From: Candidatus Lambdaproteobacteria bacterium
Lineage (GTDB): Bacteria > SAR324 > JACQKK01
Direction of reading: 5' to 3'
NCBI GenBank assembly: GCA_016204605.1
Contig: JACQKK010000034.1
Span: 1 to 58,454 of the forward strand
Length of the DNA: 58,454 bases
The position numbers and the translations under genes are program-made. Of the stretch, positions 1 through 58,454 are shown piece after piece. Numbering within the stretch: position 1 is the stretch's first letter; the number at the start of each line of letters is the position of its first letter. A model generated the notes under the pieces. It was not told the origin of the DNA and searched no databases. It saw only the letters and a list, made by a program, of their open reading frames with translations.

Positions 1-831
1 GCGCAGGGCCTGGGTGACGTGCAGCACGATATCGGTGGCCGTCACGCCATCGGCGGGCCGCCCCGTGACCTCGACGCCCACCACCTCCGGCGCCAGCATG
101 TAGTAGGGCTGGCCGAGCATGGCCGCCTCCGCCTCGATGCCGCCCACGCCCCAGCCCAGCACGCCGATGCCGTTGACCATGGTGGTGTGGGAATCGGCGC
201 CGAACACGGAATCGGGGTGGGCCACCAGCGCGCCGTCCTCGCGGCTGGTGCGCACCACCTTGGCCAGGTACTCGATGTTGACCTGGTGGCAGATGCCGGT
301 CGAAGGGGGGATCACCACGAAGTTGTCGAACGCCTTCTGCCCCCACTTGAGGAACTGGTAGCGCTCGATGTTGCGCTCGAACTCGCGCTTCTCGTTGAGC
401 GCGAGCGCGTCGGCCGTGCCGAAGTAGTCCACCTGCACCGAGTGGTCGATCACCATCTCGGTCGGGATGAGCGGGTTGATCTTGTTCGGGTCGCCGCCCA
501 TGGCCTTCATGGCCCCGCGCATGGCGGCCAGGTCCACCACGCAGGGCACCCCCGTGAAGTCCTGCAAGAGCACGCGCGCCACCATGAACGGCACCTCGCG
601 GGGGGGCAGGCGCCTGGCGCTCCAGGCCGCCAGCGAGACCACGTCGTCGCGGCTGACCTCGGGTCGGCCCGCGTAGCGCAGCAGCGCCTCCAGCAGGATG
701 CGGATCGAGTAGGGCAGCGTGTCGAGCCTGGCCAGGCCGGCCTTCTCCAGGGTCTCGAGGCGGTAGATCGCCAGGTTGCCGTCGGGGGTCTTGAGGGTCT
801 GGCGTGCGCCGAAGGGGTCTGGCAGGGCCAT
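1..831 (-). CDS. acnA: Aconitate hydratase A, N-terminal part (runs off left edge)
   Basis: This is the first 277 codons of an AcnA/IRP-type aconitase, which isomerises citrate to isocitrate in the TCA cycle using a 4Fe-4S cluster in the cytoplasm. The ATG lies at 829-831 and the frame stays open to base 1, so the C-terminal two thirds, including the cluster cysteines, are outside the window. The N-terminus (MALPDPFGARQTL) and the segments DHSVQVDYFG, GICHQVNLEYLA and GADSHTTMVNG are hallmarks of the AcnA family. The last of these carries the conserved substrate-pocket Asp-Ser-His. A purine-rich GAGAGA lies just upstream of the ATG. It is divergent from the reductoisomerase gene. The family call is secure; nothing can be said about completeness. 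Confidence 0.94.
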   Translation of the reverse strand, partial: MALPDPFGARQTLKTPDGNLAIYRLETLEKAGLARLDTLPYSIRILLEALLRYAGRPEVSRDDVVSLAAWSARRLPPREVPFMVARVLLQDFTGVPCVVDLAAMRGAMKAMGGDPNKINPLIPTEMVIDHSVQVDYFGTADALALNEKREFERNIERYQFLKWGQKAFDNFVVIPPSTGICHQVNIEYLAKVVRTSREDGALVAHPDSVFGADSHTTMVNGIGVLGWGVGGIEAEAAMLGQPYYMLAPEVVGVEVTGRPADGVTATDIVLHVTQALR

Positions 832-1202
832 GGTGGTCTCTCTCTTTTCTTCGGGGTGTCGGGGTGTCGCGGGGCTCCCGGGCCGGGGGCGCGGCGCGTC
901 CGGGGTCGGCCGGGGCTCGGGACGGGCAGCGACAGGCCCTTCGGCGCCGGAGGCCGGGCGCGGCGTTTCTTGTGCGTGGCTGCGGGTTGTGTGACCCTGC
1001 GATGCGGGTTATAAACGAGGCCGTTCCGATCCGCCGGGCGCCAAGGGGAGTGCACGCGAGTCCCGGCCGCGGCCCTTCTCGCTGCGGGCGCCGGCGCGCC
1101 TGAAGGCGATAGTGGCGCCATAGTACGGGTATTGCCGGCGGGGCGTCAATAGAATCCCCGGGGGGCCGAGGGCCGCCCGATCTCAACTGGAGCAGGTTTT
1201 CG
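832..1202. other. Intergenic region between divergent acnA and ilvC-like genes
   Basis: About 370 bases separate the two divergent start codons. No credible coding frame is visible, since the open frames here are GC-driven. The only regulatory-looking signal is a possible sigma70-type promoter pointing toward the reductoisomerase gene, listed separately. The leader between that site and the ATG would be roughly 180 bases. I see no recognisable riboswitch or leucine/valine attenuator peptide. Confidence 0.5.
987..1015 (+). promoter_or_regulatory. Possible sigma70-type promoter
   Basis: TTGTGT and TATAAA are separated by exactly 17 bases in an otherwise very GC-rich spacer. The -10 element matches consensus at five of six positions and the -35 element at only three. 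It points toward the reductoisomerase gene. This is a sequence resemblance only. Confidence 0.25.
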
Positions 1203-2246
1203 ATGAAGACCATCGACATCAAGGGCGTCAAGGAGACCATCATCGAGCGCTCCGATTTCCCGCCCGAGAAGGTCAAGGCGATTCTCGCCAAGGAGGTGAC
1301 GGCCATCCTCGGGTACGGGCCCCAGGGTCGCGGCCAGGGACTCAACATGCGCGACCAGGGCTTCAAGGTGCTGCTCGGGCTGCGCAAGGGCCGCAGCTGG
1401 GACAAGGCGCTCGAAGACGGCTGGGAGGAGGGCAGGAACCTGTTCTCGATGGAAGAGGCGGCCCACCGCGGCACCATCATCCAGTACCTGATCTCCGATG
1501 CCGGTCAGATCGCGAACTGGCCCATGGTCAAGAGCTGCCTCAACCCCGGCGACGCGCTCTACTTCTCCCACGGCTTCGGGATCGTCTACAAGGATCAGAC
1601 GAACATCGTGCCGGCCGAGAACGTCGACGTGCTGCTGGTGGCGCCCAAGGGCTCCGGCCTCACGGTGCGCCGCCTGTTCGAGCAGGGCTCCGGCATCAAC
1701 GCCTCGTTCGCCGTCGCCCAGGACTACACCGGGCGCGCCCGCGAGCGCTGCCTCGCCTCCGCCTTCGCCATCGGCTCGGGCCACGTCTTCGAGACCACTT
1801 TCGCGCACGAGGTGTACAGCGACCTGACCGGGGAGCGCTGCGTGCTGATGGGGCTGATCGAAGGGGCCTTCCGCGCCCAGTACAACGTGCTGCGCCGCCA
1901 CGGCCACTCCCCCTCGGAGGCGTTCAACGAGACGGTCGAGGAGGCGCTGCAGAGCCTCTATCCGCTCATCAACCAGAACGGCATGGACTGGATGTACGTC
2001 AACTGCTCCACCACGGCCCAGCGCGGCGCGCTCGATTGGGCGCCCAAGTTCCAAAAGGTGCTCGAGCCGGTGATCGAGCAGTGCTACGGGCGGGTGGTGG
2101 ACGGCACCGAACCCGGCATCGCCATCCAGGCCAATTCCCGGCCCGACTACCGCGAGCAGCTCGACCGCGAGCTGAAGGCCATCGCCGATTCCGAGCTGTG
2201 GACCGCCGGCCGCATCCTGCGCCCGCTGCGCCCGGGAGGGAAGTGA
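1203..2246 (+). CDS. ilvC: Ketol-acid reductoisomerase, Bacteroidetes/fungal-like type
   Basis: This 347-residue protein should catalyse the Mg- and NAD(P)H-dependent isomerisation and reduction of acetolactate or acetohydroxybutyrate in valine, isoleucine and leucine synthesis. The N-terminal Rossmann motif GYGPQGRG is at residues 37-44. The active-site His is in SHGFG (H123). The knotted C-terminal domain has the metal ligands of SDLTGER (D207, E211) and the FNETVEE motif. The GYGPQGRGQ and NCSTTAQRGALDW signatures resemble the form known from Bacteroidetes and fungal Ilv5 rather than the usual proteobacterial IlvC (GYGSQGHAHA). No ilvB or ilvN lies nearby, so it stands alone. A GGAGCAGG ribosome-binding site precedes the ATG. 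Confidence 0.9.
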   Translation: MKTIDIKGVKETIIERSDFPPEKVKAILAKEVTAILGYGPQGRGQGLNMRDQGFKVLLGLRKGRSWDKALEDGWEEGRNLFSMEEAAHRGTIIQYLISDAGQIANWPMVKSCLNPGDALYFSHGFGIVYKDQTNIVPAENVDVLLVAPKGSGLTVRRLFEQGSGINASFAVAQDYTGRARERCLASAFAIGSGHVFETTFAHEVYSDLTGERCVLMGLIEGAFRAQYNVLRRHGHSPSEAFNETVEEALQSLYPLINQNGMDWMYVNCSTTAQRGALDWAPKFQKVLEPVIEQCYGRVVDGTEPGIAIQANSRPDYREQLDRELKAIADSELWTAGRILRPLRPGGK

Positions 2247-2288
2247 GCCGCGCCGTGTCTGTCCAGGCTACCGCCCCGGTTTCCCGCC

Positions 2289-4133
2289 ATGGATGACTCG
2301 CCCGCCAGCGCCAGTGCCAGCGCCAGTAGCAGCACGAGGCGCCTCGCGGCACTGCGGCGGCTGATGGGCGAGCAGGGGCTGGATTACCTGCTCGTGCCCT
2401 CCGCCGATGAGCACCAGAACGAGTACGTGCCGGCCCACCGTCAACGCCGCGCGGCGGTAACCGGGTTCACGGGCTCGGCGGGCGACGCGGCGATCGGCAT
2501 CGAGGACGCGCATCTGTTCGTGGACTCGCGCTACCACCTCCAGGCGGAGCAGGAGGTGGAGCCGAGCGTGTTCCACGTCCACAAGGTGGGCGCGGCCGAC
2601 GAGATCGAGCTGGTGGAATGGCTGCGCCGGCTGGCCAAGGACGAACGCACGCTGCGGATCGGCTTCGACCCCTTCGTGACCGCCCTTTCCGCCCACGAGC
2701 GGCTCGCGACGGCGGTCAACGGCACCAGCACCAAACTGGTGCCGCTCGAGCAGAACCCGGTGGACCAGGTCTGGAGCGACCGCCCCGTGCCGCCGCGTGG
2801 AGCGGTGTACGCCCTCCCCGCCGACGTGACCGGCGAGCCCGCCGCCGAGAAGCTGGCCCGCGTGCGGGCCGCCATGGGGGAGCAGCGGGTGACGGCGCTC
2901 GTGCTCACCAGGCTCGACGAGGTGGCCTGGCTCACCAATCTGCGGGGCAGCGACATCCCCTACAACCCGGTGTTCGAGGCGTACCTGATCGTCGAACCGG
3001 CGCTGGCCACCTGCTTCACCGACAACCCGCTGCCCGCTGCCGTGCGCCAGGCGCTGGCCGGCGCTGTCGCGTTCGCCCCATACGCCGAGTTCGGCGCGCG
3101 GCTGGAGGCGCTGGCGCGCGAGGCTCGGCGCCAGGGCGGGCGGCTCTGGCTCGACTCGCAGGGCACGAGCTACGGCACCCGCCTGCTGGCCGATCCGGCC
3201 GACGTGCGCGACGCCGCTCCCAATCCCGTGGTGCGGCTGAAGGCGACGAAGAACGCCGTCGAGATCGCGTGCAGCCGCGAGGGTCACGTGCGCGCCGGCC
3301 TGGCCAAGGTGCGCAGCTTCGCCCGCCTCGCCGCCCTGCTGGCCGAGGGGGCGCGCATCACCGAGGCGGGCTACGCCGCGCTGCTCGAAGCGGAGTACGC
3401 GCGCGAGGAAGGCTATGCCGACCTGAGCTTCGCCACGATCGCCGCCTACGGCGCCAACGGCGCCATCGTGCACTACGGCACGCCCAGCGCCGAGGTCGCC
3501 TTGGCGGCGGGCGGGCTGCTGCTGGTGGACTCGGGCATCCAGATCCGCGGGGCGACCACCGACGACACCCGCACCATCGCTCTGGGAGAGCCCAGCGCGC
3601 CGCAACGGGCGCGGTATACCGACGTGCTGCGCGGCCACATCCGGCTGGCCATGCAGGTGTTCCCCGAAGGCACCACCGGCCAGCACCTGGACGCCCTGGC
3701 GCGCTCCGCCCTCTGGAACGAGGGGCTCGATTTCGGCCACGGCACCGGCCACGGCGTGGGCGCCTTCCTCAACGTCCATGAGGGCCCGCACGGCATCACC
3801 CCGCGCAGCGCCGTGCCGCTGGAGCCGGGCATGATCGTCTCCAACGAGCCCGGCTACTATCTCCCCGGCTGGGGCGGCATCCGGCTGGAGAACCTGTACG
3901 TGGTGGAAGAGGCGGCCGGGTTGCCGCCCCACCCGGCCGGGCGGCGCTGGCTCCGCTTCTCGGCGCTCACCATGATCCCGTTCGACCGGCGGCTGATCGA
4001 CTGGCCGCGCCTGAGTCGCGAGGAGGCGGCCTGGCTCGTCGGCTATCACGGCCAGGTGCGCGAGCGGCTGCTGCCCCATCTCGAAGGCAGGTACGGCGCC
4101 TGGCTGGCGGACGCGTGCGCCGCACTGCCGTGA
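2289..4133 (+). CDS. Xaa-Pro aminopeptidase, M24B family, three-domain form
   Basis: A cytoplasmic metallopeptidase that removes the N-terminal residue from peptides whose second residue is proline. Its 614 residues match the long eukaryotic-type APP1 form: two creatinase-like N-terminal domains, a pita-bread catalytic domain from about residue 325 to 545, and a short C-terminal domain. The dinuclear metal site is visible as VDSG (D414) and TTDDTRT (D425), then GHGTGHGVG, NEPGYY and GGIRLEN, which supply the His and Glu ligands. The first 16 residues are a Ser/Ala repeat, so a slightly later start is possible. It lies 42 bases after the reductoisomerase and may share its transcript. Confidence 0.92.
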   Translation: MDDSPASASASASSSTRRLAALRRLMGEQGLDYLLVPSADEHQNEYVPAHRQRRAAVTGFTGSAGDAAIGIEDAHLFVDSRYHLQAEQEVEPSVFHVHKVGAADEIELVEWLRRLAKDERTLRIGFDPFVTALSAHERLATAVNGTSTKLVPLEQNPVDQVWSDRPVPPRGAVYALPADVTGEPAAEKLARVRAAMGEQRVTALVLTRLDEVAWLTNLRGSDIPYNPVFEAYLIVEPALATCFTDNPLPAAVRQALAGAVAFAPYAEFGARLEALAREARRQGGRLWLDSQGTSYGTRLLADPADVRDAAPNPVVRLKATKNAVEIACSREGHVRAGLAKVRSFARLAALLAEGARITEAGYAALLEAEYAREEGYADLSFATIAAYGANGAIVHYGTPSAEVALAAGGLLLVDSGIQIRGATTDDTRTIALGEPSAPQRARYTDVLRGHIRLAMQVFPEGTTGQHLDALARSALWNEGLDFGHGTGHGVGAFLNVHEGPHGITPRSAVPLEPGMIVSNEPGYYLPGWGGIRLENLYVVEEAAGLPPHPAGRRWLRFSALTMIPFDRRLIDWPRLSREEAAWLVGYHGQVRERLLPHLEGRYGAWLADACAALP

Positions 4134-4209
4134 GCGGCCCCTGCCCGGCTGCCCGCGCCCGCGCATCGGCCGTGGGGACGCCGCATGCGGCGACCGGTCA
4201 GTTCGCCGC

Positions 4210-4668
4210 TCAGGCCCTGCCGCTGCGCCCGGCGAAGGTCGGTGCGACCCGCGGGAGCCTGAGCGGGAAGGTGCTGCCGCGGGCTCCGGTCGTCTCCAGC
4301 GTCAGCGTCCCGCCATGCAGGCGGGCGGTGGCCCGGGTCAGCCCCATGCCGACGCCCTGCGCGCGGTCGCCGGGCATCCCGCTGGAATGCGTCATGGGAT
4401 CGGCCAGGGTCACGAACGGCTCGAAGATGCGCTCTTGTTCTTCCGGCGGAACGCCGGCGCCGCGGTCGATCACCCGGAATTCGACCGGGCCCCCTTCGCT
4501 GCGGGCCACGCTGCGCACCGAAACGCGATCGGGGGTGGCGCGGATGGCATGGATCGGCAGCTCTTCCAGCACGGCGTCGATCTTCTCCGCGTCCCAGCGG
4601 GAGGCGATCGCCACAGCCGCCTGAGCGAACACGGGCGCGAAAACGCCCCGGACGCTCCACGAGCCCAA
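4210..4668 (-). pseudogene. Histidine-kinase ATPase-domain fragment
   Basis: This frame encodes only the C-terminal ATP-binding half of a sensor histidine kinase. The G1-F region is visible as DRGAGVPPEEQERIFEPF and the G2 box as GVGMGLTRATARLHGG. No dimerisation (H-box), sensor or transmembrane segment is present. A stop codon lies three codons upstream of the first possible start, which is TTG, and the first 20 residues look unlike a kinase. No response regulator is adjacent. It is most likely the remnant of a deleted two-component gene. A free-standing ATPase-domain protein is less likely. The domain identification is firm; the pseudogene call is inference. Confidence 0.62.
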
Positions 4669-4776
4669 GTGCGCTCAACCCAAGCGCGGATTCTGGGAGC
4701 GACGCGGCGCTTTCCCCAGCGTTGCGAATGATCTACGATCGGTACCGTCTCCTCCCGGCACCTCTTGCGGCCCGCC

Positions 4777-6387
4777 ATGACCCCTTCCGTTTCCCGCGCG
4801 ACGCACAGTGGCGGTGGCTCCGACCCTTCCGGTGGGGGCCTGTGGTGGCCCACCGGGCGGGGCGTTTCTCCGGGGCCGGGCGGTCGCGGGCCGGCCCGGG
4901 ACCGGCATGATCGCCCCGGCAGGCCCGGGCGGCCGCGCCCGGCCAACCGCGGATCGGCCAGTCCCTGGCCCGCGCGGCTGCTCGCAGCGATCGCGCTGGT
5001 CGGGGGGCTCGCCGCGCCCGGGTCGGCCATGGCCGTGGACGCGCCTGCCGGCATGGATGGCGGCGCGATCGAGGTGCTGGCTGCGGGAGACCTGCGCGGG
5101 GAGATCAAGCCCTGCGGGTGCAGCCCGGAAGGCCAGATGGGCGGACTGCCGCGGCGGCTGAGCGCGTTGGCCGGACGGGTCGCCAAGGCTGCCGTGGCGC
5201 CGCTGGTGCTGGACCTGGGCAACAACTTTCCCCTGCCTTCGGAGCAGGGGCGCCTCAAGATCGAGCTGATCCGGACGCTGCTGGCCCGATTTGCGCCGGA
5301 GGCGATCCTGCCCGGTCCCAACGACCTGGCCCTGGGGAGGGGTGCCCTGGGCTCCGACCTGCCCTATCTGGTCAGCAACGCCGGGACCGCCCAGGGGCTG
5401 CTTTCGCAGCGCGTGGTCGTGCGGGCGGGACTGCGGATCGGCCTCTACGGCTATCTGTCGCCGGCGGAGGTGTATCAGGGCGCCCACAGCGATCTCCAGC
5501 TCGAGCCGGTTTCGGCGGAGCTGCTGGCGCACCTGCGGGCGCGCATCCGCGCGGCGGCGGTGCAGCGCAGCGTGCTGCTGTTCCGCGGCAGCGATGCCGA
5601 GCTGGCGCAGATCGTGGCGGCCGATCTGTTCGACCTGATCCTCGTCGGCAACCCGTCCGACGACGAGCTGCACCAACAGGTCGAACGGCGGGTCGCGGGC
5701 CGCACGCTGCCGCAGGTGCCGACCAAGGGGCAGGGCATGCTGCGCATCGCCTGGCCCTTGTCCGGGCCGCCCGCACCGGCCCAGGTGGACTGGCTCAAGG
5801 ATGGCGTGCCGGATCACCCGGATGCGGCGGCACCGTTCGCGCGCTACGACGAGGCGGTGAAGGCGCTGTTCTTCGCCGCCCTGCAGGGAGCGGGCGCCCC
5901 GCCGGATTCGCCCTACGCGGGTGCCGCGACCTGCGAGGGGTGCCATCCGGCTCAGCAGAAGGTCTGGCGGGGGAGTCGCCACGTGCAGGCCCTGCCGACC
6001 CTGGTCAAGGTGGGCAAGCAGTTCGACCCCGAGTGCCTCGCCTGCCATGTGGTGGGGCTGGGCGCCGGCGGCTTCCGCAGCCCGGAGCTGACCCCCACGC
6101 TCGGCGGCGTGCAGTGCGAGAACTGCCACGGCCCCGCCAAGGCCCATGTGCGCGAGCCCGGGGTGCACAAGCCGGCGTATGTTCCGCCGCAGCCCATCCC
6201 TGGCCATGGCGCCCCGCCAGTGCGCAGCGGCCCGCCTGTGTATGGCGCCGTCACGGCCCATCCCGCCGCAGCCGCCGGGGGCCTGCTCCCCTCCGAGCGC
6301 ACCTGCCGCACCTGCCACATGGGGAGCCACTCCCCCACGTTCGATTTCAACGTCTACTGGCCCAAGATCCGCCACGGCAGGGAGTAG
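4777..6387 (+). CDS. Exported metallophosphatase-like / tetraheme cytochrome c fusion
   Basis: About 536 residues. A hydrophobic export segment at about residues 67-85 ends at APGSAMA. The following UshA/5'-nucleotidase-like domain opens with AAGDLRGEIKPCGC and continues with GQMGGLPRR, a signature of the UshA-like (seleno)protein group, in which one of these cysteines can be selenocysteine. The C-terminal cytochrome c554-like module has four heme c sites: CEGCH (386), CLACH (420), CENCH (447) and CRTCH (510). The product should be periplasmic. The N-terminus is uncertain: the ATG at 4777 gives a 65-residue Gly/Arg/Pro-rich leader, and no later ATG, GTG or TTG lies in frame close to the signal segment. 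Substrate unknown; no second gene of a pathway is adjacent. Confidence 0.78.
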   Translation: MTPSVSRATHSGGGSDPSGGGLWWPTGRGVSPGPGGRGPARDRHDRPGRPGRPRPANRGSASPWPARLLAAIALVGGLAAPGSAMAVDAPAGMDGGAIEVLAAGDLRGEIKPCGCSPEGQMGGLPRRLSALAGRVAKAAVAPLVLDLGNNFPLPSEQGRLKIELIRTLLARFAPEAILPGPNDLALGRGALGSDLPYLVSNAGTAQGLLSQRVVVRAGLRIGLYGYLSPAEVYQGAHSDLQLEPVSAELLAHLRARIRAAAVQRSVLLFRGSDAELAQIVAADLFDLILVGNPSDDELHQQVERRVAGRTLPQVPTKGQGMLRIAWPLSGPPAPAQVDWLKDGVPDHPDAAAPFARYDEAVKALFFAALQGAGAPPDSPYAGAATCEGCHPAQQKVWRGSRHVQALPTLVKVGKQFDPECLACHVVGLGAGGFRSPELTPTLGGVQCENCHGPAKAHVREPGVHKPAYVPPQPIPGHGAPPVRSGPPVYGAVTAHPAAAAGGLLPSERTCRTCHMGSHSPTFDFNVYWPKIRHGRE

Positions 6388-6449
6388 CCCTGCTCCCACC
6401 TCGTGCCCGCTTGCGCCGTTCGACGAACACCGGCGCTCGGGCGCGCAGC

Positions 6450-6499
6450 GACCTCGCCCCCTGGCCCCGTCTCCAACTTGGAGAGAGGGGGAAGGTTGC
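6450..6499. repeat. REP-like palindromic element
   Basis: A GC-rich imperfect palindrome built around GTCTCCAACTTGGAGA, preceded by CCTCGCCCCCTGGCCCC. The same arrangement recurs near 29.8 and 30.1-30.3 kb. It lies in the short space between the convergent fusion-cytochrome and molybdenum-hydroxylase genes, where it could also act as a terminator for both. Confidence 0.6.
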
Positions 6500-6547
6500 C
6501 ATTCGGCCAGGAGAGGGTAGGCCGGGGTGGGTGAGGTTCCGCCGGGC

Positions 6548-8827
6548 CTACGCGCCGCCGCCGCGTTCCTGCTCGCGGATGGCCTGGCGCAGCTTCTCCG
6601 GGGTGATGGGCAGGGAGGTGACGCGCACGCCCACCGCGTTGTAGATGGCGTTGGCGATGGCGGCCGGGACGGGCACCACGGGCGGCTCCCCCACGCCTTT
6701 GGCGCCGTAGGGTCCCGCCACGGAGGGCTTTTCCACCAGCGTGGTCTCGATCATCGGCACATCGAGGGCGCTGGGGATCTTGTAGTCGAGGAAGCCCGCG
6801 TTCTGGGGCTGTCCGTCGCGGTAGGTGAACTGCTCGCACAACGCCTGCCCCAGCCCCTGCGCCACGCCGCCGTGGATCTGCCCTTCGACCGACATGGGGT
6901 TGATCGCCAGTCCCACGTCCTGGGCGGCGCAGTAGCGCACCACCTTGACCTGTCCCGTCTCCGGGTCCACCTCCACGTCTGCGACGTGGGCGGCCATGGA
7001 GGGCATGCGCGGAGAGTTGCCCGTGGCGCCGTAGCCCACGATGGGCCCCGTCTTGCCCTGGGCCTGCGAGAGCAGCTTGGTGACGGCCACCGCCCGGCTG
7101 GGCTCGCCCTGCACGCGCACCTGGCCCCCCTTGAGCTCCATGCGCTCGGCGGAGGCATCCAGCTCATCGACGGCCAGCTCGAACAACTGGGCCTTGATGT
7201 GCTCGGACGCCTTGAAGCAGGCCAGCCCGTGGCTTTTCAGCACCTGGCTGCCGCCGGAGTTGGTGGCGTGGGGGGCGCTGTCGGTATCGAGGGACTTCAC
7301 GGTCACCCGTTCCAGCGGCACGTCGAGCGCCTCGGCCACGATCTGGGTCATGGTGGTGTTGACCCCGGAAAGGTCGACCACGCCGCCGATCACGTTGACC
7401 GAGCCGTCGCCGTTCATCTTGATCACCGCCCCCGAGGCGTTGCCGCCCACGTTCCAGTTGCCGAGGGCCAAGCCGCGGCCCCGGTTCGGCCCCAGCCGCG
7501 CCCGGTCGTGACGGTAGCCGGAGAGGGCCAGGCACGCCTCCAGCGTATCGAGGGTGAAGACGCTCCGGTTCACGCCGCCGGCGGTGTTGACGTAGTCGGT
7601 GGGCATGGCGTTGCGGCGGCGGAACTCGATGCCGTCCCAGCCCATCGCCGCGCAGATGCGCTCGGTCTCGCTCTCCAGCGCGAAGTTGATCTGCGGGCCG
7701 CCGGGGGCGCGCATGGCGCTGGTGCAGGCCTTGTTGGTGTAGACCAGCCGCGAGGTGATGCGCAGGTTGGGGATGGCGTAGGGGCCCTCGGCGAACTGGG
7801 TCACCGAGGCGGCCATGGCGCCCGCCCCCATGGCGTGGGCGCCCTGATCCATCACCACGTCGATGGTGCGGGCGTGCATGCGCATGTCGGCCGTGACGCC
7901 CGTCTTGAGCGTGATGTGGAAGGCGGCGCGCGGGTTGCCGCCGATGAAGTCCTCATGCCGGCTCATCACGATGCGCACGGGACGGCCGGCCTTCTTCGCC
8001 AGCACCGCCGCGGCGGGCTCGATCTTCATGATGCTCTTGCCGCCGAAGCCCCCGCCGATCTCCGCCGGCACGACGCGCACCTGGTTCTGGGGCACGCCCA
8101 GCACCTCGGCCACGGCGTTGCGCAGGGGGAACTGCCCCTGGTTGGCCGTGTGGATGGTGTAGGTGCGGTCGGGGTTGTAGACCGCCACGCAGGCGTGGGG
8201 CTCCAGGTAGGTCTGGTGCTGCATCTGGGTGGTGTAGACCTGCTCGAACACCCGGGCGCACTCGCCGAAGGCCGCCTCCGGCTCGCCCCGGGTGAGGGAG
8301 TTCAGCGAGCACAGGTTGCCGCCCTGGGGCTTGGCGGGGCCCACCACCGTGTAGCGGAGCAAGTCCTCGTGGATGATGGGGGCGCCTGCGGCCAGCCCTT
8401 CGAAGGCGTCCCGCACCGGGGGCAGCAGCTCGTACTCCACCTCGATGCGCCTGACCGCCTCGAGGGCGATCTCGCGCGTATCCGCCGCCACGGCCGCCAC
8501 GCGGTCGCCCACGTAGCGCACCTTGTCGCGGGCGAAGTAGTGCTCGTCCTTCACCACGCGCCCCACGCGCTTGTCGGGCAGGTCCGCCGCGGTGGCCACC
8601 GCGCGCACACCCGGCAGCTGCTCGGCCCGGGAGGTGTCGATGCGCACGATGCGGGCATGGGGGTGGGGGGAGTGCAGCAGCTTGCCGTAGAGCACCCCCG
8701 GCACCTTGACGTCCTCGGCGAACACGGCCGCGCCGGTCAGCTTCGAGACGATATCGACCCGTGGAATGCGCTTGCCCACGTATCGGAACTGCTGCTGTAA
8801 CGCCTGTTGTTCCGCCTGCTGTACCAT
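6548..8827 (-). CDS. Molybdenum hydroxylase large subunit (xanthine dehydrogenase family)
   Basis: A 759-residue molybdopterin-cytosine-dinucleotide-binding catalytic subunit. The N-terminal a/b-hammerhead domain starts near RVDIVSKLTGAAVFAEDV. The Moco-binding domains contain GGGFGGK and APGGPQ, and the catalytic base is E714 in GVGEPP. The enzyme hydroxylates a carbon centre of an aldehyde, heterocycle or acyl-CoA. The active-site loop lacks the AYRCSFR signature of CO dehydrogenase CoxL, so CO oxidation is not supported. The gene is last in a three-gene set, 85 bases after the 2Fe-2S subunit gene, with a clear GGGAGG site before the ATG. The substrate cannot be assigned from sequence; no XdhC or MocA-type maturation gene is next to it. 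Confidence 0.93.
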   Translation of the reverse strand: MVQQAEQQALQQQFRYVGKRIPRVDIVSKLTGAAVFAEDVKVPGVLYGKLLHSPHPHARIVRIDTSRAEQLPGVRAVATAADLPDKRVGRVVKDEHYFARDKVRYVGDRVAAVAADTREIALEAVRRIEVEYELLPPVRDAFEGLAAGAPIIHEDLLRYTVVGPAKPQGGNLCSLNSLTRGEPEAAFGECARVFEQVYTTQMQHQTYLEPHACVAVYNPDRTYTIHTANQGQFPLRNAVAEVLGVPQNQVRVVPAEIGGGFGGKSIMKIEPAAAVLAKKAGRPVRIVMSRHEDFIGGNPRAAFHITLKTGVTADMRMHARTIDVVMDQGAHAMGAGAMAASVTQFAEGPYAIPNLRITSRLVYTNKACTSAMRAPGGPQINFALESETERICAAMGWDGIEFRRRNAMPTDYVNTAGGVNRSVFTLDTLEACLALSGYRHDRARLGPNRGRGLALGNWNVGGNASGAVIKMNGDGSVNVIGGVVDLSGVNTTMTQIVAEALDVPLERVTVKSLDTDSAPHATNSGGSQVLKSHGLACFKASEHIKAQLFELAVDELDASAERMELKGGQVRVQGEPSRAVAVTKLLSQAQGKTGPIVGYGATGNSPRMPSMAAHVADVEVDPETGQVKVVRYCAAQDVGLAINPMSVEGQIHGGVAQGLGQALCEQFTYRDGQPQNAGFLDYKIPSALDVPMIETTLVEKPSVAGPYGAKGVGEPPVVPVPAAIANAIYNAVGVRVTSLPITPEKLRQAIREQERGGGA

Positions 8828-8912
8828 GGGAGCCTCCCAGGAATGATCGCACCAGCGGTTGCGCGGGGGGTCGCCCCGTCCAGCAGTGGGCCGCCCGCTC
8901 AGCCCGTCGCGC

Positions 8913-9392
8913 TCAGCCCTTGGCGTTCCGGCGTTGGGCCGCCGCCGCGCCGATCGCGGCCACGATGCGGTCGTAGCCCGTGCAGCGGCAGAGGTTGCCC
9001 GAGATGGCCCGGCGGATTTCCGCCTCGCTCGGGCTGCCGTTCCGCTCCAGCAGGGTGGTGGCCGACATCAGCATGCCCGGGATGCAGAAGCCGCACTGGG
9101 AGGCGCCGTTCTCCGCGAAAGCCTGCTGGAGCGCGTTCAGCAGTTGGGGCTCGCTCAGCCCCTCCACCGTGGTGACGTGGCGACCCTGGGCCTCGATGGC
9201 GAACACAAGGCAGGCGGTGACCTGAGTGCCGTCGAGCAGCACCGAGCAGCAGCCGCACTCCCCCTCCTCGCAGGCGCGCTTGGCGCCGGTCAGGTCGCAC
9301 TGCTCCCGCAGGTAGGTCAGCAGCGACGTGCGCGCCTCCACCAGGTCTTCCCGCGGGACGCCGTTGACCGTGACCCGCAACGGAATCTTCAT
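8913..9392 (-). CDS. Molybdenum hydroxylase 2Fe-2S subunit
   Basis: A 159-residue electron-transfer subunit with two 2Fe-2S clusters. The plant-ferredoxin-type cluster uses C41, C46, C49 and C61 (CEEGECGCC). The second, helical-domain cluster uses C100, C103, C135 and C137 (CGFC and CRC). The length is normal for the family (CoxS/XdhA-small type). Its ATG overlaps the stop codon of the FAD subunit gene by four bases (ATGA), so translation is probably coupled. It passes electrons from the molybdenum centre of the large subunit to the FAD subunit. Confidence 0.95.
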   Translation of the reverse strand: MKIPLRVTVNGVPREDLVEARTSLLTYLREQCDLTGAKRACEEGECGCCSVLLDGTQVTACLVFAIEAQGRHVTTVEGLSEPQLLNALQQAFAENGASQCGFCIPGMLMSATTLLERNGSPSEAEIRRAISGNLCRCTGYDRIVAAIGAAAAQRRNAKG

Positions 9393-10273
9393 GCCGCACC
9401 TCCGCTCGTGGCGCGCGCCCGGTCGCAGGCCTCGGCCATGGCGCGCCGGGCCATCACTCCCGCCATCTCCCGGCGGTACGCGGCCGACGCGCGATGATCG
9501 TCGATGGGCCGCGCTGCCGCCGCGGCCAAATGCTCAACCCGGGCCAGGGTGCCCGCGTCGGCGCGACTGCCGGCCAGGGCCGCCCCCAGCCCCGCCACCG
9601 CCAGCACGGTGGGCGCGACGGCCCCGAGGGCGCAGGCGGCCGCGGTGATGCGGTCGCCGCGGTCGAGCGTGCACACGGCGGCCGCGCTGACGAGGGCGAT
9701 GTCCATGGCCGCCCGCGTCAGGCGCTGGAACCCGCAGCCGGTGCGGGGCGGCAGGGCCGGGAGGCGCACGGCCGTCAGCAGCTCGCCGTCCAGCAGGGTC
9801 AGCCGACCCGGGCCGCTCCAGAGCTCGGCCAGGGGCAGCTCCCGCTCGCCGCCGCCGCCCGCGATCACCGCCCGCGCCCCCAGGGCCAGCAGCACCGGCG
9901 AGGTATCGGCCGCGGGCGAGGCGTTGCAGACGTTGCCGCCCACTGTGGCCCGGTTGCGGATGGGCGGCCCGCCCACGGCGGCCGCCGCGGCCACCAGGGC
10001 CGGGTAATGGGCCAGCAGGTGGGCGTGGCGCTCGATGGCCGCCATGGTCACGGCCGCGCCGAGCGCCACGCCACCATCGGCGGCGACCCGGATCTCCCGC
10101 AGCGCGGCGATGCCCTTCAGGTCGATCACGCGGGCCACCGGCGGCTCGGCCCGCTGCATGGCCAGCAACAGGTCGCTGCCGCCCGCCAGGTACCGCGCGG
10201 CTCCGCCCCCTTCGGCCCGCAGGGCCAGCGCTTCGGCCACCGTGGCGGGGGCGTGGTAGGTGAAGTCGTCCAT
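9389..10273 (-). CDS. Molybdenum hydroxylase FAD-binding subunit
   Basis: A 294-residue protein of the CoxM/FAD_binding_5 family. It carries YLAGGSDLL and TVGGNVCNASPAADTSP, the two FAD pyrophosphate-contacting loops, and a C-terminal CO-dehydrogenase flavoprotein domain. I chose the ATG at 10271-10273 (MDDFTYH), which has a GAGG site upstream; the frame opens much earlier but that sequence is not family-like. It is first in the three-gene unit. The complex would re-oxidise through this flavin to NAD or another acceptor. Confidence 0.93.
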   Translation of the reverse strand: MDDFTYHAPATVAEALALRAEGGGAARYLAGGSDLLLAMQRAEPPVARVIDLKGIAALREIRVAADGGVALGAAVTMAAIERHAHLLAHYPALVAAAAAVGGPPIRNRATVGGNVCNASPAADTSPVLLALGARAVIAGGGGERELPLAELWSGPGRLTLLDGELLTAVRLPALPPRTGCGFQRLTRAAMDIALVSAAAVCTLDRGDRITAAACALGAVAPTVLAVAGLGAALAGSRADAGTLARVEHLAAAAARPIDDHRASAAYRREMAGVMARRAMAEACDRARATSGGAA

Positions 10274-10446
10274 GGTCCTCGCGGGGTCGCGGGTGAGCTG
10301 CGGAGGCAAGCTCTCTTTAGCCTGATCGCACCGCGCCCGGCAAGTCCTGGATTCCCGGCTCGCCCAACGGCCGCCGCCCACCGATGGGGACAGACCGCTG
10401 CGGTCGCAGAGCGCCCCGGGGGCGCACACTCCGGCGGGCCTCGACC

Positions 10447-11724
10447 TCAGGCGCGCTGATAGATCTGGAAGAAGTAGCTGATGTCCGAGAGGTACTCGGC
10501 GCGCTTGAGGGTGAAGCCGTGGGTGGTGGCCTTCCAGACCAGCCACCGGTAGTGAATCTCGTCGGGATCGAACAGACGCTGGCTGGCCTGCCTGAGCAGG
10601 TGGTCGAGCAGCACCCGCGCCCCGTCGTCGAGGGAACCGGGCAGCGGCAGCTCCCCCCGCTCCGCCCAGTCGGCGAAGCCCTGGTTCCAGGCCATCAGCG
10701 GGTCCAGATCGGCATCGACGAAGGTCAGCTCGATCAGGTGGCGCCCCCCGCGCGCCGCGGGCCAGAGCCGGTCCACCAGCGCTTCGAGGCTGGTGTAGAA
10801 CTGGAGCGGATCGAAGCGCTTGATATCGTACTGGATGTTGAACAGGCGCATCCGGATGACCATCAGCAGGCCGCCGGGATTGAGCAGCTCCCGGGCGGCG
10901 GCGAACTGGTCGTCCACCTGCGGCGGGGGCACCATGTTCATCACCTGGAGCGCCAGGATCCCATCGAAGCGCTCCCGCAGGTACTGCGCCCGGGCGAAGG
11001 TCGAGGGGCGCGCCACCTTGGGGGTGGAGATCGCCTCCTCGAGGTGATCGGAGAGGATGAACAGCCGGTCGTCCAGTTGCGGGTTGAGCTCATGCAGCAG
11101 CTCGCAGAGCACGCCCGGACCGTCGCCCACCTCCAGCAGCCGCGCCTCGGGCGGGAGCATGGGCAGCAGGATCGTCTGCACCGTGGTCTCCAGGTTGGAG
11201 AACAGCGACCGGTTCAGCGCGAAGCGGTCCCGCGGACGGCCGATCATGTCGGCGAACATCCGATAGCGGGCGAAGCCGTTGTTCTGCGAGATTACCCGCA
11301 GGTCGCCGATGCGGCCCAGGGTCGTCTTGAGCTCGGGGTAGTCCGCCAGCACCTCCGTGAACACCGCGTAGGAGAGGCGGAACAGCACCGCAGCCTCCGC
11401 GCCCTTCACCTGGACGGTGGCCGTGGCCGGGGTGTGGTTGAAGTAGGCGATCTCGCCCAGCACGCAGATCGCCGGCCGCTCGCCCACCACCCGCTCCACG
11501 CCGTCGCTGGCGAAGCGCACCTCGGTGTTCCCCTGCACGAGGAAGAAGATGTAGGGCTCCCGCTCGCCCTGGCGGACGATGGGCTGACCGGGCGGGCACA
11601 GCACCGGCTCGGCCTGGCGCGTGATGCTGAGGATCGCGGCCCCGTCGAGCCCGAACGCGTTGAGGTAGCTCATCAGCTTGCCGCGCAGGGCGTTCGCCAG
11701 CGCGTCGTCGTGCAGCCGGTTCAC
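10447..11724 (-). CDS. Cyclic-nucleotide-binding domain fused to a methyltransferase-like domain
   Basis: This is a 425-residue soluble protein. Residues about 25-150 form a CRP-type cyclic-nucleotide-binding fold, with PGQPIVRQGE, a hydrophobic strand IFFLVQGNTEV, and a LGEIAYFN segment where the phosphate-binding cassette should be. Residues about 190-330 look like a Rossmann methyltransferase (LLEVGDGPGVLCELL, then GILALQVMNMV, then LNPGGLLMVIR). There is no helix-turn-helix, so it is not a CRP-type regulator. The ATG overlaps the dtd stop by four bases, tying it to the murC-murB-ftsQ-dtd run. Ligand and methyl acceptor are unknown, and neither activity is proven; the classical SAM motif GxGxG is only partly kept. 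Confidence 0.75.
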   Translation of the reverse strand: MNRLHDDALANALRGKLMSYLNAFGLDGAAILSITRQAEPVLCPPGQPIVRQGEREPYIFFLVQGNTEVRFASDGVERVVGERPAICVLGEIAYFNHTPATATVQVKGAEAAVLFRLSYAVFTEVLADYPELKTTLGRIGDLRVISQNNGFARYRMFADMIGRPRDRFALNRSLFSNLETTVQTILLPMLPPEARLLEVGDGPGVLCELLHELNPQLDDRLFILSDHLEEAISTPKVARPSTFARAQYLRERFDGILALQVMNMVPPPQVDDQFAAARELLNPGGLLMVIRMRLFNIQYDIKRFDPLQFYTSLEALVDRLWPAARGGRHLIELTFVDADLDPLMAWNQGFADWAERGELPLPGSLDDGARVLLDHLLRQASQRLFDPDEIHYRWLVWKATTHGFTLKRAEYLSDISYFFQIYQRA

Positions 11725-12251
11725 GGGCTCGGCTCTCCCTCGGGGTGGCTCGGGTCGCGGCTCAGGCTCCGCCCAGCGGCCTGCGGATTCCGCTCCGGCC
11801 GGATGAGCCGCAGCTCGTCGCTGTCGAGCAGGATCGTGACCGGTCCGTCGTTCACGAGATGCACCTGCATGGCGGCGCCGAATTTCCCGGTCGACGTCGG
11901 AGCCAGGGCGTCGCAGCGGGCGACGAATTGCCCGTACAGCCCGGCGGCCGCTTCCGGCTCGAGCGACTCGAAGAAGCTGGGGCGGCGCCCCTGGGTGCAG
12001 TCGGCATAGAGGGTGAACTGCGGCACCAGCACCAGCTCCGCCCTGCAGTCCAGCAGCGAGCGGTTCATCCGCCCCTCGCCATCGTCGAGCACGCGCAGGT
12101 TGACGAGCTTGTGGGCCATCGGCTCCAGCACCCGCGCGTCGTCACCCCGGCGGAAGCCCACCAGCGCCAGCAGCCCGGCGCCTGCGCGGGGCGTGCGCGT
12201 GCCCTCGTATTCGACCCAGGCCTCCCGCACCCGTTGCACCAGCACCCGCAT
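11721..12251 (-). CDS. dtd: D-aminoacyl-tRNA deacylase
   Basis: A 176-residue protein that hydrolyses D-amino acids mischarged onto tRNA. It begins with MRVLVQRV, the standard Dtd start, and carries PQFTLYAD and the cross-subunit GPVT motif in NDGPVTILLD. The family is usually about 145 residues. The extra 30 here form a polar, proline-containing C-terminal tail that reads into the start of the next gene (4-base overlap). An ATG eight codons earlier is possible but would not match the family N-terminus. It sits 40 bases after ftsQ in the same direction. Confidence 0.93.
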   Translation of the reverse strand: MRVLVQRVREAWVEYEGTRTPRAGAGLLALVGFRRGDDARVLEPMAHKLVNLRVLDDGEGRMNRSLLDCRAELVLVPQFTLYADCTQGRRPSFFESLEPEAAAGLYGQFVARCDALAPTSTGKFGAAMQVHLVNDGPVTILLDSDELRLIRPERNPQAAGRSLSRDPSHPEGEPSP

Positions 12252-12291
12252 CGCGCGATCCCCCGTTAGGGCCATGCACAGTCGCGCCGGC

Positions 12292-13215
12292 TCAGCGCTG
12301 CACGACGATGCGCGGCCGCGCCGGATCACCCGCCAGCCGCAAGTCCACCACGCGCGGGGCCGGCGACAGCGCCGACAGCAGGGGAGCCACCGCGAGGTAT
12401 GCGCCGAGGGCCGCATCGAACGACCGCGTCTGCGCCCGCAGGCGCTGGCCGCGCGGGGGAAGCTCCAGCTCCACCGTGGACGGATCGCGCACATCCACCA
12501 CGGTCGCGCCGGAGACGATGCCCTGTGCCCGACCCGCCCGCAGCACCCGCCAGGCCCGCGCCAGCGCGGCGCCCTCCAGGCGCGTGCCCGGGACGGCCGA
12601 GGTCGCGGCGCCGCGGATCAGCGGCAGCGCGGGCGCCGTCTCGGTCGCCGTGCCCGGCGCCTGCAGGGCCAGCACCACGCCTTCCTCGTCGATCACGGCG
12701 CTGCCATGGGCCAGCGCCACGCGGGCCGCGGGAGCCCGCTCTTCGATCTCGATGGCCAGCCGCCCCGGGAACAGCCGCCGCACGTTGGCCCCCTTGACCT
12801 CGGGCAAGGCCGCCAGGGCCTGGGCCACCTCGAACGGATCGACGTCGCTCAGCGCGATGCCCTGCCGCAGGCCCGCGGCGGCGACGATGCGGTCGCTGCG
12901 CAGGGAGCGGTTCCCGCGCACCTGCACCTCTGCGAGCGGCGCCGACCAGATCGCCCAGCCTTCGCTGGCCAGCCCCACCAGCAGCCAGGTCGCGCCCAGA
13001 TAAAACGCCCAGGCCAGCGGCTTGGCGCGCAGCCTCAGCCAGGCCGGCCAGCGCCGTCGGCCCGCGCGCGGTTGGGGGTTGGGGGGCTGAAGCGGCGTGA
13101 AGCCCTGCGGGGCAAAGCTCCTGCTGCGGCTCCGGCCGCGCCGGAGCAGCAAGGCGAGCAGCCTGCGCAACAGCGAGGGGGTGGCGGGCCGGCGGCTGGT
13201 CTTGAAATCCTTCAT
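12292..13215 (-). CDS. ftsQ: Cell division protein FtsQ
   Basis: A 307-residue bitopic divisome protein. It has a long basic cytoplasmic N-terminus, one membrane helix at about residues 71-90 (AWAFYLGATWLLVGLAS), a POTRA domain starting at EVQVRGNRSLRSDRI, and the FtsQ beta domain with RLFPGRLAIEIEERAP. It links early and late division proteins in the periplasm. A GTG nine bases upstream is an alternative start. The normal neighbours ftsA and ftsZ do not follow; dtd does. A ddl gene, usual between murB and ftsQ, is absent: only about 156 non-coding bases lie there. Confidence 0.9.
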   Translation of the reverse strand: MKDFKTSRRPATPSLLRRLLALLLRRGRSRSRSFAPQGFTPLQPPNPQPRAGRRRWPAWLRLRAKPLAWAFYLGATWLLVGLASEGWAIWSAPLAEVQVRGNRSLRSDRIVAAAGLRQGIALSDVDPFEVAQALAALPEVKGANVRRLFPGRLAIEIEERAPAARVALAHGSAVIDEEGVVLALQAPGTATETAPALPLIRGAATSAVPGTRLEGAALARAWRVLRAGRAQGIVSGATVVDVRDPSTVELELPPRGQRLRAQTRSFDAALGAYLAVAPLLSALSPAPRVVDLRLAGDPARPRIVVQR

Positions 13216-13371
13216 GGCGGGCACATTGCTGCGAGACGGATGGCCGCGCTGCGGGGGGCCTTGGTGCCGGCAAGGCCGGCACGCCCGGCAGTGGCGGCAG
13301 CGGTGCGGGCGGCCGCAAGATCGCGCAGGAGCAGGACCCGCTGCAGGGCCCCGCCTCCGGCGGGCGGCGCC

Positions 13372-14331
13372 TCATAGCACCTGCACTTCGAGCTCGAGTT
13401 CGATGCCCGACACGCTATAGACCTTTCGCCGCACCAAGTCAACGAGCGCTAGCACGTCCCGGGCCGTTGCGGCGCCGCGGTTGACGATGAAATTGGCGTG
13501 CTTTTCGCTGACCTGGGCGTCGCCAAAACGCTGGCCTTTCAGCCCCGCCTCCTGGATCAGCCGGGCGGCGAAGTGGCCAGGGGGGTTCTTGAACACCGAG
13601 CCGCAGTTGGGGAAGTCGCGCGGCTGCGTTTCGCGCCGGTAGGCCTGGAAGTGGGCCAGGCGGGCCGCGATCTCCGCGGGCGGCGTGGGGGCGAGCGCGA
13701 ACGCCCCGGCCAGCGTCACGCGGCCGAGCTGCCCGCGCAGCGTCGAATGGCGGTAGGCGAACTCGAACCGGTCGGCGGGCTCCTCGGCGATCCCGCGCCC
13801 GCGCTCGAAGAAGCGCACGCGGCGCAGATGGTCGGCAGTGGAGCCCTGGTGGGCGCCGGCGTTCATGGCGATGGCCCCGCCGATGGTGCCCGGCACGGCG
13901 ATGAGGAATTCCATCCCGCCCAGGCCGTGCTCGCGGCACGCCTCGATGAAGGCGGCATTGGCCATGGCCGCGCCGGCGCGCACCAGGCTGCCCTCGCTGC
14001 CGGCCTCGCCGCCGCCCGGGCCAGCCCCCCCGCCGCCGCGCGCGCCGTCGTCCTCGAACGCCGCGAAGGCGCGGCCGAGCCGGATCACCACGCCGCGGAT
14101 GCCCTGGTCGGGCACCAGCACGTTCGAGCCCTTGCCGAGCACGAACAGCGGCAGGTGCGCCGCATCGACCACGGTGAACAAGGCCAGCAGATCCGCCTCG
14201 CTTTCGAGCTCCACCAGGCACTCGGCGGGGCCCCCGATGCGCAGCGTGGTGGCGTTGCGCAGGGGCGCATCGAAGCGGAGCCGCGAGTCCCGCAGCCGTT
14301 GCCGGAGCGCCGCCTGCCAGCCGCCGCTCAC
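13372..14331 (-). CDS. murB: UDP-N-acetylmuramate dehydrogenase MurB
   Basis: A 319-residue FAD enzyme that reduces UDP-GlcNAc-enolpyruvate to UDP-MurNAc in peptidoglycan synthesis. Visible motifs are NATTLRIGGPA, LGKGSNVLV and VPGTIGGAIAMNAGAHQG for FAD and substrate binding, and NCGSVFKNPPG, which carries the proton-donating Ser of type I/II MurB. A Gly-rich insertion lies near residue 105 (GARGGGGAGPGGG). I chose the GTG at 14331, whose GTGA overlaps the murC stop, because the frame upstream of it is not MurB-like. The overlap indicates translational coupling with murC. Confidence 0.93.
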   Translation of the reverse strand: MSGGWQAALRQRLRDSRLRFDAPLRNATTLRIGGPAECLVELESEADLLALFTVVDAAHLPLFVLGKGSNVLVPDQGIRGVVIRLGRAFAAFEDDGARGGGGAGPGGGEAGSEGSLVRAGAAMANAAFIEACREHGLGGMEFLIAVPGTIGGAIAMNAGAHQGSTADHLRRVRFFERGRGIAEEPADRFEFAYRHSTLRGQLGRVTLAGAFALAPTPPAEIAARLAHFQAYRRETQPRDFPNCGSVFKNPPGHFAARLIQEAGLKGQRFGDAQVSEKHANFIVNRGAATARDVLALVDLVRRKVYSVSGIELELEVQVL

Positions 14332-15767
14332 GGTGGGCCTCCCCCGAGCAGCAGCGGGCCGAGCGCGGTGATGTCGCCCGCGCCGAGGGTGAGCAGGATG
14401 CCGGGCGGCACCTCGCCGGAGCGCACCCGGGCCGGCAGCTCGTGCCAGTCGGGCAGGAAGCGCGCGGCCGGGTGGCCGGCCAGCCGCTCGACGATCATCC
14501 GGCCGCTCACCCCCGGCACGGGCGCCTCGCGCGCCCCGTACACTTCCGCCACGTACACGCGCGTCGCCGGGCGCAGCGCCTCCGCGAAGGCCTCGGCGAA
14601 GGTGGCGGTGCGGCTGTAGAGGTGGGGCTGGAACACCACCGTCAGCGGCTCGCCGTAGAGCTCGAGGAACATGGCCAGCGTGGCGCGGATCTCGGTGGGG
14701 TGGTGGGCATAGTCGTCGAAGATGCGCAGGCCGTGCGCCGCCCCCAGGTACTGCTGGCGCCGCGCCACCCCGCCGAACGCCTCCAGCGCGCGCACGAGCG
14801 GCGGGCGCGGCACCCCGAGCCCCTCCGCCAGCGCGAACACGCCGGCGAGGTTGAGCGCGTTGTGCCGCCCGCCCAGGCGGGTCGTCAGCGCCACGGGCGC
14901 GCCGCTGCCGGCGATGCGGATTTCCATCGCGCCGGGGGCCATCCGCTGCACCTGCACCCGCACGTCGGCGCCCGCCCCGGCGCCGTAGCAGAGGCGCCGG
15001 CCGGCGTAGCCGCGGCCCACCTCGCGCGCGGCGGGGTCGTCGGCGCAATGCACCAGCAGCCCGCCGGCCGGGAGGCGCGCCAGGAACGCGGCGAAGGCCT
15101 GCCGCATGCGCTCGACCGAGCCGTGGTGGTCGAGGTGCTCGGGCTCGATGTTGGTGAGCAGGATCGCCTCCGGCGAGAGGGCGATGAAGCTGGCGTCGCT
15201 CTCGTCGGCCTCGGCCACCAGCCAAGGCCCGTCGCCGCAGCGGTTGTTGCGCCCGCCCAGCTCGGGCACCTGGCCGCCCACCAGGGCCGTGGGCTCCCAG
15301 CCCGCCGCCACCAGCGCCAAGGTCAGCGCAGCCGAGCTGGTGGTCTTGCCGTGGGTGCCGCAGACGGCCGCCGTGCGGGCGCGGCGGGTGAGCGCGCCCA
15401 GCAGCTCGGCGCGGTGGATGCGCGGCAGGCCGCGCTGCGCCACCGCCGCCCAGATCGGATGGCCCGGTGCCACCGCCGGGGTGTAGACCACGGCGTCCAC
15501 CCCCTCCAGCGCCGCCGGGTCGTGGCCCACGCGCACGGGGATGCCGAGCCGCGCCAGATGGCGCAGCAGCTCGCTCGGCTGGGCATCGCTGCCCGAGATG
15601 CGGTGGCCACGCCGGTGCAGCACCTCGGCCAGGGCGCTCATCCCCACCCCGCCGATGCCGAGGAAGTGGTAGTGCCAGGCCGGGTTCAGCACCGCGTCGG
15701 CGGTGAGCGGCGGGACAACGTACCGGGGCGGAACGGGCGGCGCGGGGACGGGCGGTGGGCGTGCCAT
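14328..15767 (-). CDS. murC: UDP-N-acetylmuramate--L-alanine ligase MurC
   Basis: A 479-residue cytoplasmic ATP-dependent ligase that adds L-Ala to UDP-MurNAc. The N-terminal Rossmann domain shows HFLGIGGVGMSALAE, the ATP loop is GTHGKTT, and the central domain has EADESDASF and NIEPEHLDHH. The C-terminal domain has DDYAHHPTEI and FQPHLYSRT. The first 20 residues are a Pro/Val-rich extension. It is the first gene of the murC-murB-ftsQ-dtd run; upstream is tRNA-Leu, not murG. Confidence 0.96.
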   Translation of the reverse strand: MARPPPVPAPPVPPRYVVPPLTADAVLNPAWHYHFLGIGGVGMSALAEVLHRRGHRISGSDAQPSELLRHLARLGIPVRVGHDPAALEGVDAVVYTPAVAPGHPIWAAVAQRGLPRIHRAELLGALTRRARTAAVCGTHGKTTSSAALTLALVAAGWEPTALVGGQVPELGGRNNRCGDGPWLVAEADESDASFIALSPEAILLTNIEPEHLDHHGSVERMRQAFAAFLARLPAGGLLVHCADDPAAREVGRGYAGRRLCYGAGAGADVRVQVQRMAPGAMEIRIAGSGAPVALTTRLGGRHNALNLAGVFALAEGLGVPRPPLVRALEAFGGVARRQQYLGAAHGLRIFDDYAHHPTEIRATLAMFLELYGEPLTVVFQPHLYSRTATFAEAFAEALRPATRVYVAEVYGAREAPVPGVSGRMIVERLAGHPAARFLPDWHELPARVRSGEVPPGILLTLGAGDITALGPLLLGGGPP

Positions 15768-15913
15768 GGGCTCGTGCCGTTGAGTCGCCGGGGGCGCGCG
15801 ACGCGCCCCTCACGGGCCGGGTGCGGGAAAACCGTATGCTGCGGCGCGCGCCGCGGGGAGACGCCGCCAGAGAGATGACGCCAGGCTGAGGAATACCCGC
15901 AACGCCACAACAG

Positions 15914-15995
15914 TGCCGATGGGGAGACTCGAACTCCCACGGGTTGCCCCACTACCCCCTCAAGATAGCGTGTCTGCCAGTTCCACCACATCGGC
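15914..15995 (-). tRNA. tRNA-Leu (anticodon GAG)
   Basis: The reverse strand folds as a class II tRNA. The acceptor stem GCCGATG pairs with CATCGGC. There is a D arm with AACTGGCAGA, an anticodon stem CTATC/GGTAG with loop TTGAGGG, a long variable arm, and a T arm GGGAG-TTCGAGT-CTCCC. The discriminator is A, as expected for leucine. Anticodon GAG reads CUC and CUU. The 3' CCA is not encoded: CTG follows the discriminator. Confidence 0.95.
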
Positions 15996-16301
15996 CGGGG
16001 AAGCATAGGGACTGTACCGGCTTCGCCGCGGGGGTTCAAGCCGGCGGACCCCCCCCACCCCGGCCCTCCCTCGCCGCGGGCGGAGCGGGAGGGCGCGCCC
16101 AATCGGCCGCCACGGCGGAACAGCGATCCTACCCCTCGCCAGGTTGCAGAGGGGAAGCGAGGGGGCGAGGTGGCGCGCTTGGCCCGCGCACGCGCCGGTG
16201 TCAGGATAGGGGAGAATGGGCCGCGCACAGTGCACGGGCCGGCTCAGCGCATGCGAGGGCGCGGCGCGACACCCTCCGTACCCGAGAGAGGCGACACCGC
16301 A

Positions 16302-17321
16302 ATGAGCAGCGAAGCCGTGCTGGGCGTGAAGCCACTGGGCTTCCCCTGGGAAACGCCCGATCCGTTCCTCACCTGCGTGCACCACGACGATGCCTACCCC
16401 CGCGGCAACGAGCGGCTGGGGCCGGCCGCCTCGCTGGCGGGGCGCAAGCTCGGCACGGATTTCGAGGGCGTGGACGGCTGGCGCATGTACCACGGCGAGG
16501 AGGTGCCCGGCTTTCCGCGCCATCCCCATCGGGGCTTCGAGACGGTGACCATCGCCCGGCGCGGCTTCATCGACCACTCCGACTCGCTCGGCGCCACGGC
16601 GCGCTTCGGGCGGGGCGATGTGCAGTGGATGACGGCCGGGCGGGGCATCGTGCACGCGGAGATGTTCCCGCTGCTCGACCGTGACGCGCCGAACCCGCTG
16701 GAGCTGTTCCAGATCTGGATCAACCTGCCGGCTGCGGACAAGCTCGTCGAGCCCCACTTCAAGATGCTGTGGAGCCAAGACATCCCCACGGTCACCGCCC
16801 GCGACCCCGAGGGTCGCGAGACGCGGGTGACCGTGGTCGCGGGACGCCTGGGCGGCGTGCGGGCTCCGGCGCCGCCGCCCCGTTCCTGGGCGGCCCGTCC
16901 GGAGTCCGACGTGGCCATCTGGCCCATCGCCATGGCGCCCGGCGCGCGCTGGGTGCTGCCCGCGGCGGCGCCGGGCACGACCCGCACGGCGTATGTCCAC
17001 CGGGGCGAGGCGCTCACCCTCGGCGGGCGCACGATCGAGGGCCATGCGGCGGTGCGGCTGCGGCCGGATGCCGACGTGGCGCTCGACAACGGCGGCGCAC
17101 CCTGCGAGGTGCTGCTGCTGCAAGGCCGGCCGATCGGGGAGCCGATCGCGCAGTATGGCCCCTTCGTGATGAACTCCCGGGCCGAGATTCTCCAGGCGTT
17201 CGCCGATTACCGGCAGACGGAGTTCGGCGGCTGGCCCTGGCCCAGCGACGGGCCGGTGCACCCCGCCGCCGCAGGCCGGCACGCCCGCCATCCCGACGGC
17301 CGCATCGAGCGCCGCGGCTGA
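16302..17321 (+). CDS. Pirin family protein
   Basis: A 339-residue bicupin. The metal-binding ligands of the N-terminal cupin are visible as HPHRG (H74, H76) and GIVHAE (H118, E120), all kept, so quercetinase-like or redox-sensing chemistry is possible as in other pirins. The C-terminal cupin lies at about residues 200-300. The ATG at 16302 follows a GAGAGAGG site; an earlier in-frame start adds 44 residues that are not pirin-like. The C-terminus (after residue about 320) is a His/Arg/Pro-rich tail. Biological substrate unknown. Confidence 0.92.
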   Translation: MSSEAVLGVKPLGFPWETPDPFLTCVHHDDAYPRGNERLGPAASLAGRKLGTDFEGVDGWRMYHGEEVPGFPRHPHRGFETVTIARRGFIDHSDSLGATARFGRGDVQWMTAGRGIVHAEMFPLLDRDAPNPLELFQIWINLPAADKLVEPHFKMLWSQDIPTVTARDPEGRETRVTVVAGRLGGVRAPAPPPRSWAARPESDVAIWPIAMAPGARWVLPAAAPGTTRTAYVHRGEALTLGGRTIEGHAAVRLRPDADVALDNGGAPCEVLLLQGRPIGEPIAQYGPFVMNSRAEILQAFADYRQTEFGGWPWPSDGPVHPAAAGRHARHPDGRIERRG

Positions 17322-17496
17322 CGCCGGCGCCGGATCGGGCCCCGCACCCGGCTCCCGCACCTGGGGCCGCGCCCGCGGCGGTACGAGACGTGCTATACGC
17401 GGAGGAGCGGCAGGCGGCGGCGCCTCGGGCCGCGTGGGCGGAAGGCCCCCAGGATCGTGGGCTGCCACCGCGACGCCCTACAGTCGGGGATGGACG

Positions 17497-18060
17497 ATGA
17501 CGATCGGTGCGCAAATCGGCGGGTACCGCGCCCGCATGTCGGTGCGGCTGGGAGCGGCGCTGTGGCTGGCGCTGGCGTTGGCCGTGCCGGCGGGCGCGGG
17601 CTACGGCGCTGAGCCCGCCACCCGGCCTGCGCCCCCGCCGGCGGCAGCGCGGCCTGAACCGTCACGGAGCGTCGGCGATCAGGACATCCTCATCTTCCGC
17701 CCCCTCGAAACCGGCGCCCAGCCGGCACCCGAAACCCTGCTGGAAGTGCCGGGGGGCAACTCCTGCCTGTTCGACGCCCAGCGGCGCCGGCTGTGGGGAT
17801 GCGGCTACATGTACCCATTCGTGGTCGAGGTGAGCGCCTTCTCGGCGATCCGGTGGATTGCCGTCAACGGTCGCGTGCTGGCCCGCCCCAACAGCACCTG
17901 GGCCCGTGCGCTCGAGTGGGTGGTGGCGTCGCCGGGCGGCACGAAGGTGGAGGTCGAGGCCGCCACCGCCAGCCGCACCGCGCGCAGCACGTTCATGGTG
18001 CGCATCCCCGGGGTCAGGCTGCCCGGCACGCCTTTCTTCATCGACCTGTCCGCCCCTTGA
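17497..18060 (+). CDS. Secreted protein of unknown function
   Basis: About 187 residues with a signal peptide (hydrophobic run LGAALWLALALAVPAGAG after a basic N-terminus), then a Pro/Ala-rich linker and a beta-rich domain. Two cysteines (C87 and C99 region, around SCLFDA and WGCGYMYPF) may form a disulfide in the periplasm. I do not recognise a family. It is followed after 86 bases by the FecR-domain protein gene in the same direction, and the two may work together at the cell envelope. The start is ambiguous: an ATG 13 codons later also leaves the signal peptide intact. Confidence 0.6.
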   Translation: MTIGAQIGGYRARMSVRLGAALWLALALAVPAGAGYGAEPATRPAPPPAAARPEPSRSVGDQDILIFRPLETGAQPAPETLLEVPGGNSCLFDAQRRRLWGCGYMYPFVVEVSAFSAIRWIAVNGRVLARPNSTWARALEWVVASPGGTKVEVEAATASRTARSTFMVRIPGVRLPGTPFFIDLSAP

Positions 18061-18146
18061 ACAGCCGAACGCACCATGCTCCGGCACCCCGGCGCCTGCG
18101 GCCGGGGGCGGGCGGGCAGACCCGCCCCGCACGGCCCGCAGCGAAG

Positions 18147-19379
18147 GTGAGCGCGCGATCCCTGCTGGCGGCGGCGATCGGCCTCGCGCTGCTGCTGGCG
18201 CTGGAGGCTCGCGCGGCCGAGCCCGCCGGCGAGGTGCTGCTGCAGCGGGGGCTGCTGAAGGTGCGCCGCGTCGAGGTGGAGCACATCTATCAGAAGCCCG
18301 GCGAACGGATTCCGCTGTTCGAGACCGACGTGGTGCATACCGGCGAGAACTCGCGCGCCACCGTCACGCTCTACGCCAACCGCGACACCATCGCCATGTA
18401 CTCGAACAGCTTCCTGCGCGTGGCGACGGCGCGCCGGGAGGATTCGGTGCTGGCCCTCAACGTGGGGAAAGCCTTGTTCGCCTTCGCGCGCCGGCTGGCT
18501 GAGCAGAGGGCACAGGTGCTCACCCCCACCGCCACCCTGGGCGTCAAGGGCACGGAGTTCATCGCCGGCGCCACCGAGACGGAAAGCTACGTCCTGACCC
18601 TGGAGGGCGTCGTGGGCGTCGTCTCCAAGGCCGAGCCGGAGCGCGAAGTCAACGTCACCAAGGACATGCTCTACTACGTGACGCCGCAGGCCGTGCCCAA
18701 GGCGCCGCTCCCCGTCTCGCCCGTGACCCGGGAACGGGTGCTGAAGGAAGAGGGGCTCGATACGCTGCGCCAGGTGGGCCCCGAAGCGGGAACCGCAACC
18801 GCTCCCGCGCCGCGCCGCCCGATCGCCTTCCTCCGCTTCGGGCTCGCGCCCCTCACCACGACGATCCCCTTCCGCGATGCCCAGCGGCAGGATCACCGCA
18901 GGACGGTGACCGGGCAGGGCGCCCTGCTGGCGCTCGAGCTCCGGCTGCTCGGTCCCCTGACGCTGGAAGCGCTCGGGGTCGGGGGCGGCGTGACGGGGGC
19001 CACGAGCGAGGCGCCCGATCCTGCCGCGGCGACCACGGACCCGGGCGGCCGCACCACCACCCTGGCCCTGCTGCTCGGCCTGCGCTTCACCCTGGGCGAC
19101 TCCTGGAGCTTCGCCGCCCACGCCGGGCCCTTCGCCAACTGGACCGGCCTGAACGAGGCCGCTCCCGGCTCCGCGCCGCAGACGCTCAACCTGCGGGGCG
19201 GCATGGCGCGGGTCGCGCTGGACTATTGGTTCCAGAACAGGGGCACGCTCGGCATCGCCCTGCATGGCGGCTCGGCGACTCCCCAGGGCACCGAGGTGGA
19301 GCGGCTGCACGGCCTGGGCCTCGAAACGGGCACCGCCACCCATACCTTCGCGGCGCTCACCCTCGGCGGGAGGTTCTGA
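18147..19379 (+). CDS. FecR-domain envelope protein with C-terminal beta-barrel-like region
   Basis: About 410 residues from a GTG that gives a clean signal peptide (SLLAAAIGLALLLALEARAA). Residues about 30-170 match the FecR periplasmic sensing fold, with VHTGENSRATVTL and the very conserved TPTATLGVKGTEF segment. The C-terminal 220 residues alternate polar and hydrophobic residues with repeated aromatic strand ends (LGLRFTLGDSWSFAAH, VALDYWF) and finish in GGRF, as outer-membrane barrels do. No sigma factor, anti-sigma helix or TonB receptor is adjacent, so a classical iron-signalling role is unlikely. Function unknown. Confidence 0.72.
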   Translation: MSARSLLAAAIGLALLLALEARAAEPAGEVLLQRGLLKVRRVEVEHIYQKPGERIPLFETDVVHTGENSRATVTLYANRDTIAMYSNSFLRVATARREDSVLALNVGKALFAFARRLAEQRAQVLTPTATLGVKGTEFIAGATETESYVLTLEGVVGVVSKAEPEREVNVTKDMLYYVTPQAVPKAPLPVSPVTRERVLKEEGLDTLRQVGPEAGTATAPAPRRPIAFLRFGLAPLTTTIPFRDAQRQDHRRTVTGQGALLALELRLLGPLTLEALGVGGGVTGATSEAPDPAAATTDPGGRTTTLALLLGLRFTLGDSWSFAAHAGPFANWTGLNEAAPGSAPQTLNLRGGMARVALDYWFQNRGTLGIALHGGSATPQGTEVERLHGLGLETGTATHTFAALTLGGRF

Positions 19380-20038
19380 TCCCGGTTCGCAGGCGGGTGC
19401 TGCCGTGTACCGCGAATCGCTGGCGCCAACTGCGCCGCGATCGGACATCTCCGCAAGCATCTCCCTTCGGCTCGTGCGGGTCGGCGTCCCCACCCCTGCC
19501 CCTCCCCACCAGGTGGGGAGGGGCGTACGCAGCAGAGGGAGGGCCGGGGCAAGTGGGGCCCGCCTGCGAGGGTAGCGACTGGGCTGGCAGTGGTATCGAA
19601 GCAGACCGAGGCCAGGCCCGGTTCGGGGGCCGGTGTTCCACCGCCCCAGAGCATGAGCGCGGATCGGCCAGGAATTGAGCTGTCTCAGGGCGATCCTCGA
19701 CCCCTGCTTTTTGGGGCAATATGCCCCAATCCGGGGCGAACCTAAGCAAAAACGCGAGTGGGTCACCCTGCGCGCGGGGAGCACCATCGGCGGCGAAGCG
19801 GCGTCCACCGCCGCTTTGGGGGAATACCGCCATGGGGGCGCGCCGGATGCAAAAGAACCTTGGGTCACAAGGGGAGGTCTGCCGTCGACCCGACGGCGCA
19901 TCGGCGGGAGCAATGGCATCGGTATTCCGACGGGGGGTCCAGCAGGGGAACGGAATCAGCAGGTCGCGCCGGTGTGGACGCCCCGAGTTCCTCTCATTCC
20001 TCGCCATGATACGCACCCGTTCACAGGCAGGAGGTAAC
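19380..20038. other. Long leader region before the cytochrome locus
   Basis: About 660 bases without a convincing gene. It holds one REP-like palindrome at its left end (listed separately). Near 19677 an inverted repeat TGAGCTGTCTCA sits inside TTGAGCTGTCTCAG, faintly like an FNR/CRP half-site pair but poorly matching either consensus. From about 19710 to 19990 the sequence is rich in short inverted repeats (for example GCCCCAATCCGGGGC) and could form a structured leader. I could not match it to a known riboswitch. A strong GGAGG precedes the first cytochrome-locus ATG. Confidence 0.4.
19486..19526. repeat. REP-like palindromic element
   Basis: Positions 19499-19510 and 19512-19523 form a perfect 12-base inverted repeat (arm CCCCTCCCCACC) around a single A, preceded by GTCCCCACCCCTG. 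The same unit occurs at about 29.88 and 30.13 kb. It lies just after the FecR-domain gene and could end its transcript. Confidence 0.7.
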
Positions 20039-21103
20039 ATGTCCAGGTTGTCGTTCTTCAGAATCGGTCGCGCAGCCCTGCTGGCACTCGTGCTTGGCGT
20101 GGTCGCGACGTTGGCATTCGGTCAGAAGTCGCTCGTCAGCGTCAAGACGGATCAGGCCCCCGCCATCGATGGGGCCGTGGACGGGGCGTGGGCGAAGGCG
20201 CCCGAGTACAAGTTCACCCTCGACAAGACGGTCTACGAGCCGAGCAACGGCTACAAGGGCGTCAAGAAGACCAACGTCACCATGAAGTCGCTCTACGACG
20301 CCGAGAACATCTACTTCCTGGTCGTGTACGACGACCCCACCGAAAGCCTGGCGCGCTATCAATGGGTGAAGCAGGGCGATGGAAGCTGGAAACAATCGAA
20401 GAATGCCGACAGCACCGGACACGAGAACACGTACTACGAAGACAAGGCGGCGCTGCTCTGGAACATCAACACCAAGGACTTCGACAAGCGCGGCTGCGCG
20501 ATCGTGTGCCACAAGGCGCGCGGCGGCAAGCTGGCGGGTTTTTCGGACAAGTCCCCGGGCCGCAAGTACACCAACAAGCCCGGCGAGACCGTGGACATGT
20601 GGCACTGGAAGAGCGTGCGCACCAACCCGGTCGGGCAGATCGACGACCAGTACATCGACGACACCAAAGACCCAGCCAAGAACGCCAACTGGGGCCGCAA
20701 GGTCGATGCGAAAACCAGCGGCGGCTACGTGGACAACCAGAACAAGGAAAAGACCGCGCCCGCGTTCATGAACGCAGCGGCCGATGGCTCGAAGTTCTGG
20801 GTGCTCGATAGCGCGAAGGCGCCGTTCGCCGATAGCTTCAAGGCCGGCGACGTGGTCGGGGGCATCGTGATCGCGCCGTTTGCAGGCTCTCGCGGAGACA
20901 TCCCGGCGAAGGGCGTGTGGAACGCGGGCAAGTGGACGATCGAGCTCAAGCGCAGCCTCACGACCTCGGGCGACAAGGCGCAAGCGCAGGACGTGCAGTT
21001 CTCCGACCTGAAGAAGACGTACACCTTCGGGCTTTCCGTGTTCGACAACTCGGCGATCAACCACGTGTACCAGGAGGGCGTCCACCGGCTGACCTTCAAG
21101 TAG
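20039..21103 (+). CDS. Exported EB_dh-type heme-binding cytochrome
   Basis: A 354-residue periplasmic protein with a signal peptide (AALLALVLGVVATLAFGQ). The body resembles the heme-binding domain of ethylbenzene dehydrogenase gamma subunits and related proteins, which hold a heme b in a beta-sandwich: AIDGAVDGAWAKAPEY at the start, YFLVVYDDP, WNINTKDF and a C-terminal TYTFGLSVFDN. It also contains one CxxxCH site (C153-H158, CAIVCH), so a covalently bound heme is possible. First gene of a seven-gene same-strand locus, with the strongest ribosome-binding site there (GGAGGTAAC). No ethylbenzene dehydrogenase alpha or beta subunit is nearby, so it probably shuttles electrons for the cytochromes that follow. 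Confidence 0.82.
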   Translation: MSRLSFFRIGRAALLALVLGVVATLAFGQKSLVSVKTDQAPAIDGAVDGAWAKAPEYKFTLDKTVYEPSNGYKGVKKTNVTMKSLYDAENIYFLVVYDDPTESLARYQWVKQGDGSWKQSKNADSTGHENTYYEDKAALLWNINTKDFDKRGCAIVCHKARGGKLAGFSDKSPGRKYTNKPGETVDMWHWKSVRTNPVGQIDDQYIDDTKDPAKNANWGRKVDAKTSGGYVDNQNKEKTAPAFMNAAADGSKFWVLDSAKAPFADSFKAGDVVGGIVIAPFAGSRGDIPAKGVWNAGKWTIELKRSLTTSGDKAQAQDVQFSDLKKTYTFGLSVFDNSAINHVYQEGVHRLTFK

Positions 21104-21287
21104 GTCGGCGCCTGATCCATTGCCGCGTGTCCCACCACCCGGAGGCGAGAGCGCGATCTGCCTCCCTCCCACCAGCGGGGCGCGCGGCCCCTCTCACGAG
21201 CGCCATCGTCGCTGCACACGCAGCCACAAGCCAGCACCCCGGTCGGCAGGAGTCCGCTGCCGCCCTTCAGTCGGAAGGCCTAACCGC

Positions 21288-22163
21288 ATGCGGCCGCATC
21301 TCCAACCGTTGGTTCCGTTCGCACTGATCGTGCTGCTGGGAGGCGCCTGGGGGCTGCTCGGCGGCAAAGTCCCCGGCGATGGCATGGTGCCACGGCTCCA
21401 GGCGGCAGAACCCACCTCGACGCCCGTCCGGGCGACCCCCCCGCGCAACAAGGACGATATCGAGCTGGAACAGATGATGAAGGGGCGGAAAGCCATCCGG
21501 GCGTTCACGGTGCGGGGCCAGAGCATCGCGGAAGCCCCCCCGTTCAAGGTGGAAACCCGGCAGGACAAGATGCAGTTCTATCCCTGCACGAACTGCCACG
21601 ACAACCAGTTCGTCGATCGCCGCGTGCGCAAGCTCACCGAGGAACACCGCGAGCTGGTGTTCGAGCATGGCGGCGGCCGCTTCTGGTGCTACGACGTGTG
21701 CCACAACGGACGCGACATGAACCGGCTGATCTCCTACCGCAGGCAGCCGATCTCCTATGACGAGAGCTACAAGCTCTGCGGCCAGTGCCACTTCGAGCGG
21801 CAGAAGGACTGGGTGTTCGGCGGCCACGGCAAGCGGCTCGGAGCATTCGCGGTGCCCAGGAACATTCCGGAGAAGTACGAGGAGCTGAAGGTGGCCGACC
21901 GCCAGGCGATCGGCACCTGGCAAGGCGAGCGGGTGGTGCACATGTGCGCGAGCTGCCACAACCCGCACTCCCCCGCGATCAAGCCCTACACCCCGAGCCC
22001 CCCGCCCAGGGTGCGGCTGGGGCTCGCACCGCCCGCCACGCGGGGCGCACCGGCGCCCAAGCCGTGGCAGAAGCCCGGCCCGTCGAAGGGGGGAGCGCCA
22101 GCGGCGATCACCCCCGTGTCCAAGGCCCCGGCAGCGGGCGCCCCTGCGGGAGTAAAGCCATGA
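21288..22163 (+). CDS. Exported tetraheme cytochrome c
   Basis: About 291 residues. A signal or anchor helix at residues 8-26 (LVPFALIVLLGGAWGLLGG) is followed by four heme c sites: CTNCH at 100, CYDVCH at 134 (an extended CxxxCH), CGQCH at 164 and CASCH at 220. The last 60 residues are a Pro/Ala/Lys-rich tail without hemes. The ATG at 21288 has GGAAGG upstream. The stop overlaps the next start (ATGA), coupling it to the Fe-S protein. It most likely is the periplasmic partner that takes electrons from the Fe-S/NrfD membrane module. The exact family is not recognised. Confidence 0.85.
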   Translation: MRPHLQPLVPFALIVLLGGAWGLLGGKVPGDGMVPRLQAAEPTSTPVRATPPRNKDDIELEQMMKGRKAIRAFTVRGQSIAEAPPFKVETRQDKMQFYPCTNCHDNQFVDRRVRKLTEEHRELVFEHGGGRFWCYDVCHNGRDMNRLISYRRQPISYDESYKLCGQCHFERQKDWVFGGHGKRLGAFAVPRNIPEKYEELKVADRQAIGTWQGERVVHMCASCHNPHSPAIKPYTPSPPPRVRLGLAPPATRGAPAPKPWQKPGPSKGGAPAAITPVSKAPAAGAPAGVKP

Positions 22164-23116
22164 GCATGCGTCCAGAGACCCAGCCCGCAGAGCGGAGCGG
22201 CTGGTCCCGCCGCAGCCTGCTCAAGCGCGGCGGGATGCTCACGTTCCTGGCGGGGCTGTTCGGCGCCGTGCCGGCCGTGGCGCAGAAGGTGGCCGAAGCC
22301 GACGACCATGCGCTCTCCGATGCCGTGGGTGCGCTGTTCCAGAAGCACTACCAGAAGATGACGCCCGAGGAGGTGCAGGAGGCGATCGCGCGCATCACGC
22401 GCACGGCGAAACGCGAGCAGGGCGTGGACATCACGGTGGCCACCGACCCGCCGCTGCAGGGCGTCATCTTCGGCTACGCGCTCAACATCTCCAAGTGCAA
22501 GGGCGTGCGGCGCTGCGTCGAGGCGTGCGTGGCGGAGAACAACCAGGGGCGCGAATCGCAGATCCAATACATCCGCGTGCTGGAGCTGGAGAAAGGCGAC
22601 ATGAACCTGAACGACGCGGATCACTACTTCGCGCCGGAACTCGTGCCCCAGCCGGGCAAGTTCTACATGCCCATCCAGTGCCTGCAGTGCGACAACCCGC
22701 CCTGCGTGATAGCGTGCCCGGTGCAGGCCACCTGGAAGGAGCCCGACGGCATCGTCGTTGTGGACTACAACTGGTGCATCGGCTGCCGCTACTGCATGGC
22801 GGCCTGCCCGTATTGGGCGCGGCGCTTCAACTTCAGCCAGCCCAAGATTCCCAAGGAGCAGGTCAACACCGATACCCATTACCTGGGCAACCGGCCAAGG
22901 CCCCGCGGCGTCGTGGAGAAGTGCCACTTCTGCATCCAGCGCACCCGCAAGGGGCGCCTGCCCGCCTGCCTGGAAGCGTGCCCCACCGGCGCCCGGGTGT
23001 TCGGCAACATCCTCGATCCCAACAGCGACATCCGCTACGTGCTCGAGAACAAGACCGTCTTCCGGCTCAAAGAGGAGCTCGGGACGGAACCCAAGTTCTG
23101 GTACTACACCGATTGA
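22160..23116 (+). CDS. NrfC/PsrB-like tetra-cluster Fe-S protein
   Basis: A 318-residue ferredoxin-like subunit with a twin-arginine leader (RRSLLKRGG), so it is exported folded. Three complete four-Cys sets are visible: C174/177/182/186, C206/209/212/216 and C255/258/270/274. The first set is C113, C119, C123 with Val116 where the second Cys normally is, giving 15 instead of 16 ligands. It should pass electrons between the NrfD-like quinol site and the cytochromes. Overlaps the tetraheme gene by four bases; nrfD-like follows after six bases. Similar pairs serve polysulfide, nitrite and other reductases, but the usual catalytic subunit is missing here. Confidence 0.9.
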   Translation: MSMRPETQPAERSGWSRRSLLKRGGMLTFLAGLFGAVPAVAQKVAEADDHALSDAVGALFQKHYQKMTPEEVQEAIARITRTAKREQGVDITVATDPPLQGVIFGYALNISKCKGVRRCVEACVAENNQGRESQIQYIRVLELEKGDMNLNDADHYFAPELVPQPGKFYMPIQCLQCDNPPCVIACPVQATWKEPDGIVVVDYNWCIGCRYCMAACPYWARRFNFSQPKIPKEQVNTDTHYLGNRPRPRGVVEKCHFCIQRTRKGRLPACLEACPTGARVFGNILDPNSDIRYVLENKTVFRLKEELGTEPKFWYYTD

Positions 23117-23122
23117 GGGGCC

Positions 23123-24439
23123 ATGGGGTCTTTGGTCGCATTCTTCGCCGACGGCATCAAGCAGGTGTTCCGGGGAGACCGGCTGTACTGGGCCTGGCTG
23201 GTGGGGCTGGTGGCCGTGATCGCCAACGGCGCGTACTACTACGGCCAGCAGCTGCAGCAGGGGCTGATCGTCACTGGGTTGAGCGACCAGGTGTCGTGGG
23301 GAGTGTACATCGCCAACTTCACCTACCTGGTCGGCGTGGCCGCCGCGGCGGTGATGCTGGTCATACCCGCCTACATCTTCGATCGGGAGGACATCAAGCA
23401 CGTCGTGCTGATCGGCGAGGGTGTGGCGGTGGCGGCGGTGACGATGACAATCCTGTTCGTGACCGTCGATCTGGGCCGTCCGGATCGAATCTGGCACATG
23501 CTGCCGCTGCTGGGGCGGTTCAATTTCCCCCAGTCGATGCTGGCCTGGGACGTGCTGGTGTTGACGGGCTACCTGTTCCTGAACCTCACCATCCCCTTCT
23601 ACATGCTGTTCGTGAAGTACCGGGGCGGGGAGCCCAATTTCGCCGTCTACTTCCCGGGGGTGCTGATCTCGATCTTCTGGGCGATCTCGATCCACACGGT
23701 CACCGCGTTCCTGTTCTCCTCGAACGTGGCCCGGCCGTTCTGGAACACGGCCATCCTCGGGCCGCGCTTCCTGGCCTCGGCCTTCACTTCCGGGCCGGCG
23801 CTGATCGTGCTCGCGCTCCAGGTGATCGACCGCTTCACGGCGTTCAAGGTGCATCGGCCCGTGATCGACTTCATGGCGCTGATCATCACCGTGTCGCTGC
23901 AGATCAACCTGTTCCTGCTGGGGGTGGAGTTCTTCACCGAGTTCTACTTCCCCACCGAGAAAGGCATCGCCTCGCACTACCTGTTCTTCGGCGTGAATGG
24001 CTTCAACGCGCTGGTGCCCTGGATCTGGACGGCCTTCGGCTTCAACGTGGTGGCGGCGTTCATCCTGACCATCCATCCGCTCCGGGCGCGGCGGGCGCTC
24101 CTCAACGTGGCGTGCGCGCTGGCGATAGTCGGGGTGTGGATCGAAAAGGGGATGGGGTTGATCATTCCGGGCTTCGTGCCCACCCCCATCGGCGAGATGT
24201 TCAATTACTCGCCGTCTCAGGTCGAAGTGTTCGTCTCGCTGGGCATCTGGGCTGCGGGGCTGCTCGTGTTCACCATTCTCACCAAGATCGCCCTGCCCAT
24301 CGAGCTCGGCACGCTGGTCTGGGTGCCGGGCGGGACGCGCTCGCGCTATCCTGGCGGCCCCCATGGCGCGGCCAGCCCAGGGCATCCGCAACGCCCGCAA
24401 CCCCAGCAGCCCGCCGCCCCTGAAGGAGAGCGTCCATGA
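23123..24439 (+). CDS. NrfD/PsrC-like quinone-binding membrane subunit
   Basis: A 438-residue integral membrane protein with about nine to ten hydrophobic helices, for example WLVGLVAVIANGAYYYG, FTYLVGVAAAAVMLVIPAYIF and VLISIFWAISIHTVTAFLF. It belongs to the NrfD/PsrC family, which exchanges electrons between menaquinol or ubiquinol and a periplasmic Fe-S partner. The last 35 residues are a Pro/Gly/Gln-rich cytoplasmic tail. A GAGGGG site precedes the ATG, six bases after the Fe-S gene, and its stop overlaps the next start. With the Fe-S protein it forms the quinol-oxidising core of the locus. Confidence 0.92.
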   Translation: MGSLVAFFADGIKQVFRGDRLYWAWLVGLVAVIANGAYYYGQQLQQGLIVTGLSDQVSWGVYIANFTYLVGVAAAAVMLVIPAYIFDREDIKHVVLIGEGVAVAAVTMTILFVTVDLGRPDRIWHMLPLLGRFNFPQSMLAWDVLVLTGYLFLNLTIPFYMLFVKYRGGEPNFAVYFPGVLISIFWAISIHTVTAFLFSSNVARPFWNTAILGPRFLASAFTSGPALIVLALQVIDRFTAFKVHRPVIDFMALIITVSLQINLFLLGVEFFTEFYFPTEKGIASHYLFFGVNGFNALVPWIWTAFGFNVVAAFILTIHPLRARRALLNVACALAIVGVWIEKGMGLIIPGFVPTPIGEMFNYSPSQVEVFVSLGIWAAGLLVFTILTKIALPIELGTLVWVPGGTRSRYPGGPHGAASPGHPQRPQPQQPAAPEGERP

Positions 24440-25233
24440 GTGCCCCATCCAGCCGCACGATCGGCCTGTGGCTTGCTTGCAGAGGTCTGATGCTCGGCGC
24501 GGCGCTGGTGTTTGCGCAGGGCGCCGCCGCGCAGCCGGCGGCGAATCGGGTCACGAACTCGTGCGTGGATTGCCACAGCGACGCCAAGTTCCTGGTGCAG
24601 AACAAGAAGCTGTACGACTACTACCAGGGCTGGCAGCTTTCCGTGCACCGCCAGGAGAAGGTGACCTGCGTGGACTGCCATGGCGGCAATCCGCGCCTGG
24701 CGGACAAGACGGGGGCTCACAGCGGCAAGGCCATGCGGGCGGCAGAGCCGGAAAGCCCCATCAGCTACCAGAACGTCCCGAAGACCTGCGCGAACTGCCA
24801 TGAGGATGTCTACAAGAGCTACCAGCAGAGCGCCCACTTCAAGAACCTCAAGGCCAAGGCCGAGGACAAGCAGGGCCCGAATTGCGTGACCTGCCACGGG
24901 TCGGTCAACATCTCCGTGCTCAATGTCGGCACCGTGCGCACCACCTGCGAGCAGTGCCACAACACGAAGACGGGCGTCTTCCCCGAGATCCCCGAGCAGG
25001 CCGAAGACGTGCTGAGCAATTTCCTCTCCATCCACCGCTACTACCGCTTCATCGCCACCCGCGGAGAGCCCGGCCAGATCCAGGCCTTGTTCAAGATCAT
25101 CGATCCCCGCATCAAGCGGCTGAATGCGAGCTGGCACACCTTCGACCTCGACAAAGTGACCAGCGAGACCAAGGAGCTGATCGATTTCCTGAAAGTGCAG
25201 CGGGACCAGATCGCGCGACAACGGGCCCGCTAG
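24436..25233 (+). CDS. Exported pentaheme cytochrome c
   Basis: A 265-residue protein with a signal peptide (LMLGAALVFAQGAAAQ). Five heme c motifs are at residues 43 (CVDCH), 78 (CVDCH), 118 (CANCH), 150 (CVTCH) and 171 (CEQCH), with extra His residues suitable as distal ligands. After the last heme about 90 residues form a helical, charged C-terminal region without hemes, which is reminiscent of cytochrome c554/nitrite-reductase-type folds but lacks an obvious active site. It overlaps the NrfD-like gene by four bases. It is a likely electron acceptor of the Fe-S/NrfD pair. Confidence 0.88.
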   Translation: MSAPSSRTIGLWLACRGLMLGAALVFAQGAAAQPAANRVTNSCVDCHSDAKFLVQNKKLYDYYQGWQLSVHRQEKVTCVDCHGGNPRLADKTGAHSGKAMRAAEPESPISYQNVPKTCANCHEDVYKSYQQSAHFKNLKAKAEDKQGPNCVTCHGSVNISVLNVGTVRTTCEQCHNTKTGVFPEIPEQAEDVLSNFLSIHRYYRFIATRGEPGQIQALFKIIDPRIKRLNASWHTFDLDKVTSETKELIDFLKVQRDQIARQRAR

Positions 25234-25466
25234 CCGGGCTGCCGGCGGGCTGCGCCGCGTGCCAGGGCCCGCCGGGGTCTCGTGGCCGCGCGGCCGCCGC
25301 CGGCGGCGCGGCGACGTTTCGTCACAGGAGCCGGTGCGCGACCCGCGCCTCTCACCTCGACATGACCGGATCAGGCCGGAGCCGCCCGAACGCGACACCG
25401 GGGAGACCTCGTCTCCCCTGACACGGCAGACCGCATGGGCCGCTTTCCGATCCTCAAGGAGTGACC

Positions 25467-27014
25467 ATGGGTACCCAAGAACACGAACCCGCAGCTGGCG
25501 GCGGCACGCCCCGGCCGCCTTCGGCCGTCTACAACTGGCTCAGCATGGTGGGGGTGGCGCTGGTCGTGATCGGCATCGTCGGCTCGGCGGTGCTGGCCAT
25601 TTCCACGGCCGTCATGCCTTCGACCCCGCAGTACGTGGGCATCCTGTTCCTGCCGCCGGTCGCGCTGATCGTGCTGGGAATCATCCTGTTCCCTTTGGGC
25701 TACCTGCTGGAAAAACGGCGGCGCTCCCATGGCGAGGCGGGGCGCATGCCGATGCAGATCCTGATCGACTTCACCTTGGCCCGCCATCGGGTGATCCTGC
25801 TGACGACTCTGGTGGTGGGCGTGCTGGCGTTCACCGTGTTCGCTATGGGCTCTTTCCAGGCCTTCACGGCGATGGAGACCAACGCGTTCTGCGGCCAGGT
25901 GTGCCACAGCGTGATGGCGCCCGAGTACACGGCCTACCAGCACACGCCCCACGCCAGGGTGAGGTGCGTGGAATGCCACATCGGCTCGGGGGTGGGTTGG
26001 TACGTACATGCCAAGGTTTCCGGGGTGCGACGCCTGACGGCGCTCATCTCGGGCACGTACGCCCGCCCAATCCCCGCTCCCATCACCGACATGCGCTCGG
26101 CAAAGGAGACGTGCGAGGAGTGCCACTGGTCCTCCCGCTTCGTCGGCTACAAGGAGAAGGTGCTGACGTACTACACCAAGGGCGAGGACAGCCCGGAAAC
26201 CAAGCTGCGCCTGCTGATCAAAATCGGCGGCGCCGATTCGCCCTTCATCAAGGGCTTCGGCATCCATTACCACATGCAGGGCGCCAACAAGGTCGAGTAC
26301 ATCGCGCGCGACCGGCAGCGGCAGGAGATCGCCTGGGTGAAGGTCACCCGGCGCGACGGCAGCAGCACCGAATTCAACCACCAGGATCTCGGCCTGAGCG
26401 AGGAGGAACGCAGCAAGCTACCCGTGCGCCGGGTGGAATGCCTGGATTGCCACAACCGCCCCGCCCACGAGTTCAAATCGCCGGTGGACGCCGTCGATGG
26501 GGCCCTGGCCGCAGGCACCCTCAGCCGTGCCCTGCCCTACATCAAGGTGCGCGCGGTCAAGGCGCTCGATAGCAACTACGACACCACCGACGCGGCGATG
26601 GCCGGAATCGCCGACTCGCTGACGGAGTACTACAAGGAGAACTACCCCGACGTGCTCACCAAGCAGGCCGACCTGCTGAAGCGGACCACGGCCCAGCTAC
26701 AGGCGATCTACAAGACCAACTTCTTCCCGGAGATGAAGGCCAAGTGGTCCGCCTATCCGAAGAACATCGGCCATCGCGACTGGCCCGGCTGCTTCCGCTG
26801 CCACACCGACAAGATGTTGTCGGCCAAGGGCGAGAAGGTGTTCACCGACTGCACCAAGTGCCACCTGGTGCTGGCCCAGGGCAAATCGGTGGAAAGGGTG
26901 TCGACGGTCAACTACACCCGCGGGCAGGCGTTCAATCACCCGGGCTACGACGAGCAGATCAAGGAATACACCAAGTGCATCGACTGCCACACCGGTGGCG
27001 CCGATCTCTACTGA
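25467..27014 (+). CDS. Heptaheme NapC/NirT-like inner-membrane cytochrome c (ImcH-like layout)
   Basis: A 515-residue protein. Three membrane helices (about 28-49, 57-80, 108-130) precede a periplasmic domain with seven heme c sites: CGQVCH at 142 (CxxxCH), CVECH 167, CEECH 216, CLDCH 325, CFRCH 442, CTKCH 462 and CIDCH 504. The ETNAFCGQVCHSVMAPEY region with the following C-V-E-C-H-I-G is the NapC/NirT quinol-oxidising signature. Size, helix count and heme count resemble Geobacter ImcH, an inner-membrane quinol oxidase used for extracellular respiration; that link is by memory of the family, not alignment. ATG at 25467 follows AAGGAG at good spacing. A second quinol entry point besides NrfD is implied. 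Confidence 0.88.
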   Translation: MGTQEHEPAAGGGTPRPPSAVYNWLSMVGVALVVIGIVGSAVLAISTAVMPSTPQYVGILFLPPVALIVLGIILFPLGYLLEKRRRSHGEAGRMPMQILIDFTLARHRVILLTTLVVGVLAFTVFAMGSFQAFTAMETNAFCGQVCHSVMAPEYTAYQHTPHARVRCVECHIGSGVGWYVHAKVSGVRRLTALISGTYARPIPAPITDMRSAKETCEECHWSSRFVGYKEKVLTYYTKGEDSPETKLRLLIKIGGADSPFIKGFGIHYHMQGANKVEYIARDRQRQEIAWVKVTRRDGSSTEFNHQDLGLSEEERSKLPVRRVECLDCHNRPAHEFKSPVDAVDGALAAGTLSRALPYIKVRAVKALDSNYDTTDAAMAGIADSLTEYYKENYPDVLTKQADLLKRTTAQLQAIYKTNFFPEMKAKWSAYPKNIGHRDWPGCFRCHTDKMLSAKGEKVFTDCTKCHLVLAQGKSVERVSTVNYTRGQAFNHPGYDEQIKEYTKCIDCHTGGADLY

Positions 27015-27128
27015 CGCCGCGGCGCCTGTCCCAGCCCCGCGCATGGGGCGGGCCGCGCCGGTGGCGGTGACTTGCCAGCCGACCGGGTCCGAGGGCCGGG
27101 CCGGCATCCGCCAGACGAGGAGATGGTC

Positions 27129-27590
27129 ATGGGCAGCAAACAGAAGGCCGGCCGGCGTGGGGCCGGCGGAAATCAAGCCGGCGGGCGCTCCGGTCGCTGG
27201 CTCACGGGGGCGTTGATCGCCCTCGGCGCGCTGGCGGTCGTGGCGGTGGTCTACTTTTCGACCGCGCGCCCGGCGGGCAGCGGCAAGTCCTTCCGGGTCA
27301 CGGGCGGGGAGACGCGGGCGGTGCTCGCCCCGCACCAGTTCGGCAAGCTGGGGGCATTCATGGGCTACGCGGCGGCGCAGCGCCATCGGGACGTGATGGA
27401 TCACCTGTACTGCTACTGCCAGTGCGACCGTCCGCCCTCCTACCACAAGAGCCTGCTGAGCTGTTTCGTGGACCAGCACGGCGCCAACTGCGACGTTTGC
27501 CAGGAACAGGCCCGGCAGGCGGGCAGAATGGCCGACGAGGGCAAGTCCATCGACGAGATCCGGACCGCCATCGACCGCACCTTCGGCTGA
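27129..27590 (+). CDS. PCYCGC-motif-type membrane-anchored protein
   Basis: About 153 residues with one membrane helix (ALIALGALAVVAVVYF), then a domain carrying CYCQC in place of the usual PCYCGC, followed by YHKSLLSCF and CDVCQEQA. This pattern of six or so cysteines matches the PCYCGC-motif family of unknown function (Pfam-type domain), which may bind a metal or heme in the periplasm. The ATG at 27129 has GAGGAG upstream; an ATG two codons earlier is possible. It is the last gene of the cytochrome locus, 115 bases after the heptaheme gene. A role in assembly or metal delivery to the complex is guesswork. Confidence 0.78.
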   Translation: MGSKQKAGRRGAGGNQAGGRSGRWLTGALIALGALAVVAVVYFSTARPAGSGKSFRVTGGETRAVLAPHQFGKLGAFMGYAAAQRHRDVMDHLYCYCQCDRPPSYHKSLLSCFVDQHGANCDVCQEQARQAGRMADEGKSIDEIRTAIDRTFG

Positions 27591-27614
27591 CGGGCGCCGG
27601 GGTCGCCCCGGCTC

Positions 27615-28817
27615 TCAGCCCTGGCGCTCCCGGAACACGGGCAGCAGCAGCCCCACGATGCCGGTCCCGGCGCACGCGACGCCGATGATCGGGAACAGGT
27701 GGTGCGCGGGCAGCCGCTCCAGCACGAGCCCGGTGGCGCCGATCGAGAGCGCGGTCATTCCCGCCACGGCCAGATGGAAGTAGGCGAACACGCGCCCCCG
27801 CATCTCGGGGGCCACCATCCGCTGCAACGCCGTGAGCCGGGAGATGGTGATGGCGGGGATGCCGAGGGAGTGCACCAGCACCGTGAGCAGGGCGCCCTCG
27901 AGACTCTGCACCCACAGCAGCGGCACATAGGTCAGCCCGTCGTACACCAGCGCCCAGAACAGCACCCGCAGCGGATCGCGCCGGGTGCCGTAGCGCGCGA
28001 GCAGCCAGGTGGCGAGGATCATCCCGCCCGCGTAGGTGCCCTCGATCAGGGCGAAGTCGCTGCCGGTGCCGCCCAGGTGGCGCCGGACATAGGTCGGCAT
28101 CCCCACCATCACCGGGCCCATCAGCAGGAAGTTGTTCGCCAGCGTCAGCGCCCACAGCCAGAACACCCGCCGCTCGCCCGCCAGGTAGCGCAGCCCGGTC
28201 CCTGCCGCCCGCCAGGGGGAGCCGGCCCCCGGCCCCGCCGCGCCGGCGAGGGGCGGCGCCGGCGGCAGCGCCAGCAGCAGTGCCAGCGAGACCGCGAACG
28301 CCGCCGCCACCGCCAGGAACAGCCGCACGGTCGCCATCCACGGCAAGAGCAGCGCCGCCAGGAACGGACCGACCAGCAGGGAGAACTGCCAGGCGCTCTG
28401 CACCAGCGCGTTGGCGGGCAGCAGCTCGGAGGGTCGCGCCAGCCGCGGAATCAGCGCATCGCGCGCGGGATTGAAGAACGCCGAGGCGCTCGTCAGCAGG
28501 AAGGCCAGCGCCGCCAGCGCCGCCAGCGGCAGCGCGCCGGCCAGGGCGAGCCCAGGGATGGCCAGCGCCAGCACGGCGCGGGCCGCATCGGCGCCGAGCA
28601 GCACGGCCCGCAGGTCGCGCCGGTCCACCAGCACGCCCGACCACACGCCCACCACCAGCGCCGGCAGCGTGCCGAGCATCGCCACGAGCCCCGTGAGCGC
28701 GCTCGATTCCGTGCGTTCGAGCAGATACCAGAGCAGGGCGATCTGGAAGATGCTCTCGCCGAGGCGCGAGGCGAGCTCTCCGCCCCAGAGAACGACCAGC
28801 GCGCGGTTGCCGAACAC
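27615..28817 (-). CDS. MFS transporter
   Basis: A 400-residue membrane protein with about twelve helices. The loop between helices 2 and 3 reads GVLVDRRDLRAVL, a typical MFS motif A variant, and SASAFFNPARDALIPRLA marks helix 4-5 of the EntS/DHA3-like subgroup of exporters. The start is GTG with GTGAGG upstream, four bases after the hydrolase stop, so the two are an operon. It converges on the cytochrome locus. Substrate not predictable. Confidence 0.88.
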   Translation of the reverse strand: MFGNRALVVLWGGELASRLGESIFQIALLWYLLERTESSALTGLVAMLGTLPALVVGVWSGVLVDRRDLRAVLLGADAARAVLALAIPGLALAGALPLAALAALAFLLTSASAFFNPARDALIPRLARPSELLPANALVQSAWQFSLLVGPFLAALLLPWMATVRLFLAVAAAFAVSLALLLALPPAPPLAGAAGPGAGSPWRAAGTGLRYLAGERRVFWLWALTLANNFLLMGPVMVGMPTYVRRHLGGTGSDFALIEGTYAGGMILATWLLARYGTRRDPLRVLFWALVYDGLTYVPLLWVQSLEGALLTVLVHSLGIPAITISRLTALQRMVAPEMRGRVFAYFHLAVAGMTALSIGATGLVLERLPAHHLFPIIGVACAGTGIVGLLLPVFRERQG

Positions 28818-28821
28818 GGCC

Positions 28822-29667
28822 TCACCCGGCGCCGAACCGGTCGCGCAGCCAGGCCTCGATCGCGTCGAGGGTCCGCTCCCAGCCGCGGTCGAGCATCAGG
28901 TCGTGGCCGATGCCCCGCGCGAAGAGGTAGTCGGCGCCGTAGTGGTCGGCGATGCGGCGGTCGTGCGGCACCACCGTCCGGTCGTGCTCGGCGCTGACCA
29001 CCAGCATCGGGCAGCCGATCTCCCCGCGGGCGATGGGCAGCCCGTCGCCGAGGCTGTAGGCGTTGAGCACCGCCGGCGACTCGGGCACCAGCCGCTCCAT
29101 CAGCCGCCGGGCCGCCGCGGGCTCCAGTCCGTGGAAGTAGTGGGCGGCCGCCGCATCCGGCGTGAGCAGGTAGGGGCCGTCGCTGGCGATGGGTGCCGAG
29201 CGGAGCGGGGCGAATGCGCCCGGCGGCACCGACGCCAGCAGCACGATCCCCGCCGGGACGGGCGGCGCGGCCATCCCGGTCGCGCGCGGCGATCCCGTGG
29301 CGGCCTGGGCCGCGAAGGCCTGCGCCGCGTAGGCTTGCACGACGATGCCGCCCATGCTGTGGCCCGCCACGATGGCGGGTCGCCCAATGCGCGCCGCCAC
29401 GGCCGCCACATCGGCCACGTAGTCGGTCACGCGCAGGCGGGTGCGGTACGTCTCGTCGTCCACGGCGAACGAGCCGGGGTGGTTGCGCAGCGAGAGCGCC
29501 CAGCACTCCCAGCCCCGCGCCGGCAGCACGTCCAGCCAGTGCTCCCAGCACCAGGCGCCGTGGCCGGCGCCGTGCACCAGCAGCAGCGGCGGCCGCGCAG
29601 GGCCGCTCCCGCCGGGGGAGGCGGGGGCGTGCTCGACGTGCAGCCCTTCAACCTGGAACGACGCCAT
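28822..29667 (-). CDS. Alpha/beta-hydrolase
   Basis: About 281 residues of the alpha/beta-hydrolase fold. The oxyanion strand is LLLVHGAGHGAWCWEHW, the nucleophile elbow GHSMGG (Ser), the acid probably the Asp of SAEHDRTV, and the His that of GIGHDLML. The frame opens 36 codons earlier, but family similarity starts at MASFQVEGL, so I chose the ATG at 29665-29667. It may be an esterase, lactonase or carbon-carbon hydrolase. It is cotranscribed with the following MFS transporter. Confidence 0.88.
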   Translation of the reverse strand: MASFQVEGLHVEHAPASPGGSGPARPPLLLVHGAGHGAWCWEHWLDVLPARGWECWALSLRNHPGSFAVDDETYRTRLRVTDYVADVAAVAARIGRPAIVAGHSMGGIVVQAYAAQAFAAQAATGSPRATGMAAPPVPAGIVLLASVPPGAFAPLRSAPIASDGPYLLTPDAAAAHYFHGLEPAAARRLMERLVPESPAVLNAYSLGDGLPIARGEIGCPMLVVSAEHDRTVVPHDRRIADHYGADYLFARGIGHDLMLDRGWERTLDAIEAWLRDRFGAG

Positions 29668-29811
29668 GGCTGAACCGGTGCAAGGGGGGTTGACCCAGCG
29701 GGCCGGCCGGACGTGCCGGACGCGCGACCCGTCGGGGGCGACGTATTGCCGGAAGCGATTATACACGGATGGCAAATTTGCCGGGTGTGCGTCGGCGCGG
29801 CGTGGCCGGCG

Positions 29812-29904
29812 ACCTCACCCCCCGGCCCCCTCTCCAAAAATTGGAGACGGGAAGGCGTGTGCCCGCGTCCCCACCCCTGCCCCTCCCCACCAAGTGGGGA
29901 GGGG
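29812..29904. repeat. REP-like composite element, copy 1
   Basis: Two palindromes in tandem. The first is CTCTCCAAAAATTGGAGAC preceded by CCTCACCCCCCGGCCCC. After a spacer GGAAGGCGTGTGCCCGCG comes the second, CCCCTCCCCAC-CAA-GTGGGGAGGGG at 29880-29904, an 11-base perfect stem with a 3-base loop. The same order recurs at 30062-30153. Confidence 0.75.
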
Positions 29905-30061
29905 TGCCCGAAGGGCGGGGTGAGGACGCCGGAAGCCGCGCACCACGCGGATTTCAGCCTCGTGCGCTCAAAGAAGTCGGACCCGAACGTAGCAATTCCC
30001 GGGAAACACCGAGGCGTCTTGGCATCGCAGAAGCCACCGACCGTAGCGCGTTAGCTTAACG

Positions 30062-30153
30062 CATATGCCCCCTGGCCCCCTCTCCAGGAATTGGAGAGGG
30101 GGAAGGCGTGTGCCCGCGTCCCCACCCCTGCCCCTCCCCACCAAGTGGGGAGG
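30062..30153. repeat. REP-like composite element, copy 2
   Basis: This copy repeats the architecture of 29812-29904 in the same orientation: CTCTCCAGGAATTGGAGAG, the identical spacer GGAAGGCGTGTGCCCGCG, then CCCCTCCCCACCAAGTGGGG. Spacer identity shows recent duplication or strong constraint. Confidence 0.75.
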
Positions 30154-30193
30154 GTGAATGGCGCTCATCCGCCCTGGGGGCTGATACCGCGCC

Positions 30194-30224
30194 CCCTCCC
30201 TCTCCAATTCTTGGAGAGGGAGGG
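30194..30224. repeat. REP-like palindrome, long stem
   Basis: Positions 30194-30207 and 30211-30224 are perfectly complementary 14-base arms (CCCTCCCTCTCCAA) around the loop TTC. It is the longest perfect stem of this family in the window. Confidence 0.75.
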
Positions 30225-30249
30225 TTGGGGAGGGTGAGGTTCTGCGCCA

Positions 30250-30296
30250 CGACCTCACCCCCTGGCCCCCCGCTCCGGGAATTGGAAAGGGGAATC
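30250..30296. repeat. REP-like element, degenerate copy
   Basis: The family preamble GACCTCACCCCCTGGCCCCC is followed by CGCTCCGGGAATTGGAAAGGGG, in which several stem positions no longer pair. Confidence 0.55.
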
Positions 30297-30331
30297 GCCC
30301 CGTCAGCGGCAGGGGCCGAGCTGGGGCAAGC

Positions 30332-31396
30332 CTACCGGGCGGGAATGGGCTGGGGCACGGCCACGCCGACCGACTGGGCGGCCTTCACGATGCTGTCCCA
30401 GACCGGCTGCTCGATCTCGATGCCCTGGGCCTCAACGATCTCCTGCACGTGGGTCTCGTAGTCACCGGGCACCTGCACGGGCGGGTCACCCGGGCGCACC
30501 TTGCTGGCGCGCAGGTACTCGATGAACGCCTTGACCTCGCGGTCGTAGTAGGCGCGCGTGACGAACGCCAGCGGGTCGATCGCGATCATGAACACGACGT
30601 TGTCGAACTTGCCCCCGGAAACCGTGGCGTTGGTGCCCGAGCCGCTGAGGATGCCGGAGAGGATCTCGTTCATCACGGCCAGCCCGTAGCCCTTGTGGCC
30701 CTGGTTGCCGCCCACGGGCAGCAGCAGCGCCTTGCCGTCGATGAACATCTGCGGGTCGTCGACCGGGTTGCCGGCGCGGTCGATGATCCAGCCAGGCCCG
30801 GCCGGCTTCTTGCGGTCCAGCGCCTGGCGGATCTTGTTCGCCGCGACCACCGACGAGGCGAAGTCGAGCAGCACCGGGTTGGCGCCGGGGAACGGGAAGC
30901 CCGCCGAGATCGGGTTGGTGCCCATCCGGTTGTCGATCCCGCCGAAGGCCGTCTGGGACTTCTCGCCGCTGTGGGAGGAGACGAAGCACAGTCCGATCAG
31001 CCCCTCGGCCGCCGCCATCTCCGGGTATCCCCCCACGCGCCCGATGTGGTTGAGCGCGTGCACGACCACCGCCGCGATCTTCATCTGCCTGGCCTTGGCG
31101 ATGGCGAGCTCCATGGCCCGCGCGGCCCCGAGGTGGCCGAAGGTGTTGCCGGCGTTGAGGATGGCCGTGGTGGGCGTCTCCTTCTCGACCACGATCTTGA
31201 CGTCGGTCAGGATGTCCTTGTCGCGGATGCGTTGCAGGTAGCGCGGAATCTGGCGCACGCCGTGGGAGTCATGGCCGCGCACGTTCGAGAGCACCATCAG
31301 CTTCGCCACCTGCTCCGCGGCATCCCTGGGCAGGCCGGCGGCGTGAAAGACATCGCGGGTCAGCGCCCGCATGGCATCGGCTTTGATCTTCGGCAT
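30332..31396 (-). CDS. Malate/L-lactate dehydrogenase family oxidoreductase (LDH2/MDH2)
   Basis: A 354-residue NAD(P)-dependent enzyme of the LDH2/MDH2/YlbC family, unrelated to classical lactate dehydrogenases. It reduces or oxidises 2-oxo/2-hydroxy acids, including sulfolactate and ureidoglycolate in characterised members. Family marks are NVRGHDSHGVRQIPRY near the N-terminus, with the catalytic His, then GHLGAARAM, MGTNPISAGFP and GNQGHKGYGLAVMNE. A GGAGCGGAG site precedes the ATG. It lies just beyond the SDR gene in a run of minus-strand catabolic genes. Exact substrate unknown. Confidence 0.92.
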   Translation of the reverse strand: MPKIKADAMRALTRDVFHAAGLPRDAAEQVAKLMVLSNVRGHDSHGVRQIPRYLQRIRDKDILTDVKIVVEKETPTTAILNAGNTFGHLGAARAMELAIAKARQMKIAAVVVHALNHIGRVGGYPEMAAAEGLIGLCFVSSHSGEKSQTAFGGIDNRMGTNPISAGFPFPGANPVLLDFASSVVAANKIRQALDRKKPAGPGWIIDRAGNPVDDPQMFIDGKALLLPVGGNQGHKGYGLAVMNEILSGILSGSGTNATVSGGKFDNVVFMIAIDPLAFVTRAYYDREVKAFIEYLRASKVRPGDPPVQVPGDYETHVQEIVEAQGIEIEQPVWDSIVKAAQSVGVAVPQPIPAR

Positions 31397-31566
31397 GTAC
31401 GCTCCGCTCCGTTGAGGGTGAAAGGGTGTATGGGTGGATGAACGTCGTGACGGGTGGCGCCGCAGGGCACATCCCGCTGAGGATCAATGATCCGTGGCCT
31501 GCGAGACAGCCCGCCTTCCCGGCCTCTTCAGGCGCACAGTGGCCCTGGCTGGTTCTGTCGAAGCCA

Positions 31567-32388
31567 TCACGGGGCGGCCTCGGGCTCGGGCAGCAGCAGA
31601 AACGCCTCCTGCAGGCGCGCGAAGCGGCGCTCGATCAGGGCCAGTCCCTCGCGGTGGGTGACGATATACAGGCGCTCCTCCTCGATCCCGCGCACCACCA
31701 GCCGCGCCACCTGCGCGGGCGGCAGCCAGCGCCCCACCAGCTCGGGCTGGCCCTCCGGCGGCGTGCGCCGCTCGGAATCGGCCGGGCGCAGCGCGGCGCT
31801 CGTGGCTACGATTCCCGTCTGCACGCCCATGGGACATAGCACCGATACGCCGATGCCGTAAGGGCGCAAGTCCCTGGCCAGCGTTTCGGAGAGGCCGACC
31901 ACCGCGTACTTGGTGGCGGTGTATACGCCCAGCCCCGCGCTGGCGATGAGCCCGGCCATGCTGCCGCTGTTGACGACGTGGCCGCCTGGCCCGCCGGCGA
32001 TCATGCGCGGGAGGAACGCCGCGAGGCCGTGGATCACCCCCCACAGGTTGACGCCGAGCGCCCAGCGCCAGTCGCCCTCGGTCATGGTCTCGAGCCCGCC
32101 GCCCAGGGAGACGCCCGCGTTGTTGCAGAGCAGGTGCACCGCCCCGAAGCGCCGGTAGGCCGCCGCAGCCAGTGCCTCCACCGGCTCGCGCCGGGAGACG
32201 TCGGTCGGCTGGGCCAGCACCTCCGCGCCGCGCTCGGCGAGGAGGGCGGCCGTCTCCGCCAGCGGCCCGGGGCGCAGGTCGGCCAGCACGAGCGACATCC
32301 CCCGCGCGGCCAGCGCCTCGGCCAGCGCCCGTCCCAGGCCGCCCCCGGCCCCCGTCACCACGGCCACCTTCCCCGCGAAGTCGCGCAT
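31567..32388 (-). CDS. Short-chain dehydrogenase/reductase
   Basis: A 273-residue classical SDR with the cofactor loop TGAGGGLG (residues 12-19), NNAG, a catalytic Ser in NSGSMAG and the YTATK active-site pair. Asp at the end of strand 2 (VLADLR) favours NAD(H). The C-terminus is extended with a long polar helix. It sits in the minus-strand catabolic gene run, next to a low-GC abortive-infection gene that separates it from the enoyl-CoA hydratase. Substrate unknown. Confidence 0.92.
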   Translation of the reverse strand: MRDFAGKVAVVTGAGGGLGRALAEALAARGMSLVLADLRPGPLAETAALLAERGAEVLAQPTDVSRREPVEALAAAAYRRFGAVHLLCNNAGVSLGGGLETMTEGDWRWALGVNLWGVIHGLAAFLPRMIAGGPGGHVVNSGSMAGLIASAGLGVYTATKYAVVGLSETLARDLRPYGIGVSVLCPMGVQTGIVATSAALRPADSERRTPPEGQPELVGRWLPPAQVARLVVRGIEEERLYIVTHREGLALIERRFARLQEAFLLLPEPEAAP

Positions 32389-32419
32389 GGCGAACGTACC
32401 TCGTTTCCATTTTCTCGAT

Positions 32420-33277
32420 TCAGCTGACGGTCAGCGAATCCGTCAAACCTTGAAACGCGTGTGGATGATACAATTCCTTGCCTTGTAATTTCATGTAAGT
32501 GATTGTCGTATCTCTGAAGAACGAATATTTCTCAATGAGAGACTTGAGACGATCAGCTTCTCCGCCAGCGAGCCCGTGGTAAAAAATGATCAACAATTCA
32601 TTCAATGAGAGTTGAGATCGCAATATGTCGACATACAGCGTCTTGTCAATTTGATGCGATTCATCTATGAATCTGAGAAGGCCGTACAAACTTCGAAAGT
32701 AGTGATCAATTATTGTTTTACTACCAATAGAATCCTGAACATGAGTTATGCATTCACGAATTGTAAGGGATGGCGCTGATTTCAGACTCTCTATCAGTTG
32801 GCTCAAGAATTCTTTACGGAGATAGGTGAAAACGTCTCGACCAAGATACCGATCATTTTGCTCGAATTCGATCGAAAAACCTCTCGTAACTTCAGCATGA
32901 AGCTGTATTAGATGAAAGAATGTGTCCTCGAATGTCTGCGTTCTGAGCGTCGTATTCTGTAGCTCCATCTGCTGCTTCTGGCCCTTTAATTCTTGCCTTG
33001 TAGCTCGCAATTCCTCGCGTTGCAGTTCAAGGTCTTCACGTTGCAGTAATAGTGCGAAAAACAATGCGGCAAAAGCAAACCCAGAAAAGAGCGCATTCAC
33101 TGCCCCGAACATGTCACCGAAATTTGCCGCTCGGTCTGTCAATCCAAAGAGGTGGTAGGTCAGAGAGCCGGCGCCAATAAACAAGAAAAGAACCATGGCT
33201 AGCAAGAGAAAAAGCAGCCACAATCTTATCTTGCGCGGCGGCAATTCGCTGGAGGATTCGCCGTTATTGGCATTCAT
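32420..33277 (-). CDS. Putative phage abortive-infection membrane protein (putAbiC-type)
   Basis: A 285-residue protein with two membrane helices (about 19-38 and 60-78) separated by FGDMFG, then a coiled coil at about 80-112 rich in LQRE/LQREEL repeats, then FEDTFFHLIQLH (116-127) and an alpha-helical C-terminal half. This order is that of the putAbiC (AbiC-like) family of putative abortive-infection proteins. Base composition is strikingly AT-rich against all neighbours, a sign of horizontal gain. It sits between a catabolic SDR and an enoyl-CoA hydratase, in their direction. A GTG nine codons upstream is an alternative start; the ATG has GGAGAG upstream. The antiviral role is inference from family. 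Confidence 0.8.
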   Translation of the reverse strand: MNANNGESSSELPPRKIRLWLLFLLLAMVLFLFIGAGSLTYHLFGLTDRAANFGDMFGAVNALFSGFAFAALFFALLLQREDLELQREELRATRQELKGQKQQMELQNTTLRTQTFEDTFFHLIQLHAEVTRGFSIEFEQNDRYLGRDVFTYLRKEFLSQLIESLKSAPSLTIRECITHVQDSIGSKTIIDHYFRSLYGLLRFIDESHQIDKTLYVDILRSQLSLNELLIIFYHGLAGGEADRLKSLIEKYSFFRDTTITYMKLQGKELYHPHAFQGLTDSLTVS

Positions 33278-33312
33278 GTATGGATACTCTCCGTCATCGG
33301 TCACGTCCCGCT

Positions 33313-34056
33313 TTACCGCCCCTTGAAGTTGGGCCGGCGCTTCTCGCGCCAGGCGGCGATGCCCTCGATGCGGTCCTCGCTCTTGGAGACCTTTTCCAGG
33401 TCGATGCGGGCGAGGCCGGAGATCTCGGAGGGGCCCTTGGCGAGGATCTGGCCGACGTGTTTCTTGAGGGTGGCGAGCACGATCGGGCCGTTGTTGACCA
33501 TCTTCACGGCATAGTCGCGGGCCGTCTCCATCAGCCGGGCCGGCGGCACCACCTTGTTGACGAACCCCATCTGCTGGGCGCGGGCGGCCGTGAAGTCCTC
33601 GGCCACCAGCAGCATCTCCATGGCGTACTTGTGGGGGATGCGCGCGGCGATCGAGGTGATCAGCCCGCCCGTGACGCCCACCTTGGCCTCAGGATAGCTG
33701 AACATGGCGCTCTCGGCGGCCACGCACAGGTCGCAGAAGGCCACCAGCACGATGCCCCCGCCGATGCACCAGCCGTTGACGGCGGCGATGACGGGCTTGG
33801 TCACCTCGACCCCCACGCCGGGCATCATCTTCCACAGCTCCGGCTGATCCTTGAGGTCGGCCCCGGCCGTGAACGACTTGGGCCCGGCCCCGGTGACGAT
33901 CGCCACCCGGTCGTCGCCCGTCTCGAAGCGGCGAAAGGCTGCGGTCATGCCCTGCTCGACGGCCTTGTTGATGGCGTTCAGCTTCTCGGGCCGGTTCATG
34001 GTGATGACGGCGATCTGGTCGCGCGATTCGTAGGTGACGGCGTCCTTCGAGGTCAC
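33313..34056 (-). CDS. Enoyl-CoA hydratase/isomerase family protein
   Basis: About 247 residues of the crotonase fold. The oxyanion-hole segments are KSFTAGADLKD and NGWCIGGGIVLVAFCDL; SYPEAKVGV follows, with one of the catalytic Glu positions. Start taken as the GTG at 34056, with AGGGAGA upstream; the longer frame adds 20 residues unlike the family. It probably hydrates an enoyl-CoA or acts on a related acyl-CoA in the degradation of an organic acid, along with the adjacent MaoC hydratase, enolase-superfamily enzyme and dehydrogenases. Confidence 0.92.
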   Translation of the reverse strand: MTSKDAVTYESRDQIAVITMNRPEKLNAINKAVEQGMTAAFRRFETGDDRVAIVTGAGPKSFTAGADLKDQPELWKMMPGVGVEVTKPVIAAVNGWCIGGGIVLVAFCDLCVAAESAMFSYPEAKVGVTGGLITSIAARIPHKYAMEMLLVAEDFTAARAQQMGFVNKVVPPARLMETARDYAVKMVNNGPIVLATLKKHVGQILAKGPSEISGLARIDLEKVSKSEDRIEGIAAWREKRRPNFKGR

Positions 34057-34163
34057 GGCGTTCTCCCTGGTGTGGGGTGCGTGGTTCGGATGGGGGCGGC
34101 CGGCGCTCACGCTCATGGGCGTCGGGGCTCACGGGCGACGGGGCGCGCGGGGTACGGTCGGGC

Positions 34164-35273
34164 TCAGCGCAGCCGGTGCTGTTCGACGAGCTGCCAATCC
34201 AGCTCGAGCCCGAAGCCGGGGCCCTGGGGCACGGCGATGATGCCGTCCTTGGGCTGCGGGCGGTTCTTGATCCAGCCGGCCCAGATCGGGTCGCGGGCGG
34301 GGTCGGGGAAGCATTCCACGTAGGTGCCGTGCGGCACGGCGGAGAGCATCTGCAGCGAAATCTGCGGCTCCTCGTGGTGGCCCATCTCCACGCCGTGGAC
34401 GCGGCACAGGCCGGCCACCCGGCGCCACTCGGTGAGGCCGCCCCCCTCGGAGGCGTCGAAGTTGACCACGTCCACGGCCCCCGCGGCGATCAGGCGGCGC
34501 ACGCCATGGCTGGTGATCTCGCTCTGGCCGGCGGTGACCGGGATGGCGGTGGCCCGGCGCACCTCGGCCATGCCGGCCGCGTCGTCGTACCAGTGGCAGG
34601 GCTCCTCGAACCAGCGGATGCGGAGCGGCTCCACCAGCCGCGCGAAGCGGATGGCATCCGGCACGGCCCAGCCGCGGTTGGCGTCGCAGGCGAGGACGAA
34701 GTCGCTGCCCGCACCCTCGCGGCAGGCGGCGACGCGCTCGGCGTCCTGCTCCGGGGTCAGCCCGCCCACCTTGACCTTGCAGCCGGCCATGCCCACGCTC
34801 TTGAGCCAGGCCATCTCGCGGCGCAGGTCGGCGAGGGTCTTGCCGTCCTCGTAGTAGGCGGCGATGGCGATGATGGGCATGCGCTCGCGGTAGCCACCCA
34901 GCAGCTTCGCCACGTTGACCCCGAGCGCCCGCCCGGCGAGGTCCCACAGCGCCGAATCGACGCAGGCCATCGCCTCCAGCACCAGCTTGCGGTCGCGGTT
35001 CCAGTGGGCCGTGGGGAACATCTTCTCCCAGATGCGCTCGATGGCGAACAGCTCCTCGCCCACCACCAGCGGCGCCAGCTCCTGCTCGACGATGCGCGCG
35101 ATCTCGCGCCCGTGCGCCCGGTTGTCGCCGTTGTACACGGCGCTTTCGAGCCCGCTCTCCGTGCGCATGCGCGTGAACACGGCGCAGCGACTCGAGACCA
35201 AGTACTTGCTGCCGCCGAAGGTGCGCGCCAGCGGGATTTCGACCGGGATCGCTTCGATGCTCTGGATGCGCAT
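34164..35273 (-). CDS. Enolase-superfamily enzyme (mandelate racemase / muconate lactonizing type)
   Basis: A 369-residue enzyme with the capping domain and TIM barrel of the mandelate-racemase subgroup. Candidate catalytic residues are visible: K166 and K168 (CKVKVG), metal ligands D197 (ACDANRGW), E223/E224 (WFEEP) and E252 (GQSEIT), and H299/H300 (EMGHHEE). The KxK and His on opposite faces fit abstraction of a proton next to a carboxylate, as in sugar-acid dehydratases or racemases. Substrate not determinable. It is part of the same minus-strand catabolic cluster. Confidence 0.9.
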   Translation of the reverse strand: MRIQSIEAIPVEIPLARTFGGSKYLVSSRCAVFTRMRTESGLESAVYNGDNRAHGREIARIVEQELAPLVVGEELFAIERIWEKMFPTAHWNRDRKLVLEAMACVDSALWDLAGRALGVNVAKLLGGYRERMPIIAIAAYYEDGKTLADLRREMAWLKSVGMAGCKVKVGGLTPEQDAERVAACREGAGSDFVLACDANRGWAVPDAIRFARLVEPLRIRWFEEPCHWYDDAAGMAEVRRATAIPVTAGQSEITSHGVRRLIAAGAVDVVNFDASEGGGLTEWRRVAGLCRVHGVEMGHHEEPQISLQMLSAVPHGTYVECFPDPARDPIWAGWIKNRPQPKDGIIAVPQGPGFGLELDWQLVEQHRLR

Positions 35274-35507
35274 GGGGAATTGGCCGATAGGGGAGGAGCT
35301 TCCGACGGGCCGCGGTAACCGGGGACGCGCCCTCGGCCCTGCGACTCTATGCGCACCGGCGCAGCCTTGGCAAGGCTGGCGGGTCGGCGGGTCGGCGACC
35401 CGCGCGACCTCCGGGCGCGTCGCCGGGCCGGAGGGATGCGGGCGTGGCGCTGCTCTTCGGCAGGCGGTCGCCGCCGAAGGGTCGCCATCTCCCCGCCGGC
35501 AACCCCG

Positions 35508-36368
35508 TCACGCGATCTCGGCGCGGCCGTTGTCGAGCGCGACGACGTCCGGCCGTTCCACCAGCCGGGCGCGGAAGGAGAGCACCTTGCCCTGCTTCCA
35601 GATCTCGGTGCGGATGGTCTCGCCGGGGAAGACGGGCTTGGTGAAGCGCGCCTGGATCGAGCGCAGCCTGCCGGGGTCGCCGCCGCAGCAGGTCTTGAGC
35701 AGGGCCCAGCCCGCGATGCCGAAGGTGCAGGCGCCGTGCAGGATCGGCCGGGGGAAGCCGGCCTTCTTGCCCGTGTCGGGGTCGGAGTGGAGCGGGTTGT
35801 AGTCGCCGCTGAGCCGATAGATCAGCGCGGCCTGGGGCAAGGTCTTCCAGTCGAACGTCAGGTCGGGCTTGCCGGTCGGCACCGCGTGGGGCTCCGGGGT
35901 CGGGCCGCTCGGGCCGCCGAAACCGCCGTCGCCGCGGGCGAAGCTGGTCGCTTCGAGCGTGGCCACCTTCTCGCCGGTCTCCTTCACGAGCACGTCGCGG
36001 GCGCTGAAGATGAGGGCGCCCTTGCCCTGGCCCTTGTCCACGATGCTGAGGATGCGGGTCTGGCCGGTGACCACCGCCTCGCCGGGCAGCGGGCGGTGCA
36101 GGATCACCTTCTGCTCGCCGTGGACGACCATGGTGCCGTTGATGCCGAACCGCGGGTCGCGCGAGAAGTTGGGGGGGCGGCACAGCACCACGGCCTGGGT
36201 GGGCAGCACCTTGAGCGCCTTCTCGTACACGAAGTCGAGCTGCTCCCAATCCATCGGATCCGCGCCCAGCCCGATGCCGAGGGCGTAGAGCATGCTGTCG
36301 CGCTGGGTGTAGTGGTGCTCGACGGCAGGGAACTCGTAGTGCATCAGCTTTTCGTATTGCAGCGTCAT
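35508..36368 (-). CDS. MaoC-family (R)-enoyl-CoA hydratase 2
   Basis: A 286-residue double-hotdog protein like the hydratase-2 part of eukaryotic MFE-2. The C-terminal hotdog has the hydratase-2 motif YRLSGDYNPLHSDP with Asp and His active-site residues, followed by GFPRPILHG. The N-terminal hotdog (residues about 10-130) is the non-catalytic half. It would hydrate a trans-2-enoyl-CoA to the R-hydroxyacyl-CoA. The GGGAGGA site upstream supports the start. It is the first gene of the minus-strand catabolic run. Confidence 0.93.
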   Translation of the reverse strand: MTLQYEKLMHYEFPAVEHHYTQRDSMLYALGIGLGADPMDWEQLDFVYEKALKVLPTQAVVLCRPPNFSRDPRFGINGTMVVHGEQKVILHRPLPGEAVVTGQTRILSIVDKGQGKGALIFSARDVLVKETGEKVATLEATSFARGDGGFGGPSGPTPEPHAVPTGKPDLTFDWKTLPQAALIYRLSGDYNPLHSDPDTGKKAGFPRPILHGACTFGIAGWALLKTCCGGDPGRLRSIQARFTKPVFPGETIRTEIWKQGKVLSFRARLVERPDVVALDNGRAEIA

Positions 36369-36596
36369 TGCGCGTGTCCTCCCGAAGGTCGTGGGCGAAG
36401 GGATGCCGGACGCACCCCGCGATCTGCCGCACCCTTAGCCGAAATCCCGGCGGAGCACAAACACGGGTGTGCCGGCGGCCGTCGGTCGGTTCGGCGGCAT
36501 CGAGCGGGCAGGCGCAGTGGCCTCACCCCCGCCGCTGACGCGTCTCCCCCCGCGGCATCGCGCAGGAGGAGACGGGCAGCCTGTGGTGACGACGGA

Positions 36597-39500
36597 CTAG
36601 GCGGCCTGGAGCTGGGGAGGCGCGGACTTGCGGCGGCGGATCGCCTGCTGCGCGTGCTCCAGGTACAGGAACACAACGGGCGTGATGTACAGCGTGAGGA
36701 ACTGCGAGACCAGCAGGCCGCCCAGGACGGCGACGCCCAGCGGCTGGCGGAACTCCGCCCCGGCGCCCAGGCCCACGGCGATGGGGATGGAGCCCATGAT
36801 GGCCGACATGGTCGTCATCATGATCGGCCGGAAGCGGATCAGGCAGGCGTCGTAGATCGCCTGCTCGGCCGTGACGGTGCTCGACTCGCGCTGACGGTCG
36901 AGCGCGAAGTCCACCATCATGATGCCGTTCTTCTTCACGATCCCGATCAGCATGACCACGCCGATGATGGCGATCACGCTCAGGTCCATCTTGAAGGCGA
37001 GCAGGGTGAGCAAGGCGCCCAGCCCGGCCGAGGGCAGGCCGGACAGGATCGTGATCGGGTGCAGGAAGCTCTCGTAGAGAATCCCCAGCACCACGAACAC
37101 CACATACACCGCAGCCAGCAGCAGGATGCCCTGGCCGGCCAGCGCCTCCTGGAATACCTGCGCCGTGCCCTGGAAGTTGGTGTTGACCGTCGCGGGCAGA
37201 TTCTGATCCCGCTCCAGCCGGCGGATGGAGTCCACGGCGTCGCCCAGCGACGTGCCGGGGTTGAGGTTGAAGGCCACCGTCACCGCGGGCAGCCCCGCCT
37301 GGTGGTTGATGCTGAGGGGGCCGGCCAGCCGCGTGAACGTCGTCAGTGCGCCCAGCGGCACGAGCTGCCCCGCCGAGCCGCGCACGTACAGGTGCGAGAG
37401 CGCCTGCGGATCCTCGCGGAACTTGGGCTCCAGCTCCAGGATCACCTGGTAGCTGTTGGTGGAGGTGTAGATCGTGGCCACCTGGCGCGCCCCGAATGCG
37501 GAGTAGAGCGTGCTGCGGATCTGGTCGCTGGTGACGTTGAGCGCAGCGGCTTTTTCGCGATCGATATCCACGAACAACTGCGGGCTGCGCACCAAGAGGT
37601 CGGTGGTCACGTCGCGCAGTTCCGGCAGGTCCTTCATGCGCGCCTCCATCACCTGCGCCACGCGCTGCAGCTCGCCGAAGTCCGTGCCGGTGATGGTGTA
37701 CTGGAACTCGCTCTTGGCGAACCGGCCGCCCACGCGGATGTTCTGCACGGACTGGATGAAGACGTTGACCCCCGGGATGCGCGCCAGCCTGGGGCGCAGG
37801 CGGCGCACCACCTCGGGCGCGGGGGAGCGCTCGGAGCGCGGCTTGAGGGTGATGAAGATGCGCCCCTGGTTGACGGCCGTGCTCGAGCCCCCGGCCCCCA
37901 CGCTGGAGTTGGTGCCATCCACCGCGGGGTCTTCCTGGATGATGCGCGCCACCTCCCGCTGCTGCCGCACCATCGCGTCGAACGAGACGTCCTGGGAGGC
38001 TTCCGTCACCGCGAACAGCATGCCGGTGTCTTCGCTGGGGAAGAAGCCCTTGGGCACCACGATGAACAGCCAGACCGAGGCGACCAGCGTGGCGATCGCG
38101 GTGGCCAGCATGATCCGGCGGTGGCGGAGCGCCAGCCCCAGGCTCCAGGCATACGCCCGGTGCATGGCGTTGAAGGCGTCCTCGAACCAGCGCAGCATGA
38201 AGAAGCTCTGGTGGTCGGCGTGGACGGGCTTGATCAGGCGGCTGCACATCAGCGGGGTCAGCGTCAGCGAGACGATGCCCGAGATCAGGATCGTCATGGT
38301 GATGGTGACGGCGAACTCCCGGAACAGCCGCCCCACCATGCCGCCCATGAAGAACACGGGGATGAACACCGCCACCAGCGAGAGCGTCATGGAGAGGATC
38401 GTGAAGGCGATCTCCTTGGAGCCCTTGAGGGCCGCCTCCATGGGCGACATGCCCTGCTCGACGTGCCGCACGATGTTCTCGAGCATCACGATGGCGTCGT
38501 CGACCACGAACCCGACCGAGAGCGTGAGCGCCAGCAGCGAGATGTTGTCGATGCTGTAGCCGAACAGGTACATGCCCGCGAAGGTGCCCACGATCGAGAT
38601 TGGCAGCGCAATCGCCGGAATGAGCGTCGCCGTGATGTTTCGCAGGAACAGGAAGATCACCAGCACCACCAGCGCGATGGTGAGCATCAGCGTGAACTCC
38701 ACGTCCTCGACCGATTCCCGGATGGAGATGGAGCGGTCGCTCAGCACCCGGACGGCCACCGAGGCCGGCACCTGCTCGCGCACCGCCGGCAGCAGCTCCC
38801 GCACCTTGTCGACCACGGCAATCGTGTTGGCGTCGGGCTGGCGGTAGACGGCGACGATGATGGAGCGCGTGCCGTTGAACCAGGAGGCCTGCTCATCGTC
38901 CTCCACGCTGTCGAGCACCCGCGAGATATCCCGCAGCCGCACGGGGTTGCCGTTCCGGTTGGCCACGATCAGCGGCTCATACTCCGAGGCCCGGCGGAGC
39001 TGGCCGCTCGCCTGCAGCGTGAAGCTCTGGAAGGCGCCGCTCAGCGTGCCCACGGGCAGGTTCGTATCCGCGGCGGCCACGGCGCGCTGGATCTCGTCGA
39101 GCCCGATGCCCTTGGCGGCCACCGCGTTCGGGTTCACCTGCACCCGCACCGCGTACTTCTGCTGGCCGAAGATCAGTGCCTGGGCCACGCCGGGCAGCGC
39201 GGAGATGCGCTGCGCCGCCATGTCGGCATACTCGTTCACGCCGGAAAGTGGCAGGGTGGGAGAGCGGAACGAGAAATACAGCACGGGGAAGTCGGCTGGG
39301 TTCACCTTGCGGAACCCGGGCGGCGTCGTCATCTCGCTCGGCAGCTTCCGCAGGGCCGTGGAAATCGCCGACTGCACGTCGAGGGCCGCGCTGTCGATAT
39401 CGCGATCCAGGTTGAACTGGAGCGTCACGCGCGTGCTGCCGGCGCCGTTGACCGAGGTGATGGCATTGACGCCGGAGATGGTCGAGAACTGGCGTTCGAG

Positions 39501-39698
39501 CGGCGTGGCGACCGAGGCGGCCATCGATTCGGGGTTGGCGCCCGAAAGCTGAGCCGTCACCTCGATCACCGGAAAGTCCACGCGCGGGATGGCCGCGACG
39601 GGCAGCTTGAAGTAGGCGAATACCCCCGCCACCATGAACGACAGCATCAGCAGCGTCGTCATGACGGGGCGCTGGATGCACAGTTGGGGGAGGTTCAT
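36597..39698 (-). CDS. RND efflux transporter, AcrB/MdtBC type
   Basis: A 1033-residue inner-membrane proton-driven pump with twelve helices and two large periplasmic loops. Helix 4 holds the proton-relay Asp pair in VGFVVDDAIVMLEN, and GRLFREFAVTITM plus LTPLMCSRLI follow, which resemble MdtB/MdtC (multidrug) more than CusA metal pumps. It starts inside the stop codon of the adaptor gene (ATGA overlap). No TolC-type outer-membrane channel is encoded in the window, so the channel must be shared or elsewhere. Substrates unknown. Confidence 0.95.
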   Translation of the reverse strand: MNLPQLCIQRPVMTTLLMLSFMVAGVFAYFKLPVAAIPRVDFPVIEVTAQLSGANPESMAASVATPLERQFSTISGVNAITSVNGAGSTRVTLQFNLDRDIDSAALDVQSAISTALRKLPSEMTTPPGFRKVNPADFPVLYFSFRSPTLPLSGVNEYADMAAQRISALPGVAQALIFGQQKYAVRVQVNPNAVAAKGIGLDEIQRAVAAADTNLPVGTLSGAFQSFTLQASGQLRRASEYEPLIVANRNGNPVRLRDISRVLDSVEDDEQASWFNGTRSIIVAVYRQPDANTIAVVDKVRELLPAVREQVPASVAVRVLSDRSISIRESVEDVEFTLMLTIALVVLVIFLFLRNITATLIPAIALPISIVGTFAGMYLFGYSIDNISLLALTLSVGFVVDDAIVMLENIVRHVEQGMSPMEAALKGSKEIAFTILSMTLSLVAVFIPVFFMGGMVGRLFREFAVTITMTILISGIVSLTLTPLMCSRLIKPVHADHQSFFMLRWFEDAFNAMHRAYAWSLGLALRHRRIMLATAIATLVASVWLFIVVPKGFFPSEDTGMLFAVTEASQDVSFDAMVRQQREVARIIQEDPAVDGTNSSVGAGGSSTAVNQGRIFITLKPRSERSPAPEVVRRLRPRLARIPGVNVFIQSVQNIRVGGRFAKSEFQYTITGTDFGELQRVAQVMEARMKDLPELRDVTTDLLVRSPQLFVDIDREKAAALNVTSDQIRSTLYSAFGARQVATIYTSTNSYQVILELEPKFREDPQALSHLYVRGSAGQLVPLGALTTFTRLAGPLSINHQAGLPAVTVAFNLNPGTSLGDAVDSIRRLERDQNLPATVNTNFQGTAQVFQEALAGQGILLLAAVYVVFVVLGILYESFLHPITILSGLPSAGLGALLTLLAFKMDLSVIAIIGVVMLIGIVKKNGIMMVDFALDRQRESSTVTAEQAIYDACLIRFRPIMMTTMSAIMGSIPIAVGLGAGAEFRQPLGVAVLGGLLVSQFLTLYITPVVFLYLEHAQQAIRRRKSAPPQLQAA

Positions 39699-40936
39699 GG
39701 CGAGGTCTCCGCGCCAGCCGCAGCCCGGCCTTTCTTGCCCTTGCGGGCGGCCTTGGGCGCACCGTCGGCGGGGGTCGGCCCGCGGCCGTCTTCTGCGCTG
39801 AGGCTGCGGGGCTTGACGATGGAGACCCTGCTGCCCTCGATCAGCCGCAACTGGCCATCGATGACCACCTGCTCGTCATCCGCCAACCCCTCCTCGATCA
39901 CCGCCTGGTCGCCCACGGTGCGGTTGATCTTGACGCGGCGCACTTCGGCCGTGAGGTCCGGCCTGACCACGAACACGATGGCGCCCTCCTGGCTGGCCTG
40001 GACCGCGTGGGCGGAAACGACGAGGGCACCCGCCTCGGTGCGGAGGTTGGCCACCACGTTGACGAAGGCGCCCGGCCAGAGCCGTTCATCCCCGTTGGCG
40101 AAGCGCGCCTTCACGGAAAACGTCCCCGATGCCGTGTCGATGGCATTCTCCACGTACTCCACCCGACCCTGCTGTGGCGCGGTCGCGATGCCCGGCTGGC
40201 TGGCCCGCACCGTGATGGCCCCTTTGGCGATCGCATCCTGGAACGCCGGCAGCTCCTTCTGTGGCACGGAGAACGCCACGTAGATCGGGCTGATCTGGTT
40301 GATGGTCGCCAGCGGGGTGGGGTCGTTGGCCCGCACGATGTTGCCCTGCTTGTACGCGATGGTGCCGACGCGCCCGGAGATGGGGGCCTTGATCGTCGTG
40401 TAGGAGACCTGCGTGGAGTAGAAGTGGACGTTCGCCTCGTCGGCCAGCACGCTCGCCGCCGCCACGTCCATCTGGCTGCGGGCCTGGTCCATCGTGTCCC
40501 GCGCATCCAGCTGCGGATTCATGCGCTGGAGGATGCGCCGGGCGTTGGCGAGTTGCAGCCGGTCGCGCACCAGCGCCGCCTTGGCCTGCTCGAGCTGGGC
40601 CGTGGCCTGGCGCGCATCCAGCGTGAACATGGGCGCGCCGGCTTTCACCCGCTGGCCGTCGGCGACGTGCACCTGCATGATCTGGCTGTCGATGCGCGTG
40701 CGCACCGCCACGGCGGAGATGGCCTGGACGGTGCCGATCGCCACGATTTCCACGGGCATGGGTTGGCGCGCCACCCGGGTCACCACGACCGGCTGCGCGC
40801 GCACGGCCCGGTTGCCGTTGCGGGCCGCCGACGCCGCGGCATCGTTGTTCCAGTAGACCCTGTACGCGTAGTACCCTCCCCCGCCCAGGGCGAGAATCAG
40901 GGCGCCTAGGACGAGGCGAGTCATGCCCTTGTGCAT
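39695..40936 (-). CDS. RND periplasmic adaptor (membrane fusion protein)
   Basis: A 413-residue HlyD/AcrA-like adaptor. An N-terminal membrane anchor (LVLGALILALGGGGYYAYRV) without a lipobox is followed by a barrel-sandwich domain (IDSQIMQVHVADGQRVKAG), an alpha hairpin (QATAQLEQAKAALVRDRL) and the return lipoyl half (TTIKAPISGRVG). The C-terminal 40 residues are Lys/Ala/Gly-rich. It bridges the RND pump to an outer-membrane channel. A GGAGCG site precedes the ATG. Confidence 0.94.
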   Translation of the reverse strand: MHKGMTRLVLGALILALGGGGYYAYRVYWNNDAAASAARNGNRAVRAQPVVVTRVARQPMPVEIVAIGTVQAISAVAVRTRIDSQIMQVHVADGQRVKAGAPMFTLDARQATAQLEQAKAALVRDRLQLANARRILQRMNPQLDARDTMDQARSQMDVAAASVLADEANVHFYSTQVSYTTIKAPISGRVGTIAYKQGNIVRANDPTPLATINQISPIYVAFSVPQKELPAFQDAIAKGAITVRASQPGIATAPQQGRVEYVENAIDTASGTFSVKARFANGDERLWPGAFVNVVANLRTEAGALVVSAHAVQASQEGAIVFVVRPDLTAEVRRVKINRTVGDQAVIEEGLADDEQVVIDGQLRLIEGSRVSIVKPRSLSAEDGRGPTPADGAPKAARKGKKGRAAAGAETSP

Positions 40937-41283
40937 GCGAAGCGCTCCATCCAGGATTCGGATGTCGAACCGGATGAGGGGCGACTTTCTCCGGAGCCGT
41001 CGGTTGGTCCGGTGATGCCCCCTGAAACTTTCTATATATCAGATCGCCCGGTGCCGCGCGAATCCGCGGCGCCCGGCTCCCCCTTCGCCGCGGCGTCTCG
41101 CTCCCGCCACGTCGCGACGTTTGCGGTCCCCCTGCCTGCCGACCCCCTGCCTGCGGCGGCGGAATCAAAGCCCGTGAAGAGTTAAACGGGCGCGCTCGCG
41201 CTGTTCCGTCGCGGCAGCGGGCCGGCAGGCAGCCGGAGGGCGTTGGAGCCGACCTCCGGGGCGCCGGATGCCTGCGGTGGGAA
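40937..41283. other. Intergenic region upstream of the efflux operon
   Basis: About 347 bases between the adaptor start and the first binding-protein stop. Near 41027 the run TATATA (minus strand CTGATATATAGAAAG) is the only AT-rich island and may contain the -10 element of the efflux operon; no -35 match is evident. From about 41103 the tandem duplication described below begins. No gene seen. Confidence 0.4.
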
Positions 41284-42876
41284 TCACTTGTCGAGCCAGA
41301 CGTCCTGCATGCGCAGCCAGTTCGACGTGGTGTTGTGCCCCATGAAGCCCTTCACGTAACGGCGCCGGGCGTTGTAGTTGATGCGGAAACCGATCGAGAC
41401 GCGGGCCACCTCTTCGACCAGCCGCCGCTCGATTTGTGCCACCAGCGCGATGCGCTCGGCGCGATCGATGGTGCTCGATTGCTGGTCGAACAGCTTCTCG
41501 GTCTCCTTGTTGCAATAGTTCGTGTAATTGCGGATCGACGTGCAGAGGAACCCCTCGAAGTAATAGACATCGGGGTCGTCGACGGAAGGGCCGGTGGCCT
41601 GTACCGACATCACGTACTCCCTGCGCGCCATGCGCGGGTAGTAGACCGCGTTCTCGAGAATCTCGAGCTCGGCATCCACGTGGATCTGCTTGAGTTCGCC
41701 GATGGCCCAGCTTGCCCCATCGCGAAAGTTGGCCACGTTCTGGGTCGTGACCTTGAGCTTCAGGCGGTTGGTCTCGCCGTAGCCCAGCTCGCGCATGAGC
41801 GCGCGGGCGTCTTCCTTGTCCACCTTGGGGTCCCGATAGCCCGGCATGTCAAGAAATGCGCCGTCCTCGAGTCCCCAGGCGCCGTGAGGCCGATTCAGGA
41901 CGAACGCCCCGACGATGTAGCCGGGCTGCACCTTTGTGGTGTATGCCCGCCGGTCCAGCGCGAGGCTGAACGCTTTCCGCAGCTTGGGATTGTCGAACGG
42001 CGGCCGCGCGTGGTTTAGCAGCATGTTCACGTTTGAGGTCGTCGCGGTCTTGTTGAACTCCATGTCCGGGACGGTGGCCCTCAAGGTTTCATAGGTCGGC
42101 TGGTCGGTCTCGGAGGGCTGGTCGACTTCCACCTGCCCCGATTGCAGCGCGGCGACGCGGGTCGGCTTGCTCTTGATGATGACGTAGTCCACGCCATCGA
42201 GGTACGGGCGACCCTTGACGAAATAGTCCTGGTTCTTGCGCACCTTGAGCCCCAGTTCGGGCTTATAGAATTCCATCTTGAAGGGTCCGGTGCCCATCGC
42301 CCACTGCCGGACCGTGGTCAGTGGCACGTGGGCCGGATACACCGGCACCACCCCGCTGCCCAGCATCAGCAGGAGCGAAGGCTGGGGGCGCCCCAGGTGG
42401 AAGGTGACCTCGTGGTCGCCGTTGGTGGTGATGTCCTTGATGTTGCGCCACCAAAACTTGCGGGGGTTGATCCGTAGCTTCTGCGTCCCGACGCCGCGAT
42501 CGATATCGTAGGTATACTTGACGTCCTTGGCGGTGAACGGCTTGCCATCGTGCCACATCACCCCCTGGTTCAGCGGGAAGGTGAGCCGGGTGTAGTCGCT
42601 GTTCCAGCGCCAGCTCTTGGCGAGCTCGGGGATCAGCGTGTCGACCGATTCGACCGGCTTGAGCGGGTCGTAGAAGACGACGTTGTTGTACACACCGCCC
42701 ACGGCCCACGCCGTCACGAACGAGCCGCTCTCGTCGTGGGGCGAGAGGCTGTTGGGGGTATCGCGCTGGACGGACTTGAGGATGCCGCCGTACTTCTGGG
42801 CAATGGCCGCGGGAGGGGCCCAGGCGAGGCTCGCCGCCACGGCGACGATCACCACCGCTATCGTTCTCTTCGTCAT
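41284..42876 (-). CDS. ABC transporter substrate-binding protein, oligopeptide/dipeptide type (copy A)
   Basis: A 530-residue periplasmic binding protein of the SBP_bac_5 family. Signal peptide TIAVVIVAVAASLAWAPPAAIAQ, then KYGGILKS, NQGVMWHDGKPFTAKDVKYT (the family signature) and PFDNPKLRKAFSLALDR. ATG at 42874-42876 with AAAGGA upstream; a longer frame adds 19 non-family residues. It has a close paralogue 2.1 kb away (43422-45014), identical in length and ending in the same 15 residues. No permease or ATPase genes are in the window, so it must feed a transporter encoded elsewhere, or act as an orphan receptor. Confidence 0.93.
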   Translation of the reverse strand: MTKRTIAVVIVAVAASLAWAPPAAIAQKYGGILKSVQRDTPNSLSPHDESGSFVTAWAVGGVYNNVVFYDPLKPVESVDTLIPELAKSWRWNSDYTRLTFPLNQGVMWHDGKPFTAKDVKYTYDIDRGVGTQKLRINPRKFWWRNIKDITTNGDHEVTFHLGRPQPSLLLMLGSGVVPVYPAHVPLTTVRQWAMGTGPFKMEFYKPELGLKVRKNQDYFVKGRPYLDGVDYVIIKSKPTRVAALQSGQVEVDQPSETDQPTYETLRATVPDMEFNKTATTSNVNMLLNHARPPFDNPKLRKAFSLALDRRAYTTKVQPGYIVGAFVLNRPHGAWGLEDGAFLDMPGYRDPKVDKEDARALMRELGYGETNRLKLKVTTQNVANFRDGASWAIGELKQIHVDAELEILENAVYYPRMARREYVMSVQATGPSVDDPDVYYFEGFLCTSIRNYTNYCNKETEKLFDQQSSTIDRAERIALVAQIERRLVEEVARVSIGFRINYNARRRYVKGFMGHNTTSNWLRMQDVWLDK

Positions 42877-43137
42877 GATCCTTTCCCGATGATGACCTGC
42901 GTGCGCTGCGCGGTGCCGCGTGGCGGCCCGCACCCCTTCCCGCTTACGCTGCTACACAACTATCCCAACATCCGCGATTGTCAATGCGTGGGTGTGCCGC
43001 CGGCGACGAAGGGGCGAAGTTGAGGCTGGCGGTCGGGAGATGGGCGGGTGGCTGGAGTGGGGGAAGGGGCGCAAGGCACGCCGCGGGCAAACCGACGGCT
43101 GCCGGGACTCCCGCCGGGCGCTGCGCCGGCCGGCGCG

Positions 43138-43208
43138 TCAGAGGCGCACGCTGAAGCCGTGCTCGGGGCAGTCGAGTCCGCGGGGCGCCGGCCCCAGGCG
43201 CACCCCCG
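43138..43208 (-). pseudogene. Acylphosphatase 3'-end remnant
   Basis: About 70 bases nearly match the 3' end of the intact acylphosphatase gene at 45259. The encoded residues GPAPRGLDCPEHGFSVR are identical, followed by a stop at the same position. Upstream of that the similarity ends and no acylphosphatase N-terminus with its catalytic Arg and Asn is present, so it cannot be functional. It marks the right end of duplication unit A. Confidence 0.85.
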
Positions 43209-43245
43209 GCACCCGCCTCCCCCATTGCGACGCGGTCACGTTCCC

Positions 43246-45329
43246 CGCTCGTCGCGACCGCCGCGGGCACGCCGCCTGCCTACCCGCTGCCGGCGGCTGC
43301 GGAATCACCACCCGTGAGGTGCCAATCGCGACTTCTCCGCGCGTTCCGTCACGGCGCAGGGCTGCCGGCAGCCGGAGGACGCTCGGGCCATCCCCCGGAT
43401 GCCGGATTCCTGCGGTGGGAATCACTTGTCGAGCCAGACGTCCTGCATGCGCAGCCAGTTCGACGTCGTGCTGTGCCCGACGAAGTTCTTCACGTAGCCG
43501 CGACGGGCGTTGTAGTTGACGCGGAAGCCGATCGAGATGCGCGGTACATCGTGGATCAACAGCCGTTCGACCTCACCCACCAGCGCCACGCGTTGTTGCT
43601 GGTCGATCGTGCTCGATTGCTTCTCGATCAAACCGTCCAGTTCCTTGCTGCAATAGGAGGCGTAATTGCGAACCGAAGCGCACGAGAAATGCTCGTAATA
43701 GATGGCGTCCGGGTCGTCGATCGCGGAGGCGGAGGCGATCGCGGCAATGACGAACTCCTTCCGCGCCATACTCGGGTAGAACGAGGCAATCTCCCGCACG
43801 TCGAGCTCGGCATCCACGTAGATCTGCTTCAGCTCGCCCAGGGCCCAGGTGGCCCCATCGCGCATGTTGGCCACGTTCTGCGTGGTCACCTTGAGCTTGA
43901 GGCGATTCTGCTCGCTGTACCCCAGCTCGCGCATCAGCTTGCGGGCCTCTTCCTTATCCAGCTCGGGGTCGCGGTAGCCGGGCAACCCCGCCAGGTCGGC
44001 ATCCGTCAGCCCCCAGGCGCCATGGGGCCGGCCCAGCATGAACCCGCCCACGATGTAGCCCGGTTGCACCTTGCCGGTGTAGGCCACCCGATCCATCGCC
44101 ATGCTGACGGCCCTGCGCAGCTTGGGGTTGTCGAACGGCGGTTTCGGGACGTTGAGCACCACGTTGACGAAGGAGTTGGTCGCCGTCTTATTGAACTCCA
44201 TGTCGGGCACGGTGGCCTTCAACGTCTTATAGACGGGCTCGTCGGTTTCCGTGGGCTGGTTCACATCCACCTGCCCCGATTGCAGCGCGGCGATCCGGGT
44301 CGCCTTGTTCTTGATGACGATGTAGTCGATGCCGTCCAGGTACGGTCGCCCCTTGACGAAATAGTCGTCGTTCTTGCGTACCTTGAGGTACGCGTCGCGC
44401 TTGAATTCCACCAGTTTGAAGGGGCCCGTGCCCATGGCCTCGGTGCGGATTTGCGCCAGCGGGACGTGCTTAGGATAGACCGGCGACAACCCGGAGGCCA
44501 GCATCAGGACGATCGAGGGCTGCGGCCGGCCCAGGTGGAAGGTCACCTCGTGATCGCCGTTGGTGGTGATGTCCTTCACGTTGGTCCACCATGTCTTGCG
44601 CGGGTTGATCCGCAGCTTCTGCGGGGAGGCATTGCGGACGACATCGAAGGTGTGCTTCACGTCGGCGGCGGTGAACGGTTTGCCGTCGTGCCAGCGCACC
44701 CCCTGATTGAGCGTGAAGGTGAGCGTCTTGTGGTCCGTGCTCCATTGCCGGCTTTTCGCCAGCTCGGGAATCACCGTATCGAAGGATTCGACAGGCTTCA
44801 GCGGGTCGAAGTAGAGGACGCTGTTGTAGACGCCGCCCACGGGCCACTGCGCGACGAACGACCCGCTCTCGTCATGGGAGGAGAGGCTGTTGGGGTTATC
44901 GCGCTGGATGGACTTGAGGATGCCGCCATACTTCTGGGCGATGGCCGCGGGAGGGCCCCACGCGAGGCTCACCGCCACGGCGACGATCGCCGCCGCTATC
45001 GTTCTGGTCGTCATGATCCTTCCCCGGTGATGACGTGCATGCGCTGCCTGGTGCCGCCTGGCGGCCCGCATCCCCCTCCCCTGTTACGCTGCCCCCACAC
45101 CTATCCCAACACCCGCGTTTGTCAATGTGGCACCGGGTGGAAGGCGCACCCCTGCGGGGTGGGGGAATCGCAGAGGGCGATAGGGATCAAGGGCAGCGGG
45201 CTGGCGCATCGGGCGATGCCGCGAGCCCCGCGCTCCGGGAGCCGCGCCGGCGGGGCCATCAGAAGCGCACGCTGAAGCCGTGCTCAGGACAGTCGAGCCC
45301 GCGGGGCGCCGGCCCCACGCGCATCCCCT
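43246..45329. repeat. Tandem duplication, unit B
   Basis: The second copy of the unit at 41103-43208, beginning about 40 bases after unit A ends. It contains the second binding-protein gene and extends into the 3' end of the intact acylphosphatase gene, which therefore is the likely parental locus. Confidence 0.8.
43422..45014 (-). CDS. ABC transporter substrate-binding protein, oligopeptide/dipeptide type (copy B)
   Basis: A 530-residue paralogue of the protein at 41284-42876. Signal peptide TIAAAIVAVAVSLAWGPPAAIAQ and the family signature NQGVRWHDGKPFTAADVKHT are kept. Differences cluster in segments likely to line the ligand pocket (for example residues around TATNSFVNVVLN against TATTSNVNMLLN), suggesting different ligands. 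ATG at 45012-45014 with GGAAGGATC upstream. Both copies lack transporter partners nearby. Confidence 0.93.
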   Translation of the reverse strand: MTTRTIAAAIVAVAVSLAWGPPAAIAQKYGGILKSIQRDNPNSLSSHDESGSFVAQWPVGGVYNSVLYFDPLKPVESFDTVIPELAKSRQWSTDHKTLTFTLNQGVRWHDGKPFTAADVKHTFDVVRNASPQKLRINPRKTWWTNVKDITTNGDHEVTFHLGRPQPSIVLMLASGLSPVYPKHVPLAQIRTEAMGTGPFKLVEFKRDAYLKVRKNDDYFVKGRPYLDGIDYIVIKNKATRIAALQSGQVDVNQPTETDEPVYKTLKATVPDMEFNKTATNSFVNVVLNVPKPPFDNPKLRRAVSMAMDRVAYTGKVQPGYIVGGFMLGRPHGAWGLTDADLAGLPGYRDPELDKEEARKLMRELGYSEQNRLKLKVTTQNVANMRDGATWALGELKQIYVDAELDVREIASFYPSMARKEFVIAAIASASAIDDPDAIYYEHFSCASVRNYASYCSKELDGLIEKQSSTIDQQQRVALVGEVERLLIHDVPRISIGFRVNYNARRGYVKNFVGHSTTSNWLRMQDVWLDK

Positions 45330-45540
45330 CGACCCGGCAGTGGGGCGGGCCTTGCTGGAGTGCGGCCAGGAACGCGGAACGGTCGCCCGGCGCCACCCGC
45401 GCGAGCAGCTCCACCTCGCCGCTTGGCAGGTTGCGCACCCAGCCGGCGATCCCGTACTGGGTCGCCACGGATTCCGCGTAGTAGCGGTACCCCACGCCTT
45501 GCACGTGGCCCCGCACCACGATGTGCAGCACCTCGGACAT
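45259..45540 (-). CDS. acyP: Acylphosphatase
   Basis: A 93-residue enzyme that hydrolyses acyl phosphates. The catalytic Arg is R19 in GHVQGVGYRYY and the catalytic Asn is N37 in GWVRNLPSGEVEL; both are intact and the size is typical. The last 17 residues continue beyond the usual end as GPAPRGLDCPEHGFSVRF, and this tail is also found in the truncated copy at 43138. It lies 19 bases after the DedA-family gene in the same direction. Confidence 0.95.
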   Translation of the reverse strand: MSEVLHIVVRGHVQGVGYRYYAESVATQYGIAGWVRNLPSGEVELLARVAPGDRSAFLAALQQGPPHCRVEGMRVGPAPRGLDCPEHGFSVRF

Positions 45541-45559
45541 GGCAGCCTGCCGCCTCGGA

Positions 45560-46324
45560 TCAGGGTCGCTCCGCCGGGCGCGGGCGCCGCAGGCGGAGCC
45601 GGAGCAGATAGCCGCCGATCAGCACGAGCGCGGCGGCCACCAGCCAGTGCGAGTATTCCCGCAGCACCTCCGCCAGGCGCTGGGGGTCCGCGCCGAACCA
45701 ATACCCCGCGAAGGCGAGCACGGCCACCCACAGGCCGGCCCCGGCGCTGGTCAGGAGGCAGAACCGCAGCAGGTTCATCCGCGCCAGCCCGGCCGGGAGC
45801 GAGATGATCTGCCGGATCGCCGGGATCAGGCGACCGGTGAAGGTCGAGATGTCGCCGTGGCGCGCGAACAGCGATTCGGCTGCTTCGTAGCCGGCGATGC
45901 TGAGCCGGAAGTAGCGCCCGTAGCGGTGGATGAGCCCGATCAGCATCGGGCGCCCCAGATAGAGCGCCAGGTAGTAGTTGAACAGCGCCCCGGCCAGCGA
46001 GCCCAGCGTGCCGACCCCGATCACCGCGGCCAGGTTCCACTCGGCAGAGCGCCGGGCCAGGTCCGCCGCCGGCGGAATCACGATCTCCGAGGGGAAGGGG
46101 ATGAAGCTGGACTCGATGAACATCAGCAGGAACACGCCGAAATATCCCAGCCGGGCGATCACCGTATCCGCGATCCACGCGTTGGCCTGGGCCAGCCACA
46201 CCACGGCATCGGAACGGATCGCCCAGGCCAGGGCGGCGCCGACCAGGGCGAGGCCCGCCAGCGGCAGTCCCCAGAACCACAGCGCCTTCCACAACTGCGT
46301 TCTGGCCACGGGCGTTGCCTGCAT
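45560..46324 (-). CDS. DedA-family (SNARE-associated/VTT) membrane protein
   Basis: A 254-residue membrane protein of the DedA/VTT family, linked to lipid-carrier translocation (undecaprenyl phosphate) and membrane homeostasis. The conserved ESSFIPFPSEIVIPPAA segment carries the acidic residue of the first re-entrant loop, and FTGRLIPAIRQIISLPAG carries the conserved Arg of the second. About five helices. ATG at 46322-46324 with GGGAGG upstream; the frame opens much earlier without family similarity. Confidence 0.92.
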   Translation of the reverse strand: MQATPVARTQLWKALWFWGLPLAGLALVGAALAWAIRSDAVVWLAQANAWIADTVIARLGYFGVFLLMFIESSFIPFPSEIVIPPAADLARRSAEWNLAAVIGVGTLGSLAGALFNYYLALYLGRPMLIGLIHRYGRYFRLSIAGYEAAESLFARHGDISTFTGRLIPAIRQIISLPAGLARMNLLRFCLLTSAGAGLWVAVLAFAGYWFGADPQRLAEVLREYSHWLVAAALVLIGGYLLRLRLRRPRPAERP

Positions 46325-46464
46325 GGCGGTGCCTCCCTGGTCTGCGTGCAGGGTTTGCTGCGCGGAGGGATCGGAGGCCGCCGTTCCGGCGGCCCGCCCG
46401 GCCGGTCGCCTCGACGCCGCGGCCGCTGCGCGCTGCGCCGCCGCAGGCGCACGCGGCGCCGGCG

Positions 46465-47409
46465 TCAGCGGGCGGCGGGCGCCGGCTGCGCGGCCTTGGC
46501 GGCCAGCTTGGCGGCCTGGGCGCGGAACTGCCCCGGGATATCGAGCCCCACCAGCCGGTTCCACGAGTCGGTCAGCTTCCTGGTGATGACGCCGGGGACG
46601 GCCTTGCCGATGGGCGCGCCGTTGAGCGAACGCACGGGCATGATGCAGATGCTGGTGGTGGTGAAGAACGCCTCGTCGGCGGTGTAGAGGTCGTATGGCT
46701 GCAAGTCGCCCGCCTGGACGGGCAGGCCGTCGCGGCGGCAGAGCTCGATGGTCGTGGCGCGGGAGACCCCTTCGAGGATGCCCTGGCTGCCCGGCGTGCG
46801 CACCACCCCGTTGGTCACCAGGAACAGGTTGCCCGAGACCACCTCGGCCAGGTTGCCGCGGTCGTCCACCATCAGCGCCACGCCATCGGGGTCCCGCTCC
46901 TTCGCCTCCAGGTCCGCGAGGGCGAAGTGGAGGCGGCTCACCGATTTGACCTTGGGGTCCACGCCGCCCACGGTGGACGAGCGCACGGTGGGGATGATGA
47001 GCGGCGCGCCCTGCTCGTACAGCGGCGCCATCTTGGCGTAGGCGAGCTGGCGCAGCACCACGGCCACAAAGGCCGGGCCGGGCTTCGCCGGATTGGCGCC
47101 GTTGCCGCGGGCGATGAGCTGGGTGACCCAGAAATCGCCGTAGTCGGCCAGCAGGTGGCGGTTGCGCTCGACCGTCTGCTCGCTGGCCTGCGCCAGCTCC
47201 TCCATGCTCAGGCCGGGGTCGATACGCGTGTAGCTGAGCGAGCGCTTCATCCGCTCGAGGTGCTCCCGCAGGCGGAAGATCTTGCCGTTGAAGGTGCGCT
47301 CCGTATCGAACACGGCGTCTCCCGTCCTGAAGCCGCGGTGATCGAGGGGAATCGCCGCCTGGCTGGCCGGCACGAAGGTGCCATTCACCCAATAGGTAAA
47401 CTCGCTCAC
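46465..47409 (-). CDS. Branched-chain or D-amino-acid aminotransferase, PLP class IV
   Basis: A 314-residue fold-type IV aminotransferase. The N-terminus YWVNGTFVPASQAAIPLDHRG, the phosphate-binding VSGNLFLV and QGILEGVSRATTIEL, and the Lys in DPKVKSVSR, which binds PLP, are visible. It could act on branched-chain or D-amino acids; the family alone does not decide. Start taken at the GTG (47409) with GGAGAGAG upstream. The C-terminal 25 residues are an Ala/Pro-rich tail. It may supply or remove branched-chain amino acids, but the reductoisomerase gene is far away. Confidence 0.9.
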   Translation of the reverse strand: MSEFTYWVNGTFVPASQAAIPLDHRGFRTGDAVFDTERTFNGKIFRLREHLERMKRSLSYTRIDPGLSMEELAQASEQTVERNRHLLADYGDFWVTQLIARGNGANPAKPGPAFVAVVLRQLAYAKMAPLYEQGAPLIIPTVRSSTVGGVDPKVKSVSRLHFALADLEAKERDPDGVALMVDDRGNLAEVVSGNLFLVTNGVVRTPGSQGILEGVSRATTIELCRRDGLPVQAGDLQPYDLYTADEAFFTTTSICIMPVRSLNGAPIGKAVPGVITRKLTDSWNRLVGLDIPGQFRAQAAKLAAKAAQPAPAAR

Positions 47410-47652
47410 GTCTCTCTCCCACGGTGTGCGAAGGCGATGGCCGCCGCTCTGCCCTGGGGCTTCCCGCGGCGGCGCCACCCGTCACCTTAGCGCGTCGCGC
47501 TGCGCCCGGAAAGGGGAACGCGCGCCCTTCCCCACCCGGGCCGGATGCTGGTATGAACCGGTATGCACCGGCATGAACCAGAGCAAGGGTGAATCCCCGC
47601 AGGTTCACGCCTGGGAGGCATTTCCGCGGAAACGGGTCGCCAGGAGGTCGCC

Positions 47653-48807
47653 ATGGCCGGGCGCAGGCTCTTGCGTGTGGTCATCTGGCCGCTGCTGCTG
47701 CTCGTCGCAGCGTCGGCATGGGCACAGTTCACCTTCGAGGCCAAGCCCGCCGGGCCGCTCACGCCGGAGCGCAAGGAGCAGCTTCGCGGCGCATACCGAA
47801 CCAGGATCAGCGGGGCGCTGCTGTTCGCGGCGATCCGCGGCCGGATCGAAGGCCAGCCCACCCTGTTCAAGCTGGGAGAGCACAGGGTGCGCAAGGGGAC
47901 CGAGCGGCGGCTGTTCTGCGTCTCGTTCGATGCGCAGGGCAATTCCGATGAGCGCACTCCCTGCAACGCCGTCGACGACAACGCCGCCATCGCCTTCTAC
48001 AGCCAGGAGGTGGTCGACGCGATCCTGGAGAACGAGCACCACTACAAGAACGGCAAGGGCGGCCCCTATTACGGCGTCGCGGACTTCATCGGCCTGGCCT
48101 TCCTGTTCCACGACTACTACTTCCTCAAGCTGGAGGATTGCATCCAGCCGGCGCGCCCCTGCGCCGATCGGGAGCGCGAGCTGAAGGAACAGGAGGCCCG
48201 CATCAACCGCGAGCTCGGGCAGCAGGCGGAGCGCCCCTACCTGCTCGCGTTCGCCAAGGCCTACAGCGGCTTCGCCGAGGCGCTCCACCGCGAGCGGGGC
48301 GACCGCCTGCGCGCGCTCGCCCGCGCCCAGCGGGAGGAGGAGGATCGCAAGCTCGCCGCGGCGGGGCAGACGGCGCCCGCGGACGCCCGGGCCCGCGAGG
48401 AGGCGCTGCGGGAGGCGCGCCGCGTCGAGCTCAAGGCGGGTCGCGCGCCGCTGGCCACGCTGCGGGATGCCGAGCTGTTCTACGACGCGGAATGGCGGCT
48501 CTCGATCGTCTCGCGCCCGCCCACCGCGCCAGACCGCAAGCGCTACGTGGCGATGGGTTATCTCGAGCGCCGCGAGGGGGAGCTCTACATCGTGCGGCTC
48601 GGGGAGGAGCGCTGGGCGTTCCGGCCCGTCGGCGCCGCGCTGGAGGCGATCCAGGGGCTGCGCTTCAACGGCGAGGTGGGCGCCGTGGGCCGGCTGGTCG
48701 AGATTGGCGAGTACCGCGCCCCCGGCGCGACTCCGCGCCCGATGGCCATCTTCGACGCCGACTTCCTGACGCCCGACCCGCGCGGGGAGCGGGCTGCGGC
48801 GCAGTGA
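47653..48807 (+). CDS. Exported protein of unknown function
   Basis: A 384-residue protein with a signal peptide (VVIWPLLLLVAASAWAQ). The first 170 residues contain several conserved-looking aromatic patches (NEHHYKNGKGGPYYGV, FLFHDYYFLK) and four cysteines (SDERTPCNAV, LEDCIQPARPCAD). A central helical stretch (about 175-260) is rich in Arg, Glu and Ala and may form a coiled coil. The C-terminal domain is beta-rich. I do not recognise a family. It is divergent from the aminotransferase gene and convergent with the MFS gene. Confidence 0.7.
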   Translation: MAGRRLLRVVIWPLLLLVAASAWAQFTFEAKPAGPLTPERKEQLRGAYRTRISGALLFAAIRGRIEGQPTLFKLGEHRVRKGTERRLFCVSFDAQGNSDERTPCNAVDDNAAIAFYSQEVVDAILENEHHYKNGKGGPYYGVADFIGLAFLFHDYYFLKLEDCIQPARPCADRERELKEQEARINRELGQQAERPYLLAFAKAYSGFAEALHRERGDRLRALARAQREEEDRKLAAAGQTAPADARAREEALREARRVELKAGRAPLATLRDAELFYDAEWRLSIVSRPPTAPDRKRYVAMGYLERREGELYIVRLGEERWAFRPVGAALEAIQGLRFNGEVGAVGRLVEIGEYRAPGATPRPMAIFDADFLTPDPRGERAAAQ

Positions 48808-48828
48808 CGGCACCGGCGGCCCTGCCGC

Positions 48829-49983
48829 TCACGCCTCCTCGCCGACGCGTCGGGAGGCCGCGACGCACAGGCCATACAGCACGGCGCCGGTGAGGAAGAT
48901 CAGCTTGGGGGAGAGCCCGAACTGGGCGAAGCCCAGCCCCACCACCGGCCCGAGGGCGGAGCCCAGGTCCTGGGCGGTGACGTAGCCCGAGACGGTCCTG
49001 GGGCCGTGCAGGCCGGCCCAGGATTGCAGCAGCACCAGCAGGAACGCGTTGCAGACGAACAGCACCAGCACCCCCGCCACGATGCCCGGGATGCCGGTGG
49101 GCAGGAAGGCCAGCAGCAGCGCCAGCGCGCCCACGCCGAACACCCAGGGGATCAGCCGCTCGCGCCCCATCCGGTCCGCCAGGGCGCCCAGGGTCGGCGA
49201 GCCCAGGCCGTCCAGGATCCAGCGGAACGCGAGCAGGAAGCCGTTCAGCGAGGCCACGCCCACGGTGAGTCCGAGCAGGCTCACGGTGCCGCCGAGCTGC
49301 GCCTTCAGCACCAGCCCGAGCCCGGAGGTGACCAGCCCCGGCCCGACCATCCCCAGCGCGAAGCCGCCCGCCAGCACCCTTGGGTCACCCAGGGCCGTGG
49401 CCGACCGGTGGGCGGGCGCCGGGGCCGGTTCCAGCCCCCGCTGCGAAAGGAAGCCGAGCGGCGCGGCCGCCAGCGCCAGCACGGCGAAGATCAGCAGCGT
49501 CGGGGTGAAGCCGAGCTGGTCATGACCGATGCCGCCGAGCAGCACGCCCAGGATGCCGCCGATGGCGCTGAAGCTGCGCAGGTAGCCCATGTTCTGGCGC
49601 AGCCGCGCGCGTTCGGAGCTGGCCAGCACCGTCATGATGCCGGCCTGCCGCATGAACGAGAAGCACACCCCCCACACCAGGCGCATCGCCAGCAGGATCA
49701 GGAACACCGGCACGGTGCCGTAAACCAGCGTGCAGAGCGCCCCGCCCAGGAAGCTCGCCACCACCCACGGCACGATCGGCGGCCGGCGATAGACCCACTC
49801 GGCCAGCGTGTTCGAGCCCATCCGCACCCAGCGGTTCGCCGAGAGCAGCACCCCCACCTGCCAGGGTGCCAGCCCCAGCACCGCGTAGTAGGTCGGCAGC
49901 ACGCCGTAGAGGAAGGCATCGCCGGGCAGCACCAGCCCGGTGGCCGTCGCGATGAACAGCACGCGCCAGGGCGGTCGCGTCAT
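48829..49983 (-). CDS. MFS transporter
   Basis: A 384-residue transporter with about twelve helices. The first half starts GLVLPGDAFLYGVLPTYYAVLG and contains RLVWGVCFSFMRQAGI; the second has TLGALADRMGRERLIPWV, a motif A-like loop between helices 8 and 9. ATG at 49981-49983; the longer frame to 50214 adds 77 residues without membrane helices of this type. Substrate unknown. Confidence 0.88.
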   Translation of the reverse strand: MTRPPWRVLFIATATGLVLPGDAFLYGVLPTYYAVLGLAPWQVGVLLSANRWVRMGSNTLAEWVYRRPPIVPWVVASFLGGALCTLVYGTVPVFLILLAMRLVWGVCFSFMRQAGIMTVLASSERARLRQNMGYLRSFSAIGGILGVLLGGIGHDQLGFTPTLLIFAVLALAAAPLGFLSQRGLEPAPAPAHRSATALGDPRVLAGGFALGMVGPGLVTSGLGLVLKAQLGGTVSLLGLTVGVASLNGFLLAFRWILDGLGSPTLGALADRMGRERLIPWVFGVGALALLLAFLPTGIPGIVAGVLVLFVCNAFLLVLLQSWAGLHGPRTVSGYVTAQDLGSALGPVVGLGFAQFGLSPKLIFLTGAVLYGLCVAASRRVGEEA

Positions 49984-50084
49984 GGGGCTCCGCACGAGGA
50001 GAGAGTGGCCTCGCCGCATGCGAAGCGTCCCCGTCCCTATGCCCCACGCAAGGGCGCAAGGCAAGGCGAGGGGGTGCGGAAGCG

Positions 50085-50807
50085 TCAGCGCAATGTGTGA
50101 AATGCAGAGGCCTTGGCCGCGAGGGACACAGCGAAGTTGCGGAACCCCAGCTCCTGCGATGGCTCCCGATAGTGTCCACGCATCCCGCGATCTGAAGATG
50201 ACAGGAGCAGGCACGCGGCGTCGTACAGCCGCTCGCGCACCAGCCGTTCGCAGAACAGGCGATACCGTTCCGCGTAGGACGCCTCTCGGAACTCCGGCAA
50301 CACGGCGAAATGGGGCGCCTTCACCGAAACGGGCCTAGTGGACGTGGGAGCGTCCTCGAGGAGCAGCATATAGCCCACCCAAGGCGTCGCAGAGGGCTTA
50401 TAGGCGCCAGCGCGATACGCGGTGCGGAGGTCAAGCGCACTGCCCAATGCCTCCTCGATGCGGTTGTTGACGTTGTTGCCGAAGGACCCCACATGGGACT
50501 TGAACTCGATCGTGGCGAGAAGATGGCCGTCGGTTACCACCACGAGGTCCCATTCCTTCGTCGGGCGGAAATATCCGGGCAGGGTTGCGCTGCGTTTCTT
50601 CCTGAAGATGTCGGCGTCGGCCACTCCGGCTTCAGTCAGCACGTCCCGAATCACCTGTACGAAACCGTCCAACTGGGCGCCACCCGTCACGGCGCCGCGA
50701 TTTCCCTGGTCCCGCCTTCCCGTGCGGCTGCCCTGGTTGGCCTGCTGCGTGGCGCGGGTATTCCAGAAGACGCGCACGGCTTCCGCCAGGCGTGCGTGAA
50801 GGTCCAT
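50085..50807 (-). CDS. Type II restriction endonuclease, XhoI/PaeR7I family
   Basis: A 240-residue nuclease of the XhoI/PaeR7I family, whose characterised members cut C^TCGAG. The family pattern is clear: RDQGNRGAVTGGAQLDGF, LPGYFRPTKEWDLVV, and NRIEEALGSALDLRTAYR. The PD-(D/E)xK site is D87 (WDLVV) with E101-x-K103 (IEFKS). It starts three bases after the methyltransferase stop on the same strand, the usual modify-first arrangement. Composition is visibly less GC-rich than its neighbours. Target sequence is inferred from family. Confidence 0.92.
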   Translation of the reverse strand: MDLHARLAEAVRVFWNTRATQQANQGSRTGRRDQGNRGAVTGGAQLDGFVQVIRDVLTEAGVADADIFRKKRSATLPGYFRPTKEWDLVVVTDGHLLATIEFKSHVGSFGNNVNNRIEEALGSALDLRTAYRAGAYKPSATPWVGYMLLLEDAPTSTRPVSVKAPHFAVLPEFREASYAERYRLFCERLVRERLYDAACLLLSSSDRGMRGHYREPSQELGFRNFAVSLAAKASAFHTLR

Positions 50808-50810
50808 ACG

Positions 50811-51803
50811 CTACCGATCCGTAACGGTCCTGACGGTGCGCGCAGCGAACAAGCTGCCCTGCTGATCGATTCGCTTGGTGGCGATGACGAAATAATGTGG
50901 GTCGATTTCGACGCCAATGCTGTTTCGGCCCCAATTTGCCGCAGCGAGGTTGGTGGTGCCCGTCCCCATGAAGGGGTCCAACACCGTGTCCCCTACGAAG
51001 CTGAACATGCGAACCAGGCGTTCCGCGAGTTCCAACGGAAAGGGAGCGGGGTGTGCCCGTGTCGACGCCCCGGTCAGTCCGGTCCAGATCTGCCGGAACC
51101 ATTCCTGATAATGTTCCGCGCTGATGACGCTCAGCACGCGTTTCGCTGCGGATGGCCTGCGGTAACCGCCAGGCTTGCGCTCCATCAGGATGTACTCGAT
51201 ATCGTGCTTGATCACCGCGTTAGGCTCGTAGGGCTTGCCCAGGAATCCGGGGCCTCCTTCCACCTCATACTTGGCGTTGGCGATCTTGTGCCAGATGATG
51301 GGCGCCAGGTTCGTGAAACCGAGCCCGCGACAATGCTCCTGGATAGATGCATGCAAGGGGAACACGGTGTGCTCCCCGGCCTTCCGGCGCGAAAGGCATA
51401 CGTCGCCCACCACGCAGATCAGTCGTCCTCCCGGCACAAGAACCCGCAGGCAGTGTCGCCAGACCCGATCCAGCTCAGTCAGGAATTCCTCGTAGCCGGC
51501 CACGGCCCCAAGCTGACCTTCGGTCTCCCGGTAATGTTTCAGGGTCCAATAAGGCGGCGAGGTCAGCACCAGGTGCACGCTGTCCGACGCGATGAAGTCG
51601 AGATTGCGGGCGTCTCGCTGGTGCAGGCTGTGAGATGTGGGGATGCGCTGGACGGACGTTTCGATTTCCTCGATGGCATGTGCCTCTTTGGCGAGGCGCG
51701 GAATTGCCGTCTGCAGATCGGGCCGATCCCGCAATGCCGCGGGAACGTAGTCTGCGAGAAGCGCATCTTCGTCAGGCGTCCGGCAGGGCGTGATCTCAGA
51801 CAT
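50811..51803 (-). CDS. Site-specific DNA methyltransferase, beta-class (N6_N4_Mtase)
   Basis: A 330-residue methyltransferase. The catalytic motif IV is TSPPYW (residues 81-86), and the SAM-binding motif I is DPFMGTGTT (about 276-284), so the order IV-then-I marks the beta class. SPPY can serve N4-cytosine or N6-adenine. It pairs with the downstream XhoI/PaeR7I-family endonuclease. The known M.XhoI/M.PaeR7I partners are, as far as I recall, gamma-class adenine methylases, so the base methylated here should be checked. ATG at 51801-51803 with GGAG upstream; a longer frame adds 36 residues. Confidence 0.92.
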   Translation of the reverse strand: MSEITPCRTPDEDALLADYVPAALRDRPDLQTAIPRLAKEAHAIEEIETSVQRIPTSHSLHQRDARNLDFIASDSVHLVLTSPPYWTLKHYRETEGQLGAVAGYEEFLTELDRVWRHCLRVLVPGGRLICVVGDVCLSRRKAGEHTVFPLHASIQEHCRGLGFTNLAPIIWHKIANAKYEVEGGPGFLGKPYEPNAVIKHDIEYILMERKPGGYRRPSAAKRVLSVISAEHYQEWFRQIWTGLTGASTRAHPAPFPLELAERLVRMFSFVGDTVLDPFMGTGTTNLAAANWGRNSIGVEIDPHYFVIATKRIDQQGSLFAARTVRTVTDR

Positions 51804-52093
51804 GAAGCAGTTGCTCCAGCAGGAAGGCTCGTTCAACGCTACCAGAACGGGCAGTTCGCTCCTACCCCCTAACCGGCTATTCTGCCGGCATGGGGCTGGC
51901 CGGTTTGACAATCCGATTCAAGGCGACTAGAGGCGTATTTGGGGAACGTGGCGGGGCCAGGGTTGCGCAGCCTGCCGCCCGAGGGGGCGCCTCGCCGAGG
52001 GATACAGTCCGCCGCCGCACCGGAAGTGCCGTACCTGCCCGCAGGGGGCGGGTGCGCGCGATCCGGCAAGGGCCATCCAGGGGAGCCGACGCC

Positions 52094-53218
52094 ATGGCTG
52101 GGAACATCATCATCTCCGCCGACTCGCACATCTTCGAGCCCGTGAAGCTGTGGGAGACGCGCATGGACAAGAAGTTCCGCGACCGCGCACCGCGGTTCGT
52201 GCCCAACTACCAGGGCAAGCCGGGCACCTGGTTCGTCGCCGAGGGCGCCATGCTGCGCGCTGTGGGCAGCATCGCCGCGGTGGGCATGGACAAGGCCGAA
52301 CTGGCCAAGTTCGCCGGCGCCCACCACCAGGACCTGCGGCCGGGGGGCTGGGACCCGGTCGAGCGGCTGAAGGATCAGGCCATCGACGGCGTCTCCGCCG
52401 AGGTGCTCTACCCGACCTATGCGATGGGGCTCTATGCGATGCCCGATGCCGAGCTGCAGGAAGCGGCCTTCGAGGCCTACAACGGGTGGCTGCTTGAATA
52501 CTGCAACCACGCGCCCGAGCAGCTCGCCGGGCTGGCGCTGATCTCGATCCACAACGTGGACCGGGCCATCGAGGCGATGCAGCGCTGGCGCAAGCGCGGC
52601 CTGCGCGGCTCGATGATCGCGTTCGTGCCGCCCGAGGGGCTGGAGTTCAGCCAGCCCCACTACGACCCGCTCTGGTCGGCGGTGGTCGATCTGGGGATGC
52701 CGGTGCACCTGCACACGCTGACCGCCATGCGCAAGCCGGTCTCGCGCTTCAGCCGCGACACCTACGGCTCGGCCGCCTACGCCCAGTCGCCGCTCGACAT
52801 GCAGCTCACTCTCGCCGATCTCCTGTGCAGCGGCATGCTGGACCGCCACCCGCGGCTGCGGTTCGTGATGGCCGAGGCCGACATCGGCTGGATTCCCCAC
52901 CTGCTGGCGCGGCTGGACCGGGGCCACGAGCGTTACGCCCGGCAGCACAACATCCCGGCCAGGCATACCCCGAGCGAGTACTTCCACCGCCAGGTCTCCG
53001 CCACGTTCATCAAGGACCGCGTGGGCGTGTTCTGTCGCGAGTTCATCGGGGTGGACAACCTGATGTGGTCCTCCGACTACCCCCACACCGATTCCACCTG
53101 GCCCCGCTCGCACGAAAGCCTGGACATCGATTTCGCCGGCGTGTCCCCGTCCGACCGCCTCAAGATGACCTGCACCAACGCGGCCAGGCTCTACGGCTTC
53201 CACGTCAACGGCGGGTGA
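52094..53218 (+). CDS. Amidohydrolase-family (metal-dependent TIM-barrel) hydrolase or decarboxylase
   Basis: A 374-residue protein of the amidohydrolase-2 family, which includes hydrolases and decarboxylases of aromatic acids (ACMSD-like). The first strand has ISADSHIFEP, where DSH replaces the DxH metal motif. HLHT follows in the middle strand, and WSSDYPHTDSTWP near the C-terminus carries the catalytic Asp. GGGAG lies upstream of the ATG, and the frame upstream does not fit the family. The substrate is unknown. It stands apart, between the restriction-modification pair and a small membrane protein. Confidence 0.9.
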   Translation: MAGNIIISADSHIFEPVKLWETRMDKKFRDRAPRFVPNYQGKPGTWFVAEGAMLRAVGSIAAVGMDKAELAKFAGAHHQDLRPGGWDPVERLKDQAIDGVSAEVLYPTYAMGLYAMPDAELQEAAFEAYNGWLLEYCNHAPEQLAGLALISIHNVDRAIEAMQRWRKRGLRGSMIAFVPPEGLEFSQPHYDPLWSAVVDLGMPVHLHTLTAMRKPVSRFSRDTYGSAAYAQSPLDMQLTLADLLCSGMLDRHPRLRFVMAEADIGWIPHLLARLDRGHERYARQHNIPARHTPSEYFHRQVSATFIKDRVGVFCREFIGVDNLMWSSDYPHTDSTWPRSHESLDIDFAGVSPSDRLKMTCTNAARLYGFHVNGG

Positions 53219-53250
53219 GCCGGCGTCCCTGCCTGTCGCCGGCGTGACGG

Positions 53251-53304
53251 GAAATCGGCCAAACCGCGGCCGGCGTCAGCGTTGAAATCATGAACTTCCC
53301 CCGG
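53251..53304. repeat. 54-bp repeat, left copy
   Basis: Starts GAAATCGGCCAAA, then 18 variable bases, then TTGAAATCATGAACTTCCCCCGG. The right copy at 53815-53868 has the same layout and length. The two copies flank the small membrane-protein gene at 53445. Confidence 0.6.
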
Positions 53305-53444
53305 CTGGCGGCCGGGGCAAGGCCATCTGACCAACGACGCCACGGCGATTGACGGCGGCACGGGGGGAATGCCGGGGCGGCCCGGTTTCCGTTGGCGTGG
53401 CGGTGCTGCTTCAAGGGACATAGCTCTGCTCCACGGAGGGTTGT

Positions 53445-53678
53445 ATGAAATCAACATCTGCGCTGATCGCTTTGCTGATGATCGGCCTCGTCGTAGCCGT
53501 CATGGCGATTCACGTTTTCTCGTCTGCGCCGGCGCGCGGCAATCCGCCGGCGCGATACAAGCTGATCAAGGCCGGGAACAGTATTGGCGAGGCCGAGCAA
53601 GCGCTTAACGACTCGGCGCGAGAGGGATGGAAGTTCGAGGCCATCACAAATGGTGGCTTCTTTATTCTGTCAAAGTGA
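53445..53678 (+). CDS. Small membrane-anchored protein with DUF4177-like domain
   Basis: A 77-residue protein. Residues 6-26 are a membrane helix (LIALLMIGLVVAVMAIHVF). The following 50 residues, YKLIKAGNSIGEAEQALND to EGWKFEAITNGGFFIL, resemble DUF4177-like short domains in which a Trp and an AE..LN helix are conserved. A strong GGAGG lies eight bases before the ATG. It lies between two 54-bp repeats. Function unknown. Confidence 0.7.
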   Translation: MKSTSALIALLMIGLVVAVMAIHVFSSAPARGNPPARYKLIKAGNSIGEAEQALNDSAREGWKFEAITNGGFFILSK

Positions 53679-53814
53679 GCGTCTGCAATCGCCGGCGGTT
53701 GCACCTGCCGAAGTCCGGGAAATTCCACCTCCGCGGACGGGGCTGGACGCGATTCCAGCGCTTGGCGGTCGCCTGAGCCCGAGCGGTCGCCCTGGACGGG
53801 CGCCCGCGCAACGC

Positions 53815-53868
53815 GAAATCTGCCAAAATGTGACGTGATTCATCATTGATATCATGGACTTTCCCCGG
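53815..53868. repeat. 54-bp repeat, right copy
   Basis: Starts GAAATCTGCCAAA, then 18 variable bases, then TTGATATCATGGACTTTCCCCGG. It matches the left copy at 53251-53304 in both ends and in spacing, with an unrelated centre. It lies before the DUF1847 gene. Confidence 0.6.
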
Positions 53869-53935
53869 GCAGCACCCTATCCTAGAGTGATGTGACAGGT
53901 GCAGGTCACGCTGACGAGGAAGGAGGGGATACACC

Positions 53936-54634
53936 ATGGATTACGAGCTGCCGGGGTGCGCCTATTGTCCACCGAAGGTGCGGGCCTGCCGCGTCGGCGA
54001 AGCCGATGCGCGCGGGCCGGGCTTCTGCCCCACCAAGGTGGACCCGGATTCCATCGACGCGGCCTGGGTGAAGAACGCCGATCCGTTGGACATGCGGGTG
54101 GCGCGCGAATCCGCGCGGGTGGAGAGCGAGGGCTACTGCAAGTGGACCCGCGTCGAGGAGATCTGCCAGTTCGCCAAGAAGATGGGGTTCAAGCGGCTCG
54201 GCATCGCCACCTGCGTGAGCTTCGTGGATCAGGCGCGCGTGCTGAGCGCCATCCTCGAGAGCCACGGCTTCGAGGTGGCCTCGGTGGCGTGCAAGAACGG
54301 CGGGATCGACAAGGAGCAGATCGGCCTGCGCGATGACGAGAAAATCCGCCCGGGGCAGCACGAGTCCATGTGCAACCCGATCTCCCAGGCCGAGCTGCTG
54401 AACGCGGCGGGCAGCGAGTTGAACCTGGTGATGGGGCTGTGCGTGGGCCACGACAGCCTGTTCTACCGCCACTCCAAGGGGCTCGTCACCACGGTCGTGG
54501 TCAAGGATCGGGTGCTGGCCCACAACCCGGTCGGCGCCCTGCACCTGGCGGAAAGCTACTACAGCCGCGTCTGGGGGCCGGAGCGGCCCGCCAAGCTGCC
54601 CAGCCTCCCCGCCCAGGCGCGCAAGCGAACTTGA
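53936..54634 (+). CDS. DUF1847 cysteine-rich protein
   Basis: A 232-residue soluble protein of the DUF1847 family, often annotated as metal-binding. Nine or so cysteines are visible: CAYC, ACR, GFC, YCKW, ATCVSF, ACKNG, MCNP and LCVGHD. The Lys/Arg-Trp-Thr segment after YCK and the motif GLCVGHDSLFYRHS are family hallmarks. A strong GGAGGGG site precedes the ATG. Function unknown; metal binding is family annotation and not tested here. Confidence 0.88.
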   Translation: MDYELPGCAYCPPKVRACRVGEADARGPGFCPTKVDPDSIDAAWVKNADPLDMRVARESARVESEGYCKWTRVEEICQFAKKMGFKRLGIATCVSFVDQARVLSAILESHGFEVASVACKNGGIDKEQIGLRDDEKIRPGQHESMCNPISQAELLNAAGSELNLVMGLCVGHDSLFYRHSKGLVTTVVVKDRVLAHNPVGALHLAESYYSRVWGPERPAKLPSLPAQARKRT

Positions 54635-54738
54635 CGGGGCGCCGGGCCTGCGCCGGTACCGCCGCGCTCCAGCTTGCCCGGATGGGGCCGGAGCCGGAGC
54701 GGCGCACCCACGCGTGACGTCCGGAATCAACGCCAGCG

Positions 54739-55911
54739 TCACATCCGGGGCTTGTCCGCGGTGCGGATGGCGGCTGCGCCACCCTTCACCTTCAGGTCGC
54801 CGGCAGACGTAAGCGTGCTGCCGTCCCACTTGAACACCATCACGTTCCGTTCGACCATATTGCCGACCAGAATCGTGCGGTTGTCGTCGCTGAACGCCGC
54901 GCCCTGGGACCAGTGGCCGATCGGCGCCTCGGCCACCTTGGTCAGCCTGGTGCCCTCCACGCGGAACAGCAACAGCTTGCCGTTGTCGGCGTAGAACGGT
55001 GAGGTGGGTGCCTTGTTGCTGCCGTTCATCGCGACAACGGCACACAGCGTGCCGTCGGGGGAGAGCTTGATGCCCTCGGGAGTCTGGCCGACCGTGACGG
55101 TCTCCACCACCCGCGGCGGTTTGAGTCGCAGGTCGATGATACTGATCGTGTCCGCGTCCCCGCCGCCCATCCCGATATTGGCCACGACGGCGATGGTGCC
55201 CTGCGAGCTGATGTCGATGCCATAGGTGCGCAGGCCGGCGAAGATGGCGCGCTTGGCTTGCTCCAGCTTCGTGCCCTCGATGGAAAGCACGGAGATGCGG
55301 CTGTCGCCATCGCGCGTGACCAACGCCATCTTGCCGTCGGGAGTGATGGCGACTTGGCTCGGGCCAGACTTCTCATCGCCGATCTTCAGAGTGCCCTTCG
55401 CGGTCACGGTCTTGCCGGCGATGCTGAAGATGGAGACGGTGCCCTCCGCCCGGTTGGCCACCAGGGCCAGCGTCCCCTGGCGGTTGATGGAGAGGCCGGC
55501 GGGCGATTTGCCGGTCTCCAGCGTCGCGATCACCGCCGGAGGGTCGGCTTTCAGGTCCACGACCGTGAGTCGGTTGTCAGGGATGACCTTCTTGGGGTCC
55601 TTGGGGTTGATCTTCATGGCGGCGGTCACCAGCGCCAGCCCTTCATCGGGGGTGAGGGCTACACTCAACGGTGGTCCCGCCACGCTGGTCGGCACCTCCA
55701 GCTCCGCGATCACTTTGGGCGCCGCGCCGGACAGTTCGATGATCGCAATCGTATCGGGTGCGGGGTTCTGCACGGTCGTCGACACACCGTTGACCAGGTG
55801 CACCTTGTTGTCGTTGGCCGAGACAGCCAGCTCCGCACGCGCCTGTGCCAGCCAAACCTGCGTGCCCACGCACAGCACCAGCAACCAGCGGAAGAAATCG
55901 GCGGATCGCAT
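54739..55911 (-). CDS. Exported YVTN-type beta-propeller protein
   Basis: A 390-residue periplasmic protein with a signal peptide (WLLVLCVGTQVWLAQARA). The body is built from about seven repeats of the YVTN/lactonase type, with recurring SINRQGTLALVANRA, AITPDGKMALVTR, DISSQGTIAVVANI and KLSPDGTLCAVVAMN. Such propellers serve as lactonases or binding scaffolds; no catalytic set is recognisable. The gene stands alone. Function unknown. Confidence 0.85.
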   Translation of the reverse strand: MRSADFFRWLLVLCVGTQVWLAQARAELAVSANDNKVHLVNGVSTTVQNPAPDTIAIIELSGAAPKVIAELEVPTSVAGPPLSVALTPDEGLALVTAAMKINPKDPKKVIPDNRLTVVDLKADPPAVIATLETGKSPAGLSINRQGTLALVANRAEGTVSIFSIAGKTVTAKGTLKIGDEKSGPSQVAITPDGKMALVTRDGDSRISVLSIEGTKLEQAKRAIFAGLRTYGIDISSQGTIAVVANIGMGGGDADTISIIDLRLKPPRVVETVTVGQTPEGIKLSPDGTLCAVVAMNGSNKAPTSPFYADNGKLLLFRVEGTRLTKVAEAPIGHWSQGAAFSDDNRTILVGNMVERNVMVFKWDGSTLTSAGDLKVKGGAAAIRTADKPRM

Positions 55912-56142
55912 GATTCTCTCCGGAAAGTGGCGTTCGGTGATACGCGGACGCTAGGATTGACCACCTGCAGCGGCCTTTCGCCCGGCGCCGCGCTGGTGCC
56001 GCCCGGCTGGCGTGGTCTCTCACGCCGAATCCCGGAGCGGATGCGAGACCCCGGGCTCGAAGCGCTGCCGTATTCAGGTACAGGCCGCACTCTTATCACG
56101 TTCCGGGCCCTGTGTGTTTCCGGCGCGCCAGGGCGGGCACCC

Positions 56143-56766
56143 TCAGCGCGGTTCGGGCGGGGCGCCTTGCGGCGGCGGAGCTTCGGACGAGCGCACCTCC
56201 GCGCGCAGATCCGCCAGCCGGGCCCGGTATCCTTCCGCGTCGCCGTACTCCAGGAACTGGACGTAGCGCTTGTGGGCCGCCACCACCTTTCGCGCGTGCT
56301 TGATGGGGCACCAGTACTGCTCGGTGCGGCTCGCGATTTCGGTGGCATAGGCCAGCACGCCGTTCCCATAGGCGCAGTAGAGGCAGTTCACGCGCTCGAT
56401 GGCGTTCAGGTAGGCGAGGTGGTGGCGATCCAGCGCCAGGTACGGGCCGCGCTCGACCCGCGGGATGCCGTAGGCCGGGAAGCAGAGCCACTGGTAGACG
56501 GTCATGCCGAGATCGAGCAGCGCGATCGGGACGATGAGGGAATAGATCACCGGCGCGGTCAGAAACGAGAGCAGGCTCGACCCCCGCAGGTAGCGATACA
56601 GCCCGACGCGCAGCGCTTTCTGCGCCTGGAGCACGTCGTGCTCGAAGCGGACGGTCTTGTCCCGCAGGGTGAACCGGAATCGCTCGCGGCGGCGCGTCAG
56701 CTCCGCGTCGAGCTCCTCCTCCAGGGCATGGATCCGCTCCAGCAATTCCGTCAGCACGCTGCGCAT
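56143..56766 (-). CDS. Membrane-associated protein of unknown function
   Basis: About 207 residues. An N-terminal coiled coil (TELLERIHALEEELDAELTR) is followed by a hydrophobic hairpin (FLTAPVIYSLIVPIALLDLGMTVYQW) and a conserved-looking block (ERVNCLYCAYGNGVLAYATEI, WCPIKHA) with a CxxC pair and a further Cys and His that could bind a metal. I think I have seen this type as a widespread uncharacterised protein but cannot name a family. ATG at 56764-56766 with GGGAG upstream. The C-terminus is Pro-rich. Confidence 0.7.
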   Translation of the reverse strand: MRSVLTELLERIHALEEELDAELTRRRERFRFTLRDKTVRFEHDVLQAQKALRVGLYRYLRGSSLLSFLTAPVIYSLIVPIALLDLGMTVYQWLCFPAYGIPRVERGPYLALDRHHLAYLNAIERVNCLYCAYGNGVLAYATEIASRTEQYWCPIKHARKVVAAHKRYVQFLEYGDAEGYRARLADLRAEVRSSEAPPPQGAPPEPR

Positions 56767-57189
56767 CACAAGGGACTCCCAGGTGGATGACCGCCGGCGC
56801 GGGCAGGCCGGCCGGGAAGGCGACCGATCCGGCCGCGCGCCGCATGGCGTTCGCCGGCCGTCGCGGCTCGTCCTCGAGCCAGCCGGGGACGCCGTGGGGC
56901 TGCACCGGACCCCACCGCCGCCGACACCGTCGATGTCCCAGGGTTTGAAGGCGATGTTACCATGATGGATGGAAAAGTCGGCCAGGGGAAGCAAGAAATG
57001 ACGGCGGGCGTCGCCCCTGGTGACCGGCCACTTGGAGCTGCGGGTGGCCTCGTGAGTGGTCCTGGCGCGCACCTGTTCGGTCGACGGCCACGCGGACGGG
57101 GCCGATTTCCACGCCGGCAGCCTCTCCTTCAACCTCGGCGACGTGATCGAGTTCCAGCGGATCGCGGGCGCGCGGCTGGCGTGGCCTCC
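56767..57189. other. Intergenic region before the comM fragment
   Basis: About 423 bases. No credible gene: open frames here are short and lack family features. A plus-strand frame near 57056-57180 reads plausibly (SLSFNLGDVIEFQRI) but has no start context and ends within the comM fragment, so it may be a decayed gene piece. Confidence 0.4.
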
Positions 57190-57696
57190 TCACCTCTCGC
57201 TGCCGCGGTCCAGCTTGCGGTACTGGATGGCCTCGGCAACGTGGGCGGGGAGAATTTCGGGTGCCTCGGCCAGGTCGGCGATGGTGCGCGCCACCTTGCG
57301 GATGCGGGCGTGGGCGCGCGCGCTGAGCCCCAGCCGCTCGGTGGCCTTGCGCAGCAGCCCCAGCGATTCGGCGGAGAGCGGCGCCAGCGCTTCGAGCTGG
57401 GCGGGCGTCATCATGGCGTTGTGGCGGGTGGCCGAATCGCGGAAGCGTTGGCGCTGGCGCTCGCGTGCGGCCTCGACGCGCGCCCGCACGACAGCCGAGC
57501 TTTCGCCCCGCCGCACCTCGACCAGGCGATCGAACGGCGCCACCGGCACGTCCACCTGCAGGTCGATCCGGTCCAAGAGCGGCCCCGAGATGCGCGCCCG
57601 GTACTTCTGGATGGCGGGCGGCGCGCAGGTGCAGCGCCGGGTGGGGTCGCCCTGGTACCCGCAGGGGCATGCTGGCGTGGCCCTGTTGCGGCGTCT
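57190..57696 (-). pseudogene. comM: 3' fragment of comM (Mg-chelatase-like ATPase), interrupted
   Basis: The last 160 or so residues of a ComM/YifB protein, a helicase that helps natural transformation. Visible are CPCGYQGDPTRRCTCAP, the following YRARISGPLLDRIDLQVDVP and GLSARAHARIRKVARTIADLA, which is the C-terminal Mg-chelatase domain. Upstream of CPCGY (57669) the expected family sequence ending NPCPCG is lost: the residues read ATPA and a stop occurs at 57697-57699. The N-terminal Walker-containing part is not present; a serine-recombinase gene follows immediately. The gene is therefore cut by an inserted element. Confidence 0.85.
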
Positions 57697-58454
57697 TCAG
57701 GATAAAAAGGGGGAAGGTAACAAAGATCGATGGTGACCTCGTTTCCCGCGACCACGATCTTCTCGACGACGTTCTCGACGATCTGGCGCTTCTCCTCGAA
57801 CGCCAGGTCGGGCCAGCGGCTGTAGAGGTCACGGGCTTCCGCGAGAATCTCGTCGCTGGACAGGTAGCGGATCTTGAGGAAGTCGATCTCGCCCTGGAGC
57901 CGGGGAATCTGGTCGGCCAGCTCCGCCTGGCGAGCCTCCAGGGGCCGGTAGCGCTCGCCGAAGCCCTGGCTCGTGATCTCCTCGTCCATATAGAGCCGGT
58001 AGACTCGATCCATCTCCGCGGCGACCTTCTTCTGCTCGGCTTCCAGCACGCGCAGCAGCTCCTCCTTGTCCTTGATCGTCTTATCGGCCTGGCTCAGGTA
58101 TTCGGCCACGTCGGTGGGCGAGAAGAAGAAGCCCTTGAGCTGCTCGTAGAACACGGCGTCGAGATCGGTGATCGGAATCTTGTTGCGGCACCTGGTGCAC
58201 ACGTACTTTGCCGAGTTGGACGGCACGTACATCTTGCCGCCGCACCCGCACCGGGTGACCCCGCCGAAGAGCTGCACCGCGCGGCGGGACGGCTTCTTCC
58301 CCTGTCGCCTGCGCTCCTCGATCATCTGATTGCACTGGTTCCAGAGCACCTCGGGGACGATGGCCTCGACCTCGGAGAACACCCACTCGTCCTGCGGCTT
58401 CAGCTCCCAGTGCTTCCCGGTGCCGGCGCTGCGCGTGTAGTTGGCCCGGCGCAA
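57411..58454 (-). CDS. Large serine recombinase, C-terminal part (runs off right edge)
   Basis: The C-terminal 347 residues of a site-specific recombinase; the catalytic resolvase domain with its Ser lies beyond base 58454. The recombinase domain continues through ELKPQDEWVFSEVEAIVPEVLWNQ, then a zinc-ribbon type CGCGGK...CTRCRN, a long coiled coil (residues about 125-205) and the end segment ENVVEKIVVAGNEVTIDL. From about position 57690 down to the stop at 57411 the frame runs through comM sequence in another frame, giving an artificial-looking Arg/Ala-rich tail of roughly 90 residues. Its gene touches the broken comM, so it probably catalysed the insertion. Confidence 0.88.
   Translation of the reverse strand: MRRANYTRSAGTGKHWELKPQDEWVFSEVEAIVPEVLWNQCNQMIEERRRQGKKPSRRAVQLFGGVTRCGCGGKMYVPSNSAKYVCTRCRNKIPITDLDAVFYEQLKGFFFSPTDVAEYLSQADKTIKDKEELLRVLEAEQKKVAAEMDRVYRLYMDEEITSQGFGERYRPLEARQAELADQIPRLQGEIDFLKIRYLSSDEILAEARDLYSRWPDLAFEEKRQIVENVVEKIVVAGNEVTIDLCYLPPFYPEDAATGPRQHAPAGTRATPPGAAPARRPPSRSTGRASRGRSWTGSTCRWTCRWRRSIAWSRCGGAKARLSCGRASRPHASASANASAIRPPATTP

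Follow-up and report, generated by a model that had tools for sequence, protein, structure and literature searches.

A seven-gene multiheme locus pairing a Cbc4-type triad with an ImcH-type cytochrome in a SAR324 bacterium: a probable two-entry electron-export module

The window analysed here, the whole stretch of 58,454 nucleotides from a Candidatus Lambdaproteobacteria bacterium, carries seven genes on a single strand (20039-27590) that, on balance, probably form a quinol-oxidising electron-export module. The module would have two entries, and electrons would leave it through periplasmic hemes for outer-membrane conduits encoded elsewhere in the genome. The host genome comprises 3.84 Mb in 212 contigs and is approximately 80% complete, and the GC content of the window is 69%. 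Gene families were assigned with Pfam and NCBIfam. The open reading frames and family matches agree with a previous sequence-only reading that had described a seven-gene locus at this place, and the genes are as follows.

20039..21103, + strand: g1, exported EB_dh-domain protein of 354 aa with one CX3CH (PF09459, E 2.6e-44)
21288..22163, + strand: g2, membrane-anchored tetraheme cytochrome in the CbcS/DsrJ position (CX2CH, CX3CH, CX2CH, CX2CH)
22160..23116, + strand: g3, DsrO/CbcT-like Fe-S protein with an RR (Tat-like) leader and 15 Cys (NF045797)
23123..24439, + strand: g4, DsrP/CbcU-like membrane subunit of the NrfD family, predicted to oxidise quinol (PF03916, E 1.4e-42; NF045798)
24436..25233, + strand: g5, periplasmic pentaheme cytochrome of 265 aa (five CXXCH)
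25467..27014, + strand: g6, ImcH-type heptaheme NapC/NirT cytochrome with three TM helices (PF03264 at the N-terminus, E 1.9e-10)
27129..27590, + strand: g7, membrane-anchored protein of the CYCXC/PCYCGC family (NF041379, 101 bits, cut-off 90; PF13798)

Together these genes hold 17 heme motifs of the CXXCH or CX3CH form (1, 4, 0, 0, 5, 7 and 0 in g1 to g7), matching the approximately 17 heme c sites claimed earlier. Shuffling the residues of the cytochromes yields a mean of 0.00-0.05 heme motifs with a maximum of 2, so the 17 motifs are far over chance. Four-base overlaps join g2 to g3 (22160-22163) and g4 to g5 (24436-24439) only, which makes two such junctions and not the three counted before. 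The remaining neighbours are separated by approximately 184 nt (g1/g2), 6 nt (g3/g4), 233 nt (g5/g6) and approximately 114 nt (g6/g7). Given the gap between g5 and g6, one transcript for g1-g7 is not assured, and a promoter and terminator scan of the locus gave no usable signal. As had been proposed, neither a molybdopterin nor a nitrite-reductase subunit lies inside the cluster; the nearest identified molybdenum-enzyme gene in the window encodes a xanthine-dehydrogenase-type subunit (6548-8827, opposite strand), and an MFS gene on the opposite strand follows the cluster downstream.

Within the cluster, none of the genes was recognised as coding for an outer-membrane cytochrome or a porin, and no CbcL/MtrH/MtoC-type gene was recognised in the window. 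A FecR-domain gene on the cluster strand (17793-19379) ends approximately 660 nt before g1 and has a possible C-terminal barrel ending in GGRF. At a distance of 14 kb upstream of the locus, ORF 4765-6387 has a C-terminal cytochrome c554-type part with four heme motifs. It was considered as the counterpart of a tetraheme c554-type gene of the relatives and was left out of the set because the heme part is approximately 25% identical and the N-terminal part differs. Farther along the window, 41284-42933 and 43422-45071 encode tandem paralogous solute-binding proteins of family 5 with very similar leaders.

The third and fourth genes had been described as an NrfC/NrfD pair. On profile scores and gene order, this pair belongs to a triad of the CbcSTU (Cbc4) type, of which it forms the DsrO/DsrP-like core: g3 scores 188 bits against the DsrO model NF045797 (cut-off 200) versus 117 bits against NrfC (cut-off 378), and g4 scores 405 bits against the DsrP model NF045798 (cut-off 350) versus 25 bits against NrfD (cut-off 348). 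The other family names given earlier (EB_dh, tetraheme, pentaheme, NapC/NirT heptaheme and PCYCGC) are retained. The NrfABCD nitrite reductase is marked by the catalytic cytochrome NrfA plus NrfC and NrfD; it was rejected as a counterpart, g5 being weakly similar to c552 and the scores with the NrfC and NrfD models falling far under cut-off. CbcSTU (Cbc4) of Geobacter comprises a tetraheme cytochrome c, a DsrO-like Fe-S protein and an NrfD-type membrane protein (PMC11434368, PMC10989804). Judged by the composition and order in this published description, g2-g4 form the same three-gene unit, arranged as tetraheme, Fe-S and NrfD-type genes without DsrMK (PMC11434368), whereas the pentaheme and ImcH-type genes that come after the triad in the window, and the loss of one cluster-I cysteine from the Fe-S proteins of the phylum, set it apart from Cbc4.

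DsrP-like genes in the phylum of the window are of two kinds, one in complete DsrMKJOP loci (L152-L156) and one accompanied by a tetraheme and a g3-like gene without DsrMK. In a tree, g4 falls with the triad kind and apart from the true DsrP of the same phylum (support 100/100). Although g3 and g4 are DsrO/DsrP-like, no DsrM or DsrK adjoins g2-g4, and g2 has four hemes where DsrJ of DsrMKJOP has three. A detached piece of DsrMKJOP is thus ruled out by the tree, the heme count and the absent DsrMK. The four hemes of g2 are kept in 20 homologs. Cluster I of g3 has a valine at the second cysteine, which in the alignment is retained in four Verrucomicrobiota triads and in true DsrO. In the phylum, every one of the 17 triad Fe-S proteins (the window and 16 others; L011-L013, L139-L151) has valine or tyrosine at this position.

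The triad is a module that is seen alone (L141, L146, L147, L149), beside molybdopterin-family genes (L139, L140, L143, L144, L145, L148) or adjoining g6 (L011, L012, L013 and the window). The sole plasmid triad found, on a Flammeovirga plasmid, adjoins NapD and a molybdopterin oxidoreductase. The frequent molybdoenzyme neighbours count against a fixed export role, as do ten molybdopterin-family genes in the host genome (PF00384 matches, one of them Alternative-Complex-III-like). They keep alive the main alternative, in which the locus would oxidise quinol to feed at least one periplasmic reductase encoded elsewhere, e.g. a molybdoenzyme, with its cytochromes acting as periplasmic distributors comparable to CymA and SirCD in Shewanella. 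Against this supply role, the stretches read contain no molybdoenzyme where the triad is accompanied by both g5 and g6 (window, L012, L013), and L011 and L012 have porin-like and 12-heme genes instead; it is considered rather unlikely. The suspicion that the set might always lie beside a reductase subunit does not hold for the full set and holds in part for the triad alone.

The second entry would be provided by g6. The ORF list starts this gene at GTG 25461, and the ATG at 25467, which follows an AAGGAG ribosome site, is preferred. The protein of 515-517 aa has a CX3CH motif (CGQVCH) beside its TM domain, followed by six CX2CH. Its three membrane helices, already noted from the sequence, are recovered both by hydropathy and in an AlphaFold2 model (H26-51, H64-89, H107-138; mean pLDDT 81.9). 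ImcH has 495-519 aa, three N-terminal TM helices, an adjacent atypical CX3CH and six CX2CH (PMC6295460). The length, three helices, CX3CH and six CX2CH of g6 agree with this, as does its NapC/NirT-like part, and g6 is called ImcH-type by this published description. It is homologous (36-37%) to proteins of Melioribacter, Korobacter and Ignavibacterium, from groups that bear ImcH or are near such groups (PMC6295460).

Relatives of g6 occur in at least 586 stretches of genome contigs, and each of the 86 homologs in the alignment carries 7 or 8 heme motifs and has a CX3CH near its N-terminus. Viral contigs held no relatives of g6, plasmids gave just a short NapC/NirT match, and a Foldseek search of the AlphaFold2 model against the PDB returned nothing at E <= 0.001. 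In the tree, a FastTree support of 100 places the protein with those of its own phylum and of two MAGs that carry Myxococcota/Deltaproteobacteria labels. One of the two, L020 (“Deltaproteobacteria bacterium”), is the same contig as L013 and comes from a genome of the same family as the window. Of 50 well-flanked ImcH-type loci in named genomes, 40 have a further ORF with at least four hemes within 5 kb.

The pairing of two kinds of quinol entry without a terminal reductase, which was central to the sequence-only reading, stands in that the Cbc4-type triad adjoins the ImcH-type g6. In four genera of the phylum the triad has g6 as its neighbour, with differing gene orders (L011, L012, L013, window), and in three of these, the relatives L011-L013, the core lies in larger cytochrome clusters. 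L012 carries on a single strand a porin-like gene (“porin-like” being judged from length, missing hemes and position, and the L012 protein having no Pfam match), 12-heme and 4-heme genes, g5, g6, g2, g3, g4, a 3-heme gene and a 10-heme lipoprotein gene. In L011, g2-g3-g4-g6 lies beside a divergent porin-like/12-heme/lipoprotein cluster, and in L013 the order is g2-g3-g4-g5, a 4-heme gene, g6, a 9-heme gene and a cytochrome b-like protein. The triad also accompanies a g6 homolog in four Verrucomicrobiota loci; in two, an 8-/9-heme cytochrome followed by a heme-free protein of 668-734 aa lies nearby. Elsewhere, additional g6 homologs have NrfCD-type genes in their vicinity. L011 also encodes a CbcL-like protein (15974-18397) with 16 hemes and a cytochrome b561 domain, giving three quinol-entry types in one locus.

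The triad and g6 might also be independent quinol modules that are adjacent and do not cooperate. The gap of 233 nt between g5 and g6 is consistent with this, as are the absence of the triad from most named g6 loci and of g6 from 13 triad loci of the phylum in the stretch read. Adjacency in four phylum genera in varied order and joint occurrence in four Verrucomicrobiota loci speak against independence, which appears improbable. Zhong and Shi found no mtrAB adjacent to imcH (PMC6295460). The window g6 differs in adjoining a Cbc4-type triad and a pentaheme gene, and the clusters of its relatives hold 12-heme and porin-like genes. ImcH-like genes have been described within porin-cytochrome clusters of karst MAGs, where an inner-membrane ImcH/NapC-like gene adjoins the outer-membrane conduit (PMC13264449); in the window genome, by contrast, the outer-membrane part is on separate contigs, and there is a Cbc4-type triad in addition.

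In the export module as proposed, quinol would be oxidised at the first entry by a Cbc4-like complex, with electrons moving from g4 to the Fe-S protein g3 and on to the tetraheme g2, and at the second by the ImcH-type heptaheme quinol dehydrogenase g6. Both entries would deliver to periplasmic carriers, probably the pentaheme g5 and perhaps the EB_dh-type g1. These carriers would pass electrons outward to OmcA/MtrC decahemes and cytochrome-porin-like proteins on other contigs (C15/C182), and the final acceptor would be extracellular, e.g. Fe(III), Mn(IV) or humics. The g5 protein is 49% identical to its counterparts in L012 and L013. A profile search matches g1 to subunit C of nitrite oxidoreductase (7b04_C, E 1.2e-5), and a g1 paralog adjoins a third cytochrome-porin-like copy on C208. 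Orthologs of g1 lie directly before fusions of an 8-heme part with cytochrome b (L168 8277-11982, L169 1-3508, L171 2357-5527). These fusions and the L011 protein resemble CbcL, MtrH and MtoC, which are multiheme quinol oxidoreductases of export routes.

The host genome encodes two OmcA/MtrC-family decahemes (C182:7618-10800 and C15:12661-15795; 439 and 421 bits, cut-off 209), and this family is over cut-off in 3 of 52 phylum genomes, each with a g6 homolog. Just upstream of the decahemes are cytochrome-porin-like paralogs (C182:6247-7509, L130; C15:11207-12418, L131). Each has a leader and two CXXCH, the last residue of its C-terminal half is aromatic, and neither copy has a Pfam match or a match to a naming family. 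They are read as putative cytochrome-porins; a barrel test, in which the alternation of hydrophobic residues reaches 13-18 versus shuffled means of 9-10, is suggestive. The family, whose members are exported, bear one or two CXXCH and have a barrel-like part at the C-terminus, is also seen at C208:33713-34816 (L172), on C471 of G007 (L175) and on C4 of G029 (L192). A member lies directly upstream of an OmcA/MtrC decaheme in C182, C15 and C471. On C182, the L130 run (314-10800) starts near the contig edge and carries QrcC-like Fe-S and NrfD genes, class-I cytochromes, the cytochrome-porin and the decaheme, possibly a second quinone-to-surface route on one contig.

Cytochrome-porin-like proteins occur in 3 of 52 phylum genomes (G000, which is that of the window, G007 and G029), and all three have the triad adjoining g6, an arrangement present in 4 of 52; the chance of this co-occurrence is 1.8e-4, a figure corrected neither for kinship nor for the post-hoc selection of the query. 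The 12-heme and porin-like proteins of the relatives have no homolog in the 80%-complete host genome, so what links the locus to C15/C182 is co-occurrence, seen in very few genomes. A search of the phylum for the MtrB/PioB family gave no match anywhere, controls included. The sequence-only reading had asked whether porin-cytochrome or outer-membrane multiheme genes lie elsewhere in this genome, and two decahemes with cytochrome-porin-like proteins were found there, not the 12-heme and porin-like types of the relatives.

Such proteins could also serve an inward chain, in which extracellular Fe(II) or another donor would pass electrons through outer-membrane cytochromes to quinone. The Fe(II) oxidase Cyc2 has the motif AXPXFAR[Q/K][T/Y] before its CXXCH and PXL after it (PMC8406198). 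The cytochrome-porin-like proteins are laid out like Cyc2 but have neither motif, and quinol oxidation is the only direction in which ImcH homologs have been implicated to date (PMC6295460). An Alternative-Complex-III-like locus on C158 suggests oxygen respiration, in keeping with an inward chain, which is nevertheless doubtful. For the outward direction, a tentative extension is that the Cbc4-type plus ImcH-type operon feeds a conduit of new design, built from small heme-bearing porins and OmcA/MtrC decahemes without MtrA/MtrB.

The locus had been suggested as a possible undescribed conduit. The relatives and the host genome do tie it to surface cytochromes, but “undescribed” is not upheld, since the core parts are of described kinds, the pairings recur in Verrucomicrobiota and others, and comparable clusters are published (PMC13264449). 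The locus is most likely a new combination of known parts and not a new type of system.

Quinol oxidases of Geobacter are encoded by separate genes and are said to differ in the redox potential of the acceptors they serve. A joint Cbc4-type and ImcH-type locus could be used to ask whether both entries feed the same carrier. An export role would extend electron export to an uncultured lineage, and the heme-bearing porin beside a surface decaheme may represent a further way of crossing the outer membrane.
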